This document shows, in pieces, positions 1-64,000 of a DNA stretch of 64,000 bases. Origin of the DNA: Diphasiastrum complanatum. Lineage: Eukaryota; Streptophyta; Lycopodiopsida; Lycopodiales; Lycopodiaceae. A program made the translations under genes and the position numbers. The notes under the pieces are model-generated. The model did no database searches, had not been told where the DNA came from, and saw nothing but the letters and a program-made list of their open reading frames with translations. Each line of letters begins with the position of its first letter. Within the stretch, counting starts at the first letter, position 1. The DNA lies in assembly GCA_029204225.1 (NCBI GenBank), contig CM055100.1, forward strand, positions 9,386,481 through 9,450,480. Reading direction: 5' to 3'.

Positions 1-1480
1 CTAGGATAGCGGTTTGCAAGGGAAAACAACATTACATAGCGGATCATGTGCCGCAAATCAAGGGGAAGGAAACAGCCGCCGAACTTGATGATGAGCTACG
101 TGATGCTACTTATTTTATATTGACACTGAGTGGGCCAGCGATATAGTTTAGTATTTAATGTAGGGCCAACCAAATAAAGCACTACCTAGGATAGAACACC
201 GGATCCTAAACGCTAGACCTTACCAGGTGATTGCCGGCCAGTTGTATCAAAGGGGACCAGATGTTATTCTTCGAAGGTGTATTCTTCCACACAAGGCCAC
301 CCAGATTATTTCAATTTCACATGAAGGCATGGGTGATGGTCATTTTGCATCCGACATAAAAGTTCACAAGATCTTGCAATCAGGATGCTGGTGGCCGACG
401 CTTCATTAAGATACGGATGAATACCTGAAGAAACGCGATGTGTGCCAAAGAGCTAGGAGGCCGACAAGGCTGAATTATGACCTTCTACACCTAGTACTAG
501 CTCAAGCACCATTTGAAAAGTGGGGATTGGATTATATTGGTCCAATTCACCTGGCTGCAAGAAGTACACAGGCCCGATACATTATCGTGGCCACAGACTA
601 CATCACCAAGTGGGTCGAAGCTAAGGTAGTGTGAACAGCTGATGCTCGAGTATCTACTAAGTTCCTGTATGAAAATATAATTGTGCACTTTGGATGTCTG
701 GTGGAGATAGTCAGCGATCGCGGAAGTCATTTCATCAATGAGACCATCAAGGTCTAGTTGGAGAAATTCTTCATGATCCATAGAACCAGTACGCCTTATT
801 ATCCTCATGGTAATGGGCAAGCAGAATCATCCAATAAGATCCTGTGTAGTGTAATCATGAAAACAATTGAAGCTAGCAGATCTGATTGGAAACACATATT
901 ACATGTTGCTTTGTGGGCATTCAGAACATCATATTAGGAAAGCACTAACCTTATCCCATTTCAACTGGTCTATGGTCAGGATGCTGTAATGCCAGTAGAG
1001 TTTTTGGTACCGTCATTAATGATTGCCACAATGCAACACCTTGATGAATCCAGATCTCTACAATTACACCATGAAGCATTGCATAAACTCTGTGAAACAC
1101 GCTTACTAGCTATACATGCGTTGGTAGCTGAAAAAGAACGACGCAAAGCATGGCATGATCACCGGTTGCAGAAGAAAAATCTTGGATCCGAAGACCTAGT
1201 CCTCATGTATAAGACTAAGGCAATCAAGGGGAAATTGAAGTTCATAGGCGAAGGCCCATATTGAATCAAAGAGATCATCAATCATGGAGTTGTGAACTTG
1301 GAGAAACTAGATGGAACACCCAAAATGAAAAAATTATCCCATGGAAAGTCTTGTGATGATTCCTATGAAGATGAGAAAGTAAAATCTATTATTGAAATAG
1401 CTAATAGAGGAAGAAAAGAGGATGAGGTAGACATAGATGATATGCTATTATAGAGTCCTCTTCAAAAATTGAAAAACTTT
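1..1480 (+). pseudogene. Ty3/Gypsy pol relic (RNase H-integrase spacer, integrase)
   Basis: Reading the + strand in mostly one frame gives the 3' half of a Ty3/Gypsy polyprotein, cut by the left edge of the window. The order is a spacer after RNase H (about 45-125), the zinc-binding HHCC region (about 290-460), the integrase core (about 525-830) and the integrase C-terminal part ending near FIGEGPY (about 1260). Catalytic landmarks are LDYIGPI (first Asp), SDRGSHF (second Asp) and GQAESSNK (Glu). The first Cys of the usual CxxC is lost (RDVCQRA). In-frame stops lie near 408, 632, 757, 937 and 1262, so it cannot encode a protein. Identity as a Gypsy integrase relic is firm; the clade is not determined. 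Confidence 0.9.
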
Positions 1481-2907
1481 GAAGAGTGTTACCCCATGGG
1501 CTTATGTACCACAGTTTCAATAGATGTATTTCATTTGGATGTCAAGAAATTTTTTGAATGCAAAAGGAGAAATTGAAGATGCCAAAGGCTGACATCTTTC
1601 ATCTTTAAATTCTTACAATTTGAAGCCTTTATTGGGTTTGAAAAACAGGATGTTAAAGCTGGTGTCTAATTGCAAGATTTCACAACATTGTGAATTTTGT
1701 GATAAAAAATAGAAATTGGCTTCTATTTTGTATTCTATTTTTTAAACAAAAAGCAAACAATTTACATATCTGTTTAACATCATTGAAAACCACTACATTA
1801 CATGTGCATGTTGTGTACCTTTTTACATGCACTCTCAAATCAATGTGGGTGATATTCTGAGGTGGGTGTGATTGTACATAGATCAAGCACCCAAGAGATA
1901 GAATCTATCTAGCTTGACAATTGTAAGGCAAGAGCACAAAAATCAATCATTCAACATGTATCATTCACTATGAGAGACCACTTTTGAAAAAAAAAACTAA
2001 GTATGGAATTAGCTCGCTCTTAGGTAGAGAGAGAATGTACATGAAATACTCGAGTAGATAGAGAAGATGGAGACAAAACTAGGTGTAGATGCTCTCAAAC
2101 CTCTTCAATAAACTTGGTACAAATGAGCTCTCTCACTCTTTAATAGTAGTTTGAGATCCAAGAGGAGTAGTAACAAGTGAAATGATTGGATCTCTTACAT
2201 AGCACCTCGAAATTTGATTGGTCTAGTGAGTTGTCCCCTCATACATGTGATTGACCAATTCTATGCATCTCTCTCTTTCGATTGGTCAGATGGAAACATT
2301 ACAACACAAAATTAGATGTCACTAGCCCTCTATCATCATGCCAAATGTTAAAGGCCTACACTACCTCGAGGTAAGTCAAAGCTACTTTTGGCCTAATCAC
2401 CTATCAAGGTGTACTTTTGGCATAGAACCCCCAAAACTTAAGTTTAAGGCCATTGACTATTCAAAATCAACATGAATGTACTAAAATGATTATGCCTACC
2501 CTCTACACGTGGGAAAATGCTCATCACATGCACCTAGAATTATAGTATTGTCAAGTATTTTTTGTACTTTATCATTAATGCATCAACAATTTTTATCTTA
2601 ACACGACTATTTCAATTATTGGTCATTAATGACTCAGTTGAATTTGCTGTCAACACAAAGGAATAGCATTGTCTTTCACATTTTGATTTCCAACCAATAC
2701 ATACCTGTAAAAAAAGAAAATAATAATAATAGATGATTAATGTTACAATTTACAGTCATGCAAAAACAATATAAGATCTGAACTCTTGAAGTAAAAAACA
2801 GATTACAAAGGCCAAAAGTCAAAAACTTATTTGAATGCATAAATTTTTCTTTTCCAATATCCTCCTTTTGATGAAATTTTTTGAATATTCATATTGATCA
2901 CTTGCTT
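1481..2907. other. AT-rich intergenic sequence, no gene seen
   Basis: No recognisable coding, RNA or structural repeat was found here. It may include the decayed 3' end of the neighbouring Gypsy element, but no LTR boundary could be identified. Confidence 0.5.
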
Positions 2908-3449
2908 TCATTTTTTTGTTTTTACCTTTTTACCTATCAAGTTAACATCTTTCAATAGTTGTGAGTATGCAAAACGTCCATTATTCAATTTGATTTTCAT
3001 TTGATCAATGTCTTTTCTTGTACTCATTGTGATTTTTTGTAACAATTCACTATTATTCCGTAGATTTTCATTTTCTTTTTGGAGAACCTCATTCTCCAGC
3101 AACTTTATTCAAAAAATAGTCTTTTTGAGCACAATCTGAAGATATAGTCTTTTTCTTACGTCTTCTAAATAATGGATTCCTTCCATTGAAAATGCATTAC
3201 CATATTCTTCTAATCTTTTACAATAATCTAGCAAACCATTCCTTCCATGACAGACAAAATATATCAATTGGGTAGTTGAAGAAAATTTGGGATGTTGCAT
3301 GGAATATGGATCTTTAGGATATAATGTCCCGTCTACCCAGAGGTCCAGATTTGTTTTCCTGTCAGCCCTATAGCACAAAGAATCATCAACTGATAAGCGA
3401 GATGCTTTGACACCTCTTTTAATCAAAAGAGCATATTCTTCAAGAAGAT
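2908..3449 (-). CDS. Last two exons of an unrecognised protein, coiled-coil C-terminus
   Basis: Two open segments on the minus strand join cleanly. Exon A is 3449-3160, preceded by a pyrimidine-rich tract and ATATAG and ending at a GTAAGA donor. Exon B is 3102-2908, preceded by ...AATAAAG and ending in TGA. Both sides of the 57-bp intron are phase 0, so the frame is kept. Exon A encodes about 97 residues with a region around DLWVDGTLYPKDP; exon B encodes 64 residues rich in Glu, Lys, Asn and Leu, a likely coiled coil ending KVKTKK. I do not recognise the family. Upstream exons must lie above 3450 (there are exon-like Lys/Glu-rich stretches at 3560-3900), but the nearby LTR element at 4186 may have cut the gene. 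It could be a living gene's 3' end or a fragment. Confidence 0.45.
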
Positions 3450-4180
3450 CTATATGGAGATGAAAGAAAAATATTGTAAGAAGAAAAAATAGATTACAGT
3501 CCAATATCAGTTCAACAAAAAATAAATTACTGAAACATACTCAACACTTTATACATTTCACATACCAGATTATCATAGCACTTGAAGAATGAGATTGATC
3601 TTTGATTCAAATGTTGTCATGATGCTCATTTTTTATTTTTGGATTTACTCAATCCATGTATTTTGGTTGTCGCTCTTCATTTTTCAAATCTTGCCATCTC
3701 TCTTTTTTCTCAAGAGATGTAGGCTTTTTTGTAGCATTCAAAGATGGTGACTGCTAATTGATGCAAATGTTATAATGGCCTCCATCTATTTTTCCTCTAG
3801 TTTGTTCAATCTATAGTGTAATGTAGTTGGTAGTCTTCTTTTTAATTCTTGCCCCCACTCTCTCTTCTCCCAAGAGTTTATTTCTCCAGAGGCATGATTT
3901 TTTTCAAGAAATTTTTTAGTTAACCATGATAGTGACCATGACTGTAACCAGAGCGGTTTTGTATTTGAACTATTGCGGAAAAATTTTTAATTTTGACAAA
4001 TTCGTTCATCCTACGTGGCATTTCTTATAGGGCCCTTTTGTACTAGGAACTAGTCCACCCTATGTGGCATTTCTTAAGATCTGATGAAACCAGTCACATT
4101 GTTCTTCATTATTTTGGTTTTGAGGATGGACTAGTATTCTTGACTGGTTTTAATGATGGAAATGAAGCTAATGGAGACTT
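3450..4180 (-). other. Possible upstream exons or intron of the 2908-3449 gene
   Basis: Short minus-strand stretches (about 3690-3560 and 3880-3760) read as charged peptides with similar SWEKREW-like and SLEKKERW-like words, suggesting degenerate exons. No continuous gene model could be built, and splice sites are ambiguous. Confidence 0.2.
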
Positions 4181-4185
4181 ATTAT

Positions 4186-4637
4186 AGTTAAAATTCTGAT
4201 AGAATCTAGTGTAGTATACAGATCACATCAATCAATCACCACTCCTCACAAGCTCTCAAAGATGGCACAACAAAAGTTAATAGATTACAAAGAAACATTG
4301 TACATATAGAGCATTTACAAATTGCATGAAAAAACAGGTGTCCTAAAATTGGCCTACCACCTCGGGCTCAGTATGCTTAAATTTGATCGACAAACTTGGG
4401 ACATGCCCCCAAGTATGGCAAGTACTATAAACAACTCTATACATGCTAATTTTTCCTACGTGTGGCTACTCGGCTAATACAGGTAGCCGTCTATGGGACA
4501 AGTGCCCGACTGATATGACAATAGTGGGTCGCGTCTCGATCAATACTGAAAACAGTAAACTGACTTATTGTACAATAGATACAATATCACATTTGAAGGT
4601 TATAAAATGTATATCAGATTAAGTCTAATTTCTAACT
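4186..4637 (-). repeat. LTR (3' LTR in element orientation)
   Basis: 452 bp, about 85-90 percent alike by eye to 8717-9170. It begins AGTTAAAATTC and ends TTTCTAACT, and is followed inward by the purine tract read on the minus strand. Confidence 0.82.
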
Positions 4638-7600
4638 CTCTCTCTTAAGCCCAAATGTGATAGGAGTGAAAAAAACAATAATTTGCAGCAACGTTTGGAA
4701 TATCCAAAAGATGTTATGCATGTCCTGCTACACTGTATTTGGCTCACACTCAAGCACACCAACAAACCACCAAGTTTGACTCACAAAGTAACATGTACAC
4801 AGAGTTTATCACACTCTCGACCAACTGACTCATCCCCATCCAACTTGAAACACAAGTGGACCACATGAGCAACATGGCTCAACTGAGAAAATCCCACTAC
4901 CACCATGAGACTTATATCCTCCATCTAGCTAGGCTGACATCCTAGACAACTAGTAGACATAATGACAAGTCAAAGAGCATATCAAATGATTACTTTGTTT
5001 TTGACGTAGCAACTACACAACCACATACAACTCTGACTCGGATCTAGACCCTCGTAACATGCAAGCCCACACACTCATGCAAATCAACACGAATAATAAA
5101 GCGTCAAATACATGACCAAGGCATGCTCATAAGTGGTATCCTATCGTACCAACACCTATGCCACTTGTAGATCCGCTGCTACACAACTAGTCACCAAAGC
5201 AGGTCTCCAACCATGGCCCACACTTATAGCCAAGATGCCCTCACGTCCAAGCATATCCAACTGTCCAATACGTCTTGAAAGTTGATTCCCATCCATTTCT
5301 CATGCTCCAAGCACAAGAGTCTACCAAGGACTCAATGAATGAATGTATGCAAATACCACCATAGGCTATACCTGAGTAGCTCGCCCATCTCCTAGAGATA
5401 CTGATGATGATCTGCCTGTCCTACATCCCATATAGGTTCAATTTCCCATGCTTGACGTTGCCAACTACGATTTGACCAGTACATAGGCCTCCCACCAAGA
5501 GCCTATCTCCCCACATATGATGCACCAGCTGAAGAACATCCACTACCCATACAATGATGTATCATACTTGAGCAACTATAACATCTCCCTGAGTGTCACC
5601 CCAATGGACTCGTCATCCACATAATATGCTCACATGATGTCTACGATCCTGGTCACCATCCTGCTAAACAAGCCGAATTCTAAAGCAATACCTGTATCTT
5701 CTGGCTTCTAGCATCTCCTCGCTCTCCCTGGCTATGTATGAGCTACCCGACACCATGCCAACGCAAGCCTATCCCTAAGTCGTCGCTCACGGAATCCTGA
5801 GACTAATGTCTCCCTGATGGTACTGAGGTATGTGGGTCTAAGTGACTTTGTCTAGGCTTCCTGATCTCACCACCTGTGGATCTGAACCAAATAGGTTCCA
5901 ACACCTTGTGCCAAGCCTAGACTCCTTTAAATACAGCCAAATGCATGAAAGCTATAAGTAGCTTATCCACACTCATGATGGTAGATGCCTCCCCATCGAT
6001 GCCAATGCCAATGATGGGCCTCTTGCTGTAATGCCAACCTGTACTCCCAAATGAGCACACCATGAAGTCCTCACCATCAATTTTCCCTCTAGTAGATCGC
6101 TAGCAAAACACTCACCCTGTGTTTTCCCTCTGATCACACCAATCGTGCGATCTCCATCAGCTCTCCAACCTAGAGTTGTCTCCCAACGCTTGATGCTTTT
6201 CCCATTTGCATTTGCAGTGTCCTAATTTCATAATGAATGATTCCTATAAGTCTTGCCTCATCCAATGACTCAAGTCCAATCTAGAATAGCTGCACCCTGA
6301 TGATCATCCCATGTCATCCTACAGTCCATCCCTATCAGGTATCCCAATGTCATTCCCGATCTCGAAGATCTGAACATCCACCTTGTAGTGCCCACTTGTA
6401 TTCCCCCAAGCTAGCTCCAGGCTGTTTCTGTGAATGATTCCAAACCATTTCTTGAGAATACACTGAGATGTGAATTCCAAAGCCACCACCAAGTCCCTCA
6501 CATGATGTGACATGCCAATATCTCTCCAAGTGAACCTGTGAGACCTTCCATGGCCCAAACCAAATAATCTAAACCCTGTCATCACTGGAATCTGCATTCT
6601 TGATGCAATACTGATCTGAGAAATTGACTTGACTTAGCTAGAATAGAAAGTTGAAGTGCATATCTTTGGTGACAAACCTGATTCACTGCTCCACAGCTAT
6701 AATGGCTTGATCAAAATGACTTATGGACTGCAAAATCACAAAATCATCACACTTACTACTCTCCAAGAGCATCCAAAGTTTGATTATTGACTCGTTCTTC
6801 ATCCTCCATGTGTCCCACATATAGATCGTCCAATGCAAGTCTGCTATCTTGCCCAATGACTTCCAACTAGCACCACCTCGCACTTCCATCACCCATGACC
6901 GCCAATATGTGTGTACTTTCAAGCTAGCCATAATTCCCTCCAAACAAGAAATTTCCAAGCTACAGAGGCATGTTTCAATGTAGCTATCACCTGACTAGAC
7001 AATGCCACTGCTGATCATGCCTGTGAGAGCGTTCCCCCAAAATGCCACCTGACATTGGTTGGTTTGAACCCAAGAGTTGAACTTGATCACGAGAATTTTT
7101 CACCTGTAACTGCCGTACCATGCTTACCTCTCACTTTTGACTGCTTGCCCTCTCAAAATTGTCGCCAATGATGAGTAGTCACACCACCAAATTGCACTTT
7201 TGTCACCAATACTAGCTTTCTTCACACAATTCCGCTACCATTCACCCCCAACCGCAATTACCGCTTCCAAACACCCTATTACCCTATTAGGAGTAAGTAA
7301 TAATATTTTATAAGTGATTATGACTCATTGTACCACCCTATAGTAGGTTTCACAAGGAAAAAATTGACCCAAATTTGGCCCTACGGTACCCAAATAATGA
7401 ATGCAGCCCATCACTAGGTCACCCATACTTTGCTCAATGGAATGGTGACGAAAACTCCCCAGAATGATTTCTCCCTACTCTGTGACGTCGCTCTATCCAC
7501 TGGCTTTGAGCAGCCAATTTCAGGGGTCATTTTGGCCCAAGGATGTCCAAAATAGATGCCTTCTAGCCAAAGTTAGGCCCAAAACCAAATTGCTTTGCAT

Positions 7601-8716
7601 TTCAAACTGAATCTTTATTTTGAAGATTTTTAATGAAGTTAAGTTCATTTTGAACTTCGGATCCCTTCAATGAATTTCACATTAAATCTTTTTAATGAAA
7701 ATAAGGCCTCATTTGCCTTTCATTTCTTCATGGCCCCATTTCCTTGCAGATCCAATGGTGCCTTCTCATCCCACGGTCCATGTCCATTTTCCATTGTGCA
7801 ATCTGCACCGTCCATTGCAATAAAATCCAATCCTATGGCTCTTGATCCTTTTGGGCATCAATGGACCTCCACACAGCCGCTACCCCCTAAAATGCGCTAT
7901 GGACTGGCGCGGGTGAGGGCGCGTTGGGCCCGCGGCCTTCCTCCTTCCTCTCTCTCTCACCTGTCTGCACTATAGAAACCTTGAAGCCACCCTCCTAGAG
8001 ATTAATCAAGCTCTCTGATCTCGCTACAACTGTCCATGACCATACACTAGCCAATTCAAAGTACCAAAGCGCCCATTACTAGCCACTTCCAGCTCTAAAA
8101 ACCGTTATGTGGTGTGAAAGATCCACGATTTTCTCCATAAAGCCCTAGCTGTGAGGAAAAAAGAGATGTCTTGGGCATTTTACAGTCTCTTTCTGAGACT
8201 TTTCTTGCAGCTCTCCATCAATATGAGGTTGCCCTACCTCTACCTCTCTAATGCAATTTACAGCACTCTGATTGGTGTCCAATTGCCCGCTAACAGTCCG
8301 CTTTTCTGAGAAAGCCTTCAATAGCTCATAGAATCTAAATTTTTTGCAATTTTATCAGATTTCCACCCAATCTGATCTTGTAAATTTCTATGGCTCTCTG
8401 TCACTGCTCTTTGCAAATTCCTTGCAAGCCCCATTGTGCAAACGACTATCCACATAGTGAATAACTAAGCCACCACCGATGATTTCTCCAAAACCATCGA
8501 AACTGCAAGATTTTCTATGAATCCTCCCCGGAACTCACTTACGACAATCGTTCTAATCTTCCCCGAAGCTCTAATCAAAGTCATTCGCACTGCCTATACC
8601 TCGTATGAAGTCGTCTCTGTTGAGACGCTTCTCATGCCATTATTCCTGGTGAAAGACACTATCCCATAGCTCCACCGGATTGTGCATGTTTGCAACAACC
8701 TGCCACTCTTATACCA
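4638..8716 (-). other. Interior of the LARD-like element, no recognisable proteins
   Basis: The minus-strand primer-binding site occupies 8716-8701. The rest carries only small ORFs on both strands (for example 6319-6597 and 6683-6958 on minus) without retroelement motifs. A GC-rich stretch at 7860-7960 is followed by a TATAG-containing segment, and could be captured host sequence; that is speculation. Confidence 0.5.
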
Positions 8717-9170
8717 AGTTAAAATTCCGATAGAATCTAGTGCAGTATGCAGATCACATCAATCAATCACCATAGCCACTCCTCACAAGATCTTAAAGAT
8801 GGCACAAGAAAAGTTAATAGATTACAATGAAACACTGCACATATAGAGTATTCACAAATTTCATGAAAAGGCAGGGGTCCTAAAATTGGTCTACCATCCA
8901 ATATGGCCAAATTCGACCGACAAACTTGGGACATGCCACCAAGTATAGCAAGCACTGTAAATAATTCTGTACAGGCTAATTTTTCCTACGTGTGGCTACT
9001 CGGCTAATCCAAGTAGTCGGCTATGGAACAAGTGCCCGACTATGGGACAAGTGCCTGACTAATATGACAATAGTGGGTCACGTCCCGATCACTACTGAAA
9101 ACAATAAGCTGACTAAATATCACATTTGAAGCTTATAAAATGTATATCAGATTAACTCTGATTTCTAACT
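8717..9170 (-). repeat. LTR (5' LTR in element orientation)
   Basis: 454 bp direct repeat of 4186-4637. It abuts the primer-binding site with no spacer and is followed by the right copy of the target duplication ATTAT. Confidence 0.82.
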
Positions 9171-9175
9171 ATTAT

Positions 9176-9475
9176 CTCACTCATTCATGGACAAGTTCCC
9201 AAATATTGAGGATATCTTATGACAAGATTGAGATGGAGGCTCATTCATGAAGTTTTATGGAGGAAACATGAAAGAAAGGACAAATATGGAGGAAGTGTGC
9301 AAGCAAATGGTTATCACTCACATTTCTTGCTTGGTTGCTTTTATTTTTCAGAGATATCAAAAGTGGAAGCATGGAGGGACCATAACATTTACATTTTATT
9401 CTTGATGTACTAGTTTCATCTTGATATGTAAAATTGATGTAAAAAATAGTGTGAAGCATCCAACATGGACACTCT
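9176..9475 (+). mobile_element. Fragment related to the 3' part of the Copia element at 60.7 kb
   Basis: The run from about 9220 to 9420 (words such as AGGCTCATT, TATGGAGGAAG, CACTCACATTTCTTGC, GTGGAAGCATGGAGG) is recognisably similar in order and wording to 60720-60895, downstream of the RT-less Copia element. It is a truncated relic with no reliable protein. Confidence 0.45.
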
Positions 9476-10689
9476 TATCTTTATCAGTTATGAATGTTTC
9501 TATTTTTAGAATTAGAATACCATAGAGAGGAGGTCTATTCTTAGAATCGAGATCATTCTAAATATGGATGAAAGTTGTGTGGTAAAACTAGTTAAAGAGG
9601 GTGTGAAAAATGTCAACTAGTTAAGTTGATCTAATTTGGCATTTTTAAGGCCAAAGTAAATTTTCAACCTAGAGATAGATTTTTTCTATGTCTAGGAATA
9701 GTTTTCTAGTTGGAATTTCATGCTCAAGCCCATGAGGTAGAGCATCTGAAATCTGTTTATACTTATTCAAAAAAAAAAAACTACAACAAAAAAAAAAAGA
9801 AAGAAGAAGAAGGCTCAAATTTGCTTACATATCGAAAAATTCAAAATCAAATTTTTCCGACCCAAGCCTTTCTCAACCCAATGTTAATAATCCCATCAAA
9901 GAGAGATTTTCTGACCCTGGATCGGATCAAATTGGTACTAACTTTTTCGAATCTAGTTCATAGTGTATAAATCTGATTCTTTGTATATTTTTGACCCTTT
10001 GTACAATTTCGATAATGTTAAGAATATTGCTCGCGTCGTGACATTGACAGTCCACCTACTCCTGTACATGCATTCACTGTAGAATGATGACTACCTACTG
10101 CAGGATGGATGTAGTTAATTAAATAGATTAATGTCAGTTTTCAATATACTGATCATTTGACATCCGATCATCAAGGAAGATCTGCATTGGAGTCAACGCA
10201 CTAATCAGGTCATCATTTTGCAGACGTTATGTTGTAAATATAGTCAAGTTCAGTTTTGATATAGATGAACGAACTCAGCTGAAGTCTATTTTTGAGCGCC
10301 TATAGTTTTGCGCTACTTATGTTTCTGATATCAATCTGAGTTCATCGTTCCACTACAGTTTTGTTCTATTTGCGCATTGTAATATATGATTCACCTCGAA
10401 CTCGATCTTTACTGGTAAATGCCGCATTTCCGATCCACAGCCATCTCTATCTTAATCTTATAGATTAGACACATTGCATCTGGTCAAGTCAAACTAGGCT
10501 TTGGTGAAGTACCTAGAAGGTACCATTTTAGGGCAAGTATAGCTACCAATTGGCATTATCCTTGTTATAAATAGTTGTACGAGCATGGAGAAACTAATGA
10601 TGATGTTCTCTTTTGGTGTGGAGAACCTTTCTTCTTCTATTCTATGTCTATCTCTAGCTTTTCTGTCTTGATATTGGCTATTTCTATGT
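9476..10689. other. Intergenic, no gene seen
   Basis: AT-rich sequence with A-runs near 9770-9800. No domain, LTR or hairpin family was identified. It ends at the outer edge of the left inverted-repeat arm. Confidence 0.5.
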
Positions 10690-12393
10690 ACACGTAGAAT
10701 GCATATTTTCATATTGCACTTGATTCCACCTGTGTGAAGTACAGTGTACGGACTGTTGTAGTATTGATATGACCAAGACCTACACTCAGAGTGATGTTGT
10801 CTGTCACTGTATATATTTTGTCATGTACAATTACTTTGGTTATAGATGATTAATATATTATCGATCTTAGTCGCATATTTTTTGCTCAATTATACATTGA
10901 GAAAAATGTCTAGCCTATCACTATAAGTTGCAAGTGAGTGTAACGATTTTCATAATTTTTCGCCATTCTTGTGATACTCAAAGTTGCCACACATAAAATA
11001 CAGATGGTTCGTCCTCATCTCCTATGAAGTCATGCTATATTGACTGTGGAGAGAGCCATTCTTCATAAATCTACTTTAAGAACATAAGCCTTCTAAGCCG
11101 CAAAGAACTATTGAAACGTTTGATGATTGCCATTGTATTTCAGAAGCAACGTGCTATGCTAGACATATGTTCACACTCGTGAGAAGTGGCTGCCGTGGTT
11201 AAAGTTATAGTATTTGAGGAAGCTCAAAATTTCAATCTTGCATAATTTTGTCAAATGTTTACACCCTTGATAGCACAAAATGGGTCACTTATAATTTGCT
11301 ACCAGAATCTTTTTGAAGATATTTTGAGGTGAAGGTGTTGGAACCCAAGGGCCATAATTCTCTCATTTGAGTGTGTACCGGCCTTAAACTCCCAGCCATG
11401 CATGCACGTTTTCTTTGCGTTTTTATTTTGTTCTACCGTCACAAATACCAAAAGTAGTAGCATTCCTTGGTTTCTTCCGTGAAAAAATAGCAAAAGGCTC
11501 AAAAGCAAAGCCAAAAAGCAAAGGAGAGCGCACGCAAACGCACCCAAAACAGCAACAACAAATCTAGTTCTAGCAACAATTCTAGTTCTAGTTCTGATTT
11601 TAATTTGTGGGTTGTACGTTGTTGCTGCTGCTGCTTTTTCTTTTTATTTCAAAGAGTGACTCATTAACATACATGCGATACCTGCCTCATTTCACTCACT
11701 CTTGTTGCACTCTTGCTTCCTCGATCTGGTTCTTGCTACCTAATGCCTTCATTTCATTTCTATCTATCTATCTCTCTCTCTCTCGCGCGCGCCTCTAGCT
11801 CTTGCTACCCGATTTCAGTACTGCTCAGCTGTGATCCCCGTAACGGGTTATTAATTACCAAAAAGCATTCCGATAGTGCGACATCTGCTAGTAGCTACCA
11901 CTGTTGAATGATTGTTACTGATCGTATTTAATAAATTGGCTTCATTCATTCCAATTCGGTTTTTTGAGATTCTTCCCGGGGGATGCGGCATGGCTGTGGC
12001 TTCTTCTTCATGAACGGAATTGCAAAAGGATGATCTTTGTTTGAGCCCGACTTCTGATACGATGTCCCAAACAGGTGGAGCGAGTATAATTTCCTTTTCT
12101 GATGTATGTCTTATCATTTTCGTAATGTTTGTATTCGGTAATTGAGGTAGTAGATCTTTGATGCAGTGGCAACGCCCGAATCATTTGTGCTTGACAGATA
12201 ATTAATCGCTTAGAAAATGTAACTGTCTGCATGGCGCGCTTGTCTAACTGTTACATCTTGCCCTGCTGCATGGGGTTACCGTGCAGCAAGATGCTGTGAG
12301 GTTTGAGGTGAATTGTTCTGTTGTTTATGTGGATTGGCTGGCTGACTGGCTAGCTTCTACGATTTCTCCATTAGCCCCCCTTCATGGTTTAGT

Positions 12394-12477
12394 CACGTGG
12401 CTACTCAGTTATCCAGCATTCATTCCAGTATTTGACATGGTTTACCTTTGAGTTTGTGAGAATGACCTTTTCACGTG
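12394..12477 (+). promoter_or_regulatory. Paired G-boxes upstream of PLATZ (left arm)
   Basis: Two CACGTG palindromes lie at 12394-12399 and 12472-12477, about 550-630 bp upstream of the PLATZ ATG. CACGTG is the core site for plant bHLH and bZIP factors. Both are kept in the right arm (reverse complement near 38475 and 38552). Function is inferred only from the motif. Confidence 0.3.
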
Positions 12478-13021
12478 GGGGGGACATCTCTCAACTAGTC
12501 CATTTTCCAGCTAATTCTGGGAAAAACTCCTCTTCCACTCTAGCAATCAATCGGTGATGGCTTCGTGATCACTGAATTTTAACAAATCCATTGAAATTCA
12601 GAGATTCCGATAGAAATCTATGAGACATATTTATTGTTATTCAGATACTGAGCTCTATCTGAGGTATAGGTTGGTAGTTTTCGAAAACCCTAACGTTGGG
12701 CTCGTTCAGTTTGAAAAAAGAATCAGAACATACTACGTGTAACAACTGATCAGTGCTATTCTGGCCGCATGAATTCGTGTACAAAGATTGGGAGCATTAA
12801 GAAATATCAGAAATACACCCTTCAAACCCACAATCTTTTAATGTAAAGAAATATGTAAATTTAAAATGTTGTTATTGAAATTGTGTAGAGTAAGTTGTGT
12901 TGGGTTGCATTGCTTTTGATAAGTAGGGGTAAAACATGTTGGCCAGTTACAACATTGTACATCTAAACAAAGAACTCACTAGATCTGCACATTATTGATT
13001 TTTTTAGGACTTGATTATTTC

Positions 13022-13668
13022 ATGTTTGGGGACGTGGAAATGGTGGAGCAACGTCAGCAGCAGAAGGCTACTGAGAAAACAACAGAGATTCATGATTTAC
13101 CTTTGAAGAGGGTTGTAGAGGAGCAATGCTTTCCAGAACCTCCATGGCTCCATGATTTTTTGAGAGCTACATATTTCACTTCGTGCCATGGAAAATGCTC
13201 ATGTGGTACGAATGCACATGAAGTTTATTTTTGCATCAGCTGCGGAAAGGACCTTTTTGTTTACGCACCATCCACTACGATCATAGACCATCATCAACAA
13301 CGGCGAATCATACGTGCATCCGGGTCAGGAAAGCTTCTCGCAAGGATGCAGTACGTGTGCGTGATGTTCAAAACTTATTGGATATTTCGGGGATCCAGGT
13401 CTACTCCTTCAACGGTAGTGATCATCTCTTTCTTCAAAGTCGTCCACCCTCTAAGATCAATGCCACCAAAAGGTCGGATGTACCTTCATGTGAGATCTGT
13501 GATAGAAAAATAATAGATCATGTTCACCGTTTTTGCTCCATCTCATGCAAACGTATTGCAATTCGCAACCCAGCTTCCAAGTATCAAAAATTATCTCTCA
13601 GTCCAGTACTGGCTACACACGCAGCAATTATATTAACCTCTCTCCTAGATGATATAAATCTTCCATAG
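13022..13668 (+). pseudogene. PLATZ: PLATZ zinc-binding transcription factor, left copy, frameshifted and truncated
   Basis: PLATZ proteins are plant-specific nuclear factors that bind A/T-rich DNA through a zinc-coordinating region. From the ATG at 13022 the frame gives a Gln-rich start, then PPWLHDFLRATYF and a Cys/His segment to CISCGK near residue 76. The domain then continues one frame back (about 13245) through RVRDVQNLLDISGIQ, SCEICDRKI and HRFCSISCK. A 1-base deletion (or 2-base insertion) therefore splits the PLATZ domain. The frame stops at TAG 13666-13668, where the right copy has TCG (Ser). About 60 bp later, near 13730, sequence matching the C-terminus of the right copy is missing. 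Family assignment is strong; this copy is almost certainly non-functional. Confidence 0.85.
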
Positions 13669-13945
13669 ACATCCGCATGTATGTCGACAAAAGAAAGGGA
13701 AAATGATTGCCAGGAGGCTTTCATACTTGAGCGTTCTGATTGCCCAACAGGATCTTAAAAATAATTCATACTCTAAAAACAAGAGTACAGTCCGAAGAAA
13801 TTAGAGATGGTTTGTGTGTGGTACTACTGAGTATAGTTTTGAAATAAATGGAAGAGCAGTATGATATCGCGAGTCGTCAAAGACAACCATCGTCTGATTA
13901 GAAACTGAGGAGTCGTGGACATCTGTGTTCTGATCAGTGTGAGTA

Positions 13946-14242
13946 AACAAGCGCGATCAAATAGCAATGAAAGGGCATTCAATCACAACAAGCATTCATC
14001 TACATTGTACACAGATAAAAATGTGTTGTTGCTATATTACACTGAAGCACAATACAAATAGCAATTACAACCAACAAATGATGGCGTAATTGGGAGGCTC
14101 AAATAATATGTCTCATGGATGGAGCAATACCTAATCTGTGCTTGGACGATCTATTTGTAGATTTCATCCGTGTATTAATTACATTGAATGCTTGCCACCT
14201 AATTAGGAAAGCCGTTGTACTTGGAAGTATATGGCTTTTGTG
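13946..14242 (-). repeat. Copia LTR fragment inside the left arm
   Basis: Closely matches the LTR at 21047-21335 in the same orientation, from AGCAATGAAA to GGCTTTTGTGA. The TATA region is decayed. No matching 5-bp target duplication is evident, so it may be an eroded solo LTR or a fragment. It is present in both arms and so predates the duplication. Confidence 0.7.
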
Positions 14243-14886
14243 ATGATCATGACATTTTGTCATGGGTGTTTAGCAAAACAACATATCCCAGAATTATCAA
14301 AGAGCATATGGATGGAAAACTTTTCAATGTACCTAGAATAGGAGACTTCAAGGTAGAGTGGCATTTGGCTGGTGATTTGGAAGCTTTAAAACGTATGTTC
14401 AATGTTTCCCATGGAGCAACCTCCAAAAATCCATGTTTATATTATATGAAATCATCAAATGACATGACCAAGGATACAAGAATAACAAGAGACAAAGAGA
14501 ATCCAAATTGGAAACCTGTTCTGCAAATTCCTCTACAAAACATACATATTTTCACTCTCCGTGATGAGGTTAGAATAATAAAAAAGCTTGTGTATTGTCA
14601 CATATTATATGCTTGGAACACAAAGCCAGAATCATTTTCCAAGGAGGCTATTCTAGATAAGAAGATGTTCTGTCTAAAGCAGGTCACCATAAAGGACATG
14701 TTAAAATACGAAAGGACCTTAAGCTTTTGGAGAAAAAGGAAATTTACCTTGCAAGCCAAACATTGGCGGAGTAAAGACGCGAAGATTTTTATCTAACCAT
14801 TCAGGAAAGCCATCTAAGACGCGGTACTCAGTTTGGAAAGACATCATAGTTGCCACTCAAGATTTTGATCAAGAAGGAGCACAATG
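14215..14886 (+). pseudogene. Gene Y, unrecognised protein, left-arm copy
   Basis: Open from a TTG inside the Copia LTR fragment, with no ATG start, to TAA near 14796. It continues after a frameshift in a second frame to TGA at 14884-14886. The readable region holds GDFKVEWHLAGDL, NVSHGATSKNPCLYYM and RDEVRIIKKLVYCHILYAW. The His/Asp-rich GDL motif followed by a Pro-Cys pair is reminiscent of transposase-like proteins, but I cannot name the family. The first residues (YLEVYGFC) are LTR-derived, so the real N-terminus is missing. The right copy (34658-35333) is about 90 percent alike and breaks at a different place. Confidence 0.5.
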
Positions 14887-15412
14887 ACTTGCGACTGCTC
14901 CAGAAAGAGCGGATCATATTACACATTATATGGTAATCATTTAAAAACAGATAGCAAGTTACCATGTTATTTTGTTTTTTAAAGTTATCTATTGGTAGAA
15001 ATGATTGGCAGCACATATTATGACACCATTCCATATCCCTAGCTAAAAATCTTGGAAATTTGGGTATATGGTCATCACAAGGGATGGAAAAATCTCATTG
15101 GCAGGCAAGAGCAGCATTTCATAAAATCACACAACATGGTGGCCTCAATGGTAGACACTGATATATCTTTCAACTATTTAAATGGTTCTATCGACGAGCA
15201 CAAATATGACATCAAACAAAATCTATAAATTACATCAAGTTTAGAAAGGCATGCAAATTTATACATCAAGGAAGGTACATTGACATTGTACTATATATTG
15301 GTAATTTATTTTGGGAAAAAATACATTTCCAACTGATTGAATATATCTATATCTCCTTGTGATCTTCTTTTTCTTTTTCTAGTACCAGTTTCATTTTGTT
15401 GTCGTGGAGGAA

Positions 15413-15791
15413 CTATCTTCTTGCAAATGGATCCAAAAGATATGCATTTTCCTTTTCTCCACATAATTCTACGTAAGTTGCATACAAAGCAAAATGAGCT
15501 GATCGGAGAATAGCATTCTCGAATCCATAACTTGAAATCTTGAGTACAATTGAGCGTTTAACAAAAATTATTTTATGTGGTTTAATGAACTTATGACCAC
15601 CTAAGAAATGAGACAATGCCTTCACTGCCATGATAATTGTTTCGCCTTGAGCACTGAACTTCGAATGGGCAACACAATCTCATGGTTTTTGAAAAATTTG
15701 AGATAATTTCCAAGGTCGCTGTCCTTGTTGAATTTGTCTGAGTAGGTCCGAAAGCCACCTCGTCAAATGAAAAATTCGTCAATAAGAATGG
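15413..15791 (-). pseudogene. Gene X terminal exon, left-arm copy, broken
   Basis: Minus-strand relic of the exon that is intact at 28768-29151. It shares MAVKALSHFLGGHKF and ENAYLLDPFARR at the C-terminus. The left copy has TGA where the right copy has CGA (Arg) and has lost one T in a T-run, shifting the frame. Homology starts four bases inside the exon, so the upstream intron and exon were not included in the duplicated segment or were lost. Function unknown. Confidence 0.6.
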
Positions 15792-16980
15792 TGTTGACAA
15801 ATCCCCTTTTCTAGAGGATCTATTTTACTTCAAGACTTTTTACTTACTTCTTCTTCAAAATCGTTTCTGCCTGTTACCAGGCTCAAAGGCATTCGTTAGA
15901 TGGTTTCTTGACTTTACGATGCCAAACCAGACAGAAGGAAATAGGTAGACGTTGTAGTATAGATTTTCTTTGTCCTGCCTGTCAGAGGACTACTCATGGA
16001 CGTCACTCTTGAACACACTTACATTCTACATAGATGCAAGCCTAGAATGCTCATTCACAGATCAGCATGTAAACCAATGAACGTTTAGTAGTTTCTACTG
16101 CTACTTACTCTAAAAATGGATTCAAATCAGAGCCTACACTACACTGAACTGAGCTACATTTGCATAAATTGATAAACAAGAAACAAGAACTAAACTACAG
16201 CATGTTAGAAGTCCAAGAATCAAGAAATCAACCAGTCTATTGATTCTTGGACATCCCAAGAACATCAAGAACTGGATTGTACAGAGATATGCAAGAATCA
16301 CACCACAGATCCAGCCTATTTAGTTTACTAGAATGCTGGTTTCTACATTAATCCACAAGAAAGCAAGAAAGCTAATCCACTCTACAAAAGCAGCAAATCT
16401 AATCCACTCTACAGTCCACAACCACACACAAAAGGAGAGAAGGGCAAGATCATAAATGCATCACTCAAGAAACAAGCATGATCAAGGAGCTCAATGGTTG
16501 CACCAAACTCGTGAAGGCTCTTCTCATTTCAGCATGGAGTTGATACAAATCACAAAAAGCTCCTCTTCACAAAGAGGGAGTCTCTTAAATAAGCAAGAGA
16601 GCTACTTAGGTGGCATCCTAGTGGAATTTCCACATTTCACAAATTACAAGTGGAATAATGCTCTCCACTAGAGGTCACCATCAAAAGGTGGCTCACTCTA
16701 CTTTCTACTTGCATTTATTACATTTGGCTAGAAATACTAGTTCCTACATGGTCATTCCATCTTCCGGGATTCACCATGAGGCTTACACAGTTCTTACTTG
16801 TCACTACTAACTAGTATTCCTCGGCTCTCAAACTCGGCTCTCAGTCTTTGTTCGTCTTGTCTTCTCAGAGACCTCCTCGGTCTAAGGTGAGAGGTGCTCT
16901 TGAGCTGCTCTGTACGAGTATCTTGGGGATTCGTCAGAATCAGCCAACATCATCCCACCCCTAATGTGTTGTAGGACCCA
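15792..16980. other. Spacer sequence, no gene seen
   Basis: First part of the spacer between the arms. Only short ORFs occur. It could include an eroded LTR of the gag-like relic that follows on the minus strand, but no boundary motif was found. Confidence 0.4.
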
Positions 16981-17250
16981 CTGCAACTCATATTGGACGA
17001 TGTCGCTCTGCTTTGCATTGGCATCTTTGATCGTCACTTGGAAAAGCGACCAAGTGCTTATTGTCGCCAGTCTTTATCACAAAAACAGTTTTTCATGAAT
17101 TGCCATGATTGGATTAGAATGTCTTTTTGCTATAGGTGGTTCACATTCTCAAAATTGGAGAGCTCCCAACAGCTTCACAGCTTGCATGCTTGAGTGCAAC
17201 CCACTTGTCTTCTCTTTTATCACTTGTATCTGCCAATGACGGTTTCATAT

Positions 17251-17960
17251 CTAGTTTTTTTGGCAGGTACTAGCTTCTTGGAGGTCTGTATCCTCCATTT
17301 TGCTTTTGGGTGTTTCCATGGTTCTTCTCTCAATTGAAGTTCTAGTCTCAAGGAAAACCTTTGATCTACAGGTTGCACAAACTTTGGTTATCAGTCTCAA
17401 GGGGATGGATTCATCAAAAATTGGTGGTAGGAACAGATTTGGATGGACAATTCGATAACGGTAAGGAAACGTGATGAAGGCTTGGTGAAAAGATGAAGGA
17501 ACTGATAGTTCTACATTTGCAGCCTTGGACCCTTGCAATGTCGAGCTTTGACCACCACTTGCTAGGTGAGGAGCTCACTTTATTTGCAGGTTTACGGTTG
17601 TCTTCATCTTTCTTTTTCTGCAGCTCTTTCTTTCGATCCGCTACTTTTGGATCTCTTTGGGCTTCCTAGGAGGGGATTCAACTATCATTGCTCTAGATAG
17701 TTTCTTTTGATCCAGGTTGATCTGACTCATCTGTTGCTTAAGTTTTGTCCTTTCCTCCTCAGTTTCTTGGATCTTCCTCTTTAGTTCTTCTAGCTGCTTC
17801 GCCTGCTTCTTAGATCTTCATTTGGCCGATCATCCACTGTTGGTGGCAATTGGTCTCCACATGACATTTGCAATGATGTATCAGCTGCTTCGGTAAGACT
17901 ATCAAAACTTGGGATTTCTCAAAAGAACAGTAAACGGATGATAAACAAACAAATGGAAGG
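17251..17960 (-). pseudogene. Coiled-coil gag-like relic, minus strand
   Basis: On the minus strand, about 17910-17650 reads as a Lys/Glu/Gln-rich coiled coil (QLEELKRKIQETEEE) broken by a stop near 17655. A second open stretch at 17538-17251 follows. Together with the CCHC protein at 19241-19968 on the same strand this may be one degenerate retroelement protein region. The link is inferred from strand and proximity only. Confidence 0.35.
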
Positions 17961-19240
17961 AAGGATGATGGTGACAACGGTAGACGGTGTGGACGATAGG
18001 CATGAAAATGGGCGCAGAAGTATGGCAAGAGGTTGGTTGAAGAAAGATACTGATTTCCCAATGTTTGTGTTTCCCTTTCTGAAGGATCTTCGTCGTGACT
18101 GGGGTACTTCTTCTAATTGAGTCTCTTTGGATTGCCCATTTGTCTTCTTAGCCTTGTCATTTTCATATTTGACTTGTGACCTTGGCTGTCGATCTTGCTG
18201 GTGTTATTGTTGGCAGGATAACTGCTCCAATGGATCCAAGCGGATCCACTCTCCCCCCCCCCGAAAATCTGTTGGTGGGGATGTTGTTGCTGTTAACTGG
18301 TCATGTTCAAGGTTGGATCTGCGTGTGGAACACGTAGTTGAAATTCGTTGAACATGTGACTGTACTAAAGGTTGAAAATTTTTTAACTAAATTTGTTTCG
18401 ATCTTGCTATAGTTGACTTGAAGAGTAATATGGCAATGAGGTGTAGGAATCAACTCTAACTTGTCATGGATTTCTCATAGTTTTCAAAAATTTGAAACTA
18501 TTGTACAAGGCAATCTGAAGATGGATAGATGAATGAAAATGTGTTCTGGAGATGCTCTATAGAAGACTCTCGTGCAGTAGCTATTCCTCATGCAAAAATC
18601 AATCACACAAAATAGGTGAAGAGAAACAAGGAAATAAACAAACGTTACAGAGAGTGAGAATTGTATAGCACTTGTCGAACAAAACTTGCATTCATCAACA
18701 TTGATAATGTATCTTAATAGTTGCAATATTTTGGTTGTTTTGTAGAGTAATGTGACTTACTCTAACATGCCCTTGTTAGAACAAGACAAGGTTGGTTACA
18801 CTAAATCTACCATCATTGATAGCAGATGTTGTAAGATATAGTTTGAGATGCAGGTATGGTTGAGGTACTATGTCCTAAGGACCTCTCTGAACAAGAGATT
18901 CAGAACCAAATCTCTATATGGATTTCTGAATCCTAGATTTATTGTGGATTGGCACATTGGAAATCTTATCAGCAGGTGAAAAGACAAATAGATTTGAGGT
19001 TGTAGAAGGGGAGAAAAACTGTCAATTCCCTGTGGAGGTTGCTCTTGGTTAGACATTGTAGCAGATGACGGAATATCGGTTTTACTTTCTTTCGACAAGG
19101 ACACATTTCATATTAGTGTATTTTTTCATTATGGAGCTGGTGTATTGGATGGTGATGTAGAAGTTTACAAGAAACTTCTCGATTGAGCAGCAGGTTTAAC
19201 TGTTGGTTGCTATGGTGCTCGGGCTGTTGTCGTGAGGATC
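17961..19240 (-). other. Probable non-coding remainder of the gag-like relic
   Basis: Between the two gag-like segments no continuous frame is seen. Short minus-strand ORFs (18868-19104, 18484-18726) have no recognisable motif. A C-run lies at 18253-18262. Confidence 0.3.
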
Positions 19241-19968
19241 CTATTGTGATTCGTAACTGACGTGACGGGCAGGTAGGATCTTGGTCGGTTGTTTTAGACA
19301 GTCTTTGAAATTGTGTCTCCTAATACAGTCGGGACACTCAGCATGGTACTGGGTCTTAACTGGACAATCAACCATGAAGTGGCCAGTTTCACCACAGATG
19401 AAACATCTGGTGTGCAGTGGCCCTTGTATAACAACATAGCCATCTTGTATGGCTAGTGGTTTTGGACTTTCTGGTGGATATTCATGATAAGGCAAGGCAT
19501 TTCCAGATTGTGATGGGTGTTCTTCATATTGGTGAACTATATGTGCATGGATAGGTCGATATGAAGGACAAGCATCAACATGATGCGTAGCCCGGCAATG
19601 TGGGCACCATATTGTTTTCGGTCTATAAGGTACCTGTGCAGGGTTTTGCTGATCAGTCATATTGCTTTGAATAGACTTCAGGTAGCTTGAAACTCATTGG
19701 TGAGTTTCTCCATCTGTAGTTGATGTTGCTTATTAAGCAACTCCAACTGGGATTTACAAAGCTGATCTCGGGTGTCCTCGATCGGCTTTGACGCAAGGAC
19801 ATGAGCGCGTGGTGCTTGCCTTTCCCTAGATTCGTCAACATCTGATCCTTCGTCTTCTTTCTTGATGGCATCAGACATAGCTAACTTTAGACTCGTGTAT
19901 TCATCATTGGATTTAAGCTCGCATCTAATCCATCTTGGAAGGCCGACTAAGAACCAGATGATGAGCAT
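19241..19968 (-). pseudogene. Retroelement gag relic with zinc knuckle
   Basis: Minus strand: from about 19968 a gag-like helical segment (FLVGLPRWIR, then Lys/Glu-rich to EKLTNEFQAT, stop). A downstream frame from 19660 then carries Cys/His clusters CPHCRATHHVDAC, CFICGETGHFMVDC (canonical CCHC knuckle) and CPDCIRRHNFKDC. The repeated CxxC...H...C groups are typical of nucleocapsid-like proteins. A stop separates the two frames. It abuts the Copia integrase relic at 19973, so two unrelated retroelement fragments are joined here. Confidence 0.65.
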
Positions 19969-19972
19969 CTGT

Positions 19973-20946
19973 TCAGAGGGCTGTTCTTGTACTTGAAATG
20001 GCTGACACTAGGCTTGTGCCCATGCCAAACTTCATGAGGAGTCTTGTTGTTGATGGCTTTGGTGCTGGATCTGTTCTGCACATATTAGGCTGTGGCAGTA
20101 GCTTCTGCCTAGAACTTCGCAAGTAGGTGTGCTTGATGTAGCATGGATCTGGCTGAGTTGAGAAGAGTTCAATTCTTCCTTTCTGTAATCCCATTTTGTT
20201 GAGGTGAATATGAAGTGGTGAACTGTCTTCTAATACCATGTTCAGCCATGTAGTAGGACGTCTCATTAGAGATGTATTCACCGCCACCATCAGTTCGGGG
20301 TGCCTTCACTTTGTAGACGTTTGTGTCTCAGCCATGGCCTTGAATCTCTTGAAGTATTCAAAGTCATTAGATTTGTGCTTTATGAACATGACTGTAGACC
20401 ATCTAGAATAATCATCTATGAAAGTGATAAAATAGATTGCATCTCCTAATGATAGAGTTGGCATTGGACCACAGAGATCGTTATGTACAAGATCTAGTAC
20501 ATTCTTTGTTTTGATTGAATGTGATTTTGAAAACTTTCTCCTAGAGTGCTTCTCATAGATGCATGATTCACAAAAGAAAGATTTCCAATCTAATGAAGAC
20601 GAGAAATTCAAGCCATCAACTAAATTATTACAATGCATATAAGAAAGTAGTTTTGTAATCATGTGTCCAAATCGACTATGCCACAGAATAGCACTATCGT
20701 TTACATTTTCATTAGAGATACTAGCTAATGCAACTGAATTACAGAGTACGTAAAGATTTTTGACTCTAGTGCATGTAGTCAGAGTAGTATCTTCCTCGAG
20801 TATTGTACACTGCTCAGATGAGAAAGTAACAGTGTAGCCCTCATCCATCATTGATAATTGAGGAACGTGAAGGACGTTAGGAACACAAATGGACAGATCG
20901 TTGTTGAATTTGATCTTCACTGCTCCTCTTCCATGCGTATGGTGCT
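19973..20946 (-). pseudogene. Ty1/Copia pol relic: GAG-pre-integrase and integrase
   Basis: Minus strand 20920-20306 reads as the GAG-pre-integrase domain (NVLHVPQLSM, LWHSRFGHM, CESCIYEKHSRRKF) and the start of the integrase core (VHNDLCGPMP, IDDYSRWSTVMF). After a frameshift near 20300 the core continues to 19973, including the PQQNGITERKN region with the catalytic Glu, followed by a stop. Almost nothing of gag remains between this and the primer-binding site, so the element suffered an internal deletion as well as loss of RT and RNase H. Confidence 0.88.
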
Positions 20947-21026
20947 AGAATCTTTAAGGTAGATAAATTCGTCTCTGTTGATAACAGTATACAGATAGAA
21001 CAAACTTAATCTCTTGATTTATTTGA

Positions 21027-21335
21027 GCTACGCTCCGATACCAATCTGATGGACAGCAATGAAAATGCATTCAATTACAACAAGCATTCATCTATGTTGT
21101 AGACAGGTAAAAGCAAGCTGCTGCTATATTACACTGAAGCACAATACAAATAGCAATTACAACCAAAATGACGGCGTAATTGGGATGCTCAAATAATGTG
21201 TCTCATGGACGGAACAACCACTAATCTGTGTTTGGACGATCTATTTATAGATTTCATCCGTGTATTAATTACATTGAATGTTTGTCACCTAATTAGGAAA
21301 GTCGTTGTACTTGGAAGTATATGGCTTTTGTGACA
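21027..21335 (-). repeat. Copia 5' LTR (21047-21335) with primer-binding site
   Basis: Read on the minus strand, the LTR starts TGTCACAAAAGCC at 21335 and ends CTGTCCATCA at 21047, giving TG...CA ends. TTGGTATCGGAGCG (21044 downwards), a variant of the initiator-Met tRNA complement, follows after two bases. CTATAAATAG near 21250-21237 is a good TATA box. The element continues to lower coordinates with the integrase relic. The same LTR family is found as a fragment in both inverted-repeat arms. Confidence 0.8.
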
Positions 21336-21814
21336 ACTGTACACAGTACATATACGATCAACAAATTAGGAACATTGGCGCAGACGAGGATGTCACAAAT
21401 TCTCTCACTTCGCATTTTACGTGAAGTGATTTTCTCTCACTTCACAAATTTCGGAAAGTGACTGGGAACATTCCTCGTTCAAAATAGATGACCTTTGACA
21501 TTTTTCTCTCTTCGAGATTTTCCGAAAAAGCCGAAGGTGCCCTTGAAACAGTTTAACTTATGAAAATATATGACCTTCAAAAATTTTCTCTCTCTTCACA
21601 TTTTTCGAAAAAATACTAAAAGGTCGAAGGTGTAAAAAACAATTAAACTTTTGAACTGTAAACAAGTTGAACTTTTGAACTATGCAAGTGTAGCATTTTG
21701 GGGAAATGCGAAAAAGCCGAAGCTGTTGAAAACATAGTTTATTTTTGTAGATTGTCGCGACACTTAAAGTATTTTTGCAAACTATCGTGAAAGTAATGTA
21801 TTTTTGCAAACTTG
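21336..21814. other. Low-complexity sequence between two Copia fragments
   Basis: Contains repeated TTTTCTCTC, CTTCACAAATTT and CCGAAGGTG-like words in tandem-like array, with no coding potential. Confidence 0.4.
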
Positions 21815-22060
21815 TTCATGTGACAACCAGAGCGCTATACAGCTAGCTAAAAATCCTGTATTTCATGCATGCACGAAGCATATAGAAGTTAAGTATCATT
21901 TCATTAGAGAGAAGTTGTTATCTAATGAAATAGACATAGTGCATTGTAAGACAGAGAATCAGTTAGCTGATATATTCACTAAACCTTTAAGTACTGATAA
22001 GTTTTAGTTTTTTAGAAATAAGCTCTTTGTAAGAAAGTTAAATTAGGGCTTAAGGGAGAG
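21815..22060 (+). pseudogene. Ty1/Copia RNase H C-terminus
   Basis: Plus-strand segment reads CDNQSAIQLAKNPVFH, then KHIEVKYHFIREK and ENQLADIFTKPL, the conserved C-terminal end of Copia RNase H. TAG at 22005 ends the frame slightly early. GGCTTAAGGGAGAG, a polypurine tract, runs directly into an LTR start at 22061. Upstream RT is missing; homology starts abruptly at about 21815. Confidence 0.92.
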
Positions 22061-22491
22061 TGTTAGAATAAGTAAGCTTGAGTTTCTCTTACAGTTCATG
22101 ACTTTCCGTGTTTAGCAGTGATTTCGAGTTTTTTACTGCTTTTGTGATAGTATGCATGAGTGCCAATTTAATGGCACACGTAGTGTAAAGTTGGGACATG
22201 CATCCCATAATGAGGACCGAACTGCCATGCAGCGGTACCCCACACAAATTAGACTGTGTATATATACCTTTCAGTCTCTTTTGTTAATACAGTTCAGAAG
22301 TGTCCTCTTGGGTTGGTGTGTGATCTCTCTTTACTGCTTATCTGATTAATGTTAGTTTGCTTGCAAATTAACTAACTATACTGCCAGTAAGATCCTTGAT
22401 AGTTTCTTAGCTCTCCACTCTCATGTCACATCCAACTAACTCTCAAGTAACTAACTAGTTTGTCCTCATCTCATGGTCCTTACACAACAAG
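22061..22491 (+). repeat. Copia 3' LTR
   Basis: Begins TGTTAGAATAAG directly after the polypurine tract. It contains a TATATATA box near 22258-22266. The 3' end is uncertain; CACAACA at about 22485-22491 is a possible CA end, but no target duplication could be checked because the 5' side is missing. Confidence 0.6.
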
Positions 22492-23552
22492 ATGTCATGG
22501 TTGGGTCTATAACTTACAAGTCAATGATCCTTCTGTAGTGCATTTTCTGGTCAAAAATTTCAGCAACTATAATCATTGATGCTGATTTTCTAGAAGAAAA
22601 TGTGCTAGATGTATCTCATATGCGCAAAATCTACTATTTTGCCACTGTTTACTGATATATGAACGTGGCTGTTCTAAAGAGTAGCTATGAAATTCTATGG
22701 CATGTTCAAATGTCGTAATCAATTTTCAAATGACAGTTATATCATACAAATTAGAGCTATTTTTAATACTCAGCTATGTTTAGTAAGTTTGTTAAATAGC
22801 AATAAGCTATTTTTAACAACACTTATACGTGACTTTGATGGATGATAAAATCGATAGTTACTAATTAGTTTTATTAAAATGGCAATTTTTTGCCATATTG
22901 TAATGATGAAATATACTTGATATTATGATTAATAAAAATATGCCCACGGTATCTTCAAGGCACTGACTTAAGTTTCAAGGAAGTATTCCAAAGGCTAAGG
23001 GTCTTGCAAACAACAACAATCAAAGTTCAGTTCAAGATGAAGACAGCCAATCATCGAAAATACAACAATTAAATCAACAACTGTGACAAATAATACCATT
23101 TGAAGATTAAGGATGTCCTAAGTCATGCTTCCAAAATGGCAGTTGGAATTGTAAATCAATGTAGTGTATGTCTCTACGGAAAATGAAGGAATAAAACCTT
23201 ACAAATGTTGCAATCATAATCGGGTGAATGGGTTTGAATACCAATGATTAAAGATTTTAAAAGAATTGCCTTGGTAAGGCCAAAATAGTTTATAAAGGCC
23301 TTTGTATCAATATGAAAACTAGAAAAAGGCCTTTGTATCAATATAAAAACTAGAAAACCTAATTGAAGGCATTTTTCCCTTCAATGAAATTCATTTATGA
23401 AGAAAAGATGTTTCAAATGGTCGGTGGAGCAGTTTTCACTATGGGCTATTCCCTTTTGAAATCAACCAAGTTACTATGGACATGTGTTAAATGAATATGA
23501 AATTTTTCATAAGGATTGGTGAATTTAGATTCTGTGGATGGGATTCAATGGA

Positions 23553-23554
<2 letters not shown>
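22492..23554. other. AT-rich spacer, small tandem repeat
   Basis: No gene seen. A roughly 31-bp unit around AAGGCCTTTGTATCAATAT is duplicated at about 23295-23358. Confidence 0.4.

Positions 23555-23633
<79 letters not shown>
23555..23633. repeat. (CT)n microsatellite, about 79 bp
   Basis: Uninterrupted CT dinucleotides. No retroelement end was recognised beside it. Confidence 0.98.
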
Positions 23634-23635
<2 letters not shown>

Positions 23636-23704
23636 GGAAAGGTGAAGAAGATGACCCGGCAAATATAAGATGGAGACTGATAGTTTGAAAGGAATTTTGT
23701 GAGT

Positions 23705-25480
23705 TTACATAAAATATTCAAAACCTTCATATTTATGTAGTTTTAGGTCTCTTTTGCCATGAGACAAGTGCTCCTTCTCGAGTTCCTCCTTGATGTCTTT
23801 TTCCTTCATCAAGCTCACTCCCTCTTGGTGTTGATGATGGAAACATGGATCCAAACCATGACTTTGACTCTCAAGGACTTTGTGTTCAAGTCTCGAAACC
23901 TGAATGTTCTTCTTCTCAACATGATAATTTTTCAAGTCAACAAAACAATCACCAAGATCATTTATGCCAAATTGACTAGTCCACAATTGCTTACCACTAG
24001 CAATTTGCATTACATACTTGTTGAACTTGAAACTAATGAGGCCAAATACTCTTGTATGGATATAAGTGTCCTTCAAATTGACTAGTCCACAATTGCTTAC
24101 CACTAGCAATTTGCATTACATACTTGTTGAACTTGAAACTAATGAGGCCAAATACTCTTGTATGGATATACGTGTTCTTCAAGGATGATTCACTTACTCT
24201 CATACAAGGTCCACAAAAATGAGCATTGATAGCTCCATCTTTGCTCTTGTGGATCTCCTTGGTGTGATAGGAGGGTTTGATGCATGCTCCTCCTCAAAAT
24301 CAAGATCTTGTTCTTCGGTCATCTTCTTTTCATAAGAAAAGAGAGAAGATAAAAACTCTCTTTTCCTAGTCATGTGTGAACTAGCACCCGAATCGATCCA
24401 CCAAGGATCTTCTCCTTTGAAGCTTGTTGAAGAAAATATGGACATCGTGAGGGTCCTCATGTGAACAAGCTCTTCATCCTTGATAGGATCACCTATGAAC
24501 GAAGTGCAATCTCCTACTTCTCTTAAGAGTTCATTGGCAACAATCATTTTTATACAATGTAGTGCAATATTGCACCTCTTGTTGTATTTGGCTTTGTCTT
24601 GAGGATGAATAGGTTCATCCTCCTTACCATTTAAAATCTCCATTAGATCTTGAATGATCATGATGGATTCATTCTAACTTTCCATATGGAATAGTTAGTG
24701 TTGTTGAGCCTCTCATTAGTATCCAAAATATATGCATTTAAAGTTCTTAGGGAACTGAAAATATCAGTACTAGACTTTCTATAAAGATCTAATAATGTTC
24801 TTGAACAAAATTAAATGATAGAATACTAGAAACAATGCACTTGCTTGATTGAAGTAGACAAAACTAGTAGAATTGCCTCTCTTTCTGTAAAGTATATAAA
24901 AGCTTCCAAATGATCTGATCAAGAGTGAATCTCAAAAACATAATATATTTACAAAATCACTTGCAAAAGATCTAAATGGAACTTAATGAGGATGCGACAC
25001 AATCTACTATCCAATCACAAGCAAAAATTGATCAAAATTGATGAAAACTTGATCTAATTTGATGCATAAGTCACAAGAAATGGTTGGACTAAATATAACT
25101 CACTTTAGGAGGTGTCCTCTACACCTTAGAACAGCCTTGAAGAGTCCCCAAATCTCTGATCTTCCCTCTCCTTGAATGCTAGAAAGCCTCCTCTATGAAA
25201 TCACCTCCAAAACTCGCTTAGAAATCAATGCTTGGAGCAAGCAAAACTTGCTATCTTGGTAATGTGGATTGAATTCAACTTTGCCTCTAGTTTTAGACAC
25301 CTGAACACCTGCAAATAAAGTCACACAACACCAATCTCCAATGTATTTGACTCACTTTGAGTTCTATAATCAATGCGAGATGCTAAGATCCAATCTACAC
25401 AAGATTTAAATAAAAAATTGTGATCAAATCCAATGAAAAGCAAGGGTTTAGCTCATTTGAACATTTAGGCTTTGATACCA
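23705..25480 (-). pseudogene. Internally deleted Copia element, gag/protease remnant and leader
   Basis: Orientation is minus. Downstream of the LTR and primer-binding site (25480-25469, TGGTATCAAAGC) comes a leader and then, at 24661-24200, a gag fragment fused by deletion to the protease region DPWWIDSGASSHM. This is followed by a stretch ending TPRRSTRAK, normally the linker before RT. The protease words match the Copia element at 57.8 kb, so they are one family. Below 24200 only a degenerate frame to 23705 remains, with no RT motifs. A 106-bp tandem duplication (about 23971-24076 and 24077-24182) lies in it. Confidence 0.75.
23971..24182. repeat. 106-bp tandem duplication
   Basis: ATTGACTAGTCCACAATTGC recurs at 23971 and 24077, and the following sequence to CTCTTGTATGGATATA is repeated nearly without change. 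Confidence 0.9.
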
Positions 25481-26166
25481 TGTGAAAATTATAACAAATA
25501 AGCATCCTAAAACACTTGAAATGACGAGGAAAATAATAAATTATGATTCCATAGTGTTAGCACAAGTTGCACCATCAAAATCCATCAAAAATCTATGCTT
25601 GAACCTCACTAAATGGCCCAAATCCTTGTTGAAGCCTTCACACATGTGAATGTACGGACTCCCAAAGTCTAAGCACTATACACCAGACCCACATTCAATC
25701 CTATAATGATTACAAATGACAAGATCTCAAAGAAATATGAACATAGAGAGCAATTGCACCAATATGAGAGAAAAACCATGAAATTGCTTGATTGATTTTG
25801 GTGAGTGATCATCACCTATATATATATATATGATCCAACATGGTTTTGGGTAGGAATGAGTAGCCCTAAACCTATCCCTAATGCTAATTTTGGTGGATCT
25901 TTCATCCCTACCAAGTTAGGGTTGGAATCTTGGAGATCTCTCAACAATTTAAAAACTACCAAAAATAGCTCCTACTTTTTCTCTCTTGTATCTAAGCATG
26001 ATTTGCACTCATTACAAAGGTTCTATCACTTAGGTCAACTTGATAACATCCTTATGAATGGAATCCTATGCTATTTGGCACATGTGACAAGCCACATCAT
26101 GAACATCTAGCTATTTGCAAGTCATATGATCAAAATTGGTCAAGCTAGAATTGTGAAATTCTAACA
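25481..26166 (-). repeat. Copia 5' LTR
   Basis: 686 bp with TGTGAA...CTAACA ends on the plus strand, that is TG...CA on both strands. The Met-tRNA-type primer-binding site TGGTATCAAAGC abuts it on the minus strand. A TATATATATATA run near 25817-25830 could be the promoter. The matching 3' LTR was not found. Confidence 0.78.
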
Positions 26167-26440
26167 TTAATAAGAGTTATCAATGATGATTTAATAAGAG
26201 CTACCAATTAATAAGAGTTACCCCCAAATCTCTCTTTCTTTGTCACACACCCTTACCAATGATGATTGTGAGGAGAAAAGGAGTTTCCAATTGAGGAGCA
26301 AAGGAGCTGATGAGCTTGCTTCTAGCTAAAGAGCGATTCTCAAGAGGAGGAGCTATCATCAATGTTGATTGTGAGGAGCATAGGGGGTGCTAGCTACGGA
26401 GTGTAGTAGATGAGCATGAGCAGTTCTCAAGACACACACA

Positions 26441-26551
<111 letters not shown>

Positions 26552-26691
26552 GAAATCCAGGAACTAACTCTCCCTCTCTCTCTTCACACAAAATATATCT
26601 CTAAAAAAACATTACCTTTCTATCTCTCTCTCACAAATTTTTTGTCACACAATCTCTCTTTTTCCTAGTCATTCACATTTCATACATTTTT

Positions 26692-26694
<3 letters not shown>

Positions 26695-26722
<28 letters not shown>
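26695..26722. repeat. (AC)n microsatellite
   Basis: About 14 AC units. A similar TTATACACACATTACCTC context recurs near 26811, suggesting local duplication of the tract. Confidence 0.95.
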
Positions 26723-26937
26723 TACCTCTCCTTCTCTCTCTCTTTCAGCCTCTATCTCTTTTTTCAGAACAAAAAATCAAAATCAATTCATTCACATTTC
26801 ATTCCTTTTTTTATACACACATTACCTCCTTTCTCTCTCTCTCTCTTTCACTCACAATCTTTTTTCTCAAAACAAAAAATTAAAACCAAAAATCAGAATC
26901 AACTCATTCATGTTTAATTCAACTTTCTTATACAAAT

Positions 26938-27107
<170 letters not shown>

Positions 27108-27260
27108 ACATGTAGAAGAGCAACTAAATTAAGAAATAAAAATCTCTTGAGCTCTAAATTTGAAGCTTCCAAAATTGCTCTCCAAATTACTCCAACATGC
27201 CTCAAGATTCCCGCAAAGGTAGCGTGAAAATGAAGCTTGCGGGAGGGAATATGAACACAA

Positions 27261-27604
27261 TGTCGGATTTCGACATCCGTAATTATCGAAATCCGACACC
27301 AATTTTTAGAAGCAAACACGTCAAATCAACGACACAGATTGCTGATCTGTCTGTCGAAATATAATATGTCAGATTCCGACACATATAGAATATGTTGGAT
27401 TCTGACAACCAACTAGAATGCCACCACAGCAAAAATTTGTCACATGGCACCCACGTCATATGTCAGAATCCGACATATTTTATGATTGTCGACTTTTGAC
27501 ATCCTATTTTAAATTATATTTTTGCCAGCTACTTGAGGCTGTCAGAGTTCTTCTTTACAGGGGTTCGACAAGGATGTCGGATACCGATGCGTCAGATACC
27601 GACA
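27261..27604. repeat. Cluster of palindrome-like TGTCGGATTTCGACA motifs
   Basis: At least seven relatives of a 13-15-bp motif lie within 350 bp, at 27261, 27286 (inverted), 27367, 27393, 27461, 27575 and 27591. The first two form a perfect 13-bp inverted repeat with a 12-bp loop. Arrays of short palindromic repeats are typical of the subterminal regions of CACTA and some other DNA transposons, where transposase binds. Here they lie about 450 bp upstream of gene X. That they belong to a transposon is inference. Confidence 0.6.
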
Positions 27605-28048
27605 TTTTATGAAATTTCTCGAAATCTGTCACAATTACATGTTGGAATGTGTGCTTCTTGTAGTTGTGACAACGTTTATGTAGATCTGATCTGGATTTCA
27701 TGCTCTCTTCATTTCTCAACGATTTTGGTATTATCGAAGCTAGGGAGTACTTCTCATACCATTGTTTCATCCTTTTCTTCATATTTTTGCTATAGCTCAT
27801 CAAATAGACACATATTCTATGAGCCTTACAAGATATTCAAAAGTTTTGTTACATTGCCCTTGCAAATGTTTGAGAACATGACTTTTATGCATTACACTGA
27901 TATTGTCAAGCATGTTGAAATTCATATGAAAAATAGATTGGATTGATTATATACAAAACTTTATGAGAAATTTAAGCTCTCTAGTTACTGCCAAATTTTT
28001 CACAAGAAGTGTAGATTAGTTGAATATCAATCAACATCTATATTATAT
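27605..28048 (+). other. Upstream of gene X, possible exon-like ORF
   Basis: An open plus-strand stretch at about 27780-27946 (YKIFKSFVTLPLQMF, then a stop) could be a 5' exon of gene X, but no splice junction is convincing. Confidence 0.25.
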
Positions 28049-29151
28049 ATGATTATTTTGATTTTAGATGATGTGGATTGCTCAAGCTCCATGCAAACTT
28101 CACCTCTCTCCTCTTCACGAGATCAAAAGATCAAGGATATACTCAAGTTTCTCGAAGAAACTGACATAAAATATGACAATATTATAGAATTTGACCCAAG
28201 TGATAATCGATCTGCATTTGTAAGAGAGACCGAATGTGCTATGGATGAATAAAATGAAATTCCTTCTCGATCTTTTTTTGATTTACCTAGATATTACATA
28301 GATAATGATAGTTATCTCACTATAACTGACTTGTGCGATTTTTTTTATTATCGTGAAGGTGAAATTATATGTATTATAGTCAAAATATTAGATGAGTTTT
28401 TTGAGATTCTTGATTTTGAGTATGATGACATTGTTCTTGGAGTAGATGATGAGATTGATGATGATACACTTTGTCCAAAAGAGTGCTTGCAGCAGTCTTT
28501 GTTGAAAACCCGTGCACATCAAAAAAAATTCTCTCCGAAGGATGAGTTCATTGCTTTCCAGACCCCAGTTGGTTTTGGGCCTCAAAAAATATATTAATCA
28601 AAAGAGTCAAGCTCGCAAAAGAGTCACAAAATAGACCACCCTGAATTGATTGAAGCGAATACCGTTGAATGTGTGAGTTCTTTTATTTTTTATGTATGCA
28701 ACTAATTTTCATTGCATAATGTTTATATTCATCATAAGAACTAACATTTTAATTTTCATATTTTCAGGAGGCCATTCTTATTGACGACTTTTTCATTCGA
28801 CGAGGTGGCTTTCGGACCTACTCAGACAAATTTAACAAGGACAGCGACCTTGGAAATTATCTCAAATTTTTCAAAAACCATGAGATTTGTGTTGCCCATT
28901 CGAAGTTCAGTGCTCAAGGCGAAACAATTATCATGGCAGTAAAGGCATTGTCTCATTTCTTAGGTGGTCATAAGTTCATCAAACCACATAAAATATTTTT
29001 TGTTGAAAGCTCAATTGTACTCAAGATTTCAAGTTATAGACCCGAGAATACTATTCTCCGATCAGCTCATTTTGCTTTGTATGCAACTTACATAGAATTA
29101 TGTCGAGAAAAGGAAAATGCATATCTTTTGGATCCATTTGCAAGAAGATAG
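28049..29151 (+). pseudogene. Gene X, unrecognised protein, right-arm copy
   Basis: A single frame runs from about 28049 to a GTGAGT donor at 28673. A 95-bp intron (28673-28767, ending TTTTCAG) leads to an intact terminal exon 28768-29151 with TAG stop. The first exon has two in-frame TAA codons (28250-28252 and 28595-28597), so this copy is broken or read through. The N-terminal part is very acidic (FEILDFEYDD, GVDDEIDDD). The terminal exon has FFIRRGGFRTYSDKF, MAVKALSHFLGGHKF and LLDPFARR. I do not recognise the family. It converges on gene Y, and both could be genes of one DNA transposon. Only the last exon lies inside the inverted duplication. Confidence 0.45.
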
Positions 29152-29474
29152 TTCCTCCACGACAACAAAATGAAACTGGTACTAGAAAAAAAAAAAAGAT
29201 CGCAAGGAGATATAGATATATTCAATCAGTTGGAAATGTATTTTCTCCCAGAATGAATTACCAATATATAGTACAATGTCAATCTACCTTCCTTGATGTA
29301 TAAATTTGCATGCCTTTCTAAACTTGATGTAATTTGTAGATTTTGTTTGATGTCATATTTGTGCTTGTCGATAGAACCATTGAATTAGTTGAAAGATATA
29401 TATGTGTCTACCATTGAGGCCACCATGCTGTGTGATTTTATGAAATGTTGCTCTTGCTTGCCAATGAGATTTTT

Positions 29475-30645
29475 TGTAGCGCAGGCATCCCAAAGGGAGC
29501 CGGGAACCACGACTTAGCTTCCCAGCCTTCAACTCTTGCCATCCAAACCCACTTGACATACAAGCAGCCAACTCGCCAACAACGATCAGACTTAACCAAC
29601 TTGAAGTTCCGAAAACCAACATTGAGATCCAACCTGGCGCCATGCCAGATCGGGGGTCCCGATGTGGGTGACTTCCCTCCAAGCAAGCCGCCGACATACA
29701 TCAAACTTAACCAACTCGAAGCTTCGTTACAAATGAGTAACATCCATTCCAAGCAAGCGGTCTGACTTACATCAGACTTAACCAACTGAAAGCTTCGTCA
29801 CGAGCGCTGGAAGCCAATCTGGCGCCATGCCAGACTGGACAGCCATAAAGAGGTAACGTCCACCCAAGCAAGCCATCCAACTCAGCCGACAGGTTAGAGC
29901 CCGTTCCCCAAGAGCTTAACCCATTCACGTTCATGCAAGGAACACTCAGAACCACAAGTCGCGACAGATATGGAAACAACCAGTTCCTGGACCAAATGGT
30001 CCCGACAGCATACCGCTGGCGCCATGGACCGAATGGTCCCGACGGCATACCGCTGGCGTCCCGGGATACGACCCTCAGCTATGTGCCAAGTTAAAAATTT
30101 TAAAAGCAGCCTTACAACTGGTGCTTTTACCGAACACTGAAACCCAGAAGGTAATCAGAGTCAGTTTGAGGAAAATCCCACTTTATTGATAAATCTGAGA
30201 AGGTTACATTTCAAGTGTGTGACCGACCCTAGTCTCTGGGGCGCTAGCATGCCAAGGCAAGAGCCATGACAACATTCTAGCAAGGGAGGCCCTCATACCA
30301 AGCACTCTACCCAAGCTGGTAAAGCACGTTTTTCTCTCTCTAGGATTTTCTCTTTCTAGAAAGTCATTTTCTCTCTCTAGATTTTATTGATCCCCAGGCT
30401 TCCTTTAATCATGCCTAGATCGTGTGAGGTGATTGCACATCGATCTGAGCTCTCTGGACTCCGCTAGAACCGATCAAAGATTTTCAGCCATAGAAACTTG
30501 GCGCCGACTGGATTCTGGTCACAGTGGCGCTGGGAGCGGCGCCGGCGCCGTTGGCACCGGGAGCAGCAGGGGCACTGCTGGCACCGGGGACATAGCTGGC
30601 GCCGATGGCGCCGAAAGTAAAGCTTGTAAAGGTAGCTTAACAACA
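29475..30645 (-). repeat. LARD LTR (3' LTR in element orientation)
   Basis: 1,171 bp, nearly identical to the other LTR but lacking about 76 bp after GCAAGGGAGG and with extra GGCGCC-type units near its end. It contains a tandem pair of about 40-bp units (GGTCCCGACRGCATACCGCTGGCG, 29996-30062) and a minus-strand AATAAA near 30182-30188. Confidence 0.93.
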
Positions 30646-33236
30646 TCCACCCCACCTTTATAAAATCTGATGTCCTCATCAGATGTCAGATTAAAGTAAA
30701 GGTGTCTCCCAATTAAAATGACTATACATTTAAGCTACTTGGCACAGTACTCAATTTACTGGCCACTTTTATTAACATTGAAGCTGGCACACCACAAGTC
30801 GGAGGCTCACCTCTTTGTACTGAAAGATTACATAACTTGAAAATATATCTTTGTCTGGGAAAAGCGTAGATTTGATATCACTTTCGTAAAACCCGAGAAC
30901 CTTATTAACTGGTGACAGAGGTCTTTCTTTGAAATGTTCGTCCCTGTCGCTTCTGACTTTCGACTTTGGAACTCCTTTGAGCTCCTGATTTGTCCTTCAT
31001 GCACTTTGTGTTGAGCTCCCTGAGCTCCAGATTTGTTCAGTTCCGCACAGGTATCAAGGCTCCCTGAGCCGAAGGATTTATCGTTTGATTGCCAACTTTA
31101 TGGTCCACTCCGTGCCTTGTTGCTTCTGCACCTTGATTTCTCTCCTTGTCCTAGCCTGATCTTGATACTTTTCCATCTTGGCTCTTTAAGGTAGGCAAAG
31201 ATTGAGTACTCCGCAATGCACCTCGCACTTAGCTTGAAGTAGCTCTTTGAATCAGCCCAAATGTAATCATTGACCTCGTGGAAAGCCAAAGGGTCGCACC
31301 AGTTTGATCCGCATCCGAACTATCTCTTCGCGTCTGTTTGAAGCACCATGTCCATCGCGCAAAACTTGACTTTCACAATTCCATCACTGGTCAGTTGCCT
31401 CATAGTCAAAACAAGAAGTGTACATCGAGCTTGGCTTCAAGTAGCTTTCTTTGAATCAGACACATGCACCCAGAGTTTGCACTAGTCCGATCTCAACGCG
31501 AACTGTCCCTTAGCGTCCGTTCGAAATACCAAGTCTCTCATGCAAGACTCAACTTTCACAGTTCCTTCATTGATCAGCTGCCTTACACGTAACATAAGCC
31601 AGCGTACTCATATGTTTCCTCATCATTGCTGGTCCAGAGAAAGCCTATAACAAACTTTCTTTTCCACAACAAAAACTTGTCAACTTATTAGGTCCAAAGT
31701 TTGCCAGTCTCCTCGTGTGAGTATGGCTAGGTCACCTTGAATTTGCCCCCATTTTGATCAACTTTCATTCAAAATTTGCCCCAAGAGAGAGGGGTGTGTG
31801 ATAGTTCCCCTCCACTTATAAAATCAACTGATCGGACTTAGAGTAGAGTTCTTCGGACAAAAAGCCTTTCCAACACTTTGCTTCCCATCTGCTAGGATTA
31901 TGGCTCGATCCAACTTGTTGCCAATCTCTGAAGAGGATCCTAGTCTTTTCCCCTTTGAGGAAAAACCCAACTGATACTGGATATCACCCATGCTCAGTGA
32001 GTTTCAGTTCCGAAGGTGGCCGTCCCAAAATGAAGACCAACTGCTCCATAGAAGATCTCCCCTGAAATTGCCCTTTCCAGCTTTTGACTTCTTGCTTGCG
32101 TCTGGTGGGCGTTGTCGCAAATGAAACTAACCCAAGAAACAGGCTAGCCATCCATCCTTTGCAAACATTGAGTCGTTTCGTTGTCGTTCACGTGCGAGTA
32201 CTTGAACTGCAAATCCGCCCCACAGATTCTGGATATCGCCCATGCTCAGTGAGTTTCAGTTCCGAAGGTGGCCGTCCCAAAATGAAGACCAACTGCTCCA
32301 TAGAAGATCTCCCCTGAAATGGCCCTTTCCAACTTTTGACTTTCTGCTTGCGTCTGGTGGGCGTTGTCGCAAATGAAACTAACCCAAGAAACAGGCTAGC
32401 CATCCATCCTTTGCAAACATTGAGTCGTTTCGTTGTCGTTCACGTGTGAGTACTTGAACTGCAAATCCGCCCCACAAATTTTGTGATCCTCTTTGTTTGA
32501 TGGTATCAGCCTTCAAAAGAAAAGGTTCCTTCTCGAGCCATCAGCTCCTTGTATCACAAGCAATCATGCAAACCAGGCAAAGCACGAGTACTAAGACTCA
32601 CCACGAATATATACAAGTAAGACACTCAGGCAGGTTTACTAACAAGTAACAAAGACAAGGTCCCCCTTTGAGATGGTCCTGCCAACGGACCTTTGCCTGG
32701 CCGCGCCCATACAAATCGATCACGGAATCAGCCCACATAGGACACCCCTCCAACTATCCGTGCTTTCACCATTAAGCAGCACATTGCCTCAGTCATGAAC
32801 CACCACTTTTTGGTCGATAGCCCTTATAGCTAAATGATCGGCAGCTATCCCACACCGGCAGCTAACACCCGTGCTATACACCTGAATTCGAGCAGCATCT
32901 CTGTATCAATGGTTAACCCGTACAGTTCGAATATGTCGCCCCGCACCCCACAAGGCACAGACCGTGCTTACACCAACCTAATGGCAGCACACTGCCTCAT
33001 CTGTCCTACGTGCAGACAGCGCCAGGCCCGAACCGCGAGAACTGACCGTGCTTACACCTCAAGGGCAGCACTTTGACTCATCAAGTCCCCCGTTCTGCCG
33101 ACCACCCCGATCGTGGACGCACCCGTGCTTACACTGTGGGCAGGACCTTGCACAACAGTTGTCTTGATCAACCCCAAACCGTGGCCATTTCCGTGAGATC
33201 CGCATAGCTGACCGGCTAGTCGGCTCTGATACCACA
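30646..33236 (-). other. LARD interior, non-coding, with a 252-bp tandem duplication
   Basis: No retroelement protein recognisable on either strand. About 31976-32227 is repeated head to tail at 32228-32479 (CATGCTCAGTGAGTTTCAG at 31989 and 32241). The primer-binding site lies at the right end and the purine tract at the left end. Confidence 0.88.
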
Positions 33237-34452
33237 TGTAGCGCAGGCATCCCAAAGGGAGCCGGAAACCACGACTTAGCTTCCCCGCCTTCAACTCTTG
33301 TCATCCAAACCCACTTGACATACAAGCAGCCAACTCGCCAACAACGATCAGACTTAACCAACTTGAAGTTCCGAAAACCAACATTGAGATCCAACCTGGC
33401 GCCATGCCAGATCGGGGGTCCCGATGTGGGTGACTTCCCTCCAAGCAAGCCGCCGACATACATCAAACTTAACCAACTCGAAGCTTCGTTACAAATGAGT
33501 AACATCCATTCCAAGCAAGCGGTCTGACTTACATCAGACTTAACCAACTGAAAGCTTCGTCACGAGCGCTGGAAGCCAACCTGGCGCCATGCCAGACTGG
33601 ACAGCCATAAAGAGGTAACGTCCACCCAAGCAAGCCATCCAACTCAGCCGACAGGTTAGAGCCCGTTCCCCAAGAGCTTAACCCATTCACGTTCATACAA
33701 GGAACACTCAGAACCACAAGCCGCGACAGATATGGAAACAACCAGTTCCTGGACCAAATGGTCCCGACAGCATACCGCTGGCGCCAGGACCGAATGGTCC
33801 CGACGGCATACCGCTGGCGTCCCGGGATACGACCCTCAGCTATGTGCCAAGTTAAAAATTTTGAAAGCGGCCTTACAACTGGCGCTTTTACCGAACACTG
33901 AAACCCAGAAGGTAATTAGAGTCAATTTGAGGAAAATCCCGCTTTATTGATAAATCTGAGAAGGTTACATTTCAAGTGTGTGACCGACCCTAGTCTCTGG
34001 GGCGCTAGCATGCCAAGGCGAGAGCCATGACAACATTCCAGCAAGGGAGGCTGAGACTTGGTTGGAGCTCGCCCTGAGTCGCAACCCGCACTCCCCTATA
34101 GTATTGGTGTGATCCGGCACCCCCCCTCATACCAAGCACTCTACCCAAGCTGGTAAAGCACGTTTTTCTCTCTCTAGAATTTTCTCTTTCTAGAAAGTCA
34201 TTTTCTCTCTCTAGATTTTATTGATCCCCAGGCTTCCTTTAATCATGCCTAGATCGTGTGAGGTGATTGCACATCGATCTGAGCTCTCTGGACTCCGCTA
34301 GAACCGATCAAAGATTTTCAGCCATAGGAACTTGGCGCCGGCTGGATTCTGGTCACAGTGGCGCCGGGAGCAGCAGGGGCGCTGCTGGCGCCGGGGACAT
34401 AGCTGGTGCCGATGGCGCCAGAAGTAAAGCTTGTAAAGGTAGCTGTACAACA
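33237..34452 (-). repeat. LARD LTR (5' LTR in element orientation)
   Basis: 1,216 bp copy. It includes the roughly 76-bp segment (about 34050-34128) absent from the other LTR. Confidence 0.93.
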
Positions 34453-34657
34453 TTTTTCCATCCCTTGTGATGACCATATACCCAAATTTCCATGACTTTT
34501 AGCTAAGGATATGGAATGGTGTCATAATATGTGCTGCCAATCATTTCTATCAATAGATAACTTTCAAAAACAAAATAAAATGGTAACTTGATATCTGTTT
34601 TTAAATTATTACCATATAATATGTAATATGATCCGCTCTTTCTGGAGCAGTCGCAAG

Positions 34658-35333
34658 TCATTGTGTTCTTTCCTGATCAAAATCTTGAGTGGCAGCTATG
34701 ATGTCTTTCCAAACTGAGTAACGCGTCTTAGATGGCTTTCCTGAATGGTTAGATAAAAATCTTCGCATCTTTACTCCGCCAATGTTTGGCTTGCAAGGTA
34801 AATTTCCTTTTTCTCCCAAAAGCTTAAGGTCCTTTCGTATTTTAACATGTCCCTTTATGGAGACTTGCTTTAGACAGAACATCTTCTAATCTATAAATAG
34901 CCTCCTTGGAAAATGATTCTGGCTTTGTGTTCCAAGCATATAATATGTGACAATACACAAGCTTTTTTATTATTCTAACCTCATCACGGAGAGTGAAAAT
35001 ATGTATGTTTTGTAGAGGAATTGGCAGAACAGGTTTCCAATTTGGATTCTCTTTGTCTCTTGTTATTCTTGTATCCTTGGTCGTGTCATTTGATGATTTC
35101 ATATAATATAAACATGGATTTTTGGAGGTTGCTCCATGGGAAACATTGAACATACATTTTAAAGTTTCCAAATCACCAGCCAAATGCCACTCTACCTTGA
35201 AGTCTCCTATTCCAGGTACATTGAAAAGTTTTCCATCCATATGCTCTTTGATAATACTGGGATATGTTGTTTTGCTAAACACCCATGACATAATGTCATG
35301 ATCTTCACAAAAGCCATATACTTCCAAGTACAA
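34658..35333 (-). pseudogene. Gene Y, unrecognised protein, right-arm copy
   Basis: Minus-strand counterpart of 14215-14886. The first frame (35333-34842) carries GDFKVEWHLAGDL, NVSHGATSKNPCLYYM and the Arg/Ile-rich stretch, then diverges after SFSKEAIYRLEDV. An overlapping second frame (34882-34658) continues to a C-terminus near TRYSVWKDIIAATQDFDQ. One frameshift separates them, at a point that differs from the left copy, so the ancestral gene was probably a single frame. It starts inside the Copia LTR fragment, has no ATG of its own, and converges on gene X. Family unknown; transposase-like only by general impression. Confidence 0.5.
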
Positions 35334-35594
35334 CAGCTTTCCTAATTAGGTGACAAACATTCAATGTAATTAATACACGGATGAAGTCTACAAATAGATT
35401 GTCCAAGCACAAATTAGGGGTTGCTCCATCCATGAGACGTATTATTTGAGCCTCCCAATTATGCCATCAATTGTTGGTTGTAATTGCTATTTGTATTGTG
35501 CTTCAGTGTAATATAGCAACAGCACATTTTTATTTGTGTACAACGTAGATGAATGCTTGTTGTGATTGAATGCCCTTTCATTGTTGTTTGATCG
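35305..35594 (+). repeat. Copia LTR fragment inside the right arm
   Basis: Inverted counterpart of 13946-14242, same family as the LTR at 21047-21335. Confidence 0.7.
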
Positions 35595-35840
35595 CGCTTG
35601 TTTACTCACTCTGATCAGAACACAGGCGTCCACGACTCCTCAGTTTCAAATCAGACGATGGTTGTCTTTGACGACTCGCGATATCATACTGCTCTTCCAT
35701 TTACTTAAGAACTATACTTCACATTGAATATGATTTCAATAGTACCACACACAAACCATCTCTAATCTCTTCGGTGGACTGTACTCTTGTTTTTAGAGTA
35801 TGAATTATTTTTAAGATCTTGTTGGGCAATCAGAACGCAT

Positions 35841-37008
35841 AAAGCTATGATCATCTTTAGCATAAGCTGTCTATTAGACTATTTTTGCACCTAGCAGCCG
35901 ATTAGAACGGGAGAGTTGTTCAGCAATATTCCTGCTCTCTTCTCCATTCTCGTTCTTCCTATCTCCCTTGCCCCATCAACCTGGACCCTCTTATAACCCT
36001 CTCTATTAATGTCTCAAAAACAAGTTCAACTTTGGTGGGCGTCAGCCTCGGTATACTCCTCAAACTAGATTCAGTATTCCGATGTATGTTCCGAGGACTT
36101 CTAGTGGATTTATAACCCTCTCTATAAATGTTTCAAAACCAAGTTCAAATTTGGTAGGCTTATTCCGAGGCCAAACACCGGACCCGAGGCTCGAGCATTC
36201 CGCTCTCCCCCCCCCCCCCCCCCCCGCAACTCATTTTAAAAACTCTCTTTCAAAGAAACGCTCAAAAAAAGCCTTGGAAATCGCCCGTCCTCTTGTAGTG
36301 TGATAAGCCAAAATTAAGATGAGAATTTACATCCCATACACCCACGTGAAGGAGGAGTAGATATCTATTCTATGATATGCCCCTTAGGTATTGCTTTCAC
36401 ACATAGATGGGTGAGCTCATGGTAAAAAAGAAACCCTGATAAGAATGTCTTTTTTCCAGATGCCCAAGTCCTCGAAATGCATTGACCAGTCTTTGATTTT
36501 CACATAGGCTGCATGAAGGAAAAATTTAAACATCATATAATATTTATATAAAAAGCTCGGTTGTAAGTAATCACATGTATGGTAGACCCTTAATTGAGGT
36601 GGAAAGCAATCAAAGACAAATGATTGGACCAAAATCAAAAACTGTTCTTGTTTGGTTTAATCCATGTAAAAGCAAAATTCAGCCCACTGTTCCTTTATAC
36701 ACCATATCTGACCATCACATCTAAAACCCTCCAACATCACTCATTGTTGTTTCATTAAATTTTCAATATTCTTGATAACCCACTAGGCTGAAAATCTTCT
36801 TTAAAGGGAAGAGAAACAGATCAATGAGCTAGAACTGTACTAGTTTGAACTTGTAGCATTTTTTGAACCTGCAACTAGTAATAGGAGTGTTGGCATGAAC
36901 ACATCAACATCAATCCAATTTGAAAAGGAACATTCACTAATTTAACAATACTTAGCTAACGGTTTTCTGAAATATATAAGTGCTATTTCAATAAATGAAT
37001 AAAGCGTT
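35841..37008. other. Sequence present only in the right arm
   Basis: About 1.4 kb (to roughly 37231, including the PLATZ C-terminus) absent from the left arm; the left joins at 13727-13735. Because it contains the end of the PLATZ frame, a deletion in the left arm is more likely than an insertion here. It includes a 119-bp tandem duplication (about 35992 and 36111, TATAACCCTCTCTAT) and a C-run at 36207-36225. Confidence 0.7.
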
Positions 37009-37928
37009 TTACATTGCACTTATGGTTGATTGATTCACTGATGTTGTTGCCACCTCTAGTTTAGTCTGTATGGCACTCTTGGTCAAATCCATCTTAAAGG
37101 GACCCATTGATTGACATTTCCAACTTGCTACCGTATAAGCAGCTTGCATGGTCTGAAAATTGTCATGCTCAAGTGCAAAGGGACCGGTTCTCCTTTTCTT
37201 CTTTTCACTTTGAGGCCAGCTTAGTATGAAAGCCTCCTGGCAATCATTTTCCCTTTCTTTTGTCGACATACATGCGGATGTCGATGGAAGATTTATATCA
37301 TCTAGGAGAGAGGTTAATATAATTGCTGCGTGTGTAGCCAGTACTGGACTGAGAGATAATTTTTGATACTTGGAAGCTGGGTTGCGAATTGCAATACGTT
37401 TGCATGAGATGGAGCAAAAACGGTGAACATGATCTATTATTTTTCTATCACAGATCTCACATGAAGGTACATCCGACCTTTTGGTGGCATTGATCTTAGA
37501 GGGTGGACGACTTTGAAGAAAGAGATGATCACTACCGTTGAAGGAGTAGACCTGGATCCCCGAAATATCCAATAAGTTTTGAACATCACGCACACGTACT
37601 GCATCCTTGCGAGAAGCTTTCCTGACCCGGATGCACGTATGATTCGCCGTTGTTGATGATGGTCTATGATCGTAGTGGATGGTGCGTAAACAAAAAGGTC
37701 CTTTCCGCAGCTGATGCAAAAATAAACTTCATGTGCATTCGTACCACATGAGCATTTTCCATGGCACGAAGTGAAATATGTAGCTCTCAAAAAATCATGG
37801 AGCCATGGAGGTTCTGGAAAGCATTGCTCCTCTACAACCCTCTTCAAAGGTAAATCATGAATCTCTGTTGTTTTCTCAGTAGCCTTCTGCTGCTGACGTT
37901 GCTCCACCATTTCCACGTCCCCAAACAT
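37009..37928 (-). pseudogene. PLATZ: PLATZ zinc-binding transcription factor, right copy, one frameshift
   Basis: The longer copy. From the ATG at 37928 the frame is identical in translation to the left copy through CISCGK (about 37700). The rest of the domain lies one frame back and stays open to TAA at 37011-37009, with a Lys/Arg-rich C-terminus (SEKKKRRTGPF, possible nuclear signal). Apart from the single 1-base shift, the whole would be about 306 residues, somewhat longer than usual PLATZ proteins. Zinc-ligand candidates include CHGKCSCG, CISC, CEICDRK and FCSISCK. The identical shift in both arms means it predates the duplication, or was copied by conversion, or is a true feature of the gene. 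No GT-AG intron or slippery heptamer explains it. Confidence 0.83.
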
Positions 37929-40023
37929 GAAATAATCAAGTCCTAAAAAAATCAATAATGTGCAGATCTAGTGAGTTCTTTGTTTAGATGTACAATGTTG
38001 TAACTGGCCAACATGTTTTACCCCTACTTATCAAAAGCAATGCAACCCAACACAACTTACTCTACACAATTTCAATAACAACATTTTAAATTTACATATT
38101 TCTTTACATTAAAAGATTGTGGGTTTGAAGGGTGTATTTCTGATATTTCTTAATGCTCCCAATCTTTGTACACGAATTCATGCGGCCAGAATAGCACTGA
38201 TCAGTTGTTACACGTAGTATGTTCTGATTCTTTTTTCAAACTGAACGAGCCCAACGTTAGGGTTTTCGAAAACTACCAACCTATACCTCAGATAGAGCTC
38301 AGTATCTGAATAACAATAAATATGTCTCATAGATTTCTATCGGAATCTCTGAATTTCAATGGATTTGTTAAAATTCAGTGATCACGAAGCCATCACCGAT
38401 TGATTGCTAGAGTGGAAGAGGAGTTTTTCCCAGAATTAGCTGGAAAATGGACTAGTTGAGAGATGTCCCCCCCACGTGAAAAGGTCATTCTCACAAACTC
38501 AAAGGTAAACCATGTCAAATACTGGAATGAATGCTGGATAACTGAGTAGCCACGTGACTAAACCATGAAGGGGGGCTAATGGAGAAATCGTAGAAGCTAG
38601 CCAGTCAGCCAGCCAATCCAACAGAACAATTCACCTCAAACCTCACAGCATCTTGCTGCACGGTAACCCCATGCAGCAGGGCAAGATGTAACAGTTAGAC
38701 AAGCGCGCCATGCAGACAGTTACATTTTCTAAGCGATTAATTATCTGTCAAGCACAAATGATTCGGGCCTTGCCACTGCATCAAAGATCTACTACCTCAA
38801 TTACCGAATACAAACATTGCGAAAATGATAAGACATACATCAGAAAAGGAAATTATACTAGCTCCACCTGTTTGGGACATCGTATCAGAAGTCGGGCTCA
38901 AACAAAGATCATCCTTTTGCAATTCCGTTGATGAAGAAGAAGCCACAGCCATGCCGCATCCCCCGAGAAGAATCTCAAGACACCGAAATGGAATGAATGA
39001 AGCCAATATATTAATTAAGATCAGTGACAATCATTCAACAGTGGTAGCTACAATGAGGCAGCTGGTATCGCATGTATGTGAATGAGTCACTCTTTGAAAT
39101 AAAAAGAAAAAGCAGCAGCAGCAGCAACGTACAACCCACAAAATAAAATGAGAACTAGAACTAGAATTGTTGTTGCTTTTTTAAGTGCGTGTGCGTGTAC
39201 GTGCGCTCTCCTTTGCTTTTTGCTTTGCTTTTGAGGCTTTTGCTATTTTTTCACGGAAGAAACCAAGGAATGCTACTACTTTTGGTATAATTTGTGAGCG
39301 TAGAACAAAATAAAACCGAAAAGAGAACGTGAATGCATGCATGGCTGGGAGTTTAGGACCATAACATTCACGCTCATATGATTTTTGGGCCTTTTCAAAC
39401 TTGGTAAATACATAGTGCCTTGTTGTGAGAGCATTAGACTTCTTGAAGCTTCTAAAAGTGGAGTTCAAGTGATAAGAATCATGCCCCCCCTTGGGTTCCA
39501 ACACCTTCACCTCAAAATATCATCAAAAAGATTCTGGTAGCAAATTATAAGTGGCCCATTTTGTGCTTTTCAACGGTGTAAACATTTGACAAAATTATGC
39601 AAGATTGAAATTTTGAGCTTCCTCAGATACTATAAGAATGGCTCTCTCCATTGTCAATATAGCACGACTTCTTAGGAGATGAGGACGAACCATCTGTATT
39701 TTATGTGTGCCAACTTTGAGTATCGCAAGAATGGCGGAAAAATTATGAAAATCCTTACACTCGCTTGCAACTTATAGTGATAGGCTAGACATGTTTCTCA
39801 ATGTATGAATGAGCTTTTCTATAAACATATGCGGCTAAGATCGATAATATAAATTTAATCATCTATAACCAAAGTGATTGTACATGACAAAATATATACA
39901 ATGATAGACAACTTCACTCTGAGATCCAAGTAGGTCTTGGTCATATCAATACTACAACAGTCCATACACTATACTTCACACATGTGGAATCAAGTACAAC
40001 AAGAAAATATGCATTCTACGTGT
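37929..40023 (-). other. PLATZ upstream region, right arm
   Basis: Reverse complement of 10690-13021. Near identity with the left arm at about 37929-38700, including both CACGTG boxes. Beyond about 39080 divergence grows, with an insertion of roughly 115 bp at 39380-39495 relative to the left arm. Confidence 0.6.
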
Positions 40024-40690
40024 GGAAAGCTTGTCGTTGAAAGTTCTGAAATTTGTATCTTGGTAGAGATTTCGGCCTGAACCTGCATATTAAAATATTA
40101 CAATAAACTTTATAAGAGTATAACCAGTTTTGAATAAGAAAATAGAAGTCAATAGATGCAAGCAACCTACAAAGTATATTGAAATTTTGCAAATATTAAA
40201 TAAACAGCACACCAGTGTTGGTATTTATGATCTTTTGCATGTTTGTCATTCCAACCTTTATGCAATTTCAACAATTTCTATGCTTGTCATTAAATCCCTA
40301 CATTATAGGTGATTCTCTTGTCCTGGTCTTACTTGTCAAAGCAACATGTCAGACCATACTTCAACTGAAAAGCAAGAAAATCACTAAAATAACTTCAAAT
40401 AAACTCATTCAAAGTCACTTAAAATGTGTATTAATATTGAGGAGAAAATCCAAATATACGTACCAATCTTCTATTGACTTGAAAACAAAAGCATTCACAA
40501 ATATCATATTGCAACAACATAAGCTCTGATCAAATGTAATTCAATGTCCAATCCTCTTCCACCTCAATTGTTGTAATAATAGCATCATTTGGCTTCACCT
40601 GAATTTTTATATGAGCTTGATGATTCAATGTAAGATCTTGGTCTAATGCTTTTTCATTCTTGTTAGCTTTAAACATTGTCTCTGTTCTTA
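40024..40690 (-). other. Exon-like segments of an unrecognised gene beside the arm edge
   Basis: Minus strand: 40690-40537 reads ALDQDLTLNHQAHIKIQ and TTIEVEEDWTLNYI, then TGA. A short piece near 40376-40345 is bounded by TTTTCAG and GTAAG. 40083-40023 begins after TATGCAG as VQAEISTKIQISEL and runs into the outer boundary of the duplication. These could be exons cut by the rearrangement. No family was recognised and chance is possible. Confidence 0.22.
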
Positions 40691-41649
40691 AAACATTACA
40701 ATAATTAGCAAATAAATCTATAAAATTGCAAAAGACAAGAACTAGTGCAATCTATTGATTTTGGAACTCGTGCTATATTTCATACAATTTTGAATGTCCA
40801 TAAAAAAATTGTGATCGAAAGCTCTTTGCAATGGTTTCACTTGGAAAAAAAAAAGAGTAGCAATATCGTCTCCAATCTTCCACCTAAACCATTCAAGGAT
40901 GGTGTGTAAGATGAATTATAGAAGAAAATACAAGACTTCAAAAGTCATCTCAAAAAAATGCTTTTATATTGGAGAAGACGAATATCAAAACGAGTAACAT
41001 CTATGATTCAACAAGGGATTGTATTGGTTGCCATTCAATTACGTTTGATGGGTAGAAAACAAAAAAAAAATATCAAGACATTACTTGCATACACACATGA
41101 ATAATCAATGTAGAGCTCAAACCATGTTAAGGGGGAGAAAACGTTGTCCTTACTCAATGACAAAAATATTAGCGTCCTCAAATAAGGCAATGAGACCTCC
41201 AATGACATTATTAAGTATGACTCTATTATACTTTTGTGTTATACCTTTATTAAACATGCTTTTTTTTAGGTCTATTTTTTAAGTGATTATTTTCATGTTA
41301 CCTTCCCATATTTAATTAAGCATTATCATCTTACAACTTAATATATGCTTATTCTTTGTACATTGTATATTTCTGCATAATGAAAATCAATATCATCTTT
41401 CCTTGAAACCATTATTTATTTATTTATTTATATCCACATGTAGCCTAGTAACTCTTAACACTAGAGTTCTCACAAAATGCACACAAAAGTGTGCATTACA
41501 AGCACTTATTCAAAAAATCATATTTCATAAACTATGATGAATCACATCAAATCCTTTCAGATATAATGTGTCAAACATGTGAGGATGTTGATGAAACTTA
41601 GATATTTTCGTCTATGGAACTACATTGTTGTGAATTTTACATTAAATTT

Positions 41650-42070
41650 TTAGCCTGTCTACTCTTAAAAATCCTATATGATTATAGAAACATGCCTATC
41701 AAAAAGAATGAAAATCTATAGAAATAGATACAAGCATTCAAAGTTACCCTTTTAAGTGTTGATAGAAATCAAAAGTATTTTATGACCATAAAAACATCTC
41801 AAAAAAATTCAATTTGGAGTTATGTATAGATAGATATGTGCATCTAAAGTTACCCATGTCAAGTGCTGAAAAGTATTGAAAAGCTAAAAAGTTTCAGCTT
41901 TTTAAAAGTCTTTTTTACAACTCTTTCTTTGGCTGTCTACTTTTAAAAATCCTTTATTACCATAGGAAAGTGTCTAAGAAAAAAATATTAAATTTGGGAT
42001 CCTATAGATATATATATGTACACCTAAAGCTACCTATGTGAAGTGCTGAAAAGTGCTGAAAATTGAAATT
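41650..42070. repeat. Degenerate tandem repeat
   Basis: Three relatives of a unit with TATAGAnATAGATA, then AAAGTTACC, then AAGTGCTGAAAAG start at about 41717, 41825 and 42003, with spacing of 110-180 bp. No coding potential. The surrounding 40691-42490 is AT-rich with no gene seen. Confidence 0.5.
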
Positions 42071-42490
42071 TTTGGGAGACAAATTGCCATCAATTGAGAG
42101 AAAAAAAAAATTAAGTCTTCCAATAACACAATGAAGAGTCAAGTCTAGTTCCACACACAATTGAAAGATTGAAATGTCAATCATCTTATGTCTCGTCAAT
42201 CGACCAAGTGTTTTATGCGCACTTTTGTGCGCACGCACACAAAAATGTGTCGAAAACAACTTCAGTGTTAATGGAAGATTTACACCAACTTACCTTTTGT
42301 GACTTTATTCAATGCAATTGATTGGCCCATAGGTTCTTGATTGTTTAAGTTCAAAATAACATTAAGAACTCTTTGATATAGAGATTGCTTAATGAAAGAA
42401 TTTGTAGGAGCTATGACATATTCACATAAATAATGCATAAGAGAAGACATGATGTACGCGAACAATGTATTACTATATTTCTTGCAAAAA

Positions 42491-42492
<2 letters not shown>

Positions 42493-42547
<55 letters not shown>
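42493..42547. repeat. (CT)n microsatellite, 55 bp
   Basis: Pure CT run followed by a C/G-rich tract. Confidence 0.97.
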
Positions 42548-42549
<2 letters not shown>

Positions 42550-42913
42550 AAAGGGGGCAGTGGCGGGGCAGGAGGGGGGAGGGCTGTGTTTATGTGAATG
42601 CACGTGCAAGTGTGATAGTTAAGTAAAAACGGGCAATGAAGTGCATGCATGCACATAGCTAAGTGACATTAATAATAGCTTCATAACCATCAATCAAATA
42701 TAGTTCAAAAAATTGGATCCAATCATCTTCAGCAGCAAAAGAAATGCTCCATACAACTTTTTAAGAAAGCCACAAGCTTTTCTAGAGCATCAAAATCTCT
42801 TAATTATCTACAACTGGCTGTGGCATGCTCTTGATGAGTTCAAGCCACACCCAGCTATTTGGTTGTTTGATTTTCTTATCATAGTTGGAAGTTTCATCAA
42901 ATTACGTTTGTAT

Positions 42914-43636
42914 CGTAGTTGCACATAATCGCGTTTTTGGGAGGAGACGTTTCGGAAAGAGCGTTTCTCCTCCCAGAATAGCAAAAAAAAAAAGAAATAA
43001 AAAATTGGAAAAATAGCTTATGGCTGAAATTTTTTTAGGGGATCAATGTTCATACGAGCGTTTTGCCTCTCAGAAGTGCAGTAGATGGGGCACAAACAGA
43101 TCTTATTTTCAATAGCTATTTGGTTGTTATTTGCTCTGGTTTTCAATAAATGCTCAGGGGGTTCGGGGGGCAGTAGCCCCCCGAGAAACCGGGGGTTCAG
43201 TGGGCGGTAGCCCCCCGAGAAACAGGGGGTCCGGGGGGCGGGAGCCCCCCAGTGGGGGGTTTGAGGGGCAACGCCCCCCAACGGCAGGGTCCGAGGGCTG
43301 CCGGTAGACCCCGGCCCCGACGGTAAGGCCTCTTCATGACTTGGCCTTCCACTCCCAGAACGAAAACACACTTACTGGGACCATCTGTGATCGTAACAGA
43401 CATGCTAGAGGTTAGTTTTAAATTTTTATCCTTGACAGAACCCAACATGGATTAATGCACCTGAACTGGACCATCCTGCACCCGAAACAGTCGGCAAATT
43501 ACACAATAATAATGCTCTTAATTAGAGCTTTCAACTGATACCCATATTGCCCAAAAAAACCCAAATTTTTTTTAAAAAAACTCGTTTCTGGAATTTCTTC
43601 AAAAATTTCCGAAACGAGTTTCTGAACGCGACTATG
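42914..43636. mobile_element. hAT-like non-autonomous DNA element (MITE-type)
   Basis: 723 bp flanked by a perfect 8-bp direct repeat GTTTGTAT (42906-42913, 43637-43644), the target-duplication length of hAT elements. Ends are CGTAGTTGC and the reverse complement of CATAGTCGC (7 of 9 paired). Each subterminal region holds its own hairpin: GGGAGGAGA...TCTCCTCCC at 42939-42979, and CTCGTTTC...GAAACGAG near 43581-43620. The centre (43158-43300) is a G-rich tandem repeat. No transposase. The terminal repeats are short, so the superfamily call is tentative. It lies about 0.6 kb beyond the SDF2 stop codon. Confidence 0.6.
43158..43300. repeat. G-rich hairpin tandem repeats
   Basis: About four units of roughly 33 bp, each with a G-run block and a GGGGGGC...GCCCCCC stem. 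The region could fold into hairpins or G-quadruplexes. Pro/Gly-rich ORFs on the minus strand are products of the repeat. Confidence 0.85.
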
Positions 43637-43644
43637 GTTTGTAT

Positions 43645-44222
43645 AGAGTGACAGTTTTGTTGCATAAATGACAAATCATTCATTAAGAAGATGCTTGTCA
43701 TGCTAGGCCTAGTACTTTCAATGATGCATTGCGGTCCTCAAAGCATGCATGGGAAGGAAGCATGCTGATCCTTGCACGAATATCTAAAATTCAATTTCTT
43801 CTATGCAAGTGAAAGGAAAACTGAAGACAAGTTTTTTCAGCCACTGATTCTGTTACATTCCTTTTGTAACAAGAACAAGAACTCTTCATTGCTCAGTTAA
43901 ACGGTATCGTTGGTTTCGATCACTTGCCCTCTCACTACAAAATTTCAGTAACAAAACAGCAGTACCAATTGAATAGTTTTTGCATACAAAAACAAAAAAC
44001 TTCAAGAACAATTTCAGAATCAGAACTTCGCTTTAGGCCTTCAAATTTCATACCTCATCCAACTATATAAAGCAATATGAAGAAAATTATGCACTTCCAT
44101 ATGGTGCAGTAAAGAAAAGAGCTCTTATAAGTGTAAGCCCTAAAACCTTTTACCTCTTCCTCATATTAGAACTATAGTTGACAAAAAGAATCAACAGCTT
44201 TTGATGGAAGTGATAGCTGTTG
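43645..44222 (-). other. Downstream of SDF2, probable 3' UTR and intergenic
   Basis: Lies between the SDF2 stop codon and the hAT-like element. No ORF or repeat of note; the poly(A) site was not determined. Confidence 0.4.
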
Positions 44223-44315
44223 CTAACTAGATTTAAAAGAACTGGCTCTTGGAAAATAGACTCCCTCTGCAGCTAGCCACAGATTATCAGAAGTCTTCTT
44301 TTGGACACCACACAC
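44223..44315 (-). CDS. SDF2: SDF2 exon 6 (C-terminus)
   Basis: 30 codons and TAG after ATGCAG. VCGVQKKTSDNLWLAAEGV matches the conserved end of the family. Confidence 0.94.
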   Translation of the reverse strand: MCGVQKKTSDNLWLAAEGVYFPRASSFKSS

Positions 44316-46060
44316 CTGCATGGAATAAAGGTATCATCAAAAAATAGAAATTTTGACCAAAAATGGTAACTTGGGACAAAAAGGAAAACTCGTCCAGTTC
44401 ACTTTTGATCTGCTTAAAGACGACATATACAAGCTTATAAAACAAGGATATGGGATGACCTAATGTGTTCAAAATTGACATGATCTTGAAGGATCGACGC
44501 ATATAATGCCCACAAATCACGTGTACTACCATCATCTGAAACCAATCCCAGGGCCTCGATCTGTATTATGTAAACAGCAATCTTGAAGCCATCTAAGACT
44601 TGGAACTTCTAGAAACCCATAACCACAAATAGGCAGACAGAATAACCCAAGAGGTTTGAGGCTTCTGTGGACGGAATTGTCAAACTACTACACAGAATCC
44701 AAAGTGAGAATGATTGCATTTAATAATGGTTAACGTGTCACTACACTCTGGTATCATGGCCCTCTGCACCACCGAAGAAGAGACCAGAGGAATTTCCTGA
44801 TGTCATCAAAGGAGAAAATAGATTATGGCACATGCACCAGGTATCAAGAAGAGAATCCTAGGTGAATTTAGTTAGCATTCAGTGATGCACCTCATAAACA
44901 ACCTCAAATCTTTCCTGACAGTATAAGTCAAAATGAATGATTGGAATCTATGAGATGGAATTGATGTTATCCGTAGTTTGGAGCAACCCTGTATGCCTGT
45001 TCTTCTGAAGTTAGCCCATTTGATTTTGTTCAGTGCATTTGGTAGGGAAAGACTATATGGCATCGTCCAGTCTAAGGGTTGCCCATCCTACAACTCTTGC
45101 CATTAGGTGATCCCAGGCCAACTCATTTAACATTCAGTGATGCACCTCACGAAGAACCTCCAGTGCTCCTCACAGTAAAATTAAACAACTTGGAATTGAC
45201 ATTATCCATGTTCATATTTAAGCCTGTGTGTCTGTTATTTTAAAGCTACCCCATTGAATTTGCTGAAGACATGCTCATGTGGCAATAATAAGCATTAAGC
45301 ATGAACAGCAACTAGAGAGACTCTCAGACACACTACAAACAGCTTATGCAGAATGATATATAAGGTGTACATCACAGAAGTAAGATCCTAGTAACAGATC
45401 TTGATTGATACACAAATTACAGTTAGCTATAGCAAATCTGAATGCATAGATAATCATCATTTAGCGTCATTTGTGAATTCAAGCCCTAACAAACGAACTG
45501 AAAACAGATCTTCAAAAGATACCCTCTGTCATATAGAAGATATTGTTGCCAAACCCCACAGCCACAAATTGCATGAAACAACATGCAAGAGCTGTTCTTG
45601 ACATGATTTGAAATTTATCTAGTTCTCAAGTGCTTATCCTCAAAAAAGGCGAAGCCCATCTATGTTTCACAGATAATGATCAGATATGTGTTCAATCAAG
45701 TTAAGAAGACTAATCTTCATAAACACAGAAAGGGATTTTGGGAAGCCGTAAACATGTCTAACAAATTGTTTCCTAAAGATCCATTAGAACAATGCAACCA
45801 ATAATTCAAACTGGATCATTGGAAAGTACCTCCTGCTGACCGGCAACTATGCGAGTGTACTTCTTGTCATGACTGTGTAGATAAGTGCCAGTGTCAAGAT
45901 GAATGAGCCTGACCTTCTGATCCCTCATCCAGACATTTCCCTTTCCCTCAATCTCCAACCTGATGCAGAATTTACAAGGTCAAAATATCTGAACTGCTAC
46001 AAGACAACCAGTAAACGTATAGCAAAGAAAAGAACATTTCTATACCAAAACCTTTACCAA

Positions 46061-46097
<37 letters not shown>

Positions 46098-46463
46098 CCA
46101 AATGCATGAAAGCAACTAGCTTTGCCACTTCTTGGTGATGCAGAAGCTGCGCATCTCCATAGCTTGCTGCAAAAAATTTTCCTCAAATCTGAATCTGCTG
46201 CGCACTTTTTTTTAGCTGAGATCTAACCGCAGTTATATACCAGTCTGACCATCATTAACATGCAAGAGTGTGTTGCTGGTGGGCCATCATGCCAGTTGCC
46301 AGTTTTCAGAGGCTTTCAGATAGCCGCTGCATCTTTTCATATAGTGGATACATGTGTTTTCAATGCATGTGGGCAAAAACAATTCTGCAGCATGTAGGAT
46401 GGGCGCAACATATTGCAGCACTGCCCACTCTGGTGGCTGGCCACATTGCATGTGGCCAGTGCA

Positions 46464-46511
<48 letters not shown>

Positions 46512-47849
46512 GGATCTGGGCGCCAGCGGATCTCCATGGCCTAGCGATGGCTGTCCTCCATCGCCCTTCCTCCATTGCACCTGCTCCATCTGCTGGCGGA
46601 TCTGCCGGCCTCCATCACATTTCTGCATTGCACCTGTCCTCCATCGCTGATCTGCTGGCTCCATCGCTGTCTTCCATCGCACCTGCCATCCCTCATCGCT
46701 GATCTGCTGGATCCCTCATAATGCCACGTCGCAAAGGAGTCGTTGCCACCACTTTTGAACCATCCTCCGTCTCCAACAATGCTTCAACATCTTCCTTACA
46801 GCCAGATCCACCCACCCCTCCTCCTATGCCCATTGTGGTTCCTATCTCTCCATGAAACCCTATTCTTGACAATAGTGAAACTACTGTAGCTATTCCCTTG
46901 ACTCCAAACACTCCAGAAGCACCGGTTTCTCTCCCTCCATATGCATTGGTCAAACTTCTTCGGGATGATCAACTCTGTCTATTTGAATACCTCAACAATC
47001 ACAGAGAGTAACTGGCTTCTCATGATTCTCTGCTTCTAGTGGTGCAATCGCATCTTCAGAAGTTGGATACTTCCATTCAAGAACTCAAGAACGAAGTTAC
47101 AGCTATAAAAAGTGAAGCCTCTTTCCAAATCGCTACTTCGGCAAAAATCCAGCAACTCGAAAATCAGGTGGAACAACACCATACGGCTGTCCAGTCATGG
47201 GCAGATGTGCTTAAAGGTTCGTCTTCTATTATCTCTCCACCTCCGCCTTCACCTTCGCTTATCTCAGCCACATTCACTGAGAGTCGTCTGTGAGAGCATA
47301 AAGCTCTCAATGTTCGTGTTAGAGGTATTTCGAACTCTCAAAATGCTAAGGTGAGAAGTTTCTGGAAGGAAATCTTCAACACCATAGCAAAGGAATGGAA
47401 ACTGCCTAGCGACCTAAGAAGGACCTGGATACTCGTCATGCGCTTCACATCAGTGTCTCACCGGCGTGAAGTTCTAGGGAAGAGATTCAAATTGCGGGAA
47501 ACCAAAATCTACCTGGACGAAGACCTTACCTTCATCCAAGTTCAAGAACGTAAGAAGGCAAGATAAGAAGCTCTATCAACTGGCAAACAACTTACCTATC
47601 GTGATGGTATTATCAGATTGGTAGATCAAAAGCCTATAGTTAATGATAATAGAGAAATGAAGAGATGTCCAGTTGAACATGTAAATGGTCTACGTACCAT
47701 ATAATCCTGACTATATGACTCTCTTCCTAGTTAGTTTGTTTTTTTCTGCTTTGACGGCACTGATCCGTCTTGTGTCCAACTTAGTTGATGTACTTGTTCG
47801 TCTTATATGCCTTTGGCATGGAAAAGACGTTAATAAAGCTTTCTTCTTT

Positions 47850-47946
<97 letters not shown>

Positions 47947-50180
47947 ACACGCATAACATTACAATTTGAAATAATTTAAGAATCATTATTTGTACCAATG
48001 TTTCCCACTTTTATAGATCAGCCTTTTAAGTGGTTAAGAATCAAGCCCTCTCAGGAATCGGATTTAAGGATTTTGAAATAGTTACAGAAAATTAAATAAA
48101 AATTGATCATGCAACCTCTGGTTTACAATTACTCTAATTTAGTGAGATGATCAATCATTGAGAATCAATACCCATATGATAATCTTTCAATTTGTTGATA
48201 TCTTGCAAAGTACATCATAATAACATAGGCGAGAGTCTGTTGCTAGTCTCCACGCAATCATCTGCTGCATATGAATGGCATATGAATGTCTCTCCAAGAC
48301 TCACATATTCAAGCAGCCTAAACCCCAAGTCTCTCGTGTATTGGACCAAATGTTCCATACAGCATAGGAAACGTCTGGTCAACTCCTTTTACTAACTAAT
48401 TGCAAGCATGTCAACACTAGGGACCTTGTATTATCATTCTAAAATCTTTTCAGCACATGCCTGTGAACAAGCCATTTTAACAATTGATATTGACATTTTT
48501 ATAAGTTTACAAAGGATTAGTAGTATGAAACATTGTACAACATAATCTCCATAAGAGTGATAGCACAACCAAGCTAAATGTCATAGATAAAAAAAAAATT
48601 CTATTGTATTTTAATGAAAGTGTACTTGAAAGAGCTACGAGTGATGAAGCCTATAATTCTTAGATGGTAGTAGTTACAATCAAGAGCAAGTAGCACCAAA
48701 AGATCAAGCCAAAACAACGTTTGCCATTGAATGGGTCTATAAGGTCATGCCATTTGAAATATGCAATGCACCAAGCTCCTTCCAGCACATCATGCAATGT
48801 GCATTCAACGAGTAGCATCAAAACTTTTGAAAAAGATTTTTGGATAGTCTTTGCATACAATCATCACGCATAAGCCACCTAGTATGTCTCGAAATATTGG
48901 TCCAATGTAGGAAGTATGGACTATCCCTAAACCTGACAAAATACAAAATCTGGGTTACGAATAGAGCAGTATTAGCTGACATAGTCTCATGTCGAGAGAT
49001 AGCTAAAGGTCTTCAAGAATTTGTCATTGCCTTCTTGCCACCACCAAGCATTGTTAGAGGAATCTATAGTTTCATGGGAAATGCTAACTACTACCACAAT
49101 TTATTTCAGATTTCCCCATAACTTCCCCGTTTCATGGGATTTCTCGCGAAGACATGATATGTCAGTTGTATGCTATGTCTGAGATAGAGATGAAAGAGTA
49201 TTTTATATCCCAATTCACATCGTACTCCAAAATCAAAGGTCAATACTCTGGCATATTTTGAGACCAACCTGTTATATTGTACTATAAGGATCAAAGATCT
49301 ATATAGTATAAAACTATTTTAGAGAGAGAATGTGAGATGCCGTAAAAAATGTCACGCTGTGCCGTCGAAAATGTCATGTTTTTGCAAAGGCAAAAACTAA
49401 AAAAACGTTTTAAAAAAAATGGTAAAAAACAACAGTCAGAACCGAAATCCTTTTGAATGCAGTTTAAAGAAGAATTTCATTTTGTTACAGAGTAGGCAAC
49501 AAGCAACAAGACTTCTTTCTTGAGATCATCGATAGACGAATCCAGTTTCTGAAGATGCGATTGCACAACATGGATCGCTTCAAGAGAAAGTTTTTCTCGA
49601 TGGTTGTTGAGATATTCATATGAACGTAACTGATTTGCACGGATAACGGAGATCATATACGATGGAGGCAAAAGTGATTCCTCTTCTGGGGTATTCGGGG
49701 TCAAAGGATGGGCTATAGTGGATTCACTATTAGCAATAGGGTTTGACGAAGAGATGGCAATTGCAAATGGTAGAGGAGGAGAAGGCGAAGATGGAGAAGC
49801 TGGCCGAGGTGTAGCAGGTGCAGGTTAAGGCGTAGGTGTAGATGGCCCCCCTTTTCGATTTTTTACCATTGCTTCTCTGTTCGCTGGGTTGATCTACTCC
49901 ACTGGAGAGGAGCGGTGCTGCTCCACTAGAAGGGAGCGATGGCGCTCAACTGGAGAGGAGCGATGGAGCTCATTTGGGAAGGAGTGATGGGGCTCAGCTG
50001 GGAAGGAGGGATGGTGCTCAGTTGTAGAGGAGTGTGCTCTTGGCAGGCAGCTATCATTGGCATAGCAGAAGGGCGTGGGCAGCGATGGAGGGAGCCATAA
50101 GACCAGCAACACCATTAGCGGGCCAACGCCATCAGACCAGCGCGGATCAGTGCCATCAGACCAGCGCCATGAGAGAGCGA

Positions 50181-50224
<44 letters not shown>

Positions 50225-51272
50225 TATGATTGTTTGTGGGTACATAAGATTGATGAGTATATTTCAAGTATGTTGGAACTACAGGAGTGTAAGAACGTCT
50301 CCAAATAGTCTTGCCTATATACTGTATTAGCAAGCGGTAAAAGATATGCAATGAAATCACTAAGTGCCATTTACATATTATAAAACCAACTATCTAGTAT
50401 CAAAATATGTTGAGGTGCAAAAAATTTGCAAATATCTAGTGAGCATTTGACGGCTTTGTCCTTGCAAGTAAATCGAAGCTTCTTCTCATTTGACTACTTC
50501 AGCTAAGATCCAACAGCTTGAAAGTCAAGGGAACAACATCATACCGTTGTCTGATCTTGGGCAAGTGTGCTTAAAGGTTCTAATACTGCTGTTCTACCAC
50601 CTCCATCTTCGTTTATCTCAGCTACGTTCACCAAAAGCCGTTTGCGAGAGCAAAAGGCTCTTAATGTCCGGGTCAGAGGTCTTACAAACTCCCATGATGT
50701 TGTTGGTGAAGCTAAGAAGTTTCTTGAAGAAAATCTTCAACACCACTAGAAAGATATGGACACTGCATGGCGTCCTAAGAAGGATCCAGACACTCTTGTC
50801 ATACGCTTTGCATCTGCAACTGGTCGTCGTGAAGTGCTAGGGAAGAGATCTACACTGCGGGTACCACGATATACCTAGATGAAGACCTTACTTTCATTCA
50901 TGTTCAAGAATGGAAAAAGGCAAAGCAGGAGGCTCTAACGAATGGAGAACAGATGATTACGGGGATGGTATCATTCGATTTGTAGATATTAAACCTGTTG
51001 CTATTAATGAGATATCTGAGATTGTCCAGAGTTCAGAGTTAGATTGAGAGTTAGAGCACTGAAGAGATGCCCAGTTGAATTTGTAAATGGTCTTCGTACC
51101 ATATAATCCTGGACATTATTCTCTTCTTAGCTAGTTTGTTTTTAGTCATGTTGTTTTGACGTCATTGCTTCGTCTTGGTGCCACCCTATCTGAGGTACTT
51201 GTTCGTCTAACACGCCTTTGGAAAAGACGTTAATAAAGCTCCCTCTCTCCCTCCCCCCCCCCCTCCCCCTCC

Positions 51273-51336
<64 letters not shown>

Positions 51337-54001
51337 AAGACCCAAGCAATTATAGAAAACAGGTTGGCCAACATACCTCCAATTATCCCCTGTATCAGAT
51401 TGATCATTGCCTCCAAATGCACTAACCTGCACCAATGAGAAGCCACTAAGAATTTGGAAAAATGGTTGTGAGCTTTCGCTACTTAACAAAGAATAATGGC
51501 ACTTCTTACCATCAAGGCTTCTTAGACCAACCCAAAGGCAAAGTCTAGTACACTTTTAACAAAGTTATGAAAAATAATGCCCCTGATGATTGACAAATAT
51601 ATCCATTCAAAACTTCATGTGATTTGGTGCTACTCGTGTCCATAAGATAAAGCACCATGCACCTCAGAGCTCAATTAAATGATGCCTACATAAAAGTAAA
51701 AAGGATTTTCATAAGGTAAATTCAAAAAGAGCTCACACCAATTTCACAAAGCATCTCAACATAAATTTATCATTTCCCTAGTTATAAATTCATGTATACA
51801 GGTAACTATGACTTGGTAACCAAAACATGGCCTGCACAATGGTGTCTTCGAAGACCGAAAAAGGGACATTTGCTACGATGCTAGAAGATAGGCGAAACAA
51901 CCTATGAGACAAATGGTTGCTGCAGATCATAGAAAGGCTTCTTGTCTATCATTCGGGATGTTGAAACCCCCAAAAAGCAGCACCAAAGAAACTACTCATT
52001 TAAGAATAATGGTGTATAACTCTTGACGAATGTGACGTTCACCAATCCCAAGTACACGTTTCATACTTGCCTCTGAATGACACCTACATGCAACTGCTTA
52101 CTGCTCATCAACAACAAGATCGTGCTCCTTGAATAGCACGATCAAGAAGCATCCTGCAATTCAAATGTCTATCTTTAACAAGAAAAAATGTTGAACCCTC
52201 TCTAACACCTTGTACGAATCCCAAAGGTAATGCATGCCTCCTTACCCACAAGCTGAGACCAGTTTCTTGATATCTATACAGGTGACATTATTATGCCTAC
52301 AAGCAAAATAAAAGAGCATAAAGGTGTCACACTGATCTATATTTATTAGCCATCAAAGTTTTTTTTTTGAAGGCAGCATAGCATACAAAGAACCTTCATA
52401 GGTCTTGATAGTAGATTTGCATCAACCAAGAAGTCATGCTTCAGAATATGCATCAACCAATTTATAACGCCCCACAATCCATAGGTTTTATTGGATTTTT
52501 TCTTATGAACCTGTGGGGAGATGGTATAGAACCTGTGGGGAGTGCTGTCATGAACTTTTTGTTCTGATCTAATTCTACCAAGCCCTTTTCTACCTTAGGT
52601 TGGGGTCCAAAGGAAAGAAAGCAGCTTGATAAATCATCGTCTAAGCTTCCATAATCAATATCTGTAGCTGCTAGAATAATAATCTGTCAAATGAAATCAT
52701 CTGTGAATATGTGTATCATCTGTGAAATCATCTGTATTGTCTGTCTCATATGTGAAATCTGTGAATTTGGTAAGTAGTTAATTGATTAATTAATTAATTA
52801 TTTAGATGAACCGTACCACTGTTCAAGGAACCGTAGTAAGGTTCCTTCCACGGTGCCCAGGACCCACAGTTCTGGGAAATGTGGGTTCTATGGAATTTGG
52901 TAATTAATTAATCAATTAATTGATTATTTATTTATTTAATTAAATAAAGGAACCGTACTACGGTTCAAGGAACCGCGGTACGGTTCCTTCCACGGTCCCC
53001 AGGACCCACGGTTCTGGGAACCGTTGGTTCTATGAACATGATAAACGCCTTCTGACTTCACTAGAACAGAATCAGGGAGAAGGAGATAAATACCTCATAA
53101 TTGCCAGATATTGGAGATTGATGCAGGTGACTGTGTAGCCATCTATGTGTTCTCATGTGCTGAAGCCGAAAAATTGTTCCACTCAGAATCTCATCCCCCT
53201 GATTGACTGAAGCTCCTGATGGGGGCCTCACAATCTACAAAACAAATTGCTCAAACAATCTATTTAAAGCACGTAAACTCGAAAGGTAAACTATATTGGT
53301 CAACAACTACCGGTGAAATGCATCAAAATGCTTCAAAGACTATTATAAGGCCTTCTTGCAAGAATGAACCTTTACAGCATGTAACGCTCATGAAAAACCA
53401 TATATTCCTACCAAGGTGAGTAGAAAACAAGTCTTAGTATTTAAGCCCACTAGCTACAATAAAGAGAGACTTACCCAATAGCTATTTGCATCCTCCACGC
53501 CAGGAAAGCCAGTCACTGATTGCTGGCCACTGCCAGAACCATAAGGGACCTCATGTGAGTGGAGACGGAACTTGGTTCGATCATGCTGAAGTTTTATTAC
53601 ACTTCCAAAAGTAACCTGCAAAAGGCCAGAATATTTCAACAAAGTGCCCAATCACAGCTTTTGTCAGTTTGTAACTATAAGTTCAGCATGCAGACTATGT
53701 AGGGCAGCTAGGGCGTCGCAATCAAGAGGCCGTTAGTAAAAGACATTGCTAATCACAATTTAGGTTTCTCCATTTACCTCACCTTCATAGAATCTCAACA
53801 TTCATCTTATGTATCACAGAACTCATAAATCCCTAAAACTGTAGCAGAAATAGAAATAGGATAGGGATGAATAATGAAACAAACCTCTCTGCCCTCTGTC
53901 ACGTGATTGACCGTGGCGGAGGCGCTAGAAACTTCTTCCACCGAAACTCCAAAAATAAAAAACAGCAGTGAGCCGATTCCCAAAATTCCCATGGCGGCCA
54001 T
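44223..54001 (-). CDS. SDF2: SDF2-like ER-lumen MIR-domain protein, six exons
   Basis: SDF2 is a secretory-pathway protein with three MIR motifs; in Arabidopsis it works in the ER with the Hsp70 BiP and co-chaperone ERdj3B in glycoprotein and immune-receptor quality control. Exons: 54001-53885, 53615-53475, 53234-53094, 51426-51377, 45959-45830, 44315-44223. All junctions are GT-AG and phases match (only the exon 4/5 junction splits a codon, Arg). The product is 223 aa, close to the usual length: signal peptide MAAMGILGIGSLLFFIFG, then VTFGSVIKLQHD, KFRLHSHEVPYGSGSGQQSV, GFPGV, FRLQHMRTHRWLHSHLHQSP, SDTGDNW, YLHSHDKKYTR and DNLWLAAEGVYF, ending FKSS. The ATG at 54001 is the first after a TATA-like site near 54410. 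The frame is open upstream, but without another ATG until past that site. It looks intact. Confidence 0.93.
45830..45959 (-). CDS. SDF2: SDF2 exon 5 (third MIR motif)
   Basis: 130 nt between GCATCAG and GTACTT. Contains VRLIHLDTGTYLHSHDKKY. Confidence 0.94.
46065..46095. repeat. (CT)n microsatellite in SDF2 intron 4
   Basis: 31-bp CT run just upstream of exon 5 in genomic order. Confidence 0.95.
46466..47946 (+). mobile_element. LINE-like ORF1-only element A, bounded by (CT)n on both sides
   Basis: A unit of about 1.34 kb sits between (CT)n arrays 46466-46509 and 47853-47932 (the latter passing into CG/CA repeats). The 5' part (46510-46720) is made of short CCATCGC-type repeats. From ATG 46721 a frame, broken by TGA, TAA and TGA, gives a Pro-rich N-terminus, a coiled coil (VQSHLQKLDTSIQELKNEV) and, from ALNVRVRGI to KIYLDEDLTFIQ, an RRM-like segment resembling LINE ORF1 proteins. 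The 3' end is a shared motif GACGTTAATAAAGCT followed by CT-rich tail. No ORF2 (endonuclease/RT) is present, so it is non-autonomous. Confidence 0.65.
48690..49121 (+). pseudogene. Ty3/Gypsy reverse transcriptase fragment in SDF2 intron 4
   Basis: The first part reads YKVMPFEICNAPSSFQHIM, the next part RKYGLSLNLTKYKIWV and PPPSIVRGIYSFMGNANYY, all Gypsy RT landmarks in the right order. The catalytic YVDD-like site has decayed to FLDS, and a frameshift and stops break the frame. No LTR nearby. Confidence 0.85.
49293..49437 (+). repeat. Dispersed repeat, copy 1
   Basis: CTATATAGTATAAAACTATTTTAGAGAG, then AAAATGTCACGCT, TTTGCAAAG, CTAAAAAAACGTTT and a terminal A-rich tract. The same order of words occurs at 61398-61535. 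Probably a short non-autonomous element; class not determined. Confidence 0.55.
49480..50222 (-). mobile_element. LINE-like ORF1-only element B, 5' part, inverted
   Basis: Minus strand: a (GA/CT)n array (50222-50172), a 5' part built of CCATCGCTCC-like repeats, then from ATG 49869 a Pro-rich N-terminus, NNHREKLS and VQSHLQKLDSSIDDLKKEV. It stops abruptly near 49480, at the codon position where element C on the plus strand begins. Same family as element A. Confidence 0.65.
50463..51336 (+). mobile_element. LINE-like ORF1-only element C, 3' part, with CT tail
   Basis: Begins within the ORF1 coiled coil (TSAKIQQLES) and continues through ALNVRVRGLTN and DTLVIRFASATGRREVLGKR with frameshifts. 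It ends GACGTTAATAAAGCT followed by C-rich and (CT)n (51283-51317) and (CA)n tails, exactly as element A. Together B and C appear to be one element split by an inversion. Confidence 0.65.
51377..51426 (-). CDS. SDF2: SDF2 exon 4 (micro-exon, 50 nt)
   Basis: VSAFGGNDQSDTGDNW plus two bases of an Arg codon, between GGTGCAG and GTATGT. Confidence 0.93.
52809..53034. repeat. Paired hairpin cassettes in SDF2 intron 3
   Basis: Two copies of an 84-bp cassette, 142 bp apart (52809-52892 and 52951-53034). Each carries AACCGTAC.AC.GTTCAAGG, then GGAACCG..GTA.GGTTCC, then CCACGGT.CCCAGGACCCAC. The internal words are palindromic (GGAACCGCGGTACGGTTCC). They are separated by TTAATTAA-rich DNA. Confidence 0.85.
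53094..53234 (-). CDS. SDF2: SDF2 exon 3 (second MIR motif)
   Basis: 47 codons between TTTGTAG and GTATTT. Contains LQHMRTHRWLHSHLH. Confidence 0.95.
53475..53615 (-). CDS. SDF2: SDF2 exon 2 (first MIR motif)
   Basis: 47 codons between TTTTGCAG and GTAAGT. Contains LHSHEVPYGSGSGQQ, a hallmark of SDF2. Confidence 0.95.
53885..54001 (-). CDS. SDF2: SDF2 exon 1 (signal peptide)
   Basis: 39 codons from ATG to a GTTTGT donor. A hydrophobic core of about 14 residues is followed by Ser/Ala-rich cleavage-site-like sequence. Confidence 0.85.
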
Positions 54002-54331
54002 TGCCAATATAAGCCACTTACTTTGCCAAATCCAAGTATTCTTCCTCGAAGACTGAGAATTACCGGATTTTCGAGCCGCAAGCGATCTTTTTACAGAAGA
54101 AGTATCAGCAGCTCCTGGAGGCGCTGCCAAGGGGCTTCCCCGATCCGACTGAAACCTGAAAGGGGGCCCCGATGGAGCCGAACGACGGGAGGCCAGGTCG
54201 CTGGATAGGCGTTGAACTTTCCTTTCCCCCGACCTTTTTGTTTTCCCCCGATGCGTAATCACTTCTGAACACAGATTGCGTTCTTCTGATATGTCGTATA
54301 ATAGTTGCTTAGATTTAGCTGCAACGCTGCT

Positions 54332-54500
54332 GATCGATCGATCGATCGGGCGAGAGAGAGATTGCTGCTCTTCGATCGATCGATGGATCGGACGCGACAG
54401 ACAGAGATATTTAACGACGCGATGGGATGAAGAGGTGAAATGGGGCATATAGGTGTCTCCTAGCAGCTGATTGGTTTGTATTTGAGTTATGGTGACGTGG
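54332..54500 (-). promoter_or_regulatory. SDF2 promoter region: TGACGTGG, TATA-like site, GATC repeats
   Basis: TGACGTGG at 54493-54500 matches the consensus bound by plant ER-stress bZIP factors (bZIP28/bZIP60 class). CCAAT motifs lie nearby on both sides (ATTGG at 54470-54474, CCAAT at 54515-54519). TTAAATAT (54414-54407, minus) is TATA-like, placing a start near 54375 and a leader of about 370 nt with (GATC)n at 54332-54348 and 54373-54385. Fits known stress induction of SDF2; unproven here. Confidence 0.5.
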
Positions 54501-54553
54501 CGTACTTTCGTTGGCCAATTTTGGCCAACGGTATAAGAGTCCAGAGGCCTCAC

Positions 54554-55559
54554 TTTAGGATTTCTTGGCTTTACTCAAGCTTACATTGGTAGTGGTTCCA
54601 CGCTAGACTATTGACTCCAAGGGCAGCCCAAGGCCGTGAGCTTTGATTCCTTGCCTAGGGAGAGTAACCTTGGGTTCTATTGGTGTGATGCCCTTTGGAG
54701 TAAAGTCCAAGTATTTACATATTTAATAATGTGTTGGGGAATGGGATTTCTTGATGAAGTGTACACCTCAATGCTCACAAAAAATCTTTTTTTTAATCTA
54801 CCAAAAAACCTATTACTTTTAAAATGTTTAGGTTTGTTTTAAAGTTGGGCTAGAAAACTTATTGGTTCTAGTTTTAACACTTAAATAACTATGTTTCAGC
54901 ATCCATGGGGGAGAGAGAGAGAGAGGAGAGTGAGGGATGAAGCTGAAGTGGTGGTTGAAGGGCTCGTGGGACGTTGAAGGTTGTAGGCTGCAGAAGGCTA
55001 AAGGTTGCATTGTGGCCCTGCCTAGTTGTAGCCTGTAGGCCTAATGCCCTTTTTTAGCAAATTAAAAACTACAAGTTTTTTTTTAAAACAGGTTAAAAAA
55101 ATATTAGCCCTTTAGATTAGTAGGCTTTAAGAACTTACAACTATAAATTTAGTAAGTGAATACATAACTTTAAAAATGAGCTCATAAGGCTTTGTAGGTT
55201 TTTGGTGAGCACTGGGTCACTCGGTCCGAAAATGATGACAACATAGGTTGAATATGTTGTAAAGATGACTAAGAATCATTTTCCAAGCCTAAAAACTTGG
55301 CAAAGTATTCTACAAAATAGCTTTATTTGATTTTATGGGCCACATTGTTTTACTATCCTCCTCCAAAATATTTATGATCTTTTTATGGGTCATAATTGCT
55401 TTTGAAAAAAACTATGAACTTCAAGATTCATAAATGATAATATGCTTTGCATTTTTTTATGCTCGTGTTTTTTTAATTCTTTATAAAAGCAATGACATTG
55501 TGTATTATACCACAAAGATTTTGCCAAGTCATAATTGTGGTGTTTTTTATTTTCGTGAA
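54554..55559. other. AT-rich intergenic, no gene seen
   Basis: Upstream of SDF2. Contains a short GA-rich tract near 54910-54930 and T-runs. No repeat family identified. Confidence 0.4.
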
Positions 55560-56282
55560 TAGTAAAAATGAAAACATACCATTGAAGAAGATTGGATGAA
55601 AAATAAGGGATACCCAGTCGGTATGTTCTATTTCGTAAATAAATCCAGCATCTAGTAACTTTTTCAGCTCTTGTTGAATAAGCTCAAAATAGTGTTGGTT
55701 GCAGTGATAAGGTCAGCTCGCTTTCGGTTCAACATCATCGACCAATGGGATACCCAGTCGGTATGTTCTATTTCATAGATAAATCCAACATCGAGTAACT
55801 TTTTCAACTCTTGTTGAATAAGCTCAAAAAGTGTTGGTTGCAATGTGCTGCACAACTTCAAGGGGTATTCCTTTGAGATCCTTGTAGGACCATCCAAAGC
55901 AATCACAGTACTCTCATAGGAGGTTTTGTAAATCGGATAGTTCTTGTGTAGTCAATTGCCCTCCCACATAGACTAATTTCGTGTCTTCCCCTGGATCAGC
56001 TAAATCTAGAGGTTGGACTTTTGTAGGGCCTTCGTACGAATAGGATTTTTCATGGAGATTGTTCAAGTCAGGTTCCCATTGGGCTTGGGATAAGGCTACG
56101 ATCACATCATCTAAGGTATAATCTCGGAAGTATGTTGGCACATCGTGCAATGGCTCAGTCCACTCCCTTCTGGTTCTGAGGTGAAGTAGTTTTCATTGAA
56201 TTTCAAAGAGATAAATCCTTCAGAGTTCATAGGTGAAGTAGGTGCATTCACAGCTTGGTTAGAAGGTTCAATTGAATCCATA
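55560..56282 (-). pseudogene. Ty3/Gypsy RT N-terminal region relic
   Basis: Minus strand from about 56282: an N-terminal stretch, then (56150-55914) PTYFRDYTLDDVIVAL and KLVYVGGQLTTQELSDLQNLL. Next (55906-55664) come GPTRISKEYPLKL, LIQQELKKLLDVGFIYEIEHTDWVSHW, the conserved opening of Gypsy RT. Frameshifts separate the parts. A roughly 100-bp RT stretch is tandemly duplicated with 140-bp spacing (55607 and 55747). Confidence 0.85.
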
Positions 56283-56660
56283 GGTTCTATTGGCCGATTA
56301 AGGTCATCGATGGAAGCTTAGCTTGTTCCTCCTAGATCCATTCTCTTACTTTGATGTATTGCTTCTTCTCTTTCGGTGGGTTTGGATACTTTCCAGGTCC
56401 AGTGGATCGAGTCTAGTGGGGTTGACTATGTTCCTCATTCAAGATCCTCTCTACGATTGGGGGTTCCTTCAATCGTTGGGAATGTGTCTGGACATAGACA
56501 AGGACTTCTGATTTGAATGCATTAGCTTTCCTATCATGTACAACGGTTGCTAAATTAACTGGTGCATCTTTGTGATTTCTTTTTGAAAACATCTATTGTA
56601 TTTCAAAAGAGTACTTTGTGCATTGGAACAAGTTGAAGAGAAGGATCCGGTCATTTCAAC
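56283..56660. other. Junction sequence, no gene seen
   Basis: Between Gypsy and Copia fragments; no LTR end recognised. Confidence 0.35.
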
Positions 56661-56759
56661 ATGGCTACATCAAGTGGATACATGTTGGAAGGCAACGATA
56701 GGCTTACGTCAAGCAACTATTCATTGTGGAAAAGGATGGAATCACTTCTTGAGATGAAT
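56661..56759 (+). pseudogene. Copia gag N-terminus fragment
   Basis: MATSSGYMLEGNDRL and NYSLWKRMESLLEMN closely parallel the gag start at 57796. The frame breaks at TGTGAAAATTGTCAAC (56759 on), which looks like an LTR start, so a second element may have inserted here. Confidence 0.7.
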
Positions 56760-57795
56760 TGTGAAAATTGTCAACATTTCCTTGACTAGTTTTAGGCCAA
56801 ATTTGGTAATTGTGTCACATAGTTTTGGATTTAGCCTTTTACACATGTGGAAGAGGTCTAGATACTTTTATTTTAGTATTTCATATTGAAGAAGTCTCAA
56901 ACTTCAAGACCTTCGAAATGACACCAAAATCATGTCATTTGGACATATAGGCCAAATTTGGCTATTCTAGGCTAGTGGTGCCCTAAAATTGGGTTCTAAG
57001 TTCTAGAGAGAGGAGAGAGAGCCATCTCTCTCACCTATATTAGGCTGAATTTCGTGGAGAAACAGGTTGAAGAAAACTCAGTTGGATGAAAGATCCCCCA
57101 CAGATTGTCAACAATCTTTTGCATAAATTTTGGTGTACTTTGTTGAGCATGTAAGTAACTCTCCTTATGTAATTTGATTGGAGCATTTGTTGGAAGGCTT
57201 TAGCCGTTATGCAAGTGTGTTTTTCAGGTTCTTAACAGGTTGAGGAACATTATCATGTGAAGTGGTCTTAGATCTACATCTAAACATCAAGATCTGACAA
57301 GCTAGTGAAACTAGTCTTGTGATTCACTAAGTGTGCTCTTTCATTCACTTATAAAGCTAGTATTTATCACTTGCTGGAGTTTATAAACTTTTAAAAGTGT
57401 GGTTTACATGTGGTTTTACAGGTTGAATCAATATCTTAGTGTGTTGATCATATGTTGATCAAGTTTGTTCAATTCTAGGTATTCTTGGCAGCCTAGTCTT
57501 GTGTATTTTCTAAGAATGCAAGTAACTCTTCAAACCATAACTTAATTTGGTCACTTGCTGAAAAGTTTGAGAGCTTAAGCAAGAGTGTGTTCAGGTTGGT
57601 TTGAGTTTGTAATCCATTCTTAGTGTGTGCAAAGTGTTGCATGTGTTTCAATCTTCTTTTCTATGCTTGGAAACCAGTCAAAGTTCAAGATAGAAGTGTT
57701 TTAGGGTCCTAGATCTTCTGAGATCTCCTTATCCATCATTTGTTGAGAGAAAAGTGAGTGCTAGGTGCATTAGGACATAACCTAAAAGTTGAAGA
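56759..57795 (+). other. Probable LTR/leader of the 57.8-kb Copia element
   Basis: Non-coding. Begins with TG at a sharp break in gag homology. No clear primer-binding site or 3' LTR was found, so the LTR status is unconfirmed. Confidence 0.35.
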
Positions 57796-60577
57796 ATGAT
57801 TATATTCATGCCTTCCAATGGTGGGATCGTGTTAGAAACTAATGATAGGTTGAGTTTATCAAACTACTCTACTTGGAAAGTGTGGATGGAGTCCTTACTT
57901 GAGTTGAATGAACTCATGGACATAGTTGCAGGAATTGAAGAGAGACCACCCACAGTTCAAGAGCAACAAAGGTCTGATAAGAAGGCAAAAAGGGCTCTTC
58001 ATATCATTAATATAAATGTTACCAATGAACTTCTCAAGGAAGTTGGTAAGAGTCAAAGTGCAAGTGAGGCATGGAATGCCTTGAAGAAGCTCTTTGAATC
58101 AAAGTCCACATCTAGGGTATTGACCCTAAGGAGGAAAATATTTTCTAGTAGGCAAACCGAGGGAGAAAGTGCTCATGCATTTGTCTTGAGGGTTAAGTCC
58201 TTAAGTGATGATCTAGCATGCATTGATGAAAGCATAAAAGATGGTGAAATAGTCCAGGTTATGTTGAATGGTTTGCTAGATGAACATGCTAACCTTGTGC
58301 AAAGTTTTGCCATTCAAAGAGTCTTGCCAAGTGTGGTTGACTTGCAAGAAATCTTATTGGCTGAAGAACATAGGTTGCAATCAAAGCTTGATGGTGCATC
58401 CTTGCAAGGAGGAGGTGAAGAGGCTTTCTTCACAAAAGGCAAAGTCAAAGGAAAAGGTAAAGGCAAAGGGAAATGGTCCAAAGGTGGTAATTTGAATCAT
58501 GATGATCACTCTTCCTCTTCCTCTTCTACTAAGAAAGATAAGTCAAAGTTCAAGTGCTTTTATTGTGGGATTAAAGGTCATTTTGCTAATGAATGTCGTA
58601 AGAAGAAAAGAGAGGAAGGTGAGAGGCAAGGAAATCTAGCAATAGATGAAGAAGAGCATATCATTTGTGAAACTCTTGTTATGACTTCAAGTTTGCTTGC
58701 AAATATAGATGGGAATGATCCTTGGTGGACTGATAGTGGTGCCTCATCTCACATGACAAGACATAAGAAATACTTTTCATCCTTATTATCTTATGAGGGA
58801 GAGCAACATCGTCTATACTGCAAATGATAGTCAATGTGACATCAAAGGAATACGCCTAATTCCTATTTCTCTTTCAACAAATAGAAAAGCTAATCTTGAA
58901 AATGTATTGTACATTCCTTCAATCACTAAGAACCTGCTTAGCATTAGTCAAATGATTGACAAGGGGCTTGATGTTGAGTTCATTGGAGATGCTTGTTTGA
59001 TAAGTAAATGTGGATCCTTGATTGCTCAAGAAAGGAGGCATGGGAAGCTTTTCAAACTGAATGCATGTGTGATCTCTACGCATGAAGGATGTATGGCTAG
59101 GGAGCAATTGACAAACCAAGAAGTTTGGCATAAGAGGTTGGGCCATCCCAACTTCAAATCTTTGGAGGTAATGGCAAAGAAAGAGCACGTTCTTGGTCTC
59201 CCTAAAAGTCTTGTTGCAAACAATAGTGTTTGTGAACATTGTGCCTTGTCCAAATCTCATAGACTTGCTTATTCTAGATCTACTTCTAGATCTAAATAAG
59301 TTTTTCAACTTGTGCATTCTGATGTTCATTCTTCTAGTATAACTAGCAATGGTGGCGCAAAGATGTATGCAACTTCCATCGATGACTTTAGTAGGTATAC
59401 TTGGGTCTATCTTCTTAAAGGCAAGGATGAAGTGTTTGCTGCATTTGTCAAGTTCAAGAATGAAATGAAAAACCAATTCAATACAAAGATCAAATGCTTA
59501 AGATCAGATAATGGAGGGGAATACACTTCAACTAAGTTCAAATATTTTTGCATAGCACATGGGATTAAGAGGGGATTACTCTAGTCCTAGGACTCCACAA
59601 CAAAATGGAGTGGCCAAGAGGAAGAATAGAACCCTTTGTGAATGTGCCAAGGCAATGAGACTACTTGCAAATCTTCCTAAGTCTTTTTGGGGGGGAGCTT
59701 TAGCATGTGCTAACTATCTTTAAAACAGGTGGACAAGTGCTTACTTGTATTGTAAAACTCCTTTTGAGTTCCTTTATGGTACAAGGCCAAGTGTCAAGCA
59801 TTGTAGGATCTTTGGTTGTACTTATTTTGTCAACATCACTCTTGATGATAGAACTAAAGAAGATCCTTCATCAAGGAAGGGCATATTTGTTGGCTATAGT
59901 TAAATAAGAAGACTTACAAGGTTTACATTCCTTCAACAAAAAAAGTTCTCAGTTCTAGAGATGTCATCTTTGAAGAAGACAATGTACCAAAGAAAGGTGA
60001 TGTTGATGAAACTAACAATCTTCATGTTGTTTCTCCTAACTTTCTTGATGGTGATGGATGTATGGATGATGATGGTGGAAATGCCTCTCCAAGTCAAGTT
60101 CCAAGAAGATCCTCAAGTCAAAGTGAAAAGCCAAAAAGGCTTACATATGATGAGAAGGGTAAGCAAGTTGTGGAAGGTATAAACTTGGCTTTACTCACAT
60201 GTTTTGGTACATCTTCTTGTATAGATGATGTTATGCATATGGATGGTTGTCTTCATGAAATGGATGTCATTTATGGTTCTGGAAAACAGGGTTTTGTCAA
60301 TGGTTTTGATGGTCAAAAGGAAGATCAAGAGGTTGATCTTAATGTGCTTCATCAACACCAATTGGAAATTGGTAATTTGAAGCTAGTCAAGAGCATCAAC
60401 GAAGAATCAAATGGCCAAGGCACTAAGGATATGTTTTTGCAAGTTATTGAAGACTCAAGTAAAGGCAAAGTAACAACAAGGATGTCTTGTTCAAACCTAC
60501 TTTACTCATCTAACTTTATTTTTTTGAGCTATGTTATGTCAATGTGTGGAAATTGTCAAAATTTGGTGAATCTATGA
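57796..60577 (+). pseudogene. Ty1/Copia gag-protease-integrase without RT
   Basis: Gag (57796-58800) has NYSTWKVWMESLL, a Lys-rich basic tract, and the zinc knuckle CFYCGIKGHFANEC. Protease shows WWTDSGASSHM near 58725. After a frameshift, the GAG-pre-integrase runs to 59300 (VWHKRLGHPNF, CEHCALSKSH). Integrase follows, with VHSDVHS, IDDFSRYTWVYLLKG, LRSDNGGEY and PQQNGVAKRKNR. The catalytic Glu is replaced by Lys in the last motif. More breaks occur at 59300, 59584, 59720 and 59905. The linker RLTYDEK (60142) should lead into RT, but instead a 140-codon unrelated open stretch follows. Same family as 23705-25480. Confidence 0.85.
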
Positions 60578-61390
60578 TCATCTTTTTGTATCCAATGGAT
60601 CTTGAAGACGAACTAGTGCTACCTACTAGTTATATGGAGTCTTATGGAGCTGGCTTAGCATCATTGTTGTACTCTTTTACTTATGGATTTCCAAGGCAGC
60701 TTGATGGTTCTATATGGCAAGAAGGCAATGGAGGCTCATTTATGGTGGATTTCAACACATACACTTCACAAGAAGTGAAATATGGAGAAGACATGCAAGC
60801 AAGCATTCATCACTTTCATTTGTTACATGTTTGCTGCTATTTTACAGATATTTCATAGGTGGAAACATGGAGGAATCATTCCATTCCCATTCTATGTTAT
60901 TTTTCACAGGTAGTGCTAGGCATTGTTGGGGTGCTTGTTGGAATGTGGCTCCCTGATAGCTAGTGATTTAGGGACCCTATTGTTGCATCCTCCATTGATA
61001 TTGTCTTGCTACAGCCTCTATTCTCGGATTGTAAATACAAGTAGATGTGTCCTGATTATTGGTGTTACAGAAAATGCAGAACCTTTGGGCGATCTGCTTA
61101 CCCTTAGGGCATTCATTTGTAGTGTGATTTTGTTGGCATGTTGGACACCAAACATTATAACGTCTTGGAAATTGACTGACACTGAGCCACTTGCGATGCA
61201 GTATTTTTCAATTTTTATTCGAACTCTTTGGATAGTTTGTCAATCTGGGTCTGATGGGTTTTGTTTATAATTTCAAGGTGTTGTAATAACAACTGAGTGG
61301 CCACATCAAATGAGGTTCCTTCACGTTGGGCTCTATGGCTTTGGTCAATAATGTTGGAGTTAATCTTCACTCCTACTCACATCATCTCCT
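60578..61390 (+). other. 3' region of the Copia element, then intergenic
   Basis: 60720-60895 is shared with 9220-9420. Short ORFs have no recognisable motifs. No 3' LTR was found. Confidence 0.4.
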
Positions 61391-61397
61391 GAGTACA

Positions 61398-61535
61398 TCT
61401 ATATAGTATAGAACTATTTTAGAGAGTGTGTGTATTTTTGCCGCCAAAAATGTCACGCTCTACCCGCAAAAAATGTCAGTCATTTGCAAAGATAAGATCT
61501 AAAAAAACATTTGAAAAAAAATGTGTGTAAAAAAC
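61398..61535 (+). repeat. Dispersed repeat, copy 2
   Basis: Same order of words as 49293-49437, starting CTATATAGTATAGAACTATTTTAGAGAG. Confidence 0.55.
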
Positions 61536-61601
61536 CACACATACAAGCCTTTTTTTTCTTTTTTCTTTTTGGGACACACATACACACATTTCAAAAAAAA
61601 T

Positions 61602-61614
61602 CCCCCCCCCCCCC

Positions 61615-61675
<61 letters not shown>
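61602..61675. repeat. C24 run fused to (CT)25 microsatellite
   Basis: C homopolymer 61602-61625 passes directly into CT repeats to 61675, at the edge of the LRR relic. Confidence 0.97.
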
Positions 61676-61677
<2 letters not shown>

Positions 61678-62320
61678 GACATCACTGATCCTGCTGGGTG
61701 CTCGATGGCTAGCCATGAGGCTGTGTGCATTTGCAGGTGCGATGATCATTATCGTGTTCAAAGCCGTAAGATTTCCGAGCGATGGAGGCAAGCTACCTGA
61801 GAGGTTATTGTAGTTGCAATGCAGTCCGAGATATGGAGGCAAGATACCTGAGAGATTATTGTTGCTTGCAATGAAGGACTGTAGATGAGAAGGACTGCAA
61901 CTGAGATGCACTGTCGTTGCCACCCCACACGTCCGAGAGAACTCATGTGAGTTGATTATTCGATAGATTAAGTATAGTGAGAGATGGGTTGGTGGCGCAT
62001 TATGCAGGTATGGATCCAGTTAGGTTGTTGAAGCTCAAATCTACCAAGAAGAGCTTAGAGGAGGCTGTCAGCCCCGCAGGGATCGATCCCACCAAGCTGT
62101 TACTATTCGGATCCACAGCTTGAAGTACAGGTGAGTTCCCAATGCCTGGAGGGATGGTCCCAGAGAGATGGTTTGTGAACAAGTACAAACCATGGAGATT
62201 AGGAAGGACAACTAAAAACACTGGAATGGTTCCTCTGATTCTATTTGTGTGAAGATTGAGCTTGCAAAGCTGAGTTAACTGTCCCACCTGCTCAAGAAAA
62301 TCAGCAACAAAAACTCTCAT
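61676..62320 (-). pseudogene. LRR receptor-type fragment
   Basis: Minus strand: after ...TTGAGCAG (possible splice acceptor near 62290) come repeats LNLHTNRIRGTIP, LYLFTNHLSGTIPPGIGN and VDLSFNNLTGSIP, the plant LRR-kinase consensus. A stop follows near 62000. Further repeats (NNNLSGILPP, NNLSGSLPPSLGNLTAL) occur at about 61890-61760 in other frames. No signal peptide, membrane segment or kinase domain. It ends at the C/CT array, so it is a broken fragment. Confidence 0.82.
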
Positions 62321-62696
62321 GGCAGTGCATGCAGATCACACAATGCAGACTGCAGCATAGGTACATCAATGGCATTTAAGGCATTCTATGCTAGAAGCAG
62401 GAGGTGCTACATATCTAGCAAAAAAAGGTTATTTAATGTGCTACAGTTCATGGGTCTTCTTTGTGTGGCAAATATGAAAGCCTTCTTGAATGCTACGTTC
62501 CTCTTGGTTGAGATACATTTAAGAGAAAACAAAAAAGGATATATTATGTTGGTTTGAGTGTGGATCTTAATCTTCTAGATTTCTTTTGTCTTTCACTGTG
62601 CAAGAACGTGCAGGAGTGCGATCTCTAATCATGACAAAGATCATAGTAGCTCGGGAAATACGTCTCAATAAGGAATGGTAGATCGGTATAGGAAAC
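62321..62696. other. Intergenic, no gene seen
   Basis: No supported feature between the LRR relic and the GTPase-like segment. Confidence 0.35.
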
Positions 62697-63777
62697 GTGC
62701 CAAGGAATTGTTATCGGGCTCGAAAAGAGTGGAAACTCCATCATATATTGTTCGTATTGTTGGGTGGACAAGCTGGAGTTAGAAAGGGATCTTTGGTGAA
62801 CCACTTGCTCCTCTCTCACTCTGCTACCATCTCACATAATATCAACGGAAATGATGAAGTGTTGAAGGTATATCATATTTCTGGCCTTAGCTTGTTGGAT
62901 ATTCCTGGCTATGATGGCAAGCATGCCAATGCTGCGTAGCATGGAGGGTATGTTTATCACCTTTAAGCACTTTCTGGTTGCAACTTACACATGGTTTTGG
63001 CACAATCCTTCGAGACCTGAACTACACAATAGGTATCAAATTTGTGATTGGGAAATATCAAGTGAAAAGCATAAATCTTTCCGGTAGGAGACTACAAACT
63101 GGTTAATTTAAACTCCTAGTAAAGTTTTGAGCATAAAAAGTGCAGACAAGTAGATTATCAAAATTTGTGTCAATCAACAGCTCTATCCATGTTATAAGTA
63201 ACTTAAGTATATTAGACACAGTAACGACAATGCTACAGGGATTATTTCATAAGGAGGTCATTTGCATTTTATCAACAAGGGAAGTTATTGAAGTTACAAC
63301 AGCCAGTAGGATTTTCTGTGATGGTTTTTGTTATCAATGATCCAAATCATAGCCCATTAAGGTCATCCGCATGCAACCAGGAAGACACGAATTATTTTGC
63401 AATTTCATTTTCCTTGGAAAAGAAATTGCTCACAAATCTTTGACCAAGTTTTTGACGAAAGGGCTTATCTGATCATTGAAAGTGGATTTTTTTACATATG
63501 AGTAGTCATTTCTACAGTGGTGTGCTCATATTTTTACATTTATCCTGGAAACAGAAAAGATGGAAAGCTCAGTTTCAAGCAATTTGCAAAATCGTACAAT
63601 CTCTTTGAAAACAAGACCAGTGCTGTGATCTTCGTGGTAAAGGACAGAATCACGCAAGACAAAGACCTCATGTCCATGGCTGTTGATGCTCGAAAGATTT
63701 TTTGTGTTGTTCGAATTTTATGCTGATAATATATATGGGATGAAATGCCTGAATAAAATGGAGGAGAGTATTAGGTA
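62697..63777 (+). pseudogene. P-loop GTPase-like exons, degenerate
   Basis: An open stretch 62697-62939 (no ATG at its start) contains FVLLGGQAGVRKGSLVNHLL, like a G1 P-loop but with Arg and Gly replacing the usual Gly and Ser of GxxGxGKS. It also has LLDIPGYDG, like the G3 DxxG motif. A second open stretch 63540-63726 has YNLFENKTSAVIFVVKDRITQDKDLMSMAVDARKI trimmed to words: AVIFVVKDR and DLMSMAVDARK. This pattern is reminiscent of the segment before G4 in interferon-inducible (IRG-like) GTPases. Splice sites between them are unclear. The family is uncertain, and nucleotide binding is doubtful given the P-loop changes. Confidence 0.35.
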
Positions 63778-64000
63778 TGTTTTTTTTCTATGTGGATTTC
63801 AATAAGTCTTTGTAGGTCTTTCACACTTTATTAGAAACAAGCAAGAGTACAGCGAATCTAACCTCAATCTACTGATTGTTGGCTATATTCATCGTAGAAA
63901 GATGTGCTCGAGAAACTGTTGTCTTCAGAGCACTCATAATGAACTGCTGCCTTCAGAAAAGACCAAAAAATGTTATGCTTGATCAAGACCTAGAAGCTGT
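63778..64000. other. Right edge of window, no gene seen
   Basis: May contain continuation of the GTPase-like locus after a possible donor near 63774 (ATTAGGTATG). Nothing else supported. Confidence 0.3.

Follow-up and report, generated by a model that had tools for sequence, protein, structure and literature searches.

The window, as we term the whole 64-kb stretch of DNA that was analysed, contains a 5.4-kb intron (~45960-51377, minus strand) that holds both copies of the repeated element described here. The exon at ~45840-45960 is similar to 3mal, an SDF2-like protein of known structure (E 6e-20), the exon at ~51378-51426 continues the same protein as judged by eye, and the intron between them is bounded by splice-like motifs. 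The gene around both copies is probably a plant SDF2-like gene, and the sense strand of the copies is opposite to it. Copia-type remnants are also present in the window, and these, together with the gene, make a plant host probable. Arrays of at least 12 CT or GA units number ten in the 64 kb, with five of them in the intron.

The first copy, A, occupies 46466-47932 of the plus strand with its CT arrays included, and looks complete. A pure (TC)22 array (46466-46509) precedes the body of the copy (46510-47850), which comprises a GC-rich repetitive 5' region, a broken ORF1 and a 3' UTR; the exact 5' start of A is defined by CT and not by homology. ORF1 of this copy (46721-47701, plus strand) is 327 codons long counting from the first ATG of its frame. 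It is broken by four in-frame stops and has an out-of-frame patch at ~47348-47432, which arises from 7-nt and 2-nt indels relative to C. The stub after ORF1 (47655-47704, plus strand) reads KRCPVE(H/F)VNGLRTI and then a stop. The 3' UTR (47705-47840, plus strand) ends with GACGTTAATAAAGCT; a few more pyrimidines lead up to (TC)40 (47853-47932, plus strand), which gives way to (GC)7ACACGC, with no run of four or more A. The two pure arrays agree with the earlier note, which placed (CT)n on both sides of A.

That note recognized three elements, A, B and C, in the family. We find two copies only, since B and C together make up a single copy that has been rearranged. In BLAST comparisons, B corresponds to positions 309-588 of A on the minus strand (284 columns, 68% identical, E 1e-18) and C to positions 605-1331 on the plus strand (784 columns, 71% of nucleotides identical, E 1e-106); local alignment extends the C match back to position ~599 of A. 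The two parts of A do not overlap, and ~10-16 nt of A lie between them. Local alignment scores were 339 (B) and 780 (C) versus best scores of 97 and 87 for 50 mononucleotide shuffles per pair, although CT arrays in both pairs inflate the scores. Because the stretches of A that the two halves match complement each other and adjoin at a single internal point, B and C are one copy whose 5' half is inverted, and the reading as three separate elements is rejected.

The inverted 5' half, "element B", lies at 49511-50170 on the minus strand; it is firmly homologous to A over positions 309-588 and its leader is weakly alike. On its 5' side the second copy has a CT array (50171-50222, minus strand) that is slightly impure beside the element and reads (GA)n on the plus strand; this is CT on the 5' side of B, where the earlier note had also described it. 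Segment X, of ~240 bp (50223-50462), separates the halves. It is unlike the left flank of A and probably represents the sequence that first stood 5' of the second copy and was turned around along with B. The 3' half, "element C" (50463-51240, plus strand), corresponds to positions ~599-1331 of A and is followed at 51241-51317 (plus strand) by an impure pyrimidine run, (CT)17 and then (CA)n, with no adjoining A tail.

The repetitive 5' region said to be shared by the family was recovered in part. Overall, the leader of A (46510-46720) resembles that of B to a degree reached by one dinucleotide shuffle in 300, but over their first 131 nt the two are unlike, with 73 of 300 such shuffles equally good. 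Shuffles did as well as 46721-46834 against B in 22 of 300 cases, and as well as 46835-47097 in none of 300. Since the first 131 nt are unlike, the 5' ends are fixed only where leader-like sequence meets CT, and it is there that we infer the exact ends. Beyond the arrays, the flanks of the two copies are unrelated (left of A versus X, p 0.16; right of A versus right of C, p 0.3). The flank comparison covered 21 pairs, one of which overlapped itself and was left out; three of the remaining 20 gave uncorrected shuffle p values of 0.02-0.035 and were taken as chance. These three were left of A with left of the array at 46066, X with the flank labelled L, and X with right of 46066.

ORF1 was described earlier as common to A, B and C. 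It is whole in A only; B holds the Pro-rich and coiled-coil part, C holds the RRM/CTD-like part, and all are broken. The order of segments, judged by eye, is Pro-rich, coiled coil and RRM/CTD-like. ORF1 has no Pfam or PDB match, the weak matches falling below curated cut-offs and several being to coiled-coil families; the label "RRM-like" comes from reading the sequence. By eye the segments could follow the order of a type II ORF1 (coiled coil, then one RRM and a CTD), with no profile match. Structure models of ORF1 (pLDDT 42 and 56) were too poor for use, and a CCHC zinc knuckle (CX2CX4HX4C) is absent from A, B and C in all six frames.

Over the 213 codons shared by A and C, ORF1 differences at the three codon positions number 44, 26 and 93. 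After removal of 6 codons with a stop in either copy, the 207 codons used gave dS 1.09, dN 0.186 and dN/dS 0.171 (bootstrap 0.10-0.26) for a sample that excludes ORF1 before 46835, the patch at 47339-47432 (within which lies the out-of-frame stretch of A) and the end after 47640. The shifted frames gave 0.96 and 1.77. Under four alignment settings the ratio was 0.170-0.171, with ~0.95 and ~1.8 in the shifted frames, and none of 300 neutral simulations was as low as 0.171, the lowest being 0.44. Neutral decay after insertion is capped near dN 0.186, which argues that ~0.9 or more of the dS of 1.09 was built under selection, while ORF1 was in use.

The sequence downstream of ORF1 is conserved as well. 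Against differences at 85 of 148 synonymous sites, A and C differ at 6 of 50 sites in the stub (44 of 50 nt identical; p 9e-9) and at 24 of 129 sites in the 3' UTR (105 of 129 aligned nt identical, with 7 gaps set aside; Fisher p 3e-11). The 3' UTR of the family includes GGAAAAGACGTTAATAAAGCT, and the shared 3' end lies three nucleotides past AATAAA. The exact 15-mer GACGTTAATAAAGCT is found at both 3' ends, at 47826 and 51226, its only exact matches in the window; CT arrays lie beyond it in both copies, so the common ending followed by CT that had been reported for A and C is confirmed. With dN/dS 0.17, dS 1.09 and this conserved 3' end, ORF1 and the 3' end were conserved in two long-separated lineages, both of which lack ORF2.

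The lack of ORF2 had itself been claimed earlier, and an ORF2 (reverse transcriptase plus endonuclease) was seen neither in the list of ORFs of at least 110 amino acids nor in the sense-frame translations of either copy; a non-autonomous LINE would be without one. The VNGLRTI stub after ORF1 resembles the start of an AP endonuclease and is possibly a remnant of the beginning of ORF2. Both copies are without a poly(A) tail: there is no run of four or more A in 47835-47990, and the sole such run in 51235-51380 is at 51356, past the CA repeat. A search for target-site duplications gave nothing convincing; they are unreadable within CT. We do not propose a conserved 3' hairpin, since A folds better than most shuffles (z -2.2) and C does not (z 0.5). 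Rfam gave no match at the gathering score, and no tRNA was found.

We searched for relatives of the family at several scales. No further copies were detected in the window when profiles of the half-elements, built so that they recover A, B and C, were run in nhmmer, or when a piece of A was compared with all six frames in phmmer, and the ORF list of the window includes no autonomous two-ORF partner. A pattern search matched 31 times in IMG/VR and 204 times in GTDB genomes, with no relative confirmed. The exact 3' 15-mer occurs in 114 viral stretches, and the ten BLAST matches inspected cover 20-24 nt around it. Among the papers listed in the literature within reach, outside which many subscription papers lie, we found no plant LINE with microsatellite targets and no ORF1-only plant LINE.

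CT flanks both sides of both copies (2 of 2), the 3' ends being set by homology and the 5' ends by CT itself. In random placements, both 3' ends fell within 50 nt of an array in 119 of 200,000 trials in the window and in 2,615 of 200,000 when the five intron arrays were shuffled inside the intron; with the further demand that each copy have an array no more than 450 nt upstream of its firm homology, the counts were 0 and 117 of 200,000, both limits having been chosen after the data were seen. A variant with the 5' ends placed at CT (0 and 13 of 200,000) overstates the case. Orientation of CT alone tells little, because nine of the ten show CT on the plus strand. The one that reads GA belongs to the inverted half B, consistent with an inversion that took its CT along. 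In the manner of compound arrays, the 3' arrays of both copies give way to purine-C dinucleotides, (GC)7 in A and (CA)n in the second copy; among the other six arrays, only that at 26445 adjoins a purine-C repeat, and does so on the opposite side. In copies this old, arrays left unchanged would not have stayed so pure, so their present length reflects later slippage.

The family had also been suggested as the source of the many CT arrays in the window. This origin is unsupported: beside none of the six other long arrays does a family 3' end score above the 95% shuffle level. Scores for the 5' end exceed that level at 46066 (11 versus 10) and 61625 (14 versus 10), in a test that is weak because the 5' edge of B itself scores just 11 versus 11. 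At 61675-61990, the match to the leader of A was equalled by 2 of 300 shuffles and that to the leader of B by 26 of 300, and a putative decayed 5' piece may possibly lie there. The window contains no recognizable 5'-truncated copies, which would tell a CT target from a CU tail.

The explanation we favour, tentatively and at somewhat below an even chance, is that the family is a non-autonomous, HAL1-like LINE whose two copies landed in CT microsatellites that were already there, with priming by the GA strand. Much of the ORF1-only LINE-like family proposed earlier survives, in that the sequence fits it, ORF1 was under selection and the AATAAA-bearing 3' end is conserved; the count of three copies does not. 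Points against this explanation are that there are only two copies, in a single intron, that neither 5' end is set independently of CT, and that ORF1 has no database relative and the family no ORF2 partner in view. The RNA of such an element would consist of a repetitive 5' leader, ORF1 as its sole reading frame and a 3' UTR that is short and constrained; an autonomous LINE, itself unseen, would supply the ORF2 protein to move it in trans. Its target would be a pre-existing CT microsatellite in which the purine strand is nicked. The (GA)n 3' end may then anneal to the CU-rich RNA end just past AAUAAAGCU, where reverse transcription would begin; because it would start at the GA/CU pairing, no poly(A) would be copied and CT would be left on both sides. 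The 5' half of the second copy would have been inverted later, together with its ~240-bp flank.

An ORF1-only lineage may not be required. The parents may instead have been autonomous two-ORF LINEs, with the copies arising from spliced ORF1 RNA or by recurrent deletion and the selection having acted in the parent. A dN/dS of 0.17 is also possible for an autonomous LINE, and the likeness of the VNGLRTI stub to an AP endonuclease start points in the same direction. However, the layout from ORF1 to the 3' UTR is identical, with no trace of ORF2, in lineages that are dS ~1 apart, which would need the same loss to recur or the splicing to be conserved, and no autonomous element is seen in the ORF list of the window. 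We regard such an origin as the main alternative to an ORF1-only lineage, but a rather doubtful one.

As regards the ends, the main alternative, somewhat less probable, is that CT belongs to the element itself, as a CU-rich leader and a CU tail that were both lengthened by slippage, and that the insertion sites were not CT. Both 3' ends enter impure pyrimidine sequence (TTTCTTCTTTTCTTC and CCCTCTCTCCCTCC) straight after AATAAAGCT, and the leader is preceded by CT in both copies. At the 3' end of copy A, TTTCTTCTTTTCTTC precedes the pure array and is missing from the 5' flank, which counts against a CT target. Elements ending in short repeats are known among green-algal L1 and plant RTE in the tabulated part of one survey (PMC3747384, Table 3); in the same source, though, none of the 233 flowering-plant L1 families ends in a repeat other than (A)n. 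A CU tail would also require CT at both ends of the RNA, and 3' arrays that run into purine-C repeats are a better fit to a pre-existing compound array.

Under the favoured reading of insertion into CT, the rearrangement of the second copy is a later event. It might instead have occurred during insertion, by twin priming, which would produce the observed layout of an inverted 5' half followed by a direct 3' half. Twin-primed LINE insertions are known for mammalian L1. Here, however, the ~240 bp of X separate the halves, the left junction at 49510 lacks CT whereas the inner end of B has it, and the sole shared word found is a 7-mer that does not adjoin the tail. Twin priming is thus unlikely, and a later inversion is preferred. 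Least probable of all, and improbable in our view, is that these are not LINEs but retrocopies or duplicates of a host gene whose product is a Pro-rich coiled-coil protein, and that CT arrays served as the sites of the recombination or repair that spread them: such arrays are common (ten of at least 12 units in 64 kb) and ORF1 has no Pfam or PDB relative among LINE ORF1s, but the common 3' end three nucleotides past AATAAA, the constrained 3' UTR, the LINE-like order of Pro-rich, coiled-coil and RRM/CTD-like segments seen by eye and the unrelated flanks all speak against it.

Several known elements share features with the proposed ORF1-only LINE inserted into CT. Kibi, a microsatellite-specific LINE of the Tx1 clade, lies in (TC)n. 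Micron of rice, a short non-coding element that targets microsatellites, lies in (TA)n; it resembles the present family as a plant element with microsatellite flanks. The Togen families named in PMC4640811, all from fish, are likewise microsatellite-specific, lying in (TG)n, and with HERO they fall in clades encoding their own reverse transcriptase and endonuclease. The copies described here resemble Togen and some HERO elements in lying inside a dinucleotide array, but the family has no ORF2 of its own. The tabulated 3' ends of flowering-plant L1 include 224 of 233 families ending in (A)n, none ending in another repeat and 9 with no repeat (PMC3747384, Table 3). An (A)n end is likewise given for plant L1 in the corresponding part of a 2022 review (PMC9033089), and the relevant section of PMC4120745 assigns the ORF1 of plant L1 to type I and gives it a CCHC zinc knuckle. 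The present family is like plant L1 in having AATAAA near its 3' end and, by eye, a LINE-like ORF1 position; it differs in having neither an (A)n end nor a CCHC zinc knuckle.

The closest parallel is HAL1 (half-L1) of mammals, which codes for ORF1 alone and needs the reverse transcriptase and endonuclease of full LINEs, as set out in the passages on HAL1 in PMC5753468 and PMC5322556. HAL1 has a poly(A) tail and target-site duplications, as described in the latter of these passages (PMC5322556). Both copies of our family are like HAL1 in carrying only ORF1 and no ORF2. Unlike HAL1, they have no A tail and are flanked by CT on both sides, and their host is probably a plant. By anatomy, the family probably works like HAL1 and would be a new variant of the HAL1 kind.

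A broader claim is that this is a long-lived ORF1-only lineage of plant LINEs, kept by purifying selection without ORF2, using CT as both landing site and primer and having no poly(A). We hold it as doubtful, with well under an even chance of being correct. If it is true, a parasite LINE that has kept ORF1 over a dS of ~1 (no clock being applied) would gain from having its own RNA-binding protein, and such long retention would bear on the question of whether ORF1 acts in cis or in trans. A CT-primed plant LINE without poly(A) would also be a type absent from the 233 flowering-plant L1 families tabulated in the 2013 survey (PMC3747384), and microsatellites would be tied to retrotransposition in plants.

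The window contains a large inverted duplication, whose arms (10690-15791 and 28772-40023) are piecewise complementary at 93-100%, reaching 100% over 1,407 nt (12321-13727 with 37223-38629). Each arm appears to carry a gene of the PLATZ type. Two shorter duplications are in tandem, each with near-identical units: one of 252 bp (31966-32480) and one of 106 bp (23968-24182). Pfam matches identify copia-type gag-pol remnants at 57793-59299 and 20306-20944, and LRR gene fragments lie on the minus strand at 61591-62335. The reading frame of these fragments enters a (C)n(CT)25 tract.

The long CT/GA arrays (at least 12 units) show a strand bias: in nine of the ten within the window (1-64000), the plus strand reads CT. 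The sole exception is the array belonging to element B, the inverted 5' half of the second copy of the ORF1-only LINE-like element. A short way to the left of this inverted half is one copy (49300-49435) of a dispersed repeat, the other lying at 61400-61539 with 78% identity. The repeat begins with TCTATATAGTATA, a start that recalls the 5' end of a Helitron.

Within the second copy, the 5' region contains two kinds of 24-bp tandem repeats (49897-50032 and 50118-50167), whereas copy A of the element has a 52-bp repeat in their place. A (TC)15 array and copy A's (TC)22 enclose a segment of 370 bp (46096-46465). By eye, TGGCCA(A/C)ATGCA occurs close to either end of this segment, in inverted orientation. 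The segment is perhaps a further insertion into the same CT array as copy A.
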